Source of the DNA: a virus
DNA: 40,208 nt
IMG/VR virus record: IMGVR_UViG_3300043427_001483
Location: 1-40,208 of that record
Direction: 5' to 3' (one strand)
Part shown: one piece after another, positions 1-40,208 of the stretch
Numbering within the stretch: the stretch's first letter is position 1
Layout of the letters: the number at the start of each line of letters is the position of its first letter
Notes under the pieces: model-generated
Told to the model about the DNA's origin: nothing
Seen by the model: only the letters and a program-made list of their open reading frames with translations
Database searches by the model: none
Translations under genes and position numbers: made by a program

Positions 1-2
1 AC

Positions 3-542
3 GCTGGCGATTCGCTCAGCTGGGTTGAGCCGCCGACCGATGATCGCGGCTCTGATCAATGGTCGTCTGTGCTGTGGCTGCGGTTCAATCAGGCCAATGA
101 AGCGGTCACCATCAGCGGTGCACCGGTAAGCGAAGGCTGGCGCTTCACGATCAGCGCGCAGGTCAGCGGCGGGATGGAGCCCGGCACCTGGTATTGGCAG
201 CGGCGGATTGCACGTGACCTGGAGTCAGTCACGGTCGGCACCGGTACGGTCAGTGTCGAACGCAGCCTGGCCTACACCGGCAGCGCTGCAGCGTTCGATG
301 GCCGCAGTCAGGCACGGCAGGACCTGGAGGCAGTGCAAGCTGCGATCCGCGCGATCGTGCGTGGTGGTGCGGTGGCTGAGTACACCATCGGCACCAGGCG
401 GCTTAAGAAGATGACGATGGCGGAGCTGATCATGCTGGAAGATCGGCTCAAGCGTGAAGTGATGAGAGAAGAACGAGCAGAGAAGATCGCTAACGGCCTT
501 GGCGATCCGCGCAAGGTTTCCATTCGGTTTCGTCAGCCATGA
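3..542 (+). CDS. gpW-like head-completion/connector protein, 5' partial
   Basis: The reading frame is open from the first bases, so the gene starts before the window. A GTG at 69 is in frame, but coding-like sequence (GDSLSW...) precedes it. The N-terminal half looks like a beta-rich domain (WRFTISAQV, GTWYWQRRI). The C-terminal half is helical and charged (LEAVQAAIRAI, then TMAELIMLEDRLKREVMREE), a layout like the small lambda gpW fold that closes the packaged head and seats the tail connector. Position directly before the portal fits the lambda W-B order. Its stop overlaps the portal start (ATGA). Family assignment is from pattern and context; the extra N-terminal domain is not part of lambda gpW. 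Confidence 0.65.
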   Translation, partial: AGDSLSWVEPPTDDRGSDQWSSVLWLRFNQANEAVTISGAPVSEGWRFTISAQVSGGMEPGTWYWQRRIARDLESVTVGTGTVSVERSLAYTGSAAAFDGRSQARQDLEAVQAAIRAIVRGGAVAEYTIGTRRLKKMTMAELIMLEDRLKREVMREERAEKIANGLGDPRKVSIRFRQP

Positions 543-2074
543 TCGCGAACTTCCTGACCGGTATTGGCACTTCTACCAGCATGCGGCTGCCGGAACCTGA
601 GCCGTTACCGCGGCCACGCAGCAGGCGGATGTATGCCGGCGCCAGGATGAGTCGGCTTTCGGCGGACTGGTTGGCGGGTCAGACCAGCGCCGATGCTGAA
701 ATCAAGTTGAGCATCCGGCAGCTGCGCAATCGCGCGCGGCAGATGGTGCGCGACAACCCGTATGCCAGGCAGGCGAAGCGCGCGGTTGAGCTGAATGTGA
801 TTGGCACTGGTGTGCAGCTGCAGGCCAGGGTGATGAAGCTGCGTGGCGGCATGCGGGATGATGCGATCAATCAACGCATCGAGGCGCTGTGGCTGCAGTG
901 GTGCCGCAAGGAAAACTGCGATGCATCCGGTCGCAATGATCTGCAGCGACTGGCCAGGATCGCGGTTGGCGCGATGGTGGAATCTGGCGAAGCGATCTTT
1001 CGTGTCGTCAACCGCCGTGATCGCCGCGGCAAGGTGCCGATGGCATTACAGATGATCGAATCTGACATGCTCGACGAGGAGTATGCCGGTCCGACATCGC
1101 AGACCAATAGCGAGTGGCGGTTGGGTGTTGAGATTGACGAATGGGGACAGCCGCTGAATTATGCGTTCTTCACGCGGCACCCTGGCGACAGCAACCTGGT
1201 CGGCCGCGTTGACGACAACCGCCGCCATCTGATCATTCCAGCATCGGAAGTCATCCACCTATTCGAGCCGGACCGCCCTGGGCAGACCCGCGGCGTGCCG
1301 TGGTTCTCGGCAGTGATGGAAGATGCGCACCAGATGGCCGGCTACGAAGAAGCGGCTGTCGTGCGGGCCCGTGGTGCCGCCAGCTTGATGGGCTTCATCC
1401 AGACGCCAGAAGGCGAGCTGGAAGGCGACGACGTGGAAGGCGAAGATCGGGTGACGGACTTCGAGCCGGGTCAGTTCCGCTACCTGAATCCTGGCGAGAC
1501 CGTGCAGGTGCCGCAGCTGCAGGCGCCGGATGCACAGTATGAGATGTTCGTGCGGCAGAAAACCCGGCGCTTCGCAGCGGGCATGGGCTGCAGCTACGAG
1601 ACGGTCAGCAAGGACTTCAGCCAGACCAACTACAGCAGCAGCCGGCTGAGCCTGATTGAAGATCGCGATCACTGGAAGGTGATCCAGGATCTGATGATCC
1701 AGGACTTCTACCAGCGCATTTACGTGCAGTGGCTGCAGACCGCCGTGCTAGGCAATGTGCTGCAGCTGGGCGACTACGAGATCAGGCCGGAGCGGTACGA
1801 AGATGCGGCGTATTGGCAGCCGCGTGGCTGGCAGTGGGTGGATCCACTGAAGGAAGCGCAAGCCTATGCGCTGATGGAGGATCGCGGCTACATCACCAAG
1901 AGCCAGGTGTGCGGCATGCTCGGCACCGACCTTGAGGAGAACATGCGCCAGAAAGCGTTTGAGCAGCAGCTGGCGCTAAATCTTGGTGTGACGCTTCCAG
2001 ATTCTCGGGCACCGGTTAATAGCCTGCCAGGTGATACTGCAGACCAAGGGAATGGACCTGGCGGAACTGCGTAA
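539..2074 (+). CDS. Portal protein, lambda gpB family
   Basis: Dodecameric portal at the capsid vertex through which DNA is packaged and to which the connectors bind. The 511-residue length and whole-protein pattern match the lambda-type portal family: an N-terminal segment with DNPYARQAKRAVELNVIGTG, a central SGEAIFRVVNRR, then ASEVIHLFEPDRPGQTRGVPW, then a tunnel/clip part with GMGCSYETVSKDFSQTNYSS. These are hallmark stretches of this family. It starts with ATG inside the previous gene's stop (ATGA) and its end overlaps the protease-capsid gene by 44 bases if that gene uses its GTG, or 23 if it uses the ATG. No frame damage seen. Confidence 0.93.
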   Translation: MIANFLTGIGTSTSMRLPEPEPLPRPRSRRMYAGARMSRLSADWLAGQTSADAEIKLSIRQLRNRARQMVRDNPYARQAKRAVELNVIGTGVQLQARVMKLRGGMRDDAINQRIEALWLQWCRKENCDASGRNDLQRLARIAVGAMVESGEAIFRVVNRRDRRGKVPMALQMIESDMLDEEYAGPTSQTNSEWRLGVEIDEWGQPLNYAFFTRHPGDSNLVGRVDDNRRHLIIPASEVIHLFEPDRPGQTRGVPWFSAVMEDAHQMAGYEEAAVVRARGAASLMGFIQTPEGELEGDDVEGEDRVTDFEPGQFRYLNPGETVQVPQLQAPDAQYEMFVRQKTRRFAAGMGCSYETVSKDFSQTNYSSSRLSLIEDRDHWKVIQDLMIQDFYQRIYVQWLQTAVLGNVLQLGDYEIRPERYEDAAYWQPRGWQWVDPLKEAQAYALMEDRGYITKSQVCGMLGTDLEENMRQKAFEQQLALNLGVTLPDSRAPVNSLPGDTADQGNGPGGTA

Positions 2075-3854
2075 GCGATCTGGTGGTTCGTTGGTGCAAC
2101 GCCGCGAACTGCAGATTGAGCTACGCGAAGGTGAAGGCGACGAACTGGCGTTCAGCTTCAGCTCTGAGCAGCCGGTGGAGCGGTGGTTCGGCACCGAGAT
2201 CCTGAGCCACCAGGCTGGTGCTGCTGATCTGGCCAGGCTGAATGATGGCGCGCCGTTCCTGTGGAACCACGATCGTGACGCTGTGATCGGCGTGGTGCAG
2301 CAGGCATCGTTTGGCGATGACCGGCGCGGTTACGCCAAGGTGAAGTGGAGCCGTAATGCCATGGCTCAAGAGAAGCGGCAGGACGTTGAGGATGGCATTC
2401 TGCGCAACGTGAGCTTTGCGTATGAGATCAACGATGTTGAAGAGCGCGACGGCACGATGCTGATCACCCGCTGGACACCGCTGGAGGTCAGCTTGGTGAG
2501 CATTCCAGCTGATAACAGCGTGGGACTGGGAAGATCAATGGATGAGCCTATCCCTAGCCTGCCTGATGTAGAGCAATCTCCTGCAGCCGACGAAATGGAA
2601 GCCCCTGAAGCTCCCGCTCCCACGGTGGATATGGAGGTGGTCCGATCTGAGGCTGTCAAGGCCGAACGCGATCGGATCGCTTCTATCACCGCTCTGGGTG
2701 AGCGCCACGAAATGCCAGACCTGGCCCGCCAGCTGATCGACGGCGGCAAATCTCTCGCAGAAGCGCGTGAGGCGATCCTGGATCAACTCGGAACCCGTAG
2801 CACCATGCAACAACCCATCGCCAACGTGGATCTGACCACGAACGACGTCGGCCTGAGCGAGAAGGAGGCCAAGCGCTTCAGCTTCGTTCGTGCGCTGAAC
2901 TACCTGTCCAATCAGGGCGACGCCAACGCCCGCCGCGCTGCTGAGTTTGAGATCGAAGTTGGCAAGGCTGCCGCTGAGAAGTACGAGCGCAGCTCCAATG
3001 GCATCGTGGTGCCCAACGAGGTGCTGCGTCGTGACCTGGTGGTCGGCACGCCGTCTGCCGGCGGCAACCTGGTCGCATCTGAGCTGCTGAGCGGTTCGTT
3101 CATCGAGCTGCTCCGTAACCGGATGGCCATGATGCAGGCTGGCGTCACCATGCTGACCGGCCTGCAGGGCAACATCAGCGTGCCGCGTCAGACGTCAGCT
3201 GCGACCGCTTACTGGGTCGGCGAGGGCAGCAGCCCCACCGAGAGCCAGCAGGCGATCGATCAGGTCAACATGACGCCCAAGACGGTGGGTGCCTTCGTTG
3301 ACTACAGCCGCCGCCTGCTGCTCCAGTCGAGCATCGACGTCGAGGGCATGATCCGCGCCGACCTGGCCCGCGTGATTGCGCTGGAGCTCGATCGTGCTGC
3401 GATCTACGGCACCGGTTCGTCCAGCCAGCCGCTGGGTCTGGTGAACACCACCGGCATCGGCAGCCAGACGATCAGCACATTCGGCACCTTCGCTGAATAC
3501 ATCGGCATGGAAACCGATGTAGCGACCGCCAACGCTGACGCCGGCAGCATGCGGTACATCATCAACGCTGCCGCTCGCGGTGCGCTGAAGTCCACCAGCA
3601 TCGTCGGTACCGAAGCGCGCTTCGTGTACGAGAACGACGAGATCAACGGTTACCCGGTGATCGTCTCCAACCAGCTCACCACCAACGATGCCCTGTTCGG
3701 TGACTTCTCGCAGTTCGTCGTCGGTATGTGGTCCGGCCTGGATCTGACCGTGGATCCCTACGCCGGCGCCACTGCCGGAACGGTTCGCGTGATCGCGCTG
3801 CAGGACGTGGATTACGCCGTTCGTCAGCCCGCTGCCTTCTGCTATGGAACTTGA
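2031..3854 (+). CDS. Fused prohead protease and HK97-type major capsid protein
   Basis: One 607-residue frame carries two head functions. Residues about 20-170 are an HK97-family prohead protease (peptidase U35): probable catalytic His80 (LWNHDRD), Ser128 (RNVSFAYE) and acidic Glu152 (PLEVSLVSIPAD). Residues about 170-285 are a charged scaffold or delta-like linker. Residues about 285-607 are an HK97-fold major capsid protein (GNLVASELLSGSFIELLRN, SVPRQTSAATAYWVGEG, LELDRAAIYGTGSSSQPLGL). In this family the protease cuts the linker after prohead assembly. The start is ambiguous: GTG at 2031 or ATG at 2052, both upstream of the protease domain. An internal ATG at 2805 (MQQPIANVDL) could also give separate capsid protein. 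The capsid part uses noticeably more C-ending codons than the protease part. Confidence 0.93.
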   Translation: MILQTKGMDLAELRKRSGGSLVQRRELQIELREGEGDELAFSFSSEQPVERWFGTEILSHQAGAADLARLNDGAPFLWNHDRDAVIGVVQQASFGDDRRGYAKVKWSRNAMAQEKRQDVEDGILRNVSFAYEINDVEERDGTMLITRWTPLEVSLVSIPADNSVGLGRSMDEPIPSLPDVEQSPAADEMEAPEAPAPTVDMEVVRSEAVKAERDRIASITALGERHEMPDLARQLIDGGKSLAEAREAILDQLGTRSTMQQPIANVDLTTNDVGLSEKEAKRFSFVRALNYLSNQGDANARRAAEFEIEVGKAAAEKYERSSNGIVVPNEVLRRDLVVGTPSAGGNLVASELLSGSFIELLRNRMAMMQAGVTMLTGLQGNISVPRQTSAATAYWVGEGSSPTESQQAIDQVNMTPKTVGAFVDYSRRLLLQSSIDVEGMIRADLARVIALELDRAAIYGTGSSSQPLGLVNTTGIGSQTISTFGTFAEYIGMETDVATANADAGSMRYIINAAARGALKSTSIVGTEARFVYENDEINGYPVIVSNQLTTNDALFGDFSQFVVGMWSGLDLTVDPYAGATAGTVRVIALQDVDYAVRQPAAFCYGT

Positions 3855-4047
3855 GATCATCCGCCCGGTGATGATCAGCGGTGAGTCGGCTCCGGCCGGC
3901 TCCATCGTTGAGATTGCCGATAGCGATGGCTACCTGCTGATGGGTATGGGTAAAGCCAAGCCTGCACCAGTGAAGGAGCCTGAATCGGTGGTTGAGCCCA
4001 TCAAGCCGGCTACCAAGAAGACGACCAAGCCAACGACGGAGGATTGA
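3844..4047 (+). CDS. Small post-capsid head protein, unknown function
   Basis: A 67-residue protein overlapping the end of the capsid gene by 11 bases. The first 40 residues resemble a short beta domain common directly after phage major capsid genes (MELEIIRPVMISGE, then PAGSIVEIADSDGYLLMGMGKAKP). The tail is Lys/Pro/Thr-rich and probably disordered. The place corresponds to lambda FI, a packaging accessory, but the sequence does not show FI homology. The role is inferred from position only. Confidence 0.7.
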   Translation: MELEIIRPVMISGESAPAGSIVEIADSDGYLLMGMGKAKPAPVKEPESVVEPIKPATKKTTKPTTED

Positions 4048-4050
4048 TCC

Positions 4051-4440
4051 ATGGCTATCACGCAACGCGGACTGGAGAAGCTGGAGCTTCTCGGCTTTCA
4101 CCCGACCGCTGCCCGCACCAGCACGTCCAGCGGCACTGGTGTGGACCTGCAGCAGTACGACGGCGACGTCGTGCTGATTCTGGACTCTGCTGCGGCTGGT
4201 GCTGGCACTAACCCCACGCTGGACGTGACGGTTGAGCACAGCGACGCCTCTGGCAGCGGCTACACCGCGATCACTGGTGCAGCCTTCACCCAGGTCACGA
4301 ATGCCGCTTCGCAGCAGAAGCTGGTGATCAGCAAGGACGACGCCAAGCGCTACGTCCGCGTGACCTACACCATCGGCGGCACCAACAGCCCCAGCTTCAC
4401 GTTTAGCGTGACTGGTGTTAGCGCCAAGAAGTACGGCTGA
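4051..4440 (+). CDS. Predicted beta-rich head decoration or structural protein
   Basis: A 129-residue protein starting 4 bases after the preceding stop. It carries a beta-sandwich-like pattern: DGDVVLILDSAAAGAGTNPT, DVTVEHSDASGSGYTAI, LVISKDDAKRYVRVTYTIGG. I recall this architecture in phage proteins located just after the major capsid protein. The likely role is capsid decoration or a structural accessory, but no enzymatic motif is present and the function is inferred from position. A strong hairpin follows the gene (4460-4483). Confidence 0.7.
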   Translation: MAITQRGLEKLELLGFHPTAARTSTSSGTGVDLQQYDGDVVLILDSAAAGAGTNPTLDVTVEHSDASGSGYTAITGAAFTQVTNAASQQKLVISKDDAKRYVRVTYTIGGTNSPSFTFSVTGVSAKKYG

Positions 4441-4459
4441 TCGCAGCCTGATGACCACT

Positions 4460-4486
4460 GCCCCTGGCCTACGGGCTGGGGGCTTT
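4460..4486 (+). terminator. Intra-operon hairpin with UACG tetraloop and short T run
   Basis: Bases 4460-4469 pair with 4474-4483 (ten pairs, two of them G-U in RNA). The loop is TACG closed by C-G, the very stable UNCG type, and is followed by TTT. The structure sits between the head genes and the FII connector. It could be a weak terminator lowering downstream expression, or an RNA-processing/stability element that keeps capsid mRNA abundant. Confidence 0.55.
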
Positions 4487-4502
4487 GCTGCAGGGAGCGC
4501 CT

Positions 4503-4832
4503 GTGTTCACTGAAGACCTAGATGTTTTCCTGGCTGATTTCGGGCTGCCGGTGGTGATGGGCGGCGTGAGCGGCATTGGTGTGCTGGACATGCCAGCGCA
4601 GATGATCGCTGATGGAATGGTGATCACGACCGATTACAAGCTGACCGTGCGCGCTAATCTGTTTGGCGCAATGAAGTACGGAGATACTGTGTTGGTCAAT
4701 GGCGTGACGTATCAGGTGCGTGAGCCGATGCTGGTGGATGATGGCGCGTTCCTTGAAGTTAGCCTGACTAAGCTGGCAGTAAGTCAATCAGTGTTTGCCG
4801 CCGACGTGTTCGCCGAAGGGGTGTTTGTATGA
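4503..4832 (+). CDS. Head-tail joining protein, lambda FII-like
   Basis: A 109-residue protein that would cap the connector and receive the tail. Start chosen at GTG 4503 because CAGGGAG (4490-4496) lies about six bases upstream. A longer frame from TTG 4485 has no such support. The sequence fits the FII-type attachment family: N-terminal [13 protein letters not shown], then [20 protein letters not shown], then a C-terminal beta-barrel edge ([28 protein letters not shown]). Follows lambda gene order after the capsid. Ends with a 4-base overlap with the collagen-like gene. Confidence 0.75.
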
Positions 4833-6157
4833 CGCTGAACTTAGTCCGGCGCAACGTCAAGGGTTCACCGCTGACGGCGGCTGATCATGATGGCAATTTA
4901 GACAAGCTCGAAGAAGCGATTGAGGATATTGAGCTAACGCCAGGCCCGACTGGCCCCGCCGGCCCCGCCGGCGCAACCGGCCCCCAGGGCCCTGCCGGCG
5001 CAACTGGCCCTGCTGGCCCAGCTGGAGCAGCAGGCAGCAGCGCCTATCAGGTCGCGGTTGCCGGTGGCTTCGTCGGCACAGAAGCCCAATGGCTGGCGTC
5101 ACTGGTTGGCCCGCAGGGCCCGGCTGGGGCCACTGGTCCTGCCGGGGCTGCCGGGCCGCAAGGTCCTGCCGGAGCTACCGGGGCCACCGGCCCGCAAGGC
5201 CCGAAAGGTGACACCGGAGACACAGGTCCACAGGGCCAGGCTGGCGCAACTGGTGCGACCGGTCCACAGGGACCAAAGGGCGACACGGGTGATACGGGGC
5301 CACAAGGCCCAGCAGGTGCAACAGGAGCAACAGGGCCTGCCGGTGCCACGGGTCCGCAGGGACCAGCTGGCCCGGCCGGCGCAACCGGCGCCCAGGGCCC
5401 CGCCGGTGTGGTGGCCGCCACTGCCCCGATCACCTACGACGCCGGCACGCAGACGGTGGCGATCACCGCTGCGACCACCAGCGCCGCGGGCTCGATGAGC
5501 GCCACGGACAAGGCGAAGTTGGATGGAATCGCGGCTGGCGCCGAAGTCAATGTCAACGCCGACTGGAACGCGAGCAGCGGCGACGCCCAGATCCTGAACA
5601 AGCCGACGATCCCCGCCCCGGCTGATGCCTCCCCGCAGCCGCCCGGTGTGGCTGCGATCGGCACCAGCACCGACTACGCCCGCGAAGATCACGTCCACGC
5701 CCTGCCGCCCCTAGTCTCCACGTCTTCGGCGGGGTTGGCGCCGGCGACGGGCACAGCGACTGGGAGATTTCTGCGCGACGACGCCGCCTACGCGCACCCG
5801 ATCGACACAATCGTTCTGGCCTGCAGCGACGAGACCACGGCACTGACAGCCGGCACAAACAAAGTCAGGTTCCGAATGCCGTACGCGGCAACGCTTCTAG
5901 CGGTTAGGGCCAGCGTGAACACGGCGCCGACCGGTTCGACGCTGATAGTGGACATCAACGAAGCCGGCACCAGCGTTCTCGGTACGAAGCTCAGCATCGA
6001 CGCCAGCGAGACCAGCAGCACGACGGCAGCGAGCGCTGCGACGATCACCGACAGCAGCCTGGCCGACGACGCCGAAATCAGCATCGACATTGACCAGATC
6101 GGCAGCACCGTGGCCGGTGCCGGCCTGAAGGTCATCCTGAGCGTGCGGAGGGCTTGA
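4829..6157 (+). CDS. Collagen-like fibre protein
   Basis: A 442-residue fibre subunit. Residues 1-37 are a helical N-terminus ([19 protein letters not shown]) that probably anchors it. Residues 39-193 are Gly-X-Y collagen repeats broken once by a short insert ([20 protein letters not shown]), as in many phage fibres. A middle linker contains [25 protein letters not shown], a motif typical of phage fibre proteins. The last 110 residues form a beta-rich head ([40 protein letters not shown]), a C-terminal domain I have seen in other phage fibres. Its position beside the head-tail connector, not after J, suggests a capsid or neck fibre. Confidence 0.85.
4943..5409 (+). repeat. Gly-X-Y collagen-like coding repeats
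   Basis: About 150 codons in which every third residue is Gly, dominated by [12 protein letters not shown] and GDT triplets. DNA units such as GGNCCNCAAGGNCC recur. One interruption of about 25 codons lies near 5035-5106. Such tracts form triple helices and are prone to length change by recombination. Confidence 0.95.
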
Positions 6158-6819
6158 TGATGTTGGTTCTGTTTGACCTTGAGACCGAGCAGATCCGCGA
6201 TTACCCTCGTGGCGATGAACTGCCGGTTGAGCAGCTCGACCCGCGCTATGTGGTGCTGCGTCGGGTGGTGGAGCAGCGGCCTGAGTACGACCCGGCGACG
6301 GAGTGGCTGCGGGAGACGCGGACCGTTGACCTGGAGGCTGGCGAGTGGCGCTGGGGCTGGGTGGTGGAGGATCTGCCGCCGCCGGTGCCGCCAGGCCCGG
6401 ACTACGCGGGCTTCTACGGCGGCCTGCTGTCCAGCCAGGTCTATGCCGGTGTGGTGGCCGCGCAGGGGAAAACCGGCGACCAGGCCGCCGCAATGGTGGT
6501 GTTCCTTGGCGCTGTTCAGGATGCGCTCAACGGCCGCGAGAACCGCCAGGCGCTGCAGCAGGCCATCTGGCTGCTGCTGGGTCAGCTGCAGCTGGGCGCC
6601 GAGGGGCTGGCCGAACTGCAGGCGTTACTGGAAGCGCATTTTATGGCCGGTATCTACAGCCTGGTGCCGATGCCACCGGCTGAGACACTGGGGCAGGAGT
6701 GGACCGATGCGGCTGGGGCCATCTGGGTGGCGGAACAGGCACGTGGACAGGATGGGCAATTCTTGGCCGACGATCCGGCAACACCTGAGCGCGAGTCGTT
6801 GATCTGGGTGCGGCAATGA
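6154..6819 (+). CDS. Fibre-associated protein of unknown function
   Basis: A 221-residue protein translated from an ATG triplet overlapping the previous stop. The N-terminal 80 residues form an acidic beta region ([39 protein letters not shown]). The middle ([20 protein letters not shown] onward) is helical, with repeated Leu/Gln segments ([25 protein letters not shown] split over two helices). It lies between two fibre-type genes, so a fibre base, chaperone or adaptor role is possible. I recognise no family with confidence and it does not look like gpZ. Confidence 0.6.
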
Positions 6820-7604
6820 GCATCATCTACATCAACCCGTATCGGTTTGCCCCTGCCTACGACCCAGACGCGCAGGACTTCATCAATCGTGTCATTGCGG
6901 CAGACGTGGCGGCTGGCAATACCAGCGGGCTGGAGGTTGGCGTGCAGGATGCCTATAACGCCTTCGTGGTCGGCTGCAAGTCAGACGGCATCTGGAACGC
7001 CATCAAGGCGTCGTGCATTCTGGCCGGCGCTCGGACGCTGAGCGGCTGCCTGGTGCCGCTGGTTGGGGCGGCGCCTGCAAACAACAATTTTGTGGGCGCA
7101 GACTACAATAGAAAAGCCGGACTTGCAGGCAATGCAACCAATAAATCAATTGACACGAATAGGCTTGTAACTGCGGATCCTCAAAACAGTTGCCATGTCT
7201 CGGTCTATTACGGTGATGAATCGACCGGTATCGGAATTGGAGGGTTTGGTGGCAGTGGGGCCGGATCAGTTGTTTTAACGAGATCGCCTCTTGCCGGAAG
7301 GATGAAGAATGTTAATTATGCAACCACTTCGCTTACTTCAGTCACTGCCGGATTCTGTGGGTTTAGTCGTGCCAGCTCTTTTAACTTTGTTGCTTTTGCA
7401 AATGGCGTCTCTGAAACAGTAAATCAAACAAGTTCAGCATTTTCAGGAGGCAATCTGTTTACGCATAGGTTTGGAGGTTCAGGGTTTGATATTTATTCAC
7501 TTGCCAGGATTGCATTCTATTCAATCGGAGAATCTTTGAGCCTTCCTTCGCTGAACACCCGCGTAACCACGCTGATCAACGCAATCGCGGCGGCCATTCC
7601 CTAA
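6816..7604 (+). CDS. Predicted receptor-binding or fibre-tip protein
   Basis: A 262-residue protein. Residues 15-85 are a helical anchor domain (DAQDFINRVIAADVAAGN, AYNAFVVGCKSDGIWNAIKA, LAGARTLSGCLVPLVG) that I recall as a shared N-terminal module in diverse phage fibre proteins. Residues 90-250 look like a lectin-type beta sandwich (SCHVSVYYGDESTGIGIGG, FNFVAFANGVSETVN). The beta part, about 7080-7540, is clearly richer in A/T than the flanks, as expected of a swapped host-range module. It overlaps the previous gene by four bases. Confidence 0.7.
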   Translation: MSIIYINPYRFAPAYDPDAQDFINRVIAADVAAGNTSGLEVGVQDAYNAFVVGCKSDGIWNAIKASCILAGARTLSGCLVPLVGAAPANNNFVGADYNRKAGLAGNATNKSIDTNRLVTADPQNSCHVSVYYGDESTGIGIGGFGGSGAGSVVLTRSPLAGRMKNVNYATTSLTSVTAGFCGFSRASSFNFVAFANGVSETVNQTSSAFSGGNLFTHRFGGSGFDIYSLARIAFYSIGESLSLPSLNTRVTTLINAIAAAIP

Positions 7605-7622
7605 GAGTCCCCGACTTCTGCC

Positions 7623-7712
7623 ATGCCCCGACAGCCCGAGGTCACCGCTGCTGCCGTCGCCCTGCTGGTGACCCTGGTGGGCGGCACTGTGGCGATCGAG
7701 GCGACGGAATAG
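7623..7712 (+). CDS. 29-residue hydrophobic peptide (possible)
   Basis: A short frame from ATG 7623 to TAG 7710-7712 encoding a charged N-terminus (MPRQPE), one hydrophobic stretch (VTAAAVALLVTLVGGTVAI) and an acidic end. It would be a single-span membrane peptide. It fills the only gap between the receptor-like gene and the U-like gene. A ribosome site is not obvious, so it may be untranslated. Confidence 0.35.
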   Translation: MPRQPEVTAAAVALLVTLVGGTVAIEATE

Positions 7713-7730
7713 CAGGCATTCATAGCCTGC
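7712..7730 (+). promoter_or_regulatory. Hairpin just before the tail-terminator start
   Basis: GCAGGC (7712-7717) pairs with GCCTGC (7725-7730) around a seven-base loop, ending four bases before the ATG at 7735. It would occupy the ribosome-loading zone and could limit translation of this low-copy tail protein. Confidence 0.35.
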
Positions 7731-7734
7731 CGGC

Positions 7735-8160
7735 ATGGCAACACGACGCGAGACCATTATTCAGGCCGCTGTTGCTGCGCTCGCAGGCACGACGCAGGTT
7801 GGCAGCAGGATCTACCGCAGCCGCACGCAGGCACTGCAGCGTGGCGAAGCTCCGGCATTGATCATCGAGCCATTGAATGACAATCCAGTCAATGACGTAC
7901 TGCCGAAGCTGGATTGGACATTGCAGCTACAGGTTGCGGTGTTCACGCGCGGTACGCCTGCTGATCAGCTGGCAGATCCGATCGTAGATGAAGTGCACCG
8001 CAAGCTGATCGGCAATGCAACTCTCAACGGGTTAATCAACGGGATCAGGCCAGGTTCTACCAGCTTCATGATGGTCGATGCAGACCAAGATGCCGGGGTT
8101 ACTAGCCTGATTTTTGAGGTGAGGTATCGAACCTCTTTCGCTGATCTGTCGCTGAGCTGA
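7735..8160 (+). CDS. Tail terminator protein, lambda gpU-like
   Basis: A 141-residue protein expected to form the hexameric ring ending the tail tube and joining it to the head. The pattern fits the U/terminator family: N-terminal helix RETIIQAAVAALAGTTQVGS, then YRSRTQALQRGEAPALII, a beta strand DWTLQLQVAVFTRG, a helix PADQLADPIVDEVHRKLIG, and a final strand SLIFEVRYRTSF. Located before the tail tube as in lambda U-V. Confidence 0.8.
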   Translation: MATRRETIIQAAVAALAGTTQVGSRIYRSRTQALQRGEAPALIIEPLNDNPVNDVLPKLDWTLQLQVAVFTRGTPADQLADPIVDEVHRKLIGNATLNGLINGIRPGSTSFMMVDADQDAGVTSLIFEVRYRTSFADLSLS

Positions 8161-8161
8161 C

Positions 8162-8344
8162 ATGGCCCAGAACCCAACGGGTGGTGGAACGTACTTTCGT
8201 GATGCAGACGGCGTTCTCCATCAACTGGAGGATGCTGAGGTCAAGCTGGATCCCGAAACCAGGCTCCTGATCCCACCCAAACGCTTGGCGCCGCAACCGC
8301 CCAAGACACCGGAAGTGCCGGTGACGACCACCGCTAAGAAGTGA
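8162..8344 (+). CDS. Small protein between U and V, unknown
   Basis: A 60-residue protein whose ATG begins one base after the previous stop. The first half may form a short beta hairpin (GGGTYFRDADGVLHQLED). The second half is Pro/Lys/Thr-rich and low in predicted structure. Tight spacing supports translation; no family is recognised. Its layout (small fold plus Pro/Lys tail) recalls the small protein after the capsid gene. Confidence 0.6.
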   Translation: MAQNPTGGGTYFRDADGVLHQLEDAEVKLDPETRLLIPPKRLAPQPPKTPEVPVTTTAKK

Positions 8345-8354
8345 GGATCGACCT

Positions 8355-9368
8355 GTGACCCTGAACGCGACAAAGAAGGCGATCTTCGCCAAGACTGAAA
8401 CCACCTACGGCACCGCGATCTCGACGAACGCGACGAATGCCATTCTGGTGTCCAATCTGGAGGTGCAGCCGTTTGAAGGCGACCAGGTGGACCGCAACCT
8501 TGTCAAGCCGTACTTCGGCGCCAGTGACATCATCACCGCCAACGGGCGAACCAGGGTGTCGTTTGGCGTAGAGCTGGCTGGTACTGGCACTGCCCCGACC
8601 GCCAGCGCTGCGGTGCCGCATTACGGGCCACTCCTCAAGGCATGCGCCATGAGTGAGACCGCTGTGGCGAATACCGCCAGCGGTGGTGATCCATCCAATG
8701 CGTCGGTTGAATATCGCACGGTCTCGGAAAACTTCTCCAGCGTGACGATCCGTTGTAACTACGACGGTGTGCTGCATGTGGTCCGTGGCTGCCGCGGCAA
8801 TGTCCGGCTGATGTGTCCGGTGGGGCAGATCCCGATGCTCATGTTTGAGTTTGAAGGGATCTACGTTAGCCCGACCGATAGCGCATACGCTGATTCGATC
8901 GCCAGCGTCAACTACGCTGGCATTGCTGATCCCAAGATCTTCAACTCGACCAACACCACTGGCTTTAGGTTCCTGAGCCAGAGCAATGTTGAGATTGATC
9001 CTTGCCTTCAGAATCTGGAGGTTGATCTGGGTAACACCGTCCAATATCGCGAGCTGGTCGGCTGCGATAAGCAGGTGTTGATCACCAATCGCCGCACCAC
9101 TGGATCCGTCACGATCGATGCGGTGTTGATGGCCAAGAAGAACTACTTCGAGGCTGCAAACAACAACGAGACCGGCGTCCTGAAGTTCACCCATGGCACG
9201 GAGCCTGGTAACCGTGTGTTGTTCAGTGCACCACGCGCCAACCTGACCAGCGTGAGCTACACCGAGTCTGACAACGTGCTGCAGTACAACATTCCGTTTG
9301 TGCTGCTGCCGGATAAGGCTACTGGTGTCACGACTGGCGACCGTGAGTTTGTCCTTAAGGTGTTCTGA
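8355..9368 (+). CDS. Major tail tube protein, gpV-like
   Basis: A 337-residue protein that should polymerise into the tail tube. The start is GTG 8355, preceded by GAGG at 8343-8346. Typical family features: N-terminal KKAIFAKTETTYGTAIST, then VSNLEVQPFEGDQVDRNLVK, then GRTRVSFGVELAGTGTAP, and a C-terminal pattern of alternating strands (LTSVSYTESDNVLQYNIPFV). Longer than lambda gpV because it is the larger tube-protein type common in phages with a TTYG start motif. It precedes the G/T chaperone genes as expected. Confidence 0.88.
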   Translation: MTLNATKKAIFAKTETTYGTAISTNATNAILVSNLEVQPFEGDQVDRNLVKPYFGASDIITANGRTRVSFGVELAGTGTAPTASAAVPHYGPLLKACAMSETAVANTASGGDPSNASVEYRTVSENFSSVTIRCNYDGVLHVVRGCRGNVRLMCPVGQIPMLMFEFEGIYVSPTDSAYADSIASVNYAGIADPKIFNSTNTTGFRFLSQSNVEIDPCLQNLEVDLGNTVQYRELVGCDKQVLITNRRTTGSVTIDAVLMAKKNYFEAANNNETGVLKFTHGTEPGNRVLFSAPRANLTSVSYTESDNVLQYNIPFVLLPDKATGVTTGDREFVLKVF

Positions 9369-9373
9369 TCCCT

Positions 9374-9718
9374 ATGGCTTTTGTTCTTAAGCAGACCGAT
9401 AGCTACGCCTGGCCTGTTCCTGTTGAGCTGCCTGCCGATGGTGGGCGGTTCAACAAACAGACTTTTGATGCGCAGTTTAAGCGACTGCCGCAGGATCGCA
9501 TCCGTGACATCATGGAGAAGATCCAAGCTGGCGAGATCGACGATGACACGCTCTGCCGTGAAATCCTGATCGGCTGGACTGGTGTGCAGGATGCCAAGGG
9601 CGAGGAAATCCCGTTCAGTGAAACATCGCTGAATGTGATGTTGAATGTCCAGATGGTGGCAGCTGCTGTGGTGTCGGCCTGGTTTGACAGCTTGGCGAAG
9701 GCGAAGCGAAAAAACTAA
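9374..9718 (+). CDS. Tail assembly chaperone, gpG-like (zero-frame product)
   Basis: A 114-residue chaperone made in excess and bound to the tape measure during tail assembly, absent from the finished tail. The start of the protein (MAFVLKQTDSYAWPVPVELP) and FNKQTFDAQFKRLP, followed by a helical acidic core, match this chaperone family. The frame ends in RKN-stop exactly at an A-AAA-AAC slippery heptamer (9709-9715). A fraction of ribosomes therefore continues into the T part. Confidence 0.88.
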   Translation: MAFVLKQTDSYAWPVPVELPADGGRFNKQTFDAQFKRLPQDRIRDIMEKIQAGEIDDDTLCREILIGWTGVQDAKGEEIPFSETSLNVMLNVQMVAAAVVSAWFDSLAKAKRKN

Positions 9719-9748
9719 CCGACGCCGTTGAGTACTGGGCCAACGGCG
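9709..9748 (+). promoter_or_regulatory. Programmed -1 ribosomal frameshift signal
   Basis: The zero frame reads CGA AAA AAC TAA; the heptamer A-AAA-AAC (9709-9715) allows both tRNAs to slip back one base. After a seven-base spacer, CGCCGTTG (9723-9730) pairs perfectly with CAACGGCG (9741-9748) around a ten-base loop. This is the textbook spacing of slippery site and stimulatory stem, at the place where lambda G/GT frameshifting occurs. Confidence 0.93.
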
Positions 9749-10065
9749 GCAAACCAAAGGTGGTTGATGAACGCTTGCAGGATCTGCAGGCGATGGGTGC
9801 ACCGCAGGATGTGATCGACAAGATTATCCCGGCTGAGCACTCCGCAAAAGATGCCGACTTTGAAGTGTGGGAGGAGAACTGGCTAGCGCTTGAAATGTGG
9901 CTGCAGGTTTGCACGCAATGGCGCGTCGGAATGAATGGTCCAGTTGGGCTGGACTATAATGTGCTCAGGTGGTTGTTTGAGCTGTACGACGTGGAGGATA
10001 AGCGAGCGCTATTTGAAGACCTGCAGATCATGGAAACCGCATTCCTGACACTGAAGACAGCGTGA
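9715..10065 (+). CDS. T segment of the G-T fusion chaperone (DUF1799-like)
   Basis: Read in the -1 frame after slippage, this adds 116 residues to the 114-residue G part for a fusion of about 230 residues. The joined sequence begins LTDAVEYWANGGKPKVVDER and contains EVWEENWLALEMWLQVCTQW, the core of the DUF1799 type of T segment. In lambda the T part contacts the tail tube protein and the G part the tape measure. There is no good independent start codon; a GTG at 9760 would lose the N-terminus. Confidence 0.88.
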   Translation, partial: LTDAVEYWANGGKPKVVDERLQDLQAMGAPQDVIDKIIPAEHSAKDADFEVWEENWLALEMWLQVCTQWRVGMNGPVGLDYNVLRWLFELYDVEDKRALFEDLQIMETAFLTLKTA

Positions 10066-10069
10066 CGCC

Positions 10070-13000
10070 ATGGCTCTGAATCTTGATACTGCGATTCGCA
10101 TTAGCGCTAACTTTACAGGGCGTGGACTTGATGACGTAAGAAGGAATCTGCAAGGGCTTGCTCAGCAGACCACGCTAAGCAGGCGCGAACTTGATCGGCT
10201 TTATACCGCGACTCAGGTTCTTGGCGGAGCTTCAGGCAATACTGTTGCTGGCCTGCAAAGGCAGATTGCGGCACTGCGTGGGCTTAGAGATCAGGCTGAG
10301 TTCAATAGCAGGCAATTTAGGATCCTGTCAAATGACATAAGAGATGCTGAGCAAAGACTATCGCGCTTCACTCAAACCACAAACAATGCAGCTCGCCAAG
10401 GTAGTGGCAGGCAGGCGCTCGGCGGCGCACTGGGAACACTTGCCACCGGCGGCGGCCTGCAGGGCGCGGCTGGTGCACTGGCTGGCTCACTGGCATTCTC
10501 CGGCTCAGCTGGTGCGCTTGGCGCGGCTGCAGGGATTACAGCGATCGGCGGCATTGGCGCTCTCGCTGCCCGCGTCGGCGTTGACGCAGAGACCGCCCAG
10601 GTCAGGCTCAAGGCGCTGACTGATCAGTTCGGCGAGTATAACCAGGCGCAGGCTGCGGCGGCTAGGATCTCCGAGACGCTGCGGATCAGTACGACTGAAG
10701 CGCAGGATGGGTTCAGCAAGCTGTACGGCGCGCTTCGGCCCACGGGTGTGACACTGCAGGAGATTGAGGATGCGTTCGTCGGCTTCACGGCGGCCGCCAG
10801 GGCCAGTGGTGCAACGGCGGTCGAGAGCTCTTCGGCGCTGCTGCAGCTGAAGCAGGCGCTGGGCTCTGGCGTCCTGCAGGGTGATGAACTGCGTTCTATC
10901 CGCGAGCAGGCACCGGCAGTGGGCCAGGCCATCGCCCGTGAGATGGGCGTCACGATCGGTGAGCTGAAGAAGCTAGGCAGCGAAGGCCAGATCACGACCG
11001 ACATCGTGCTGCGCGCGCTGGCGAAGCTCAAGGGAGAGAAGCTGGATCAGTTGAACGACCAGTTCAAGACAAGCGCACAGACTATTGCTGATCTTCGGAT
11101 TGCAACTGAAGACTTTGGTCGCACTGTTGCGAAAGTGTTTGGCCCTACGGCTGTTTCATTGCTGCGTGGGTTTACAGAGGCAATCAGGCGGCTGAATGAT
11201 GCGACGGTTGCATTTAGAGATCCAAGCGCCAGCACTGCAGCTGAAATCTTACGCAGTGGGCGCGCGCCAAACACTGCCATGGGGCAGAATGTCTTTCTAC
11301 GTGGCGCGCAGCAGCTCTTTATTGGAACCAGTGGCGCTGGTGGCGTAGGCCTAACCGGTCTGGAAGCCGAGGCGCGCGATCTGGCGCGTACTCGACGGCA
11401 GCCTTACGACAGAGTGTTGTTTGAGCTGATGCAGAATCGCCTGGATCGCCTAGACGGCGCATCAGGCGGCAATGCAAGCCAACAAGCTGCCCGCGACGCT
11501 GCCACTGGAGAGCGCCAGGCTGCCAGGGATCGCGCTGCGGCTGCTGCTGCGGAAGCCGCCGAGAAGGAGGCCAAGAAGCGCCAGAAAGAGCTTGAGAAGC
11601 TGCAACGCGAGCAAGAGAAAGAGCTCAAGGCTCAGCTTGATTTCCAGAATGATCTCTTTGACATCCGCCTTAACTTCGAGAAACGCCTAGCCGACTTCCG
11701 CGAGCAGTCGCTGGATCGTGCGAAGCAGATGGAGCGCGATATTGGCGATCAGCGGCTGCAGCTGGAGCGGAAGACTGAAGAGCTGCGGCGGCGCGCCGAA
11801 GGACAGACGCAGGACTTTTTCCTGAAGCTAGAGCGCAATCGGGTTGCATCAATCGGCGGTGATACGTCGTCGCTTGATTTTGGGATCGAGATGACCCGCG
11901 TTCGGCGAGATACTGCAGAGCAGATCATTCGCAACGAACAGGAAGCGTCAGACCGCAGGTTGACACTGGATCGTGCTGTTGAAGATTACAGACTGAATGT
12001 CGCAAAAGGCATCAGGGATATTCAGATTGACGCTGCTGAACAGCAGGCAGATCGAATCAGGCAGGGTGCCGAAGATGCAGCGGAGAGGCTGCGTGAATCA
12101 TCTATTGGCGGATCAGGTTCTGTTGACGGATCTGGTCCATCCGCTGGTGTGGCTCGCCTGTTGCAGGCTGCCAGCTCGAAGCTGGGCATATTTGCTGGCC
12201 AGACAGAGCGTTGCGCTGATGCCATCCGCGAGCTATTCAAGGTTGCTGGAATCGCGATCGGCACCACAAAGAAGGCATGGGATGGACTAGGTTCCGGGCC
12301 GCGCCTTGCCAGTAGTTTCTTTGGTTCGGACATCGGCCAGCGGATTAACAACAAGCGCGACCTGAGACCCGGCGACCTGGTGGGCTTTGAGCGCACCTAC
12401 GGGTCATGGGGACCTGGCGTCCAGACGCACGTGGGCATGTATGCCGGCAACGGCATGATGTTTGATCACAGCTCCAGGGGCGGACTGGTCAGGCGCTCGC
12501 TTGATACGTTTGCCGGCAAGTTCATGTATGGCGTGCGTCCGTACGCACTGATGCAAGGCGGTCAGCAGCTCCCTGCCAACGGCATCCGTCCAACCGCTAT
12601 CTCAGCGACGCGCAACTTGCAAGCCGAGCTGCAGCCTGCCACGCCGATGCAGCCGGTGAATGCGGCGATGCTTCAGGTGCCAGGCATGGATGGCATCAAT
12701 GCTGGAGTCGCGAGCCTCCAGCAGGCGTCAGACGCAAACCTGCTTGCCGCCAATGCTGACGCCAGATCCCAAGGGCTGGACAAACTCCTAGAGCAGGATG
12801 CAGCCATCACGCAGGAGCTGGGCCAGCAGAAGCGGCTCAGCGAGCAGCAGCTGGAGGACTACCAGCGGATCCTTGCCCTGCAGCGCAGCGGCCTGAGCCC
12901 TGAGCTGGCCCAGCAGTCGGTAGAGCGTGCGCGGATGGCCGAGCGGGAAGCGACGCAACTGCAGGCGCTTGAGAATCAGACGGTGCAGTATCTGCAGCAG

Positions 13001-13780
13001 GCAGGGCTTACCGACGAACAGCGCAAGGTCGCGCAGCTTCTGCTGGATGCCACCCGTGCGCGCGCAACCGAGCTGCCGCTGATCACCGGCGCGCTGCAGG
13101 TTGAAGCCGCAACCCTGGAACGGCTCCGCGACTTGGAAGCGCAACGAAAGCAGCTGATTGAAGGCATCACCGGGTCCATCAGCAACGGGCTGACGTCTGC
13201 GATGGATGCACTGATCGACGGCACCGAGAACTGGGGCAACAGCCTGCGCGACATCGCCTCTGGCGTGCTGCGCGACATTGCGAAGCAGCTGGTGCAGATC
13301 TACGCCGTCCAGCCGGCCACCAAGGGCCTGCAGGGCTTGCTCGGCAGCCTGCTGGGTGGTGGTGGCTCTGCTGGCGCTGCCGCGGCTGCCGGTGCTGGCG
13401 CCAGCGTCTTCACCGCTCCACTCCTGAGCGGTGTCCCTGCGATCACCGGCGCCTTCGCAAACGGCGGGATCATGACCGATCAAGGGCCGCTGCCGCTGCG
13501 GGCTTACTCCAATGGTGGCATTGCCACCGGCCCGCAACTGGCTCTGTTTGGCGAAGGCCGGCGGCCTGAGGCCTACGTGCCGCTGCCCGACGGCCGGCGC
13601 ATTCCGGTCGCCATGCAGGGCGGTGGTGGTAGCAACGTCGTGAACGTCACGGTCAACGCCGAGGGCTCCGCAGTGCAAGGCGACAGCAGCCGCTCTGAGC
13701 AGCTGGGCCAGGTCGTGGCGCGTGCCATCCAGGAAGAGATGATCCGCCAGCGCCGGCCCGGTGGTCTGTTGGCTTCGTAA
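10070..13780 (+). CDS. Tail tape measure protein with NlpC/P60-like domain
   Basis: A 1236-residue protein that sets tail length and is injected with DNA. Residues 1-110 are helical. Residues about 120-180 are Gly/Ala-rich and hydrophobic. Residues 180-370 are the tape-measure core (GVTLQEIEDAFVGFTAAARA, LQGDELRSIREQAPAVGQAI). Residues 480-680 are coiled coil. Residues about 690-830 are an NlpC/P60-like cell-wall hydrolase: probable Cys715 (ERCADAIREL), His787 (THVGMYAG) and third residue His800 (FDHSS). Residues 1130-1236 carry the usual tape-measure tail (FANGGIMTDQGP, FGEGRRPEAYVPLPDGRR). Codon use shifts along the gene, suggesting a mosaic. Confidence 0.93.
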   Translation: MALNLDTAIRISANFTGRGLDDVRRNLQGLAQQTTLSRRELDRLYTATQVLGGASGNTVAGLQRQIAALRGLRDQAEFNSRQFRILSNDIRDAEQRLSRFTQTTNNAARQGSGRQALGGALGTLATGGGLQGAAGALAGSLAFSGSAGALGAAAGITAIGGIGALAARVGVDAETAQVRLKALTDQFGEYNQAQAAAARISETLRISTTEAQDGFSKLYGALRPTGVTLQEIEDAFVGFTAAARASGATAVESSSALLQLKQALGSGVLQGDELRSIREQAPAVGQAIAREMGVTIGELKKLGSEGQITTDIVLRALAKLKGEKLDQLNDQFKTSAQTIADLRIATEDFGRTVAKVFGPTAVSLLRGFTEAIRRLNDATVAFRDPSASTAAEILRSGRAPNTAMGQNVFLRGAQQLFIGTSGAGGVGLTGLEAEARDLARTRRQPYDRVLFELMQNRLDRLDGASGGNASQQAARDAATGERQAARDRAAAAAAEAAEKEAKKRQKELEKLQREQEKELKAQLDFQNDLFDIRLNFEKRLADFREQSLDRAKQMERDIGDQRLQLERKTEELRRRAEGQTQDFFLKLERNRVASIGGDTSSLDFGIEMTRVRRDTAEQIIRNEQEASDRRLTLDRAVEDYRLNVAKGIRDIQIDAAEQQADRIRQGAEDAAERLRESSIGGSGSVDGSGPSAGVARLLQAASSKLGIFAGQTERCADAIRELFKVAGIAIGTTKKAWDGLGSGPRLASSFFGSDIGQRINNKRDLRPGDLVGFERTYGSWGPGVQTHVGMYAGNGMMFDHSSRGGLVRRSLDTFAGKFMYGVRPYALMQGGQQLPANGIRPTAISATRNLQAELQPATPMQPVNAAMLQVPGMDGINAGVASLQQASDANLLAANADARSQGLDKLLEQDAAITQELGQQKRLSEQQLEDYQRILALQRSGLSPELAQQSVERARMAEREATQLQALENQTVQYLQQAGLTDEQRKVAQLLLDATRARATELPLITGALQVEAATLERLRDLEAQRKQLIEGITGSISNGLTSAMDALIDGTENWGNSLRDIASGVLRDIAKQLVQIYAVQPATKGLQGLLGSLLGGGGSAGAAAAAGAGASVFTAPLLSGVPAITGAFANGGIMTDQGPLPLRAYSNGGIATGPQLALFGEGRRPEAYVPLPDGRRIPVAMQGGGGSNVVNVTVNAEGSAVQGDSSRSEQLGQVVARAIQEEMIRQRRPGGLLAS

Positions 13781-13789
13781 CCTGCAACC

Positions 13790-14134
13790 ATGGCCACGTT
13801 CACTTACATCCCGGAGTTCCCACCAACCGAGAACAGTGAACCGCGCGTGCGGTCTACGAAGCTCGGTGATGGCTATGAGCATCGAATCAGATTCGGCCTG
13901 AACACTGATCTCAAGGTGTGGGATCTTGAGTTTCGCCGGCGTGACAACACCGAAACCGGGCAGATTCGCGACTTCCTGAATGCCCGTGGCGGCGTTGAGT
14001 CGTTCACCTGGACGCCACCCTTCTACAACGCTACTGCTGGCCAGTGGATCTGCAAACGCTGGAGCATCAGCGCTGAGGCGCACAATATCAACAACATCCG
14101 CGCCACGTTTGAGCAGGTGCCGGAGCCGAGCTGA
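13790..14134 (+). CDS. Minor tail protein, lambda gpM-like
   Basis: A 114-residue tail-tip protein. Family signs: SEPRVRSTKLGDGYEHRIRF near the N-terminus, WDLEFRRRDNTETGQIRDFL in the middle, and FTWTPPF with WICKRWS near the end. Minor tail proteins of this type build the distal tail ring between tube and tip. Follows the tape measure and overlaps gpL by one base (TGATGA). Confidence 0.9.
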   Translation: MATFTYIPEFPPTENSEPRVRSTKLGDGYEHRIRFGLNTDLKVWDLEFRRRDNTETGQIRDFLNARGGVESFTWTPPFYNATAGQWICKRWSISAEAHNINNIRATFEQVPEPS

Positions 14135-15558
14135 TGAAAAAGGTTATCTCTGATCTGCAGACGGTTGCGCCATCACAGATCATCGAGCTATTCGAGCTGA
14201 AACTAAATGCCAGCCTGCACGGTAGTGGCACGACGTATCGGTTCCATGCTGGCGTCAACGCGAAGTCAACAGCAACCGCCATCACCTGGAACGGCAACGC
14301 CTACCAGGCCTACCCAGTGGAGGCCGAGGGCTTTGAATACAACGGTGAAGGCCAGCTGCCGCGGCCGAAGCTGCGTGTGAGCAACCAGCTGGGCCTGATC
14401 ACCACCATCCTGATCCAGGTCAACACCAGCACTCCCGGTAACGACCTAGTTGGTGCCACGGTAACGCGGATCCGTTGCCTGGCCAAGCACCTTGATGCGG
14501 TGAACTTCACCGGCAACGTCAACCCATACGGCACGCCAGACCCTACGGCTGAGTTCCCGCGCGAGGTGTTCTACATCGCCCGCAAGACTCAGGAGAACCG
14601 CGACATCGTGGAGTTCGAGCTGGCGGCAGCTTTCGATCTGGCCGGCATCCGTGCACCACGTCGCCTGTGCATCGCCAACCTGTGCAACTGGGTGTACCGC
14701 TCGGCCGAATGCGGATACATTGGCGAAGCCTACTTCAATGCCGACGATAGCCAGGTCGGCAGCTCTGCGGCTGATGTCTGCAGCAAGCGGCTATCAGGCT
14801 GTGAAGTTAGGTTCAGTGCTGTGACATTCAACGGTGGAGTGACCAACGGCAGCACAACCGTCACGGGTCTGACGACCAATCAGCTGGCAAGGATCAATGT
14901 CGGTGATCCGATCTTCGGCCATGGCATCCAATCAGGTGCCACCGTCGCCAGCAAAGGCAGCAGCACTCTGACGCTTAGCCAGGCGGCGAACTCATCCACG
15001 GTGCTGACGAGAACCGCCACGCTGTCAGCGACTGGGCTGACACTGACGTTCACTGGTGCTAACAATGAAAACAGCCCTAATAACCTTCGGCCCGGTATGT
15101 TTGTATCTGGCGCTAACGTGCCCGGTGGCACAACCATATCCAGTATCTCAGGTAATACCGTCACCCTTAGCATCACCTACAACCCAGATGCTCGAGGCAC
15201 ATCGAAGACAACATCTGTCCAGGTTGAGAAAGGACTGTTTGAGGTTTGGATCGCAGACAACCCGGCCGATGCGCAGGTCAACGACTACGCCGGCAACCAG
15301 TCTGGTGTGACCACTACGCAGCCGCATGGAACCAACGTTCTTGCTGGGACGCGCGTTGTTGGCAAGGACGGCGATCGACTCACGCTCAGCACGCGCTCAT
15401 CGTTTGATAATGGCGCGACCTTTACCGCCATCTTTTGGCAACCCAGATCATTCACCGGGTCAACCTATACATTCACCGGATCAGGTGTCTACACCGTCCG
15501 CGCTAACAACAGCCTGCCATTCGGGTCATTCCCTGGTGTCGGCAGCTTCTACGCATGA
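14134..15558 (+). CDS. Tail tip protein gpL-like, iron-sulphur type, with inserted beta domain
   Basis: A 474-residue protein, about twice lambda gpL. Residues 1-225 are the L core ([57 protein letters not shown]). Cysteines 184, 193, 216 and 223 have spacings 9, 23 and 7, the same as the four cysteines I recall binding a [4Fe-4S] cluster in lambda gpL; Cys179 is extra. Residues about 230-455 are an insertion of Thr/Ser/Gly-rich beta repeats ([35 protein letters not shown]). The normal gpL ending ([14 protein letters not shown]) resumes at the very C-terminus. The insert could be exposed at the tip for surface adhesion. Confidence 0.9.
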
Positions 15559-16268
15559 ACGACGTATCACGCGCCCTGGCACTTGCGCACGCTAAGGCCG
15601 ATGCGCCACGTGAAGCCTGCGGCCTGCTGGTGGTCATCAAAGGCCGTGAGCGGTACATGCCGTGCCGGAACCTTGCGATCGGCACCGATCAGTTCATCCT
15701 GGATCCTGCGGACTGGGCCCGCTGCGAAGATGCCGGCGAGGTCGTTGCCGTGGTGCACAGCCACCCGATGACACCACCAGAGCCGAGCATTGCCGATCGG
15801 ATGGGCTGCGAACGCAGCGGCCTGCCGTGGCACATCGTCAACCCCAGCACTGAAGCATGGGACAGCTGCGAACCGACCGGCTACGAAGCGCCGTTGATCG
15901 GCCGGCCATGGGCGTGGGGCATCTCTGACTGCTACGGGCTGGCGCGCGACTGGTACCGTCAGCAGTGGGGCTTGTTGCTGCGGGACTGGCCGCGTCCGGC
16001 GGATCCAGTGGAGTTCTGCCGGGCGCCGATGTTCGAGGCCTGCTGGGCGGCGACTGGGTTTCGTGAGCTACGGGAAGACGAAGACCTGCAGGTGGGTGAT
16101 TTCCTGCTGATGGCAATTGCATCGCAGGAAGTGAACCACTGCGCAGTGTATATCGGCGATCAGCTGATCCTGCATCATATGCAAGGCCGGCTGAGCAGCC
16201 GTGATTTATACGGCGGCTGGTTCTTAGCCTGTACGGGACGGCGGTTACGCCATGCTTCGCAGGATTAA
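15555..16268 (+). CDS. Tail assembly protein gpK-like (JAMM plus NlpC/P60 peptidase)
   Basis: A 237-residue two-domain protein. N-terminal JAB/MPN metallopeptidase: Glu20, His68-Ser-His70, Ser78 and Asp81 (HSHP, then SIAD). C-terminal NlpC/P60 domain: catalytic Cys126 ([11 protein letters not shown]), His195 (VNHCAVYIG) and a further His at 207/208. In lambda this protein helps mature the tail tip, and the peptidase parts may cut host cell wall during entry. All key residues look intact. It overlaps L by four bases and I by 17. Confidence 0.93.
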
Positions 16269-16845
16269 GCTGTACGGTCCGCTTGCAAAGTTCATCGGCC
16301 AGCGGGTGTTGATGGCGGATGTTGCCACCGCTGCCGAAGCCGTGCGTTTTCTGGTGGCGAATTGGCCGGACGTTGAGCGGCACATGGGAGATCATCACTA
16401 CCGCATCACGGTCGGCGGTGACGAGCTGGAAGCCGGCGCACAGCCTGAGCAGCTGCACTACCCAGTCGGCCGCGGTGAAATCAGCATTATCCCGGTCGTG
16501 GCCGGCGCTGGAGCTGCCGCGCGGATCATTGCTGGCGTGGCGTTGGTGGCGCTGGCCTTCGCCGGGCCAGCTGGGTTCTTTGGTGCTGCGTTTGCTAAGA
16601 ACGCGCTGCTATTTCAGGTTGCAGGCGCCGTCGGGTTCTCGCTGGCCCTTGGCGGCGTCGCGCAGCTGCTCACGCCTGTGCCGCAGACGCAGAAAGACGA
16701 AGCAGACCCGCGTAAGTCGTTCTCGTTCAGTGGCATTCAGAACGTCAGCCGGCCTGGTGTGCCGGTGCCGATCATCTATGGCGAAGTGCTGGTGGGTAGC
16801 GTCGTGATCTCTGCTGGCATTGACATCACGCAGGTGTCAGCATGA
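16252..16845 (+). CDS. Tail assembly protein gpI-like
   Basis: A 197-residue protein. Residues 1-75 have a ubiquitin-like beta-grasp pattern ([35 protein letters not shown]). Residues 80-140 contain two strongly hydrophobic segments ([40 protein letters not shown]). The C-terminus has the family signature [20 protein letters not shown]. In lambda, gpI is needed to assemble J into the tail tip and does not remain in the virion. Its start lies inside gpK. Confidence 0.88.
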
Positions 16846-19800
16846 CGCAGCTGATCGGTGGTGGCGGCTTTGGCGGTGGCGGCAAGGGTGGCGGCGGTGG
16901 CGCTAGGACACCAAGGGAAGCGAGCGATAACTTGGAGTCAACAAGCTATGCCATCGTTGTTGACCTGCTAGGTGAAGGCGAGATCGAAGGCTTCTCGACG
17001 CCATCACGCGCCGGCCTGAATCAGGGTACAAGCGCTGCCGCTTTTGCGATTCTCAAGGACATTTACTTTGACAATACGCCAATCCTGAGCCCAAACGCGA
17101 GCAACAGTTCGCCGTCAAGCTCGGACTTTAACTTCAAGAATGTTCAGGTTGCGCCGCGCTTTGGAACCAAGAATCAGGTACGTCTACAGTTCGGCGACGA
17201 AGTCCTGCAAGAGTTTGGCGTTGGCTTGACGATTGAGAAGGATACGCCGATCACGCGCACGATCACCGACACCAATGTTGATCAGGTGCGGATTGCCCTT
17301 ACGGTTCCGCAGCTGCAGGAGATTGAGAACGATGGAGACATTGCCGGTTCGGAAGTTGAGTACCGAATTGAGGTGCAGTACAACGGCGGCGGGTTCAACA
17401 CTGCCATTACCGACAAGATCAAAGGCCGGACATCCGATCAGTATCAGCGCGATCACAGGATCGATCTCCGCAGCCAGGATCCGAGCAACTTCCCAGTTGA
17501 CATCCGTTTACGCAGGCTGAGCAATGACAGCGACAGTGCAAAGCTGTCAAACAGCCTGATCTGGACAAGCTACACCGAAATCATCCAGGCGCGGCTGAAC
17601 TATCCGCATTCGGCACTGGTGGGCCTACGGATTGATGCGCAACAGTTCAGCAGCATTCCGCAGCGCACATACCGGGTGCGTGGAATCAAAGTCAAGATCC
17701 CAAGCAATGCCACTGTTGATAACAACAACGGCAGGCTGACCTATTCCGGCACATGGAATGGCACGTTTGGCGCTGCAAAGTGGACAACGGACCCAGCGTG
17801 GATCCTGTACGACCTGCTCACGAATACCCGCTACGGATTCGGCACGCATGTTGATGCCACCCAGCTGGATAAGTGGGCTTTCTATTCTGCGTCGCAATAC
17901 TGCAGCGAGCTGGTTTCCGACGGCTTTGGTGGCACGGAGCCGCGCTTTACCTGCAACGTCAACATTCAATCAGCAGAGGAAGCCTACAAGCTCGTCAATG
18001 ATCTCTGCTCGGTCATGCGAGCGATGCCATTTTGGAGCGCTGGCTCGCTGACGATCTCGCAGGATAAGCCGGTTGATCCTGCCTATCTGTTCACGCTTGC
18101 CAACGTCACAGAAGAAGGCTTCTCCTATTCCGGAAGTGACGTCAAGACCAGGCCTAATGTCGTCGTCGTTCAATACCTGGATCTTGACGCTCGCGAGACG
18201 GATTACGTTCAGGCTGAAGACGAAAAGGCGATCGACCGCTACGGCATCATCCGCAAGGAAGTTACAGCCTTCGCCTGCACCAGCCGCGGCCAGGCAGCAC
18301 GGCTTGCCGACTGGCTGATCTACAGCAGCCAGTACGAAACCGAGGTGATCAGCTTCACGGCGTCCATTGAGGCTGGCGTGGTGGTCAGGCCTGGTCAGGT
18401 GATCGACGTCGCCGATCCGGTGCGCTCTGGCTCCCGCCGTGGTGGTCGCATCGTGGCCGCTACGTCCAGCGTGCTCACGATCGACAACGCAGCCGGCCTA
18501 CCTGGCAGCGGGACGGTCTCGGTGATCATGCCGGATGGCACGATTCAATCCAAGAGCTGCACGCGCTCGGGCGTCACCCTGACACTGGCGTCTGCACTGA
18601 GCGAAGCGCCAACAGTCGGCAGCATCTGGGTCCTGAACGGCGGCGGCATCGTCACGTCACAATGGCGCGTGCTGACGGTGCGTGAAACTGAAGCCTGCAA
18701 GTATGAGATCACAGCGCTGTCGTACAACAGCAGCAAATATGCGTACGTTGAGCGCAATCGGCCGCTGACGCAACGTGACGTCACGAACCTGAATCAGCTG
18801 CCGGCAGCACCCACCAACCTGGTCCTATCTGAGCGGCTGTATACATTCCAGAATCAGGTGCGCGCCAAGGTGCTGATCAACTGGCGGCCAAGGGTTGGTG
18901 TCAATCGCTATTCAGTCCGCTGGCGCAAGAATTCCGGCAACTGGGCTACCACCATCACCCAGAGCCCTGATCATGAGATTCTCAACATCACGCCGGGAAC
19001 GTTTGATGTTGAAGTGTTCAGCCTTGATCCGCTGAACCGACCATCCACCAGTGCGCTCACCGGCAGCATCACTGCGCTCGGCAAGACAGCGCCGCCCAGT
19101 GATGTGACGGGTCTGACGCGCACGATTGATGAGGTGATCGGCGTCCTGCTTGATTGGTCGCCGGTGAGCGACCTAGACCTGAGAGATTATGAGATCCGCC
19201 GTGGCGGCACCGACTGGGATAGCGCGGCCTTCGTCGCCAGGGTCAACGGCACCAGCTACAAGGTCGGGATCCTGGAAGCTGGATCCGTGGTCTATCGCGT
19301 CAAGGCGCGTGATACCAGCAATGTCCTGAGTGTCAACGCTGCATCAGTCACTGTCACTGTTGTGGCGGCAGCGGCGCCGAATGTCACCCATTCGATTGAT
19401 GATCCAGTGGTGGCGATCAGCTGGTCTACATCGAAGGGATCGTATGCGGCGGCTTACTACGAATTACGGTATGGCGCTAATTATGAGACGGGTGTAACTG
19501 TCGCCAAGATCAATGGCAACGACTACAACCTGCCCATCACCTGGTCAGGTTCGCGCACATTCTGGGTTGCAGCGGTGGATCCGGTCGGCACCGTCGGCGC
19601 CGCTGGCTCCCGGGTCATCACGATTCAGCCCGCGCCGGCGCCCACTGTGACGGCTGCGTTCTACGGGCGGAGCTGCACGCTGACATGGAATGCCGTACAA
19701 GGCACGCTGCGGACCCGGTTCTATGAGATCAGCCACGGCGACGTCTACGCCGACCGAGAAGTGATCACCAGGATCAGCAGCGATGGCACCGGTTACAGCG

Positions 19801-21380
19801 TGCCGGCGGATTGGTCGGGCTCGAAGCGGTTCTGGGTCGTCGCCCTCGATGGCAACGGCAACTTCGGCACTGCCGGCAGCGTGATCGCTGCGATCGGTGC
19901 AGCACCTGCGCCGGTGCTGTCGTCTGCGTTCGTGGGCCAGAACGCGCAGATCACTTGGACACCGGTACGCGGCACGCTGGAGACGATCTTCTACGAAGTG
20001 CGGCGCGGCAGCACCTGGGCGACCGCGGCACTGGTGGGTCGGATCAATGCCACGTACGTGGACGTCAAGGCCAGCTGGATCGGCGCACAGCGCTTCCTTG
20101 TGCGTGCCGTGGATGCCAATGGCCAGTATCCCGATGCTGCTATTGCCGACTCCTGGTATGGCGCCATCGGCACGGTTGATGTGGTGATCTCGGCGCCATC
20201 GCAGCCGGTGATCACGCAGCAGGTGGTCGATAACAACGTGCTGCTGCGCTGGAATGACTGCACAGCGACGCTGCCGGTTGTGTCCTATGAGCTCCGGCGT
20301 GGCAGCACATGGGAGACCGCCACGGTCATCGGCACAAAGCAAGGCGGGTTCACGTCGGTGTTTGAAACCCAGGCCGGAACCTATACCTATTGGCTGGCAG
20401 GCATTGATAGCGCGGGCAACTATGGCACACCTGGCAGCGTGGTTGCATCAGTCAACCAGCCGCCTGACTATGTGCTCAGGTTGAATCAAGCCAGCACATT
20501 CTCCGGCACGCTGACCAATATGGTCGTCGATGGTGGTGTTGCTGTTGCGGCTGTCAATACCACCGAGACGTACGAACAGCACTTCACATCACGGGGTTGG
20601 ACCACAATTCAGAATCAGATCGATGCAGGCTTCACCCGCTGGATTCTGCCTGGTCAAACGAGCGCAACCTACGAAGAAACGATCGATTACGGCGCTGTGG
20701 TGGCCGGCAGCAAGGTTCAGCAATCACTGGCCACCGACACGGTTACCGGCTCACTGACGATCACGCCACGCATCAGCATCAAGCTGAATGTTGGCGACGC
20801 ATGGACCGACTACAACGGCGTGGATTCGATCTATGCCACGAACTTCCGCTACATCAAGTTCCGCTATGACTTCGCCGGCAGCGGCGGTGATGACTTGGTG
20901 CGGTTGACAAGTCTGAATTATCGGCTGGATTCCAAGCTCCGAAATGACTTCGGGAAGGGCACGGCTAAAGCCACGCTGGCCGGCACCTACAGCCGCACCG
21001 GCACCACGATCACCGTGACCGCTACTGCGCACGGAATGAGCAACGGCGATCTGATCGACCTGGACTTCACCAGTGGCGCTGCCGTTGATGGCGTCTATAC
21101 GGTCGCTGGCGCTACGGCCAACACATTCACGGTCACCAGCGCCGCAAGCGGCACCACCAGCGGGAATGTCACTCTGCATGGTGGCGGCACGGTGGTGACA
21201 TTCAACATTGCCTTTGTTGATGTCGAGGCGATTACTGTCACCCCTAGCGGTAGCACGGCCATAGTGGGTATCTATAATTTTGTGGACGAACCCAATCCAA
21301 CCACGTTTAAGGTGCTGCTTTTTGACACCAGCGGCAACCGCGTCGGCGGAGCCTTTAGCTGGAGCGCCAGAGGAGTCTGA
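16842..21380 (+). CDS. Central tail tip / host specificity protein gpJ-like
   Basis: A 1512-residue protein forming the tail tip and contacting the receptor. The N-terminus is a Gly-rich tract (residues 5-21), then SYAIVVDLLGEGEIEGFSTP, the family signature. Residues about 150-640 are the tail-hub core (DPAWILYDLLTNTRYGFGTH, GVVVRPGQVIDVADP). Residues about 650-1205 hold tandem fibronectin-III-like modules. Residues 1205-1512 carry receptor-side beta domains, with TYSRTGTTITVTATAHGMSN and a closing DTSGNRVGGAFSWSARGV. It overlaps I and the next fibre gene by 4 and 1 bases. Host range should map to the C-terminal third. Confidence 0.93.
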   Translation: MTQLIGGGGFGGGGKGGGGGARTPREASDNLESTSYAIVVDLLGEGEIEGFSTPSRAGLNQGTSAAAFAILKDIYFDNTPILSPNASNSSPSSSDFNFKNVQVAPRFGTKNQVRLQFGDEVLQEFGVGLTIEKDTPITRTITDTNVDQVRIALTVPQLQEIENDGDIAGSEVEYRIEVQYNGGGFNTAITDKIKGRTSDQYQRDHRIDLRSQDPSNFPVDIRLRRLSNDSDSAKLSNSLIWTSYTEIIQARLNYPHSALVGLRIDAQQFSSIPQRTYRVRGIKVKIPSNATVDNNNGRLTYSGTWNGTFGAAKWTTDPAWILYDLLTNTRYGFGTHVDATQLDKWAFYSASQYCSELVSDGFGGTEPRFTCNVNIQSAEEAYKLVNDLCSVMRAMPFWSAGSLTISQDKPVDPAYLFTLANVTEEGFSYSGSDVKTRPNVVVVQYLDLDARETDYVQAEDEKAIDRYGIIRKEVTAFACTSRGQAARLADWLIYSSQYETEVISFTASIEAGVVVRPGQVIDVADPVRSGSRRGGRIVAATSSVLTIDNAAGLPGSGTVSVIMPDGTIQSKSCTRSGVTLTLASALSEAPTVGSIWVLNGGGIVTSQWRVLTVRETEACKYEITALSYNSSKYAYVERNRPLTQRDVTNLNQLPAAPTNLVLSERLYTFQNQVRAKVLINWRPRVGVNRYSVRWRKNSGNWATTITQSPDHEILNITPGTFDVEVFSLDPLNRPSTSALTGSITALGKTAPPSDVTGLTRTIDEVIGVLLDWSPVSDLDLRDYEIRRGGTDWDSAAFVARVNGTSYKVGILEAGSVVYRVKARDTSNVLSVNAASVTVTVVAAAAPNVTHSIDDPVVAISWSTSKGSYAAAYYELRYGANYETGVTVAKINGNDYNLPITWSGSRTFWVAAVDPVGTVGAAGSRVITIQPAPAPTVTAAFYGRSCTLTWNAVQGTLRTRFYEISHGDVYADREVITRISSDGTGYSVPADWSGSKRFWVVALDGNGNFGTAGSVIAAIGAAPAPVLSSAFVGQNAQITWTPVRGTLETIFYEVRRGSTWATAALVGRINATYVDVKASWIGAQRFLVRAVDANGQYPDAAIADSWYGAIGTVDVVISAPSQPVITQQVVDNNVLLRWNDCTATLPVVSYELRRGSTWETATVIGTKQGGFTSVFETQAGTYTYWLAGIDSAGNYGTPGSVVASVNQPPDYVLRLNQASTFSGTLTNMVVDGGVAVAAVNTTETYEQHFTSRGWTTIQNQIDAGFTRWILPGQTSATYEETIDYGAVVAGSKVQQSLATDTVTGSLTITPRISIKLNVGDAWTDYNGVDSIYATNFRYIKFRYDFAGSGGDDLVRLTSLNYRLDSKLRNDFGKGTAKATLAGTYSRTGTTITVTATAHGMSNGDLIDLDFTSGAAVDGVYTVAGATANTFTVTSAASGTTSGNVTLHGGGTVVTFNIAFVDVEAITVTPSGSTAIVGIYNFVDEPNPTTFKVLLFDTSGNRVGGAFSWSARGV
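19084..20460 (+). repeat. Tandem fibronectin-III-like modules in gpJ
   Basis: Five successive modules of roughly 85-95 codons. Each has a YE(L/I)R.G motif (YEIRRGG, YELRYGA, YEISHGD, YEVRRGS, YELRRGS), a later aromatic strand (SRTFWVAAVD, SKRFWVVALD, AQRFLVRAVD, TYTYWLAGID) and an inter-module Ala/Pro linker (PAPAPTV, APAPVLS). The second to fifth modules are most alike, pointing to duplication within the gene. Confidence 0.85.
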
Positions 21381-22537
21381 TGGCCAACTGGAACAGCCCA
21401 ACGCTAACCAGCAGCTACACCGGGTTTCTGAATGACCTGAAGGCCAGAGACGAGGATCTGGCGAAACAGTTTGACGGGCAGACCACCAGCAACCTGCCAA
21501 CTGATGCCATCCGTTGGTCAAGCAGTCTGGGTCGCTGGCAGAAATGGAACGGCAGCGCATGGGTTGAGCTGATCGCCACCTATGCGCTGACGGGCCTGAG
21601 CACCACCGGCAATGCTGCGATCGGCGGCACGCTGACGGTCACAGGCGTGAGCCAGACAGCAGCCGGTACAGCTGCGGCACCTGGCCTGGGCATTGGTGAA
21701 GCGGGCAGCGGCTGGTTCCGCGTCAGCGCCAACATTCTCGGCTTGGCTACTGGTGGCGTCGAGGCGCTGCGGGTTGACAGCCAGGGCCGGATTGGATCCA
21801 GGACAACCAGCCTGGGCAGTGCCAATGGTGCGTATCGGTTCGCGGCAGCACCGACCGGCAACGCATCTTCCAACGGCCTGGTCTATGCGCCGTCGATCGC
21901 GACGGACGTTACCGGGACGTGCAATGCGGTCATGGCCCAGCCGTCCACGACAGACGGCATCACAGGCCTGTCCAACCTGCGGCACTTCGCCGCCATCGAA
22001 GGCACGATCACCGGCGGCACGCGTGGTGCTGTCGCCACGCAGATCGGCTTCCTGGCTAGTAGCGGTCTAATCAGCGCAACCAACAACTACGGCTTCTATG
22101 GTGACATCCCGGCGGCGGCGGGAGACTACAACTTCTACGCCGGCGGGACGGCGCCAAACTATTTTGCGGGTGACGTAAGAACTGAGACCACATTTACCAG
22201 CCGCACCGTCGCTGTCAACTCCAACACAACTGGAGCTGTCGCTAGCACCACCAGTCTTCTCAATGGCATCCGCACATCTACGCCAACAGCAGACATCACG
22301 CTCCTAGTGCCAACTGGCACCGACATGGATGCTGCTTTCACTTCACTGGAGAGCAATCAAGGCTTTGAGTGGAGCCTGATCAATCTGGCCACCGCCGCAT
22401 CTGGGAATGATGTGACCGTCACCGCAAACACAGGCCACACTGTTGTGGGCAACATGCGAGTGACCGGCGAGACATCAGGCCGGTTCAAGACTCGCAAGAT
22501 CAGTAGCAACTCATTCACGACCTACCGCATCGCTTGA
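21380..22537 (+). CDS. Tail fibre protein
   Basis: A 385-residue fibre. N-terminal residues 1-70 form an attachment domain ending in a KWNGSAW motif (SLGRWQKWNGSAWVEL). Residues 70-280 are repeating short strands typical of trimeric beta fibres (TGNAAIGGTLTVTGVSQTAA, GVEALRVDSQGRIGSRTT, NYGFYGDIPAAAGDYNFYAG). The C-terminal 90 residues (NQGFEWSLINLATAASGNDV, FKTRKISSNSFTTYRIA) form a compact end domain. It begins at the last base of the J gene, so it probably attaches to the J tip. Confidence 0.85.
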   Translation: MANWNSPTLTSSYTGFLNDLKARDEDLAKQFDGQTTSNLPTDAIRWSSSLGRWQKWNGSAWVELIATYALTGLSTTGNAAIGGTLTVTGVSQTAAGTAAAPGLGIGEAGSGWFRVSANILGLATGGVEALRVDSQGRIGSRTTSLGSANGAYRFAAAPTGNASSNGLVYAPSIATDVTGTCNAVMAQPSTTDGITGLSNLRHFAAIEGTITGGTRGAVATQIGFLASSGLISATNNYGFYGDIPAAAGDYNFYAGGTAPNYFAGDVRTETTFTSRTVAVNSNTTGAVASTTSLLNGIRTSTPTADITLLVPTGTDMDAAFTSLESNQGFEWSLINLATAASGNDVTVTANTGHTVVGNMRVTGETSGRFKTRKISSNSFTTYRIA

Positions 22538-22539
22538 CC

Positions 22540-22680
22540 ATGGACGAAGAACCGAGGTACTCCGGCCTGTTGGAAACCATCTTCCCAGATGGCACCATCG
22601 CATACGACGGGCAGGTTGGCCCACCAGAGAACTTCCCGCTCACCGAAGCAGAGCTGGCTGAGGTTCAGCACAATTCCTAG
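22540..22680 (+). CDS. Small acidic protein downstream of tail fibre
   Basis: A 46-residue frame from ATG 22540 (two bases after the fibre stop) to TAG. The product is acidic: MDEEPRYSGLLETIFPDGTI, then LTEAELAEVQ. No transmembrane segment or motif. The tight position between the fibre and holin-like genes supports translation; a fibre accessory role is a guess. Confidence 0.6.
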   Translation: MDEEPRYSGLLETIFPDGTIAYDGQVGPPENFPLTEAELAEVQHNS

Positions 22681-22683
22681 GTT

Positions 22684-22950
22684 GTGACAAGGGGCCGCAA
22701 TGCCGCAATGATTGAAATCGCTGCTGCAGCGGTCGGCGCTGCCTTCACTGCTGTCGTTATGGCAGTATCTGGCGCCGGTCGGCGTGCATCAGAAGGTCGT
22801 GATGCTGTGATCCGTCTCACTGCAGCGGTTGAGAATGTTGCCAATCGATTAGAGGAGCTTCATGTTGACATTAAGGCTGACCGACGCGAAACGTACGGGC
22901 GGTTGAATGCAATCGAACAGCGCGTCGCCAAGCTGGAAGCCAATTCATAG
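22684..22950 (+). CDS. Holin-like membrane protein with coiled coil (possible dual start)
   Basis: An 88-residue protein with one hydrophobic span (IEIAAAAVGAAFTAVVMAVS) followed by a basic linker and a heptad-type helix (RLTAAVENVANRLEELHVDI, then LNAIEQRVAKLEA). This is the layout of XhlA-like lysis proteins. Two in-frame starts are possible: GTG 22684 and ATG 22708. The longer form adds an N-terminus with two arginines (MTRGRNAA) before the span, similar in principle to lambda-type antiholin/holin pairs. It lies upstream of the lysis peptidase. Confidence 0.65.
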   Translation: MTRGRNAAMIEIAAAAVGAAFTAVVMAVSGAGRRASEGRDAVIRLTAAVENVANRLEELHVDIKADRRETYGRLNAIEQRVAKLEANS

Positions 22951-22974
22951 CCTGAAGTTGTCAGAAGCGAGCCA

Positions 22975-23166
22975 ATGGACTTCCTTAAAGATCCCGCTTT
23001 CTGGTGGGCAGTCTTCGCCTCAGTATGGGCTGTGCTCAGCGACTACCTGGGATCCAATCCCAATGTGAAGTCCAATGGCGTGAGCCAGTTGGTGATTCGG
23101 ATGATCTCGTCTGCCGTTCGTGGCGAGGCGCAGTCCGCTGGTCGTGTCCGTCGTCGTCGTCGCTGA
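22975..23166 (+). CDS. Small membrane protein, holin candidate
   Basis: A 63-residue protein with an N-terminal amphipathic/hydrophobic span (FWWAVFASVWAVLSDYLG) and a strongly basic end (RVRRRRR). Single-span, short and basic-tailed, it fits a holin or holin partner next to the preceding coiled-coil membrane protein. The lysis peptidase GTG follows its stop by two bases, suggesting translational coupling. Confidence 0.65.
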   Translation: MDFLKDPAFWWAVFASVWAVLSDYLGSNPNVKSNGVSQLVIRMISSAVRGEAQSAGRVRRRRR

Positions 23167-23168
23167 AC

Positions 23169-23876
23169 GTGCCTGACCCTATCCAGCTGCTCAGCGCAGC
23201 CAGAGCGCACAAGGACTTGAGCCACCAGATCGCTGCCTGGCGATGGCTGCAAGGCAGCGTCAGCTCAGATGTGCTGGCGGAGTTCGCTGAGCTCTTCCGC
23301 GCTGATCCGCCGGCGAAGGAACCGAGCCCCAGCCCCGGCCAGCCGGACAAGGCTCTGTTGAAGGTGCCCTACGAGTACCAGCTAGACAACAGCAGCGGCG
23401 CCGGCCAGCGCGAGTGTTTCAGTTCCAGCTGCGCCATGGTGGCTCGCTTCTACGGGCGCGTGTCAAGTGACGACGAATACAACGCCATCAGGGCCAGGTT
23501 CGGCGACACCACCAACAGCGGCGCACAGCTGCGGGCGCTCGGCAGCCTGGGCCTGCAGGCCACCTTCCACCAGAACGGCGACGCGGCGACCTTGGAACGG
23601 CTGATCCGTGACGGCTGCCCGGTGCCGGTGGGCTGGCTGCACCGTGGCAGCATCTCCCACCCAACCGGCGGCGGCCATTGGTCAGTGGTGATCGGGTTTG
23701 ACGATCAGGGCTTCTATCACAACGACCCGAACGGCGAGGCCGACATGGTGGGCGGCGGCTACGTCAGCAACAGCAACCGGGCCGGTGCGGGAGTGCGCTA
23801 CAGCCGCAGGAACTGGCTCCGGCGCTGGGAGGTAGACGGCAAGGGCACCGGCTGGTATCTGCGCATCAAGCCCTGA
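23169..23876 (+). CDS. C39-family peptidase, probable endolysin
   Basis: About 235 residues. Start placed at GTG 23169, two bases after the previous stop; the frame is open further upstream but there overlaps the preceding gene with unconvincing sequence. Residues 1-60 form a helical N-terminus (LSAARAHKDLSHQIAAWRWL) and a Pro-rich linker. The rest is a papain-fold C39_2-type domain: Cys in RECFSSSCAMVARFYGR, His in GGGHWSVVIGFDDQG and a following HNDPNGEA. It should cut peptide cross-links in the cell wall at lysis. No signal peptide is seen, so it needs the holin. Confidence 0.82.
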   Translation: MPDPIQLLSAARAHKDLSHQIAAWRWLQGSVSSDVLAEFAELFRADPPAKEPSPSPGQPDKALLKVPYEYQLDNSSGAGQRECFSSSCAMVARFYGRVSSDDEYNAIRARFGDTTNSGAQLRALGSLGLQATFHQNGDAATLERLIRDGCPVPVGWLHRGSISHPTGGGHWSVVIGFDDQGFYHNDPNGEADMVGGGYVSNSNRAGAGVRYSRRNWLRRWEVDGKGTGWYLRIKP

Positions 23877-23882
23877 TCCGGC

Positions 23883-24182
23883 GTGCTCCACCACCACATC
23901 GACGGGGCCGAGCTGGTGACCAAGCGGGACAGCAAGGCCAGGCTGAGGCGTGGCATTTTCGCCGACTGGGGCACCGACTGCGCCTACTGCGGCAGCCTGG
24001 CCGACACACTTGATCACGTCCGCCCGCTAGCCCGTGGTGGCATCACGGCCCGGGAGAACCTGGTCCCGGCCTGCTCCAGCTGCAACCTCGGCAAAGGGCA
24101 CGCCGACGCGCTGACGTGGTTTCGAGCGCATCACGGCTGGAGCCCAGGCCGTGAGCAGCGGCTGCTTGACTGGATCGGCTGA
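23883..24182 (+). CDS. HNH endonuclease
   Basis: A 99-residue protein with a complete HNH fold: zinc pair CAYC, the HNH core LDHVRPLARGG with following ENL, and a second zinc pair CSSCN. It starts at GTG 23883, six bases after the previous stop. In many phages an HNH protein works with terminase in packaging, but those normally sit beside terminase; here it ends the late operon. A mobile homing-type nuclease is the alternative. Confidence 0.88.
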   Translation: MLHHHIDGAELVTKRDSKARLRRGIFADWGTDCAYCGSLADTLDHVRPLARGGITARENLVPACSSCNLGKGHADALTWFRAHHGWSPGREQRLLDWIG

Positions 24183-24188
24183 CAGCGT

Positions 24189-24224
24189 AAAGGCCTGGTC
24201 TTACAGGGCATTGGCAGGGCTTTA
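24189..24224. terminator. Terminator-like hairpin at the end of the late operon (copy A)
   Basis: GCCTG (24193-24197) faces CAGGGC (24204-24209), with a bulge, followed by a GCAGGGCTTT block. It lies just after the HNH stop and before the end of the leftward coiled-coil gene, so it can end both converging transcripts. It is clearly related in sequence to the element at 24586-24640. Confidence 0.55.
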
Positions 24225-24250
24225 TGTAGCAGGTCAAAACCGCCACTGAA

Positions 24251-24586
24251 TTAGACGCGAAACAAGGAGCCGAAGAGTTCGCTGTTCAGCTTCTGCAGCT
24301 CGTTTGATAGCTCTTCGTTCTGCTTCTGCAGCTCGCTCAATAGCTGCGCGTTCTCGCTCGATAGCTGCGCGTTCTGCCTGTCCAGCTCGGCGGCTTGCCT
24401 CAGCCATAATCTGGCTTGTCTCTGACTTGAACGAGCTTTCAAGCGCATCGACCTTGCTTCTGAGCGCATCAAACTGGCTCTGATGCGCATCTGACTGATC
24501 TTGGAGCGCGTCGCGCTGAGCCACGCGAGCTCGTTTTGAGTCGTGGTCACGTTGGCAATGTCATAGGCCTGATGGACCGCTAGCAC
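24251..24586 (-). CDS. Coiled-coil protein with ambiguous reading frame
   Basis: The longest leftward frame (111 residues, GTG 24586) ends in Leu-heptads (LDRQNAQLSSENAQLLSELQ, NEELSNELQKLNSEL). A second leftward frame (GTG 24524 to 24234, 96 residues) reads through the same DNA as another convincing coiled coil (FDALRSKVDALESSFKSETS, then Ala/Glu/Arg helix). Codon-end GC favours the first frame at both ends and the second frame in the middle. Either two compensating indels broke one gene or both frames are used. 21-base repeats encode the heptads. Function unknown. Confidence 0.45.
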   Translation of the reverse strand: MLAVHQAYDIANVTTTQNELAWLSATRSKISQMRIRASLMRSEARSMRLKARSSQRQARLWLRQAAELDRQNAQLSSENAQLLSELQKQNEELSNELQKLNSELFGSLFRV

Positions 24587-24588
24587 AA

Positions 24589-24610
24589 AGGCCCTGGTTT
24601 CCCAGGGCCT
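24589..24610. terminator. Perfect nine-pair hairpin terminator (copy B)
   Basis: AGGCCCTGG (24589-24597) pairs perfectly with CCAGGGCCT (24602-24610), loop TTTC. On the minus strand the stem is followed by TTTG, a weak intrinsic terminator for leftward transcripts coming from the divergent small gene. The surrounding 24582-24645 resembles 24184-24247. Confidence 0.65.
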
Positions 24611-24742
24611 CGGCGGGGCTTCATGCTTAGGGTCAACGCCGCTGGCCCGATCGACCTTGGCTCACCACCGCAGATGCTGCCTCATCTTATCAATCCTTCG
24701 CGCCCCGGCCCATTTACCTCTGACAGTCCGCGTTGCAGCTGA

Positions 24743-24913
24743 TCACTCCGGCACCGGTAGACCACGGCTGCGGCATTGCGCACGGAATACATCCCATGCA
24801 CGCTGGCCGCAATGCTCATGCACACAAAGCCCATAACCGGTGATTTGCCATATCGGCTCACCATCAATGCACACCACCTGAATAACCGGATACCCATACT
24901 GTGGTGTATCCAT
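24743..24913 (-). CDS. Small leftward protein, unknown
   Basis: A 56-residue protein. ATG 24913 is chosen because GGAG lies six bases upstream on that strand; longer starts at 24928 and 24949 have weaker sites. Sequence: VIQVVCIDGEPIWQITGYGL, then CVHEHCGQRAWDVFRAQCRS, ending RGLPVPE. Three or four cysteines and one His could bind a metal. It is divergent from the gene starting at 24927, 13 bases apart. Confidence 0.6.
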   Translation of the reverse strand: MDTPQYGYPVIQVVCIDGEPIWQITGYGLCVHEHCGQRAWDVFRAQCRSRGLPVPE

Positions 24914-24926
24914 TGGATGCTCCGCC

Positions 24927-25238
24927 ATGGGTTCCGGTGATTGGTTCATCCCTGAACTCAGTCTGGCGACCCAATGCAGCCAGGAAATAGACCGGCGACG
25001 CGCTGTCACGCTCGGTCATCAGGAACTGCAAGAGCTGGCGGATCGGCTGATCGTTGACTGGTATCTCCAGCGCAACCTGATAGACCGCTGCCTAGGTCGC
25101 GTGCGCCACCTGGAGGTAGAGCTCGCACTGGCCAATGCGGCACCGTTCAGCCGATCCGCTGCCTGCCACTACGAATGGGCGCGCGAGGTGCTCGACGGCG
25201 TGAAGGGTTCAGCACCCGGCGCGGAAGCGGCAGGCTGA
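24927..25238 (+). CDS. Small helical protein, unknown
   Basis: A 103-residue rightward protein, isolated between leftward genes. The central part is helical: HQELQELADRLIVDWYLQRN, then LGRVRHLEVELALANAAP. I have seen this compact pattern in other cyanobacterial phage proteins of unknown role. Its 3' end overlaps the end of the convergent sigma gene by 92 bases, so one of the two C-termini is probably dispensable. Starts 13 bases from the divergent small gene. Confidence 0.6.
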   Translation: MGSGDWFIPELSLATQCSQEIDRRRAVTLGHQELQELADRLIVDWYLQRNLIDRCLGRVRHLEVELALANAAPFSRSAACHYEWAREVLDGVKGSAPGAEAAG

Positions 25239-26196
25239 GCTGTGGCGGTGGCTCGCGGCGCTGCCTACGGCGTTGGGTGGGTGCTGTTGCTCCGCCTACC
25301 TGGTCGTGGCCGCTAGGGCATGCGATGGCCTGCAGCTGCAGACCTAGCTGCACCACCGACGGATCCATCGTGCCGCGCAGGCTGCGCAAGGCCTGCTCGA
25401 GTAGCTGCTGTGCCGCGCTGCGCGTGATCCGCTGCTCACGGGCGAACTCCTTCATGGTGGCGACGCCGCGGCCGATGCCGTAGGCAGCCTCCAGGACCAG
25501 CCGGCTGCGTTCCGGCAGGCGCTGGATCTGCCGCTGCAGCCGCTCGACGTCCTCCGGCAGCGGTGGTGGTGCTGGCGACGGCAGCACCTGGCCCAGCGTG
25601 GTGAGCCCATCTTCTGTGCCGACCGGGCAGTCCAGCGACGCGCACTGCCGGCCCACGGTCGCGATCCGATCCAGCTCCATCACGCTCATACCCAGCGCCT
25701 GCGCCAGGTCTTCCCGGGTGGGCTCACGGCCGAGGTGCACGAACAGCTTGCGCAGCGTCCTGGGGATGGCGCCCACCTTCGGGCTGATGGTGGTGGGCAG
25801 CCGGATCGTTCGCTCCGAGCGCTCCAGGTGGCAGGTGACGCGCATCTGCACCCAGTACGTGGCGTAGGTGCTGAACCGGTAGCCGCGGCTGGGATCGAAC
25901 CGCTCGACCGCTTCGATCAAGCCGTGGTTGCCCGCCTGGATCAGGTCGTCGAACGCTTCGCCCGGGACCATGCGCCTGAACCGTTTGGCCACCGTCACCA
26001 CCAGCCGCAGGTTGGCGCGAACGAATCGCTCACGGGCCCGCAGGCCGCGGCGACGCACGTCAGGCGGGCAGCCGTCCGGCCCATCGGGATGGGCGCGCCA
26101 CTCCTGCACCTGCCGCCCGTAGGTCAGCTCTTGGGCTGGTGTTAGCAGCGGATAGCGGCCGATCTGCTCCAGCCACCAACTGGGTCCGGAGTGCAT
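25147..26196 (-). CDS. Phage-borne sigma-70 family RNA polymerase sigma factor
   Basis: About 349 residues from ATG 26196 (TTG 26220 and GTG 26217 are alternatives; no clear ribosome site). It has region 1.2 (YPLLTPAQELTYGRQVQ), 2.1-2.2 (RANLRLVVTVAKRF, DDLIQAGNHGLIEAVERFDP), 2.3-2.4 (YRFSTYATYWVQMRVT), 3 and 4 (LPERSRLVLEAAYGIGRGVA). Compared with E. coli sigma-70, promoter-contact residues differ: Q437 is Met118, H455 is Thr136, E458 is Pro139, E585 is Ser260 and R588 is Gln263, while T440 is kept. A basic Pro/Arg-rich tail of about 70 residues follows region 4. It probably redirects host polymerase to phage or stress promoters. Confidence 0.9.
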   Translation of the reverse strand: MHSGPSWWLEQIGRYPLLTPAQELTYGRQVQEWRAHPDGPDGCPPDVRRRGLRARERFVRANLRLVVTVAKRFRRMVPGEAFDDLIQAGNHGLIEAVERFDPSRGYRFSTYATYWVQMRVTCHLERSERTIRLPTTISPKVGAIPRTLRKLFVHLGREPTREDLAQALGMSVMELDRIATVGRQCASLDCPVGTEDGLTTLGQVLPSPAPPPLPEDVERLQRQIQRLPERSRLVLEAAYGIGRGVATMKEFAREQRITRSAAQQLLEQALRSLRGTMDPSVVQLGLQLQAIACPSGHDQVGGATAPTQRRRQRREPPPQLSLPLPRRVLNPSRRRAPRAPIRSGRQRIG

Positions 26197-26222
26197 CGCG
26201 GGGATGATGGGATGCACCAATC

Positions 26223-26414
26223 ATGAACCATCCCCGAAAGCGCTTGCAGTATCTAGGGAGTGACTACGACATCCGGGAAGTTGATGAGGATCTGTATCTG
26301 GCAGTGCTGGCCAAGCGCAAAGCCGAGGATGCCTGCAGCGCAGTGGATCTGAGCGGCAGCAGCACCCTGCTGCAGACGACAGCAACCGACCGGAAGCGAC
26401 AGGAAATGGGGTAG
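26223..26414 (+). CDS. Small acidic protein upstream of integrase
   Basis: A 63-residue protein, divergent from the sigma gene by 26 bases. Contains LQYLGSDYDIREVDEDLYLA and VLAKRKAEDACSAVD, a mixed strand-helix pattern, and a Ser/Thr-rich tail. No helix-turn-helix is evident, so an excisionase assignment is not supported. Its position suggests integration or lysogeny control, but no family is recognised. Confidence 0.55.
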   Translation: MNHPRKRLQYLGSDYDIREVDEDLYLAVLAKRKAEDACSAVDLSGSSTLLQTTATDRKRQEMG

Positions 26415-26416
26415 GA

Positions 26417-26433
26417 ATGCACGGCCCGTGCAT
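26417..26433. promoter_or_regulatory. 17-base palindrome before the integrase
   Basis: ATGCACGG and CCGTGCAT are perfect inverted arms around one central C, 38 bases before the integrase ATG. GGTGCAT repeats part of the arm at 26436-26442. It is a good candidate operator, or a weak hairpin in the RNA linking the small gene and integrase. Confidence 0.5.
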
Positions 26434-26471
26434 CGGGTGCATCTGTCCGTCCCGTCCGCGTCGTATTCGCA

Positions 26472-27491
26472 ATGGCATCCATCAGCGTCCAAGCCGGCCG
26501 CCTGTACCTGGTGGCCCGGGTGCCGCGGCGTGACGGCCAGCCGGGCCTGAAGCAGACGCGAATCGCCCTGCGGATGGATGACACACCGACCAATCGCCGA
26601 GCCGCGGCCAAGCAGTTGCAGACCCTGGAGCGGCAGCTCAAGACTGGGACGTTTGAGTGGCCCTACTGGACTGGGCAGGAACACTCCGGTGTGACGTGGC
26701 GCGACGCAATCGCCAAGCTGTACCGCGCTCGGGTGGTGCTGGGCAGAACCAGTGAGTCCACCTGGGAGATTAACTACATGGGCAGGCTGCGCCAGCTGCC
26801 ACCAGGCGGTCAGGTGACGGCAGAGAGCATCGCGACCGCGCTGCAGAAGTACGACCGGGGCAGCTGCTCCTACAAAGAGCTGTTCTACCTGCTGCGCCAT
26901 CTGGCCAAGCTGGTGGCGGTGCCGTTCCCTGAGGTGCCGCAGCCGACTTACCGGGACGCCGCGCCGCTGGTGGTGCCGACCGATGACGAGATCATCGCCT
27001 GGGTTGAAGGATCAGGGCCGGGAGCCTGGTACTTCGGCATGATGGCGACCTACGGGCTGCGGCCCCATGAGATCGAGTCTGCCGAGCTGATTGACCGCGA
27101 CTACTGCCAGGTGCAGGACGCCACGAAAACCGGCTTCCGCACGGTGGTGCCGTTGCCGCGCGAGTGGGTGGAGCTGTTCCGGCTGCATGATCGACGGCTG
27201 CGGCCGACGCTGCCCGGTGCCGCTACCGATCGATCCGAAGTGGTGGCGAAGTGGTTATGGCGCCAGTGCCGCGGGCTTCCGTGGCGACCCTATGCGCTGC
27301 GCCATGCGTACGCCGGCAGGCTATGGCGTGAAGGCGGTTCCCGGCTGGACATCTATACCGCCGCGCGGCTCATGGGGCATAGCCCGACGCAGCACGCAAA
27401 GACCTACCGGGCGCACATTCAGCCGCACCTGGTGGCGGAAGCGGCGGAGCGGGCGTTGCTGGGAGATGCGGCACCACCGCTGCCAGGTTGA
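26472..27491 (+). CDS. Tyrosine site-specific integrase
   Basis: A 339-residue recombinase that would insert the phage into the host chromosome. An N-terminal arm/core-binding region (residues 1-165) is followed by the catalytic domain: Arg197 (YGLRPHEIES), Lys219 (DATKTGFR), Tyr274-x-x-Arg277-His278 (YALRHAYAG), His303 (LMGHSPTQH) and nucleophile Tyr312 (AKTYRAH). Tyr in place of the first His of HxxR is usual in integrases of this cyanobacterial type as I recall. All other catalytic residues are present. Its 3' end overlaps a leftward helix-turn-helix gene by 122 bases. No attP core could be identified. Confidence 0.92.
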   Translation: MASISVQAGRLYLVARVPRRDGQPGLKQTRIALRMDDTPTNRRAAAKQLQTLERQLKTGTFEWPYWTGQEHSGVTWRDAIAKLYRARVVLGRTSESTWEINYMGRLRQLPPGGQVTAESIATALQKYDRGSCSYKELFYLLRHLAKLVAVPFPEVPQPTYRDAAPLVVPTDDEIIAWVEGSGPGAWYFGMMATYGLRPHEIESAELIDRDYCQVQDATKTGFRTVVPLPREWVELFRLHDRRLRPTLPGAATDRSEVVAKWLWRQCRGLPWRPYALRHAYAGRLWREGGSRLDIYTAARLMGHSPTQHAKTYRAHIQPHLVAEAAERALLGDAAPPLPG

Positions 27492-27663
27492 CCCGTACCG
27501 TCCGCCGGCTGGCCCCGACCGGTGCCAGGTCAATCAGCTCCCTGCCCCAGCGCCAGCGGCTCTTGCGGTTGGCATCGGCCTCGGCCACCAGCCGCTCGAT
27601 GTGGCGCTTGCTCACGCCGAGAGCTTCGGCCGCTTCGGCAAGGGTGAGAAGGACGCGTGCCAT
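27370..27663 (-). CDS. Helix-turn-helix DNA-binding protein, Xis-like candidate
   Basis: About 97 residues from ATG 27663, which overlaps the upstream stop (TGATG) and has a GGGGGA sequence nine bases before it. Residues 1-32 form a winged/MerR-type helix-turn-helix (LLTLAEAAEALGVSKRHIER); a strand WRWGRELIDL and TVRVNLAAVVP follow. Size, fold and convergent overlap with the integrase fit an excisionase or recombination directionality factor. The C-terminal 30 residues read antisense to the integrase end and may be unimportant. It is the last gene of the leftward operon. Confidence 0.7.
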   Translation of the reverse strand: MARVLLTLAEAAEALGVSKRHIERLVAEADANRKSRWRWGRELIDLAPVGASRRTVRVNLAAVVPHLPATPAPPLPPPGAAECAPGRSLRAASGYAP

Positions 27664-27845
27664 CACCACGCATCCCCCGGCCGTGCCGGATGGGGTGAGC
27701 AGAGATAGACGCTGCCCCACCAGCCGCCGGGGATCCAGTAAGCCGGCGACATGCGGTAGAGCCGGCGGTGGCGGGTGTCGCTGTTGACCCAGCAGAAGCG
27801 GCCGATCCGGCCGGCGTTGCTGTCGATGTGGATGAAGTCAGCCAT
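27663..27845 (-). CDS. Small aromatic-rich protein, unknown
   Basis: A 60-residue protein (ATG 27845) with a beta-rich, Trp/Tyr-rich sequence: FIHIDSNAGRIGRFCWVNSD, then LYRMSPAYWIPGGWWGSVYL. No known family. It overlaps the gene upstream by 8 bases and the helix-turn-helix gene downstream by one. Confidence 0.65.
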   Translation of the reverse strand: MADFIHIDSNAGRIGRFCWVNSDTRHRRLYRMSPAYWIPGGWWGSVYLCSPHPARPGDAW

Positions 27846-28041
27846 CGGAGCCCTCCAGTTCGGCGGCGATGTCCAGCACGTCCTGCGTGACGCCGTCTGC
27901 ACCGTTGATTCGTTTCGCCAGCTCGCGAAGCGCAGCAGCTAGGCACAGCTCCTGCCAGTTGCCATCGAACGGGCCGCACAGTTCGTGGCGATCGGTGAAG
28001 GCATCCAGCACCGCCTGAGACGCGGGGGAGAGGTCAGCCAT
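27838..28041 (-). CDS. Small helical phage protein, unknown
   Basis: A 67-residue protein from ATG 28041. It begins MADLSPASQAVLDAFTDR and contains LCLAAALRELAKRIN and VTQDVLDIAAELEG. This arrangement (short helix, then AALRELA) recurs in cyanobacterial phage genomes as I recall, without known role. Overlaps its neighbours by 8 bases on each side. Confidence 0.72.
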   Translation of the reverse strand: MADLSPASQAVLDAFTDRHELCGPFDGNWQELCLAAALRELAKRINGADGVTQDVLDIAAELEGSDG

Positions 28042-28615
28042 GGCGCTGCAGCTCCTGGCGCAGGATGCTGGCGGTGGCGCCGTAGCCGATGGCGTCGAAC
28101 CATTCGGCAACGGCCAGGATCGCGGCGCGTGCCTCTGGCGCCCAGTTGGATGGCGTGTCGCCACAGTCGGCGATGGAGCAGATGGCTGCGCCGACCGACT
28201 GCATCAGGTCACCAGCTGCCGAACTCCTAATTTGGCTTGGATTAGGAGTTGGCTGGGAGTCGTCATCCCACTCGGTCAGCGGATCACCTACGGCTGCATC
28301 GCACCTGTTGACCAGATTCTGCAATTCTTTGCGGGCTTCCTTGGAAAACTGGCAAGACGCCTCGTACTCCACCAACCATCCAGTCGATTCGATGAGAAGC
28401 CGCTTCAGGTCTGGGCCATCCAATGCCCGCTCGGCGTCTTCGTCCTGCTGGCGGACGTTTTCGGCGTATTCCAACTCTCTGATCCGCTGCTCGGCGGCGG
28501 AGATGCGGTCGCGAAGTTCGGCGACGCAAGAGCTGATAAAAAAGAACTCATGGTCGGCTGCTCTGTCTTCCAGCTGTGCCCATTGCTTTGGCGTTGCCTT
28601 GTGTGGTGTGGTCAT
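28034..28615 (-). CDS. Conserved phage protein with coiled coil, unknown
   Basis: A 193-residue protein from ATG 28615. The N-terminus MTTPHKATPKQWAQLEDRAA leads into a coiled coil (CVAELRDRISAAEQRIRELE). Mid-region acidic linker (DPLTEWDDDSQPTPNPSQ). The C-terminus is helical (WAPEARAAILAVAEWFDAIG, then YGATASILRQEL). The N- and C-terminal motifs are ones I associate with small cyanobacterial phage proteins, here joined in one gene. Its start overlaps the dCTP deaminase stop by four bases. Confidence 0.72.
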   Translation of the reverse strand: MTTPHKATPKQWAQLEDRAADHEFFFISSCVAELRDRISAAEQRIRELEYAENVRQQDEDAERALDGPDLKRLLIESTGWLVEYEASCQFSKEARKELQNLVNRCDAAVGDPLTEWDDDSQPTPNPSQIRSSAAGDLMQSVGAAICSIADCGDTPSNWAPEARAAILAVAEWFDAIGYGATASILRQELQRHG

Positions 28616-29124
28616 CCCCTTGACTCCATGACTGTGGTGTCGCCTTGGTACCGGCCCGTGACGGCATAGGAGCGCTCTGGTGGTGCCAGCATCTGGCTAA
28701 AGACAAGCTGTCCGATGCGCATACCCGGCCAAATCGGGACGGCGTGCAGCTGGCGGCTGTTGTGCAGCTCCAAAGTGATCACACCGTGGAACCCTGGATC
28801 TAGATAGCCGGCCAGAAGATGCTCGATTCCTTCGCGGGCCCGAGATGACTTGAGCACGAACTGAGCATTGCAGGTGTCAGGCACTCGCACAAACTCCAGC
28901 GTTGGAGCTAGCACGAACTGACCTGGAACCATCAAGTAAGGATCACCCTCGCTGTGGAGGTGGAATGGATAGCTGGCCATCTTGCGGCTCTCAGCCGATT
29001 CGATCAGCAGCTGACTGCCGAGCCGTACATCCAGGCTGGCGGGGTTGACGAGTGACGGGTCAAAGGGCGTCACCATGCCTGCGGTGCAGAGCTGGTGGAT
29101 TTCGTGGTCGGGAAGGATGGCCAT
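28612..29124 (-). CDS. dcd: dCTP deaminase (dUTPase superfamily)
   Basis: A 170-residue enzyme converting dCTP to dUTP and ammonia, feeding thymidine nucleotide synthesis for phage DNA. Family signs: MAILPDHEI start, LVNPASLDVRLGSQLLIE, FVLAPTLEFVRVP, active-site KSSRAREGIEHLLAGYLDPG and FHGVITLELHN, then PIWPGMRIGQLVFSQM. The SSRAREG segment holds the Arg and Glu expected in the catalytic site of deaminases, not plain dUTPases. A bifunctional deaminase-dUTPase cannot be excluded. Confidence 0.9.
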   Translation of the reverse strand: MAILPDHEIHQLCTAGMVTPFDPSLVNPASLDVRLGSQLLIESAESRKMASYPFHLHSEGDPYLMVPGQFVLAPTLEFVRVPDTCNAQFVLKSSRAREGIEHLLAGYLDPGFHGVITLELHNSRQLHAVPIWPGMRIGQLVFSQMLAPPERSYAVTGRYQGDTTVMESRG

Positions 29125-29145
29125 TAGATGTTCTCTCTACAGGAG

Positions 29146-29412
29146 CTAGCCATAGGGCTTGTCGTCGCTGAGATCATCAGCATCGACTGTCTCGATGTCT
29201 TTCCACTCCCCGCCGCGCTGGAACAAGCCTTGCGTCCAAGTGAAATAGCCCTGGAGCTTGAGATGGATTGCCCCCTCCTCGGTGCGGTAGCGGACGAGCC
29301 GGTAGGCATCGGGCACGGTCTTCTCAACTCGCGCAGCACCGATCTGCATGGTCGGATGATCCGAGCCAACAGTCAGGTAGGCAAATTGTTGTTGCTGTTC
29401 GTCCTTGTCCAT
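29146..29412 (-). CDS. Small protein upstream of dCTP deaminase, unknown
   Basis: An 88-residue protein from ATG 29412 whose start shares a base with the previous stop. Beta-strand-rich middle (AYRLVRYRTEEGAIHLKLQG, then YFTWTQGLFQRGGEW) and an acidic C-terminus (DIETVDADDLSDD). No motif for a known enzyme. Membership of the operon supports translation. Confidence 0.68.
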   Translation of the reverse strand: MDKDEQQQQFAYLTVGSDHPTMQIGAARVEKTVPDAYRLVRYRTEEGAIHLKLQGYFTWTQGLFQRGGEWKDIETVDADDLSDDKPYG

Positions 29413-29795
29413 TAGTGTGTTCCTCCTGTGGATTCAGGGGCGGCGTTACCGGTTGCGTTGCACCGCTGACAGTCTCGATAACGAGTGCCCTCAGCCTTGC
29501 TCCATCCGGCCCAAACCTGTCCGGTTCCCTTGCAGTCCCAGCACTTGCCGGTGTCCGATTCGTAAGCGGTGGCTCTGGCTTGCATCTCTTGCCTAGTGAC
29601 AACCACCTTGCGACCGGGACCGGTGAACTTTTGCTTGCCCTTGCGCGGGCCTGAGCGGTAGATGCCGCTAGGTACGTCACCAGTGACAAGGGAGTCGTCG
29701 CCGCAAGCCTCCCATGTGTACGCAACCCAGCCGTCAATGCCAACCTTTGACTCGGCGAAGGTCATTACGTCTTCGATGCTGAACTTGTTTGGCAT
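29412..29795 (-). CDS. Zinc-binding protein with DnaJ-type cysteine repeats
   Basis: A 127-residue protein from ATG 29795. The C-terminal third holds two CxxC units, CWDCKGTGQVW and CQRCNATGNA, the CxxCxGxG pattern of DnaJ zinc fingers. The N-terminal part contains KFSIEDVMTFAESKVGIDGW and a basic loop (SGPRKGKQKFTGPGRKVVVT). It likely binds RNA, DNA or an unfolded partner through the zinc knuckle. No J domain is present. Confidence 0.75.
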   Translation of the reverse strand: MPNKFSIEDVMTFAESKVGIDGWVAYTWEACGDDSLVTGDVPSGIYRSGPRKGKQKFTGPGRKVVVTRQEMQARATAYESDTGKCWDCKGTGQVWAGWSKAEGTRYRDCQRCNATGNAAPESTGGTH

Positions 29796-29798
29796 CTT

Positions 29799-30032
29799 CT
29801 AGTCTCCTTCACTTGTGGATTGGTCTTCGTCTCCCCAGTCGAGAAACACGGCATAGGCGCATGATTCAGCATCTGCGCTGATCTGGCCGGCGGTGCCGCA
29901 CTCGGGGTCAATGCAGCGCACCTTGTCGCCATCACAGGCCCAGCCGTCTTCGGGCTCATCGCTGAACACCTGAAGCGGACCGCCGCACTCAGGGCATTCT
30001 TCCGGCCAGTCCTTCCATCCGTAATCGGCCAT
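29799..30032 (-). CDS. Zinc-ribbon protein
   Basis: A 77-residue acidic protein with CPECGG near the N-terminus and WACDGDKVRCIDPEC further on, a four- or five-cysteine zinc ribbon, and a fifth or sixth Cys in ESCAYAV. Starts at ATG 30032 and ends 3 bases before the next gene. Function unknown; a DNA mimic or adaptor is possible given the acidity. Confidence 0.72.
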   Translation of the reverse strand: MADYGWKDWPEECPECGGPLQVFSDEPEDGWACDGDKVRCIDPECGTAGQISADAESCAYAVFLDWGDEDQSTSEGD

Positions 30033-30035
30033 CCC

Positions 30036-30344
30036 TTAGTCCTCCTGACTGATGACTACCGGGGTAGCCGGCTCCACCCCCAGCGCTTCGGCTTCCGGCC
30101 AGCGATAGCCCAGCAGCAGTTGAGCGCTGGCGACTTCCCGCCAGTAGCGGCGGCGGGCAGATTGCGCGGCACACGCCAGGCCAAATGCAATGCGCTGACT
30201 GGCGGTGGCGTCATCGAACTTGGCGGGTGGATCACCAGCCAAGGCATCAGCCTGTCGCTCCAGCTCCGCCGCCTCAGCTCCGGCCAGATGGGCGCGGGCG
30301 GTGGCGGAGTGGCAGAGGGCGACGCGGAGTGTGTGGTCAATCAT
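30036..30344 (-). CDS. Helical protein, unknown
   Basis: A 102-residue, Ala-rich helical protein from ATG 30344 (MIDHTLRVALCHSATARAHL, EAAELERQADALAGDPP, RIAFGLACAAQSARRRYWRE). No recognised domain. It overlaps the small membrane peptide gene by 8 bases. Confidence 0.65.
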   Translation of the reverse strand: MIDHTLRVALCHSATARAHLAGAEAAELERQADALAGDPPAKFDDATASQRIAFGLACAAQSARRRYWREVASAQLLLGYRWPEAEALGVEPATPVVISQED

Positions 30345-30450
30345 TGGGGCGCCTCTTGATCAGAGCGAAGAACAGATCCATGCACGCCAGGCCGATCAAA
30401 GCTGGGATCAGCGCAAGCGCGAGCTGTTGCCAGGTGGTGGTGTCAGTCAT
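30337..30450 (-). CDS. 37-residue membrane peptide
   Basis: Starts at ATG 30450. One hydrophobic span (LALALIPALIGLACMDLFFA) with a basic tail (LIKRRPND). It overlaps the upstream gene by 8 bases and the downstream gene by 8, the usual coupling in this operon. Confidence 0.65.
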   Translation of the reverse strand: MTDTTTWQQLALALIPALIGLACMDLFFALIKRRPND

Positions 30451-30778
30451 CGGGTAATTGCTCCAAGGCGCGGCGGATGGCGTTGTAAGTGTTCTGCTTG
30501 TCGCCGTGATCCGGATTGCCATAGACGTAGGCATCCAGTGCGTCGCACGCCTGCTGCTTCAGGCTCGGTGGCTTGGGGCGGCGGGCGGCGCGGAGCTGGG
30601 CGCTTGTCCACGTCCAGTCCTGCTTGCTGATCCACTCCACGCACGCCTCCAGTTCAGCGTCTGCGCCTGCCTGAAAAGCCTGGATCAGTAGAACGTCGGC
30701 ATTTTCCCGCTCACTGAACCAGTCGCTTTCCCATTTAGCTAGCTGCTCATCTGTCGGCTGCATCGGGTGCTCAGTCAT
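30443..30778 (-). CDS. Conserved small phage protein, unknown
   Basis: A 111-residue protein from ATG 30778. N-terminal PTDEQLAKWESDWF and AFQAGADAELEACVEWISKQ; C-terminal LRAARRPKPPSLKQQACDAL and NAIRRALEQL. The LRAARRPKPPSLK block is one I recall from many cyanobacterial phage genomes. All-helical, no catalytic motif. Start overlaps the previous stop (ATGA). Confidence 0.78.
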   Translation of the reverse strand: MTEHPMQPTDEQLAKWESDWFSERENADVLLIQAFQAGADAELEACVEWISKQDWTWTSAQLRAARRPKPPSLKQQACDALDAYVYGNPDHGDKQNTYNAIRRALEQLPDD

Positions 30779-31050
30779 CGCCCCACCTCCTCGTCGTAGA
30801 CCTTGCAGATGAAGCGGCCACCCGTGGCAAACCCGCGAGCAGGGGCGCCGCTGAGAGCAGCGTTCGCGTGCTCACAGAGCGGCAGCAAGCGTTCAGCAAT
30901 CTCGCCGAGACCGTAGAAGTCGATCCCGAACTCATTGATGCACTCTTGCTCCAGCGCGTCGGTTTCTTCGTCTGTCTCCGGCTCGGGTTTGCCGATCATT
31001 GCCGCGAACAGCTCGGGCACCTCGAAATCGTGAACGATTGCTCCAGTCAA
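30775..31050 (-). CDS. Acidic protein with TTG start, unknown
   Basis: A 91-residue protein. The start is taken as TTG 31050 because GGAGG lies seven bases upstream and the TTGA overlaps the preceding stop; a longer frame exists but reads across the preceding gene. The sequence is acidic and helical (IVHDFEVPELFAAMIGKPEP, ETDEETDALEQECINEFGID, then AERLLPLCEHANAAL). No family recognised. Confidence 0.7.
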   Translation of the reverse strand: MTGAIVHDFEVPELFAAMIGKPEPETDEETDALEQECINEFGIDFYGLGEIAERLLPLCEHANAALSGAPARGFATGGRFICKVYDEEVGR

Positions 31051-31205
31051 CGCCCCACCTCCCGCTGCTGCTGCTGGCCCTGCACACGCTCCAGCAGGAA
31101 CCTGCCCCAGCCGACGTGCGTGGCCAGGGCGTGCTGGCCTGGTGGGGTTGGGTAGGACTGCTTCCACCACTCACGGAATAAAGCTTCAATCTCATGGTCG
31201 GGCAT
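31047..31205 (-). CDS. Small conserved phage protein (FxxWW type)
   Basis: A 52-residue protein from ATG 31205 with a strong AGGAGG site five bases upstream. Sequence begins MPDHEIEALFREWWKQSYPT and continues GQHALATHVGWGRFLLERVQ, ending in a Gln-rich tail. This short pattern (WW..SYP...THVGW..FLL) recurs in cyanobacterial phages as I recall. Overlaps by 14 bases upstream and 4 downstream. Confidence 0.78.
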   Translation of the reverse strand: MPDHEIEALFREWWKQSYPTPPGQHALATHVGWGRFLLERVQGQQQQREVGR

Positions 31206-31527
31206 TGAACCTCCTCAGTTCAGGTAGGACGCGGGCATGCAACTGCCCGTACTGGACTTTCTCGATGGTGCTGATCGCTCGGCCGTGGCGTTCAGCCAGC
31301 ACCTGGCGCGGCTCGCCGCTGGTCAGGATGTCGGCGATTGCGTCATCGGATAGGCGATTCACGCCAGCACAGAAGCCGCGGTGCTCGATCGGTCCTGGGT
31401 CATCGCTCCAGATGGTCCAGGCGAAACTGCAGCTGTCGCAGCGGTAACGACGGCGCCGGCCGCCAGCTTTGAGAGTCCGGCTTTCGATGACCCTTCCGCC
31501 ACCGCTGCAGTTGGGGCATGGGGTCAT
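31192..31527 (-). CDS. Zinc ribbon plus helix-turn-helix regulator
   Basis: A 111-residue protein from ATG 31527. N-terminal zinc ribbon: CPNCSGG and RYRCDSCSFAW, similar in look to NrdR-type ribbons. The C-terminal half is a helix-turn-helix-like region (AIADILTSGEPRQVLAERHG, RAISTIEKVQYGQL). This combination suggests a DNA-binding regulator. It overlaps both neighbours. Confidence 0.8.
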   Translation of the reverse strand: MTPCPNCSGGGRVIESRTLKAGGRRRRYRCDSCSFAWTIWSDDPGPIEHRGFCAGVNRLSDDAIADILTSGEPRQVLAERHGRAISTIEKVQYGQLHARVLPELRRFNARP

Positions 31528-31754
31528 AGGGGACGTACTGCCACCGCAACTGTGCGGGCGTAGGGATGCCTGGCCCGGGCGAACTGCTCGGCCTGGCCGG
31601 CGCTGATGGCGCGGATGGTGGTCTTCATCGGCCGGCTGCCGGTGGCGAAGGTGACGGTCACCGGCCAGAGCACGGCCTTCGGGTCACTGGTGCGGGTGAT
31701 GCCTTCGCCGACGTGGGTCGGCTCATCGGTGATGGCCTGATACCTGGTGCTCAT
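31524..31754 (-). CDS. Small beta-rich protein, unknown
   Basis: A 76-residue protein from ATG 31754. The middle is beta-strand-like (KAVLWPVTVTFATGSRPMKT, TIRAISAGQAEQFARARH), ending in ARTVAVAVRPL. It overlaps by four bases on each side. No function recognised. Confidence 0.7.
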   Translation of the reverse strand: MSTRYQAITDEPTHVGEGITRTSDPKAVLWPVTVTFATGSRPMKTTIRAISAGQAEQFARARHPYARTVAVAVRPL

Positions 31755-31837
31755 TGCAGTCGCTCCAGCTGCTGGATCTGCTGCCGCTCGGCGTGCAGGG
31801 CGTGGGCGGCCATGAAGCAGGCCAGCACCACAAACAC
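31751..31837 (-). CDS. Short membrane peptide, start uncertain
   Basis: The frame ends at 31751 (TGA overlapping the next ATG). The last part encodes a hydrophobic segment (LAITVFVVLACFMAAHAL) then a Gln/Leu helix (ERQQIQQLERLQ). GTG 31837 with GGGA upstream is one possible start; the frame stays open further upstream inside the preceding gene, so a longer product in an overlapping frame is also possible. Confidence 0.45.
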   Translation of the reverse strand: MFVVLACFMAAHALHAERQQIQQLERLQ

Positions 31838-31854
31838 CGTGATGGCCAGATTCC

Positions 31855-31983
31855 CTAGGGCTCGGCCACGGGCAGCGGCGGCCTTGGCAACAGCTGCAGC
31901 GCGACGACTGGCGGCACGATCACACGCCTGATCAGGGCTCCAGCGGTGAGCAGTGCCAGCCCGGTGATAGCAATGTGCATCAT
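31855..31983 (-). CDS. 42-residue membrane peptide
   Basis: Starts at ATG 31983, overlapping the preceding stop (ATGA). Encodes MMHIAITGLALLTAGALIRR, a single hydrophobic span, followed by a Pro/Val-rich tail. Much of it overlaps another frame that leads into a second membrane segment, a layout seen in nested small membrane genes. Confidence 0.6.
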   Translation of the reverse strand: MMHIAITGLALLTAGALIRRVIVPPVVALQLLPRPPLPVAEP

Positions 31984-32144
31984 TGGGCTTCTTCGACACG
32001 AACGACGGCAGCTGTGGGGAATTGACGCTCGAACGACGCGCGAGCACGATCGCGGTCGTAGCTGGAGTCGCAGACCCATTCGGTTTCGTAGGTGATGTCA
32101 CGGGATTGATGGGTTGAGGTGTACGTGATCAGGAAGACAGGCAT
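31980..32144 (-). CDS. Small protein MPVFLITY type
   Basis: A 54-residue protein from ATG 32144. Sequence MPVFLITYTSTHQSRDITYE, then VCDSSYDRDRARASFERQFP, ending AAVVRVEEAQ. A strand-helix-strand pattern that could be a small ferredoxin-like fold. Well conserved-looking and in operon register with its neighbours. Function unknown. Confidence 0.72.
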   Translation of the reverse strand: MPVFLITYTSTHQSRDITYETEWVCDSSYDRDRARASFERQFPTAAVVRVEEAQ

Positions 32145-32149
32145 GGCAT

Positions 32150-32512
32150 TTACACCAGCTCTTTGCCGGTACAGCTCGGCAGGCTCCAGCCGGTGGCATC
32201 CGGTGCCGACGCGGCGGCGGTGATGGTGTCGGCGATGCGGTGCAGCGCTTGGGCTAAGCCTTTGGCGCCATCAGCCGGGATCGGGAGCATGTCATCCCAG
32301 GCGTTGTCGGCGATGGCGTTTGCTACCGGCTCGCAAGCGCCGATGAGCATGTCCAGCAACGTGAGCAGCGGCGGGTTTTTCACCCCGCAGTTGTGCCAGC
32401 CGTAGCCCGGGGCATAGGCGTAGCCGTTGGCGATGCTGCGCTCCACCAGAGCGCGGGCGGCCTGCAGGATCTCGTCGGACAGGGCGCCTTCGGCGGCGAT
32501 GGTGGTGCTCAT
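32150..32512 (-). CDS. Helical protein, unknown
   Basis: A 120-residue protein. ATG 32512 chosen because GGAG lies six bases before it; an upstream in-frame start adds four residues. Helical segments LSDEILQAARALVERSIANG, LLTLLDMLIGACEPVANAIA and GLAQALHRIADTITAAA, with one Cys/His-bearing loop (GYGWHNCGVK). It overlaps the Gp157-like gene by four bases. Confidence 0.68.
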   Translation of the reverse strand: MSTTIAAEGALSDEILQAARALVERSIANGYAYAPGYGWHNCGVKNPPLLTLLDMLIGACEPVANAIADNAWDDMLPIPADGAKGLAQALHRIADTITAAASAPDATGWSLPSCTGKELV

Positions 32513-33057
32513 TTGATACTCCAAGAACGGCGGGTGGTGAGTGCGCAGCCGGGCACGGTCTCGCCGGCTTTCAGCGCAGCGGCGATGGCGGTCTTGTCGG
32601 CGCTGGTGGTGGTGCGGGTGCGGCGGAACTGCTCGGGCAGGTCGTCGGGCGCCACGTCGGGGTCGATCTCCACAGAGGTGCTGTTGCGGCTGGTCAGGCG
32701 GTGCTCAGCCAGCTCCCATTTCGTCGCGTCAGGGTCGACGCGCTGAAGGGCAGCCACCAGCTGCTCCTGCAGCGTCTCGGCGCGGCGGGCGGCTTGATCG
32801 GCCAGCTCACGCAGGCGGTCGGCATGCTCGCGGCGTGCGGCAGCCTGGCTGCGGAGCTGATCAATTAACCAGCACCAGGCGTCGGCCTTGGCGGTGAGCG
32901 CGGCGCGGTTGCCGGCTTCGGCGGTGATCAGTTGCTCGAGCGCCTCGGTGGCGGCGGCCACTTCGGCGGGGTCTTCGCTGAATAGCCGCTCGGCTGTGTT
33001 GTCAATTTGGTGCTGCAGCAGCAGCGCGTCGCCGGTCAGGGCGAATAGGGAAGTCAT
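32509..33057 (-). CDS. Siphovirus Gp157-family protein
   Basis: A 182-residue protein. N-terminal LFALTGDALLLQHQIDN, then a long coiled coil (LIDQLRSQAAARREHADRLR) and a C-terminal beta part with RVDPDATKWELAEHRLTSRN, then EQFRRTRTTTSADKTAIAAA, GCALTTRRSW. This order (coiled coil, then a substrate-like beta part with 'P..F.R') is that of the Gp157 family, originally linked with phage resistance when expressed in Streptococcus. In phages it often sits next to recombination genes, which would lie elsewhere. Confidence 0.85.
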   Translation of the reverse strand: MTSLFALTGDALLLQHQIDNTAERLFSEDPAEVAAATEALEQLITAEAGNRAALTAKADAWCWLIDQLRSQAAARREHADRLRELADQAARRAETLQEQLVAALQRVDPDATKWELAEHRLTSRNSTSVEIDPDVAPDDLPEQFRRTRTTTSADKTAIAAALKAGETVPGCALTTRRSWSIK

Positions 33058-33100
33058 GGGCAGCGGTCAAATCTTGCGCTGCAGTCCTGCAGCACGACGC

Positions 33101-33119
33101 ACCATAGCGCATCAGTTGC
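33101..33119 (-). promoter_or_regulatory. Conserved ACCATAGCGC element upstream of gp157
   Basis: ACCATAGCGCATCAGTTGC on the plus strand matches ACCATAGCGCCATGCGTTGC at 35137-35156 with only a few changes. Read leftward it contains GCGCTATGGT, resembling a -10 region. It lies 44 bases before the Gp157-like start, in one of the few real gaps of the operon. Confidence 0.5.
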
Positions 33120-33147
33120 AAGGCTGCAGCGGATCTGCCGCACTGTT

Positions 33148-33387
33148 TCAGATCTGCAATGCGTCGCCGGCTTGCTGCCGCTGTTCAGCCCTGGTGGCGG
33201 CCATGCGTTGCCGGTTCGCCTCGCGGCCAGCCGGGCTGCGCTTCCAGCACTGACTGCACAGCGGCGCCGTGCGCATGGAGCGCACCAGCCGGCCGCACTG
33301 CGGGCAGGGCTGCGGCGCGTCCGGATCGGGCAGGCCGGCCAGGCGACGGCGCCAGCGGGCGGTGCGGGTGCGGCTGGTATCAGCCAC
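33148..33387 (-). CDS. Small zinc-finger protein
   Basis: A 79-residue basic protein from GTG 33387, overlapping the preceding stop by 8 bases. RTRTARWRRRLAGLPDPD is followed by CPQCGR and CSQCWKR, a two-CxxC zinc finger, then an Arg/Gln-rich helix (ANRQRMAATRAEQRQQAG). Basic ends and the zinc knuckle suggest nucleic-acid binding. I recall close relatives in cyanobacterial phages. Confidence 0.8.
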   Translation of the reverse strand: MADTSRTRTARWRRRLAGLPDPDAPQPCPQCGRLVRSMRTAPLCSQCWKRSPAGREANRQRMAATRAEQRQQAGDALQI

Positions 33388-33544
33388 GGCACTCCTCCAG
33401 CAGGGCGCGGGCATCACGCAGCAGTTGCAGCGCTTGCGTCAGTCGCTGGTCGTACTGCTCGGGCATCAGGCCCAGGGCGGTGAGATCGACGTAGATGGCA
33501 GTCATCTGCTCGCGCATCAGGTCGTGCATGTCGTAGTCGGTCAT
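33380..33544 (-). CDS. Small helical protein, unknown
   Basis: A 54-residue protein from ATG 33544: MTDYDMHDLMREQMTAIYVD, then QYDQRLTQALQLLRDARALL. All helix, acidic N-terminus. The start codon sits inside a CTACGTCA motif that is repeated 18 bases upstream. Confidence 0.65.
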   Translation of the reverse strand: MTDYDMHDLMREQMTAIYVDLTALGLMPEQYDQRLTQALQLLRDARALLEECRG

Positions 33545-33560
33545 GACGTAGCGGGGTGGG

Positions 33561-33578
33561 GTGACGTAGTGGCGCACA
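33561..33578. repeat. Operator-like repeat GTGACGTAGTGGCRCACA, copy 1
   Basis: This 18-base sequence recurs at 34237-34254 with one difference. TGACGTAG is also repeated at 33544-33551, 18 bases away. Both full copies lie in gaps before leftward genes, fitting a common regulator binding site. Confidence 0.6.
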
Positions 33579-33668
33579 GGAGCGCCGGGAAGGGGTCTGT
33601 GGGTGGCGTGACGGCGTGATGCACGCGGTGCGGGGCGGAGGCGCCTTGCTGGGGCGCGCTGGTGGTGC

Positions 33669-33848
33669 TCACCACCACTCGCTCAGCTCGGCGCTGGCGT
33701 CGGCCATGCCGGCGTCCACCGCGTCGGCCAGCTGGCGCATCTCGGCGGCGAGCGCCAAGCCCCGCTCGATTGAGGCGCCGTACGCCTCCATCGCGGCGTC
33801 GATCTCCGCCAGCAGGGCGGCGGTGTCGGTGTCGGTGGCGTGGTCCAT
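33669..33848 (-). CDS. Small helical acidic protein
   Basis: A 59-residue protein from ATG 33848, read in the frame with sensible composition: MDHATDTDTAALLAEIDAAM, then GLALAAEMRQLADAVDAGMA, ending ELSEWW. Amphipathic helices and acidic. The overlapping frame rich in Arg/His here looks like an artefact. Confidence 0.68.
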   Translation of the reverse strand: MDHATDTDTAALLAEIDAAMEAYGASIERGLALAAEMRQLADAVDAGMADASAELSEWW

Positions 33849-33916
33849 GGCGGTGCGTGCGGCGTGTGGTGGTGGTCGGTGTGGGGCGCCGTGGTGACAC
33901 CCCGCGTGTGGCCCGC

Positions 33917-34105
33917 TCAGAGGCGGGTGACGGTGTAGCCGTTCGCCTCCAGCAGGGCGATGGCGGCGGCGATCTCGTCGCCGGGGAGCGCGGGCCGGGC
34001 GGCCGGTGTGGCGGCCAGCTCGGTGGCCAGGCCCCGGTAGAGCCGCGCGTCGGCCTCGGCCAGCTCGCGGAGTGAGGCGCGGAGCGAATCAGCGATGACG
34101 CCCAT
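33917..34105 (-). CDS. Small helical protein, first gene after the regulatory gap
   Basis: About 62 residues from ATG 34105 (a longer in-frame start at 34162 adds 19 residues of lower quality). MGVIADSLRASLRELAEADA, then LYRGLATELAATPAARPALP and DEIAAAIALLEANGYTVTRL. Helical with a final strand. It would be the first gene expressed from the promoter near 34535. Confidence 0.65.
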   Translation of the reverse strand: MGVIADSLRASLRELAEADARLYRGLATELAATPAARPALPGDEIAAAIALLEANGYTVTRL

Positions 34106-34236
34106 GGGTGGTGGTGCGGGGGACTCGCCCACTGTGCGCCAGATCGTCACGCCGTAGCGCATGGCGGCGGGTAGTGCAGCCGTACCAGATTCGGCCAGAT
34201 TGACTGCGGCGCAACGGGTCTGGCCAGGCTGTGCCG

Positions 34237-34254
34237 GTGACGTAGTGGCACACA
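34237..34254. repeat. Operator-like repeat GTGACGTAGTGGCRCACA, copy 2
   Basis: Matches 33561-33578 at 17 of 18 bases. It merges into the first TGGCACA iteron at its right end. Confidence 0.6.
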
Positions 34255-34297
34255 TAAGCGGAAACTGGCACACGACTGGCACAGCAAAATTGGCACA
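34246..34297. repeat. Four TGGCACA iterons
   Basis: Identical heptamers TGGCACA start at 34246, 34266, 34277 and 34291. Two have the longer form ACTGGCACA, 11 bases (one helix turn) apart. GTGCC inverted partners lie just outside (near 34231 and 34321). This is the look of a cooperative repressor or activator site. Confidence 0.65.
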
Positions 34298-34534
34298 AGG
34301 GCCCGAATTGGCGGCTGATTGTGTGCCCCATTGATACCGAATCAGGCCGAGAAGATCAGGCGTACTACCGCTGAGATACACTGCGGCGACTGGGGTTTGG
34401 GCGAAGTAGTACAGCTGTGCTTGCGTTTTCAGGCTCGATCGGGGGCAGTGTGACAGTTCCCGTTACATCGCGTCACAAATCGGCTTGAGCGTTTGTACTA
34501 CAGGCCCAGACCCACTGCGCTGCAGCGAGTCTGG

Positions 34535-34563
34535 GTTATAAGTAGCTCAGGCGTACCACTCAA
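34535..34563 (-). promoter_or_regulatory. Leftward sigma-70 type promoter
   Basis: On the minus strand TTGAGT (34558-34563) and TATAAC (34535-34540) are separated by 17 bases. Downstream, CCCAGAC and GTCTGGG form a seven-pair stem around a GC-rich centre. It overlaps the stop codon of the next gene and should drive the genes from 34105 leftward. Confidence 0.6.
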
Positions 34564-34964
34564 GCGGCCACGGGCTGTGGGTACAGCCGTACCACCAGCC
34601 GCTCCAGCGCCTCGCGGGCAGCCTCGATCGTCGCGGTGATCGGCGCGACGGCTGGCACCGGCTGCTGGGGTAGCAGGGCGCAGGAGCGACGGCTGATGGC
34701 GTCAACGGTGCGGCGGGTGGCGCGGCCGGCGCGGTAGCACCAGGCCGCGGCGGCCATGGTGGCCAGCAGTGTGAGCAGCGCAGCGTCGCGGGCCTGCTGT
34801 CGGTGCGCCCAGCACCAGCGGGCGGCGGCCTCGATGGCGAGCAGCACGCGGGCGATGGTGTCGAGCACCTGGTGGCGGTGGGCGTAGGCGAAGCGGGCAG
34901 CGGCAGCGGTGCTGGTGGCGATGGCGCGCAGAATCTGCAGCGCCTGGGTGGCGGTGGTGGTCAT
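34560..34964 (-). CDS. Membrane protein with basic helical segments, unknown
   Basis: A 134-residue protein from ATG 34964. Repeating Ala-rich helices with histidines (AAARFAYAHRHQVLDTIARV, ARWCWAHRQQARDAALLTLL), one likely membrane span (AALLTLLATMAAAAWCYRAG), then a soluble end (VAPITATIEAAREALERLVV, RLYPQPVAA). The terminal block is familiar from cyanobacterial phage membrane proteins. It is the first gene after the 35.1 kb promoter. Confidence 0.72.
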   Translation of the reverse strand: MTTTATQALQILRAIATSTAAAARFAYAHRHQVLDTIARVLLAIEAAARWCWAHRQQARDAALLTLLATMAAAAWCYRAGRATRRTVDAISRRSCALLPQQPVPAVAPITATIEAAREALERLVVRLYPQPVAA

Positions 34965-35128
34965 GGTGATGAGTGCTGGTGATGCCAGCCGGAGCGCTCA
35001 GGCTCGACAGCTGGCGGGAATGCTCGCAGGCCTTGCACCTGCTTGGACCCGTCTCGGTAACCCGGTCGTGCGTCTGTTCCCGGGGTGGGCTCCTCGTGGC
35101 TTGCGCCGGGGTGCTCACGTCCGCCCCA

Positions 35129-35168
35129 TGTGCAACACCATAGCGCCATGCGTTGCGGCTGTGCAACA
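35129..35168 (-). promoter_or_regulatory. Leftward promoter flanked by TGTGCAACA repeats
   Basis: On the minus strand TTGCAC (35161-35166), an 18-base spacer and TATGGT (35137-35142). Direct repeats TGTGCAACA at 35129-35137 and 35160-35168 are 31 bases (three helix turns) apart and overlap the -10 and -35 boxes. The spacer contains the ACCATAGCGC element shared with 33101. The rest of the 335-base gap 34965-35299 shows no convincing gene. Confidence 0.58.
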
Positions 35169-35299
35169 GCACCACGGACAGCGGCTGGGCCAGGGGCTGT
35201 ACGCTGCAAGCAGCGCCGTGGGGTGGTTCCCTGGCGCCCTCGCCGGCCATGGCCGTGCGTGGTGGTTGGCCTCCGGGAGACTGGGGGCCGCACCCACGT

Positions 35300-35452
35300 T
35301 CAGGAGCGCTGCACGGGCCGGACTGACAGCACCTCAACGCCAGGGTGCAGCACCCGGTAGAGCCAGCCGGCTGCGTACTGGCTGCGGGCGGTGATCACTT
35401 CGTCGCGGGTCCGGCAGCAGTCGAGGCGGATGGTGACCCACCAGCTGGGCAT
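35300..35452 (-). CDS. Small protein, unknown
   Basis: A 50-residue protein from ATG 35452: MPSWWVTIRLDCCRTRDEVI, then QYAAGWLYRVLHPGVEVLSV. A strand-helix-strand pattern. Ends upstream of the 35.1 kb promoter gap and lies 4 bases after the DUF551 gene. Confidence 0.65.
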   Translation of the reverse strand: MPSWWVTIRLDCCRTRDEVITARSQYAAGWLYRVLHPGVEVLSVRPVQRS

Positions 35453-35456
35453 CGGG

Positions 35457-36080
35457 CTAGGGCTGCCGTGGGCAGTTTGGGGATGGCAACGGCAGGGCGT
35501 GGAAGGGGAGCCAGTGGGTGTAAGGATCGTCGGCGTTCATGTTGATGAACTTGGGCAGCCAGTAATCCCACCACAGCGACTCTGGATTCCACGCCCAGCA
35601 TCTTCCGTTCGCGTCGCAGTCCTCCGCCCCCGGCAACCGCTCGCTCACCGAGATGGGGGTGATGGTGGGGCGGGCGTAGCGCTGCTCCGCCCATTCAATG
35701 GCTGACCACCATCCGTGATGCTCAGCAGGCTCGTGAAACGAGTCAAAGGGGCAAGCCGCTACAGCGTCATCATCTGTCGGCCCCTCCGCCTCCGGCTGGG
35801 CCAGGCGGTCCAGGAGGTCGGCGGCGCGGGTGAGCCACAAAGGATCAATATGCACAACGTCTGGATCTTCGCTGGCCACCTCGCGAAACACGGCCACCAG
35901 CTCCGCGACCTCCCCATCGGGAGGCGGCTGCGTCTGATCTAGGGCGGCGCGAGCGCGGGCGATCAGGGCGGTCTCCTGCTGCTCCTCAGCGCCTTCAAGT
36001 GGGCCGCCGCCTGACGGCGACCATGATTCCAGCGCTGCCAGCAGCTCAGCGCACAGGGCGCGGTAGTCGGGGTGGGTCAT
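35457..36080 (-). CDS. DUF551-type phage protein
   Basis: A 207-residue protein from ATG 36080. N-terminus MTHPDYRALCAELLAALESW is a helical module shared by many small cyanobacterial phage proteins. A middle linker is followed by a C-terminal DUF551 domain: ITPISVSERLPGAEDCDANG, RCWAWNPESLWWDYW and THWLPFHALPLP. DUF551 proteins occur widely in phages next to small early genes; their function is unknown. It overlaps the next upstream gene by four bases. Confidence 0.82.
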   Translation of the reverse strand: MTHPDYRALCAELLAALESWSPSGGGPLEGAEEQQETALIARARAALDQTQPPPDGEVAELVAVFREVASEDPDVVHIDPLWLTRAADLLDRLAQPEAEGPTDDDAVAACPFDSFHEPAEHHGWWSAIEWAEQRYARPTITPISVSERLPGAEDCDANGRCWAWNPESLWWDYWLPKFINMNADDPYTHWLPFHALPLPSPNCPRQP

Positions 36081-36301
36081 GGGGTGTCGGTGGTGGTGGT
36101 GGTGGTCATGGTCTGTGTGCCACAGAGATTCACCTTGCGCGGCCAATCAAACCACCTCCACCACTGCCACCAGCGGGGCGGCGTCCATCCCATCGCCAGC
36201 GCTGCAGCATCGGCTTGTGATCGACTAGGGCAATTCCAGATTATGCAGACAGCGCGACCACCAAACAGATAGGACTCCTCGTAGCGATAAGTCATTTTCA
36301 T
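36077..36301 (-). CDS. Trp-rich small protein
   Basis: A 74-residue protein from ATG 36301 (or 36295). YLFGGRAVCIIWNCPSRSQA, then ALAMGWTPPRWWQWWRWFDW, then a Thr-rich tail. The aromatic block is unusual, and I recall it in other cyanobacterial phages. No function assigned. Overlaps by four bases on both sides. Confidence 0.72.
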   Translation of the reverse strand: MKMTYRYEESYLFGGRAVCIIWNCPSRSQADAAALAMGWTPPRWWQWWRWFDWPRKVNLCGTQTMTTTTTTDTP

Positions 36302-36531
36302 GGCGCCTCCGTGGTGGTGGTCTGTCTATCGCGCCCCTCCACGATCGCCAGCCCCCGGCGCAGGTAGCCGTAGTTGCGGACGTGGCTCACGCCCTTGACG
36401 GCGCCGCACAGGTGGCAGGTGCCTTCCCAGCAGGTGCAGTCGCCCTGCAGCGGCCGGCCCCAGGCGCAGCCGCACGGATCGCAGACGTGAGCGGCGGACC
36501 AGAGCTGGGCCAGGGTTGGGGGGTCGATCAT
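36298..36531 (-). CDS. Cysteine-rich zinc-binding protein
   Basis: A 77-residue protein from ATG 36531. Cysteines are arranged CDPCGCAW, CTCWEGTC and CHLCGAVKG, enough for two zinc sites, followed by VSHVRNYGYLRRGLAIVEG. It overlaps the nucleotide hydrolase gene by four bases. Probably a nucleic-acid or protein adaptor. Confidence 0.76.
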   Translation of the reverse strand: MIDPPTLAQLWSAAHVCDPCGCAWGRPLQGDCTCWEGTCHLCGAVKGVSHVRNYGYLRRGLAIVEGRDRQTTTTEAP

Positions 36532-36911
36532 GGCGCCGTGCTCCCATCGTCCTTGCGGAACCGCTCGCCATCCGGTCCGCGGAACCGATCGTCGCTGCCC
36601 CAGCCGTTGCGCTGATACTCCATCAGGAACAGCAGGCAGCAGCCGGCGTGCGCCAGGTGGCTTAGGCCGGTCTCGGCGTCGTGGTCCTCGCCACGCCACC
36701 AGGCGAACAGGTGCCGCAGCAGGGCGGCGTAGTACCGGCCCCAGCGGGCGCCACGGCACCAGTTGTTCGCTTCGTACTTTGCAGCGCCGTAGGTCAGCAC
36801 CTCGGCGATCTGCTCCAGCGCAGCACCGGGCAGCAGCTCTAAGCGGGGCTTGCCAGCGCTCTCGGCGGACTTGCGGGCTTCGCCGGTGGGCTCGTCGAAG
36901 GCGGTGCTCAT
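36528..36911 (-). CDS. dATP/dGTP diphosphohydrolase-like protein (DUF5664 type)
   Basis: A 127-residue helical protein. Conserved signs: GKPRLELLPGAALEQIAEVL, TYGAAKYEANNWCRG, YYAALLRHLFAWWRGEDHDA and ETGLSHLAHAGCCLLFLMEY. The Glu-Asp-His-Asp cluster and repeated His-Leu helices fit a metal-dependent, MazG-like nucleotide pyrophosphohydrolase. Members of this family are annotated as acting on dATP/dGTP. In phages these enzymes adjust dNTP pools. Together with dCTP deaminase it suggests active nucleotide control. Confidence 0.82.
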   Translation of the reverse strand: MSTAFDEPTGEARKSAESAGKPRLELLPGAALEQIAEVLTYGAAKYEANNWCRGARWGRYYAALLRHLFAWWRGEDHDAETGLSHLAHAGCCLLFLMEYQRNGWGSDDRFRGPDGERFRKDDGSTAP

Positions 36912-37120
36912 GCCTGATGCTCCGGGTCAGTGTTCTTGTTCCACACCGCAGCACGCCGCTCCGCCCCGCAACTCGGGCAGCGGTTGACGCGCCAGAGGGT
37001 GCCGCCGGCGGGGATGCTGGGCATCGCGTAGCAGCCGAGCTCGTCGGCGAACTGAAGCCACGCCAAGCCAGGCCGCAGCAGCGGCCAGACGTCGCAGCAA
37101 TCGGGGGTGGTGGGGGTCAT
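36908..37120 (-). CDS. Zinc-finger protein
   Basis: A 70-residue protein from ATG 37120. An N-terminal Cys pair (DCCDVW) and a later CPSCGAERR give a possible four-Cys zinc site. A hydrophobic middle (LRPGLAWLQFADELGCYAMP) separates them. Overlaps by four bases on both sides. Confidence 0.72.
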   Translation of the reverse strand: MTPTTPDCCDVWPLLRPGLAWLQFADELGCYAMPSIPAGGTLWRVNRCPSCGAERRAAVWNKNTDPEHQA

Positions 37121-37335
37121 GCCGGCTCCTGCGTGGTGGGCCGCAGCTCGATCACCTCGGCCCGCAGCTGCCCCAGCAGCCAGCCCGCGGCGTCGCGGTG
37201 GCCGGCGTGGTTGAGCTCAGCCGCGAGGTGCTCGAGAATGGCGCGGGTGCCGATCGTGCTGGTGACGTACTCCCAGTTCACGGCATCGTTGTGGGCCACC
37301 TTGCAGCGGCCTAGGAGGGTGTTGTCCATGGTCAT
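37117..37335 (-). CDS. Small helical protein downstream of methylase
   Basis: A 72-residue protein from ATG 37335, overlapping the methylase stop (TGATG); ATG 37329 is a second possibility. TLLGRCKVAHNDAVNWEYVT, then AILEHLAAELNHAGHRDAAG and WLLGQLRAEVIEL. Helical, unknown function; possible methylase partner by coupling. Confidence 0.7.
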   Translation of the reverse strand: MTMDNTLLGRCKVAHNDAVNWEYVTSTIGTRAILEHLAAELNHAGHRDAAGWLLGQLRAEVIELRPTTQEPA

Positions 37336-38771
37336 CACGCAGCAACCGGCTGCTTGCGGCGGCCCTTCGGCCGGTGTTGTTGCTCGGGCAGCACCTGCCC
37401 CTTGATGCGGGCGTAGCGGGCGTTCAGTGCCGCCCACGCCTCGTGGTCCTTGAATTGGAAATGCACCGTGCCTTTCTTGTAGGGACGGAAGCGGAAGAAG
37501 CCCCAGTCGTACCACTCGCCCGGCCAGTATTCGTTGGCGACGATGCCTTCCGGTGTGCCGACCTCCTCGAAGGCGCGGCCAGTGATGAAACACAGCGCCT
37601 TGATCAGGTCGCGGATCTCATCCCACCGCGGCCCGTAGGTCTGGATCCGCACGAAGCCCCGGCCGCTGTAGGCCAGCTCCGCCAGGTGGTCGCTGATGAA
37701 GCGCTTGTTGAGCATGTAGCCACTGTTCGTGGCCCAGCCCTCCACGCCGTAGCGGTTGTCCTTCGTGTACTTCGTCAGCATGTCGATCGCCTCTTCCACG
37801 GCGCGGTCGATCCGCTGCTCCTGGGTGCCGGCGACGATCTGCAGCATCCGGTAGATGTTCCGCTCGGTGAACGGGATCCGAGACTGCTGCTCGACGAAGC
37901 GGTTGATGTCCTTCGCCAGCTGGCTGGTGGCCATGCCCTGCGGCAGGAACTCCGCGAAGACGTGCTGCCAGGCCTGCTTCTGCAGATCCTTTCTGAACCG
38001 GTTGCGGGTGACGGCCTGGCCTTCGATCGTGACCTGCAGGCCCAGATCCTTGCCGAAGAAGCCATCCAGCACGTTGCGCAGTCGCACGCCAGCCGCCACC
38101 TGCTCGTCGTAGATCCGGCAGGCCTCGACATAGCGGTTCACGATGTCGCGGCTGCGGCGGTAGGGGATCAGGCCGTGGCCCTGGGCCTCGATGTCGTCGG
38201 CTCCCAGGAAGAAGCCGTCGAACTCGTCGGCGCCAACGCGGGCGCCGGGTTTCGTCAGGCGCACTAGGCCGATGGGGACTTGGGTGGTGCGTTCGGCGTC
38301 GGTGAACACCGGGCCGAGGTTTTCCTTGCTGCCGTAGCCGTCAATCAGCTTCGCGACCTGTGCCTGCTTGCTGGTGGCCCGCCACGGGTCGAGCGTCTTC
38401 CAGTTGCACAGGCTCACGATCTCGCAGCCGGGTGGCGCCACCTGCCAGGCATGGAGGATGTGATCCTCGTCCGCGCTGAACGGCGGGTTCATGACGATCG
38501 CGTCGACGTGGCTGACTTGCTCTGCCGTCACCGTGAGCCAGTCAGCAGCGATCAGGCGGCTGCCGGCGATGGCGGCCAGGATCGCCCGCAGCTCGGGCCC
38601 CGGCTCGGCGGTGAGCACATCAGCGGCGCCACGGGCCAGGCACTCGCGCACCAGGTTTCCGCTGCCGGCTGATGGCTCGATCACGACCCTGCCGCGCAGG
38701 TCGAGCGGGTCGAGCATCGTGGCGGCGACCTCGGGTGGGGTTGGGTAGAAGTCCGCGGTGAGGATGGTCAT
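37335..38771 (-). CDS. N6-adenine-type DNA methyltransferase with DUF4942 C-terminus
   Basis: A 478-residue protein. N-terminal methyltransferase: FYPTPPEVAATML, SAM-binding motif EPSAGSGN (residues 32-39) and catalytic NPPF (95-98). Residues about 190-460 form a DUF4942-type domain (GADDIEAQGHGLIPYRRSRD, MLQIVAGTQEQRIDRAVEEA, GWATNSGYMLNKRFI). No restriction enzyme is nearby, so this is an orphan methylase, probably for protection against host restriction or for control of gene expression. The target sequence cannot be read from the DNA. Confidence 0.9.
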   Translation of the reverse strand: MTILTADFYPTPPEVAATMLDPLDLRGRVVIEPSAGSGNLVRECLARGAADVLTAEPGPELRAILAAIAGSRLIAADWLTVTAEQVSHVDAIVMNPPFSADEDHILHAWQVAPPGCEIVSLCNWKTLDPWRATSKQAQVAKLIDGYGSKENLGPVFTDAERTTQVPIGLVRLTKPGARVGADEFDGFFLGADDIEAQGHGLIPYRRSRDIVNRYVEACRIYDEQVAAGVRLRNVLDGFFGKDLGLQVTIEGQAVTRNRFRKDLQKQAWQHVFAEFLPQGMATSQLAKDINRFVEQQSRIPFTERNIYRMLQIVAGTQEQRIDRAVEEAIDMLTKYTKDNRYGVEGWATNSGYMLNKRFISDHLAELAYSGRGFVRIQTYGPRWDEIRDLIKALCFITGRAFEEVGTPEGIVANEYWPGEWYDWGFFRFRPYKKGTVHFQFKDHEAWAALNARYARIKGQVLPEQQHRPKGRRKQPVAA

Positions 38772-39007
38772 GGCGCCACCTCCGGCCAGTGCTGAAGCAG
38801 GTCTCTGGTGACATCGCGCATGGCCTGCTTACGGGTCAGGCAGCCGCGAACGATGAACCCGAACGACGCGCCAGGGCGCGGCCTGACGATGCCTTCCCAT
38901 GTGCCGTCATCAGGATTCAGCCGCACAGCAGCGATGCAATGTCCCCAGCCGCTGTGGAGCTTCCACGTGTCCGGCTCGGCTGGGTGTTGCTGCCAGGTGC
39001 TGGTCAC
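38768..39007 (-). CDS. Small beta-rich protein, unknown
   Basis: A 79-residue protein from GTG 39007, overlapping the upstream stop (GTGA). HPAEPDTWKLHSGWGHCIAA, then DGTWEGIVRPRPGASFGFIV and TRKQAMRDVTRDLLQHWPEV. Pattern of three strands and a final helix. Coupled to the methylase by a four-base overlap. Confidence 0.72.
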   Translation of the reverse strand: MTSTWQQHPAEPDTWKLHSGWGHCIAAVRLNPDDGTWEGIVRPRPGASFGFIVRGCLTRKQAMRDVTRDLLQHWPEVAP

Positions 39008-39372
39008 GCCACCACCTCCCGCCACTGCAGCCGCAGCGCTTCCCATCGCTCGCGTGGTGATGGGCGCTCCTGTAGATGCTGACGGCGGGGATGCTGCACC
39101 GGCTCAGGCAGCACCGGAGCAGGAGCCAACCGCGGGGCCAGCCAGAAGCCATCGCGACCGCCCTGCCATCCCTGGACAGACCAGTGGGTCAGGCGATCGA
39201 TTGCCGCCAGCCGGCGGCTCACCTGCGACTGGCTGCAGCCCCACAGCTCCCGCAGGCCGCCGGTGGTGAGCATCCCGGGCGCCAGGTCCAGTTCCTGCAG
39301 CTCCAGCAGGTCGACGATCGCCCGGTCAACGCTGATGTGTCTGGCGTGGGTGGTGCGGAGGTTGTGGATCAC
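39004..39372 (-). CDS. Winged helix-turn-helix protein
   Basis: A 122-residue protein from ATG 39372. SVDRAIVDLLELQELDLAPG is followed by a clear DNA-binding helix pair, LTTGGLRELWGCSQSQVSRR and LAAIDRL, a strand (WSVQGWQGGRDGFWLAP) and a Pro-rich tail with ARG-rich helix. Probably a transcriptional regulator or replication initiator accessory for the leftward operon. I recall this pattern in other cyanobacterial phages. Confidence 0.82.
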   Translation of the reverse strand: MIHNLRTTHARHISVDRAIVDLLELQELDLAPGMLTTGGLRELWGCSQSQVSRRLAAIDRLTHWSVQGWQGGRDGFWLAPRLAPAPVLPEPVQHPRRQHLQERPSPRERWEALRLQWREVVA

Positions 39373-39590
39373 GCCACCCTCCCCGGCGCTGCCGATCGCC
39401 GCAGCCGGTCGATGCAGGCCAGCAGGTCGTCACCGGTGACGCCTTCCCTGCGCATGGTGTCGAGCGCAGCAGCAAGGATCAGGCAGGTCTCCGGTGTGCG
39501 CTGCGCAGCAATGGCGCGGCGGGACTCGTGGTGCATCGCCTGGCAAGCGTTATGGCAGGCGGTCTCGATCAGGTCTTGGTGGTCGCTCAC
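39369..39590 (-). CDS. Small helical protein, unknown
   Basis: A 73-residue protein from ATG 39590. LIETACHNACQAMHHESRRA, then RTPETCLILAAALDTMRREG and DDLLACIDRLRRSA. His and Cys residues in the first helix could bind a metal. Overlaps by four bases on both sides. Confidence 0.7.
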   Translation of the reverse strand: MSDHQDLIETACHNACQAMHHESRRAIAAQRTPETCLILAAALDTMRREGVTGDDLLACIDRLRRSAAPGRVA

Positions 39591-39871
39591 GGCTGCACCT
39601 CCAGCGGCTCAATCCGCCAGCCGGGCCAGCAGTTGTCGAACGTGGTCTGCATGCCGGTGATCGGGTGGAAATTGGCCTTGGTGCCTTCAACCACGACGCT
39701 GCGGTCTGTGACGGCCAGCACCTTGACCACGTCGTCGTAGATGCGGTTGCGCATCAGGACGCGATCGCCTGGCTTGAACGGTGATGTCATGGCAGCAAAC
39801 GGCGGATTGCACAGCAGCTGGCCCGTGCCGGCTGCTGGCTCGTAGGCGGTGGGCGGATACCAGGTGCTCAC
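39587..39871 (-). CDS. SH3-like protein with a methylase-like N-terminal remnant
   Basis: A 94-residue frame from GTG 39871, whose GTGA overlaps the preceding stop as elsewhere in this operon. An internal ATG at 39790 would give 67 residues but leave an untypical 77-base gap. From that ATG onward the protein is a small beta barrel (FKPGDRVLMRNRIYDDVVKV, TDRSVVVEGTKANFHP). The N-terminal extension reads YEPAAGTGQLLCNPPF, the two methylase signature motifs brought together without the domain between them. Confidence 0.6.
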   Translation of the reverse strand: MSTWYPPTAYEPAAGTGQLLCNPPFAAMTSPFKPGDRVLMRNRIYDDVVKVLAVTDRSVVVEGTKANFHPITGMQTTFDNCWPGWRIEPLEVQP

Positions 39872-40208
39872 GCCGGCCCCACGCGACGGAGCAGATACCC
39901 GGGCCGCAGGTGGGTGCCGGACTCGTAATCGAGCAGCCGGCTGCGACGCAGCGCCGTGAGACGGTTGCGGGTGTTCTGCAGGTCGGGGCAGTCGATCACC
40001 TCGCAGATCTGCTCGGTCTTCAGCCGGTGGCCTTCGACGCCACGGCGGGCGAGCATCAGCACATCCAGGATCTGGCAGTTCGGGATGAACCTGCGGCGAT
40101 CCAGCAGGGTGCACAGCAGCTCCAGCAGGCGGCTGCTGCCGACATCCACCGGCACCAGCGGCGGGCTTTCGTCATCACCCTGGCGCTGCTCGTAGGTGGT
40201 GAACCTGG
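39868..40208 (-). CDS. DNA-binding-like protein, 5' partial
   Basis: The frame runs off the end of the window; at least 112 residues. RLLELLCTLLDRRRFIPNCQ, then LKTEQICEVIDCPDLQNTRN and RLTALRRSRLLDYESGTHLR. The middle looks like a helix-turn-helix or winged-helix (TEQICEVIDCPDLQNTRNRL) followed by a wing (RSRLLDYESG). Possibly a regulator at the start of the operon. An internal GTG at 40155 could start a shorter form. Confidence 0.65.
   Translation of the reverse strand, partial: RFTTYEQRQGDDESPPLVPVDVGSSRLLELLCTLLDRRRFIPNCQILDVLMLARRGVEGHRLKTEQICEVIDCPDLQNTRNRLTALRRSRLLDYESGTHLRPGYLLRRVGPA

Follow-up and report, generated by a model that had tools for sequence, protein, structure and literature searches.

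Which promoters does a phage sigma-70 factor serve when most of the residues with which such factors read promoter bases have been exchanged? This question is raised by a gene at positions 25147-26196 (minus strand) of a 40,208-bp IMG/VR virus contig, which was analysed over its full length and is called the window here. The reading to which the evidence points, and which we regard as quite probable, is that the encoded protein is the late-gene sigma of an S-LBS1-type clade of cyanosiphoviruses and directs polymerase to a late motif without a -35 element.

A complete sigma-70 factor within phage modules

The protein comprises 349 amino acids counted from the ATG, or 357 if an upstream TTG at 26220 is the start. 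It exceeds the Pfam cut-off for Sigma70 r1_2, r2, r3 and r4, and so has the domains of an RpoD-like sigma-70 factor from region 1.2 to region 4, as the preliminary description had proposed, and it matches PHROG 351. In the AlphaFold (AF2) model (mean pLDDT 81.7) the sigma domains are folded, and Foldseek matches of this model are sigma-A, sigma-S and HrdB chains, those of sigma-A and sigma-S coming from initiation complexes. Alignment with E. coli RpoD and cyanobacterial SigA revealed the changes W433Y, R436Q, Q437M and R441C in region 2.4 (residues 111-122, YATYWVQMRVTC; 25831..25866, minus strand), V454T, H455T and E458P in region 3.0 (residues 132-140, RLPTTISPK; 25777..25803, minus strand) and E585S, R586A, I587A and R588Q in the region 4.2 helix-turn-helix, which is also placed by the AF2 model (residues 255-270; 25387..25434, minus strand), while W434, T440, R451, R584 and Q589 are unchanged. 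All substitutions named at first inspection are present, and R436Q, R441C, V454T, R586A and I587A add to them. Among Q437, H455, E458, R584, E585 and R588, R584 alone is unchanged, which separates the protein from primary and group 2 cyanobacterial sigmas.

The gene lies inside phage modules, as first described, with portal, capsid, tape measure and tail genes to its left (late module, 69..22950, plus strand) and an integrase and the early module to its right. The late module ends in a C39-type peptidase (23004..23876, plus strand; Pfam) that occupies the lysin position by synteny with S-LBS1 and the S-CBS phages and is convergent with the sigma gene. The tyrosine integrase (26472..27491, plus strand; domain and PHROG matches) has relatives 68-74% identical on cyanobacterial contigs, and the phage is therefore probably temperate on the cyanobacterial family in question. 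The early module (27370..40155, minus strand) is annotated with an HTH protein, Gp157, dCTP deaminase-like and DUF4942/methylase-like genes, and a small protein at 36528-36911 (minus strand) has PHROG matches to dATP/dGTP pyrophosphohydrolase (MazG-like). The capsid protein is closest to those of S-CBS1, S-CBS3 and S-LBS1 (47-49%). Since no terminase was found within the 40,208 bp, the contig is probably incomplete. A 63-residue open reading frame adjoining the integrase (26223-26414, plus strand) has no Pfam match; its conserved part lies at about 26259-26310, and some 48 bp of it recur at roughly 80-92% identity in about one hundred genomes of cyanobacteria, in some of these twice.

Where does this sigma belong? 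In a tree of 52 sigma proteins it falls within the S-LBS1-type phage sigma clade (25 rows, support 100/95; a 19-row grouping of the S-LBS1 type has 97/87), set apart from the host sigmas, and the sigmas of S-CBS1, S-CBS3 and KBS2A form a separate group closer to host sigmas. As in the S-LBS1 relatives, the gene is located between the lysin gene and the early module on the strand opposite to the late genes, and proximity to the endolysin gene with the same opposite orientation is found in S-LBS1, S-CBS1, S-CBS3 and KBS2A alike. Single-protein scans of IMG/VR and of genome contigs found no close relative of the window sigma; close relatives were reached by a search with an alignment including S-LBS1. 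In the S-LBS1 clade region 3.0 is replaced, typically at G454, S455, H456, Q458 and H459, as are R584, E585, R588 and Q589 of region 4.2. In a survey of 251 genomes of the same cyanobacterial family, in which the best matches were inspected as loci, the best host loci keep most of the promoter-contact residues changed in this clade. A nearly identical sigma on a host chromosome, which would have counted against the original proposal, was not found in that family, the best genomic match being 45% identical. The notion that the altered contacts are confined to phage copies stands for the clade, as the changes are present there and absent from the host sigmas checked. It does not extend to Q437M and W433Y, which among about 80 phage relatives are combined in the window only, W433 and Q437 being nearly always unchanged and the relatives differing mainly in regions 3.0 and 4.2.

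The sole "host" row of the clade (L086, G001:C136) is a 5.6-kb contig of a Synechococcaceae MAG with an S-LBS1-type sigma (58% to S-LBS1) next to a lysin gene; most probably it is phage DNA that ended up in the MAG bin. Two tandem sigma genes occur in some of the related phages (L009, L010 and L011 in G401, G402 and G425; L084 in G420). In G401 and G402 the first has host-like -35 contacts (R584, E585, R588) and the second belongs with the divergent sigmas of the S-LBS1 type; these two could constitute a sigma cascade.

A candidate late promoter and its proposed reader

Motif discovery by repeated words in 19 phage genomes yielded TCCATAGCCTG. With one mismatch allowed, it matches 33 times in the 27,641 nt that lie within 50 nt upstream of late-strand starts of these genomes and 13 times in 699,136 nt of other late-strand DNA, and on the early strand it is missing from 15,974 nt of upstream DNA and matches 5 times in 710,803 nt of other DNA. 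From 24 independent sites with unlike flanks the consensus TCCATAGCCTGA.G..A was derived. Columns -5 (A) and +1 (A), which had not been selected for, are conserved over the 24 sites, and no column of the -35 region comes up to 0.35 bit. When TAGCCT is taken as -12 to -7, the conserved A falls on +1. In S-LBS1-type phages the motif stands 4-28 nt before start codons with a bimodal spacing of 4-6 nt (about a third of the sites) and 17-28 nt, and unlike capsid gene families carry the same motif. One copy in the N-terminus of the S-LBS1 capsid gene (4676), which also encodes His-Ser-Leu, was left out of the training set.

The motif matrix was built without the window, which was thus scored untrained. 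Only two strong sites are found there on either strand, and both directly precede late ATGs, with 0.033 sites of score 17 or above expected in random sequence of the same make-up. The best candidate promoter, TTCATAGCCTGaagttG (22944..22960, plus strand; score 19.6), lies 20 nt before the ATG at 22975 of a short membrane-protein-like frame of the lysis cassette. In the second best, TTCATAGCCTGccggcA (7719..7735, plus strand; score 17.4), the predicted +1 is the A of the ATG at 7735 of the tail terminator gene, so that its mRNA would be leaderless. With these two sites the window has TYCATAGCCTG before late genes like the rest of the clade. In 62 loci outside the training set 31 late-strand matches were found, each leading within 40 nt into an open frame, versus 2 on the strand of the sigma gene; these 31 represent 25 distinct sequences, and some of the loci are close kin of training genomes. 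Across IMG/VR the motif followed by an ATG was found in 50 stretches versus 6 for a reversed control. The majority of the 50 stand at the start of long late genes, above all those of capsid and head-joining proteins; the remainder, for the most part short frames on contigs of lower GC, look like chance.

Other repeated words were set aside as promoter candidates, namely GC-rich coding words, GGTTCCGGTTCTGC in G413 and GTAACGCCTGGC in G405. In G413 (L180-L182) GGTTCCGGTTCTGC is a perfect 14-bp repeat at 906, 4059, 8167, 9503 and 16561, one copy lying some 58 bp ahead of the sigma match, and is possibly an early promoter or operator. In G405 (L194) GTAACGCCTGGCGGA is repeated at 29339, 29988 and 30445, with GATGGGATGGGATG preceding two of the three copies.

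What reads the early genes? TATAAT-like hexamers are enriched before them (1.65 vs 0.40 per kb) and hardly before late genes (0.42 vs 0.31 per kb), a split to be expected if the host sigma reads early and the phage sigma late genes. In the right half of the window itself a TTGACA/TATAAT scan gave one site, below the shuffle mean. The phage-specific promoter set anticipated in the preliminary description thus has a candidate on late genes, alongside host-like hexamers on early ones. Can individual residues be matched to individual bases? A search for covariation between region 3.0 and bases -16 to -13 gave suggestive pairings, TTCA with VLHQQ and with the window sequence and TCCA with GSHQ, from a number of independent sites too small for a claim; at -12 of the motif nothing visibly corresponds to the window's Q437M and W433Y.

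That the motif belongs to this sigma is suggested by their joint occurrence. Every examined motif-bearing contig that spans the sigma position carries the sigma gene, and five motif-bearing contigs lacking it were discarded as counter-examples, being fragments in which the corresponding region is missing. Neither S-CBS1 nor S-CBS3, with sigmas that keep host-like contacts, has the motif, and it is also absent from a prophage (L165, G164:C45; 24688-25749 and neighbours) whose integrase is 74% identical, whose early module resembles that of S-LBS1 and which has no sigma gene between lysin and integrase; since its structural module differs as well, this prophage is an imperfect control. Could the motif instead act in the translation or RNA processing of late mRNAs, the sigma reading other promoters? 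Its constant vicinity to late start codons, at 4-6 nt for roughly one site in three, would fit such a role, but the bimodal spacing and the want of a Shine-Dalgarno core do not, the conserved T-12, A-11, T-7 and A+1 agree with a -10 element and start site, and phages without the divergent sigma lack the motif, so that we hold this improbable.

A similarly small likelihood is given to the motif being read by another phage regulator or an unusual host sigma, with the phage sigma merely boosting general transcription. The protein-DNA link is indirect, and three phages with a divergent sigma, G404 and G408 (GSHQH type) and G405, have no strong motif sites. Against this reading, a protein without -35 contacts matches DNA without a -35 element, and a host sigma regulon is unlikely because the motif, as a 14-mer pattern, occurs 12 times in 101 host genomes, which is about chance. 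Very unlikely, finally, is a host-derived gene of housekeeping-like specificity kept to adjust host metabolism; group 2 rpsD4 is the annotation given to the sigma genes of S-CBS1/3, and a group 2 sigma of P-SS2 was considered to read canonical promoters (PMC2784084), but the best match in the host family is 45% identical and the contact residues changed in this clade are intact at the host loci.

From sequence, then, we infer the late-gene sigma as reader of the motif, together with the temporal order and all functional steps that follow. The sigma would be expressed from the early strand and replace the host sigma on the cyanobacterial core polymerase, which would then be brought to an extended -10-like promoter without -35 element, T(C/T)CA-TAGCCT-GA.G..A. 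In the predicted promoter -12T, -11A and -7T are retained, TCCA at -16 to -13 takes the place of the usual TG extension and the start is a purine. Its position directly before late genes would often give rise to leaderless mRNAs, and the phage would thereby probably switch the host machinery to the making of virus particles.

The C-terminal tail

The basic Pro/Arg-rich tail of about 70 residues noticed at the outset proved to be 72 residues long (278-349; 25150..25365, minus strand) and Arg/Pro-rich, with 14 K/R and 11 P, and is mostly disordered by sequence and AF2 model (pLDDT below 50 for residues 296-335 and about 50 for the remainder). It is not solely basic, as it contains the clamp-binding-type peptide QLSLPL (residues 319-324; 25225..25242, minus strand). 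This candidate beta-sliding-clamp-binding motif is identical to the hexapeptide that E. coli Hda needs for beta clamp binding (PMC3836487) and that strengthens clamp binding when engineered into the DnaQ exonuclease (PMC4703070). QLxL-type peptides, usually toward the tail end, are found in the tails of 13 of 22 clusters (60% identity) of the clade, versus 1.7 expected by shuffling. In T4, C-terminal motifs of gp55 and gp33 bind the T4 clamp and activate late transcription (PMC2988020; PMC9690074). The recurrence of QLxL in the clade, the identity with the Hda hexapeptide and the T4 precedent make clamp coupling plausible: by analogy, the host beta clamp is the probable binding partner of the peptide, which may couple late transcription to replication, a weaker inference than promoter reading. 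The fuller proposal, that a full-length sigma-70 independently evolved T4-like late control in temperate cyanosiphoviruses, with a phage promoter lacking -35 and a tail tethering polymerase to the host clamp and thereby coupling late transcription to DNA replication, is put forward tentatively, as somewhat less probable than its opposite. If real, the clamp-binding peptide would suggest that replication-coupled late transcription, as known in T4-type phages, has arisen independently a second time.

Comparison with known systems

That the sigma strategy is undescribed in a temperate cyanosiphovirus, as first supposed, does not hold. Cyanosiphovirus sigma genes and the idea of host-polymerase redirection are already known (PMC2784084; PMC6157547; PMC3751600), and S-LBS1, S-CBS1/3 and KBS2A share gene and position. 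What is new here is the candidate target promoter of a cyanosiphovirus sigma; the sigma genes themselves are not. Cyanosiphovirus sigmas have been annotated since 2009, and none with a known target was found in the available parts of the literature searched, nor were the promoter sequence, its link to a sigma clade and the clamp-type tail found in this literature, which covers few subscription journals. With a concrete promoter, its position and candidate reading residues, the sigma-switch idea becomes testable by one RNA-seq or in vitro experiment with the S-LBS1 isolate, and the motif marks late transcription units on environmental cyanophage contigs.

Closest to the window are the S-LBS1 sigma (ATS93205.1; 42% identical) and its IMG/VR relatives, which share the location of the gene after the lysin and next to the early module, its convergence with the late genes, the late motif and, in S-LBS1, the QLxL tail peptide; in S-LBS1 W433 and Q437 are unchanged and region 3.0 contains PGSHCQH, whereas the window has YWVQM, PTTISPK and a longer tail. 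The rpsD4/rpoD sigma-70 genes of the cyanosiphoviruses S-CBS1, S-CBS3 and KBS2A occupy the same genome position, but their products keep R584, E585, R588 and Q589, have no basic tail and belong to another clade, and the late motif is absent from S-CBS1/3, which the scan covered (KBS2A lay outside it). P-SS2 is likewise an integrase-bearing cyanosiphovirus, and its two sigmas (ORF 113, ORF 003) are proposed to redirect host polymerase; in the available part of the report, and compared by description only, they differ in being proposed by annotation without a cognate phage promoter (PMC2784084).

Phage sigmas that read short phage-specific promoters are known as T4 and phiEco32 types (PMC2988020; PMC4331800). 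The sigmas of phages phiEco32 and 7-11 resemble the proposed system in their short, well-conserved phage-specific promoter elements (PMC4331800), but the promoter sequence is unrelated to the late motif and the sigma is distant. With the T4 system of gp55, gp33 and gp45 the proposed system would share late promoters consisting of a -10-like element only and a C-terminal clamp-binding peptide (PMC2988020; PMC9690074). However, gp55 is without sigma domain 4, forming a split sigma with gp33, and T4 has its own clamp, whereas the window sigma has regions 1.2-4, its region 4 being present in both Pfam and the AF2 model, and would use the clamp of its host.
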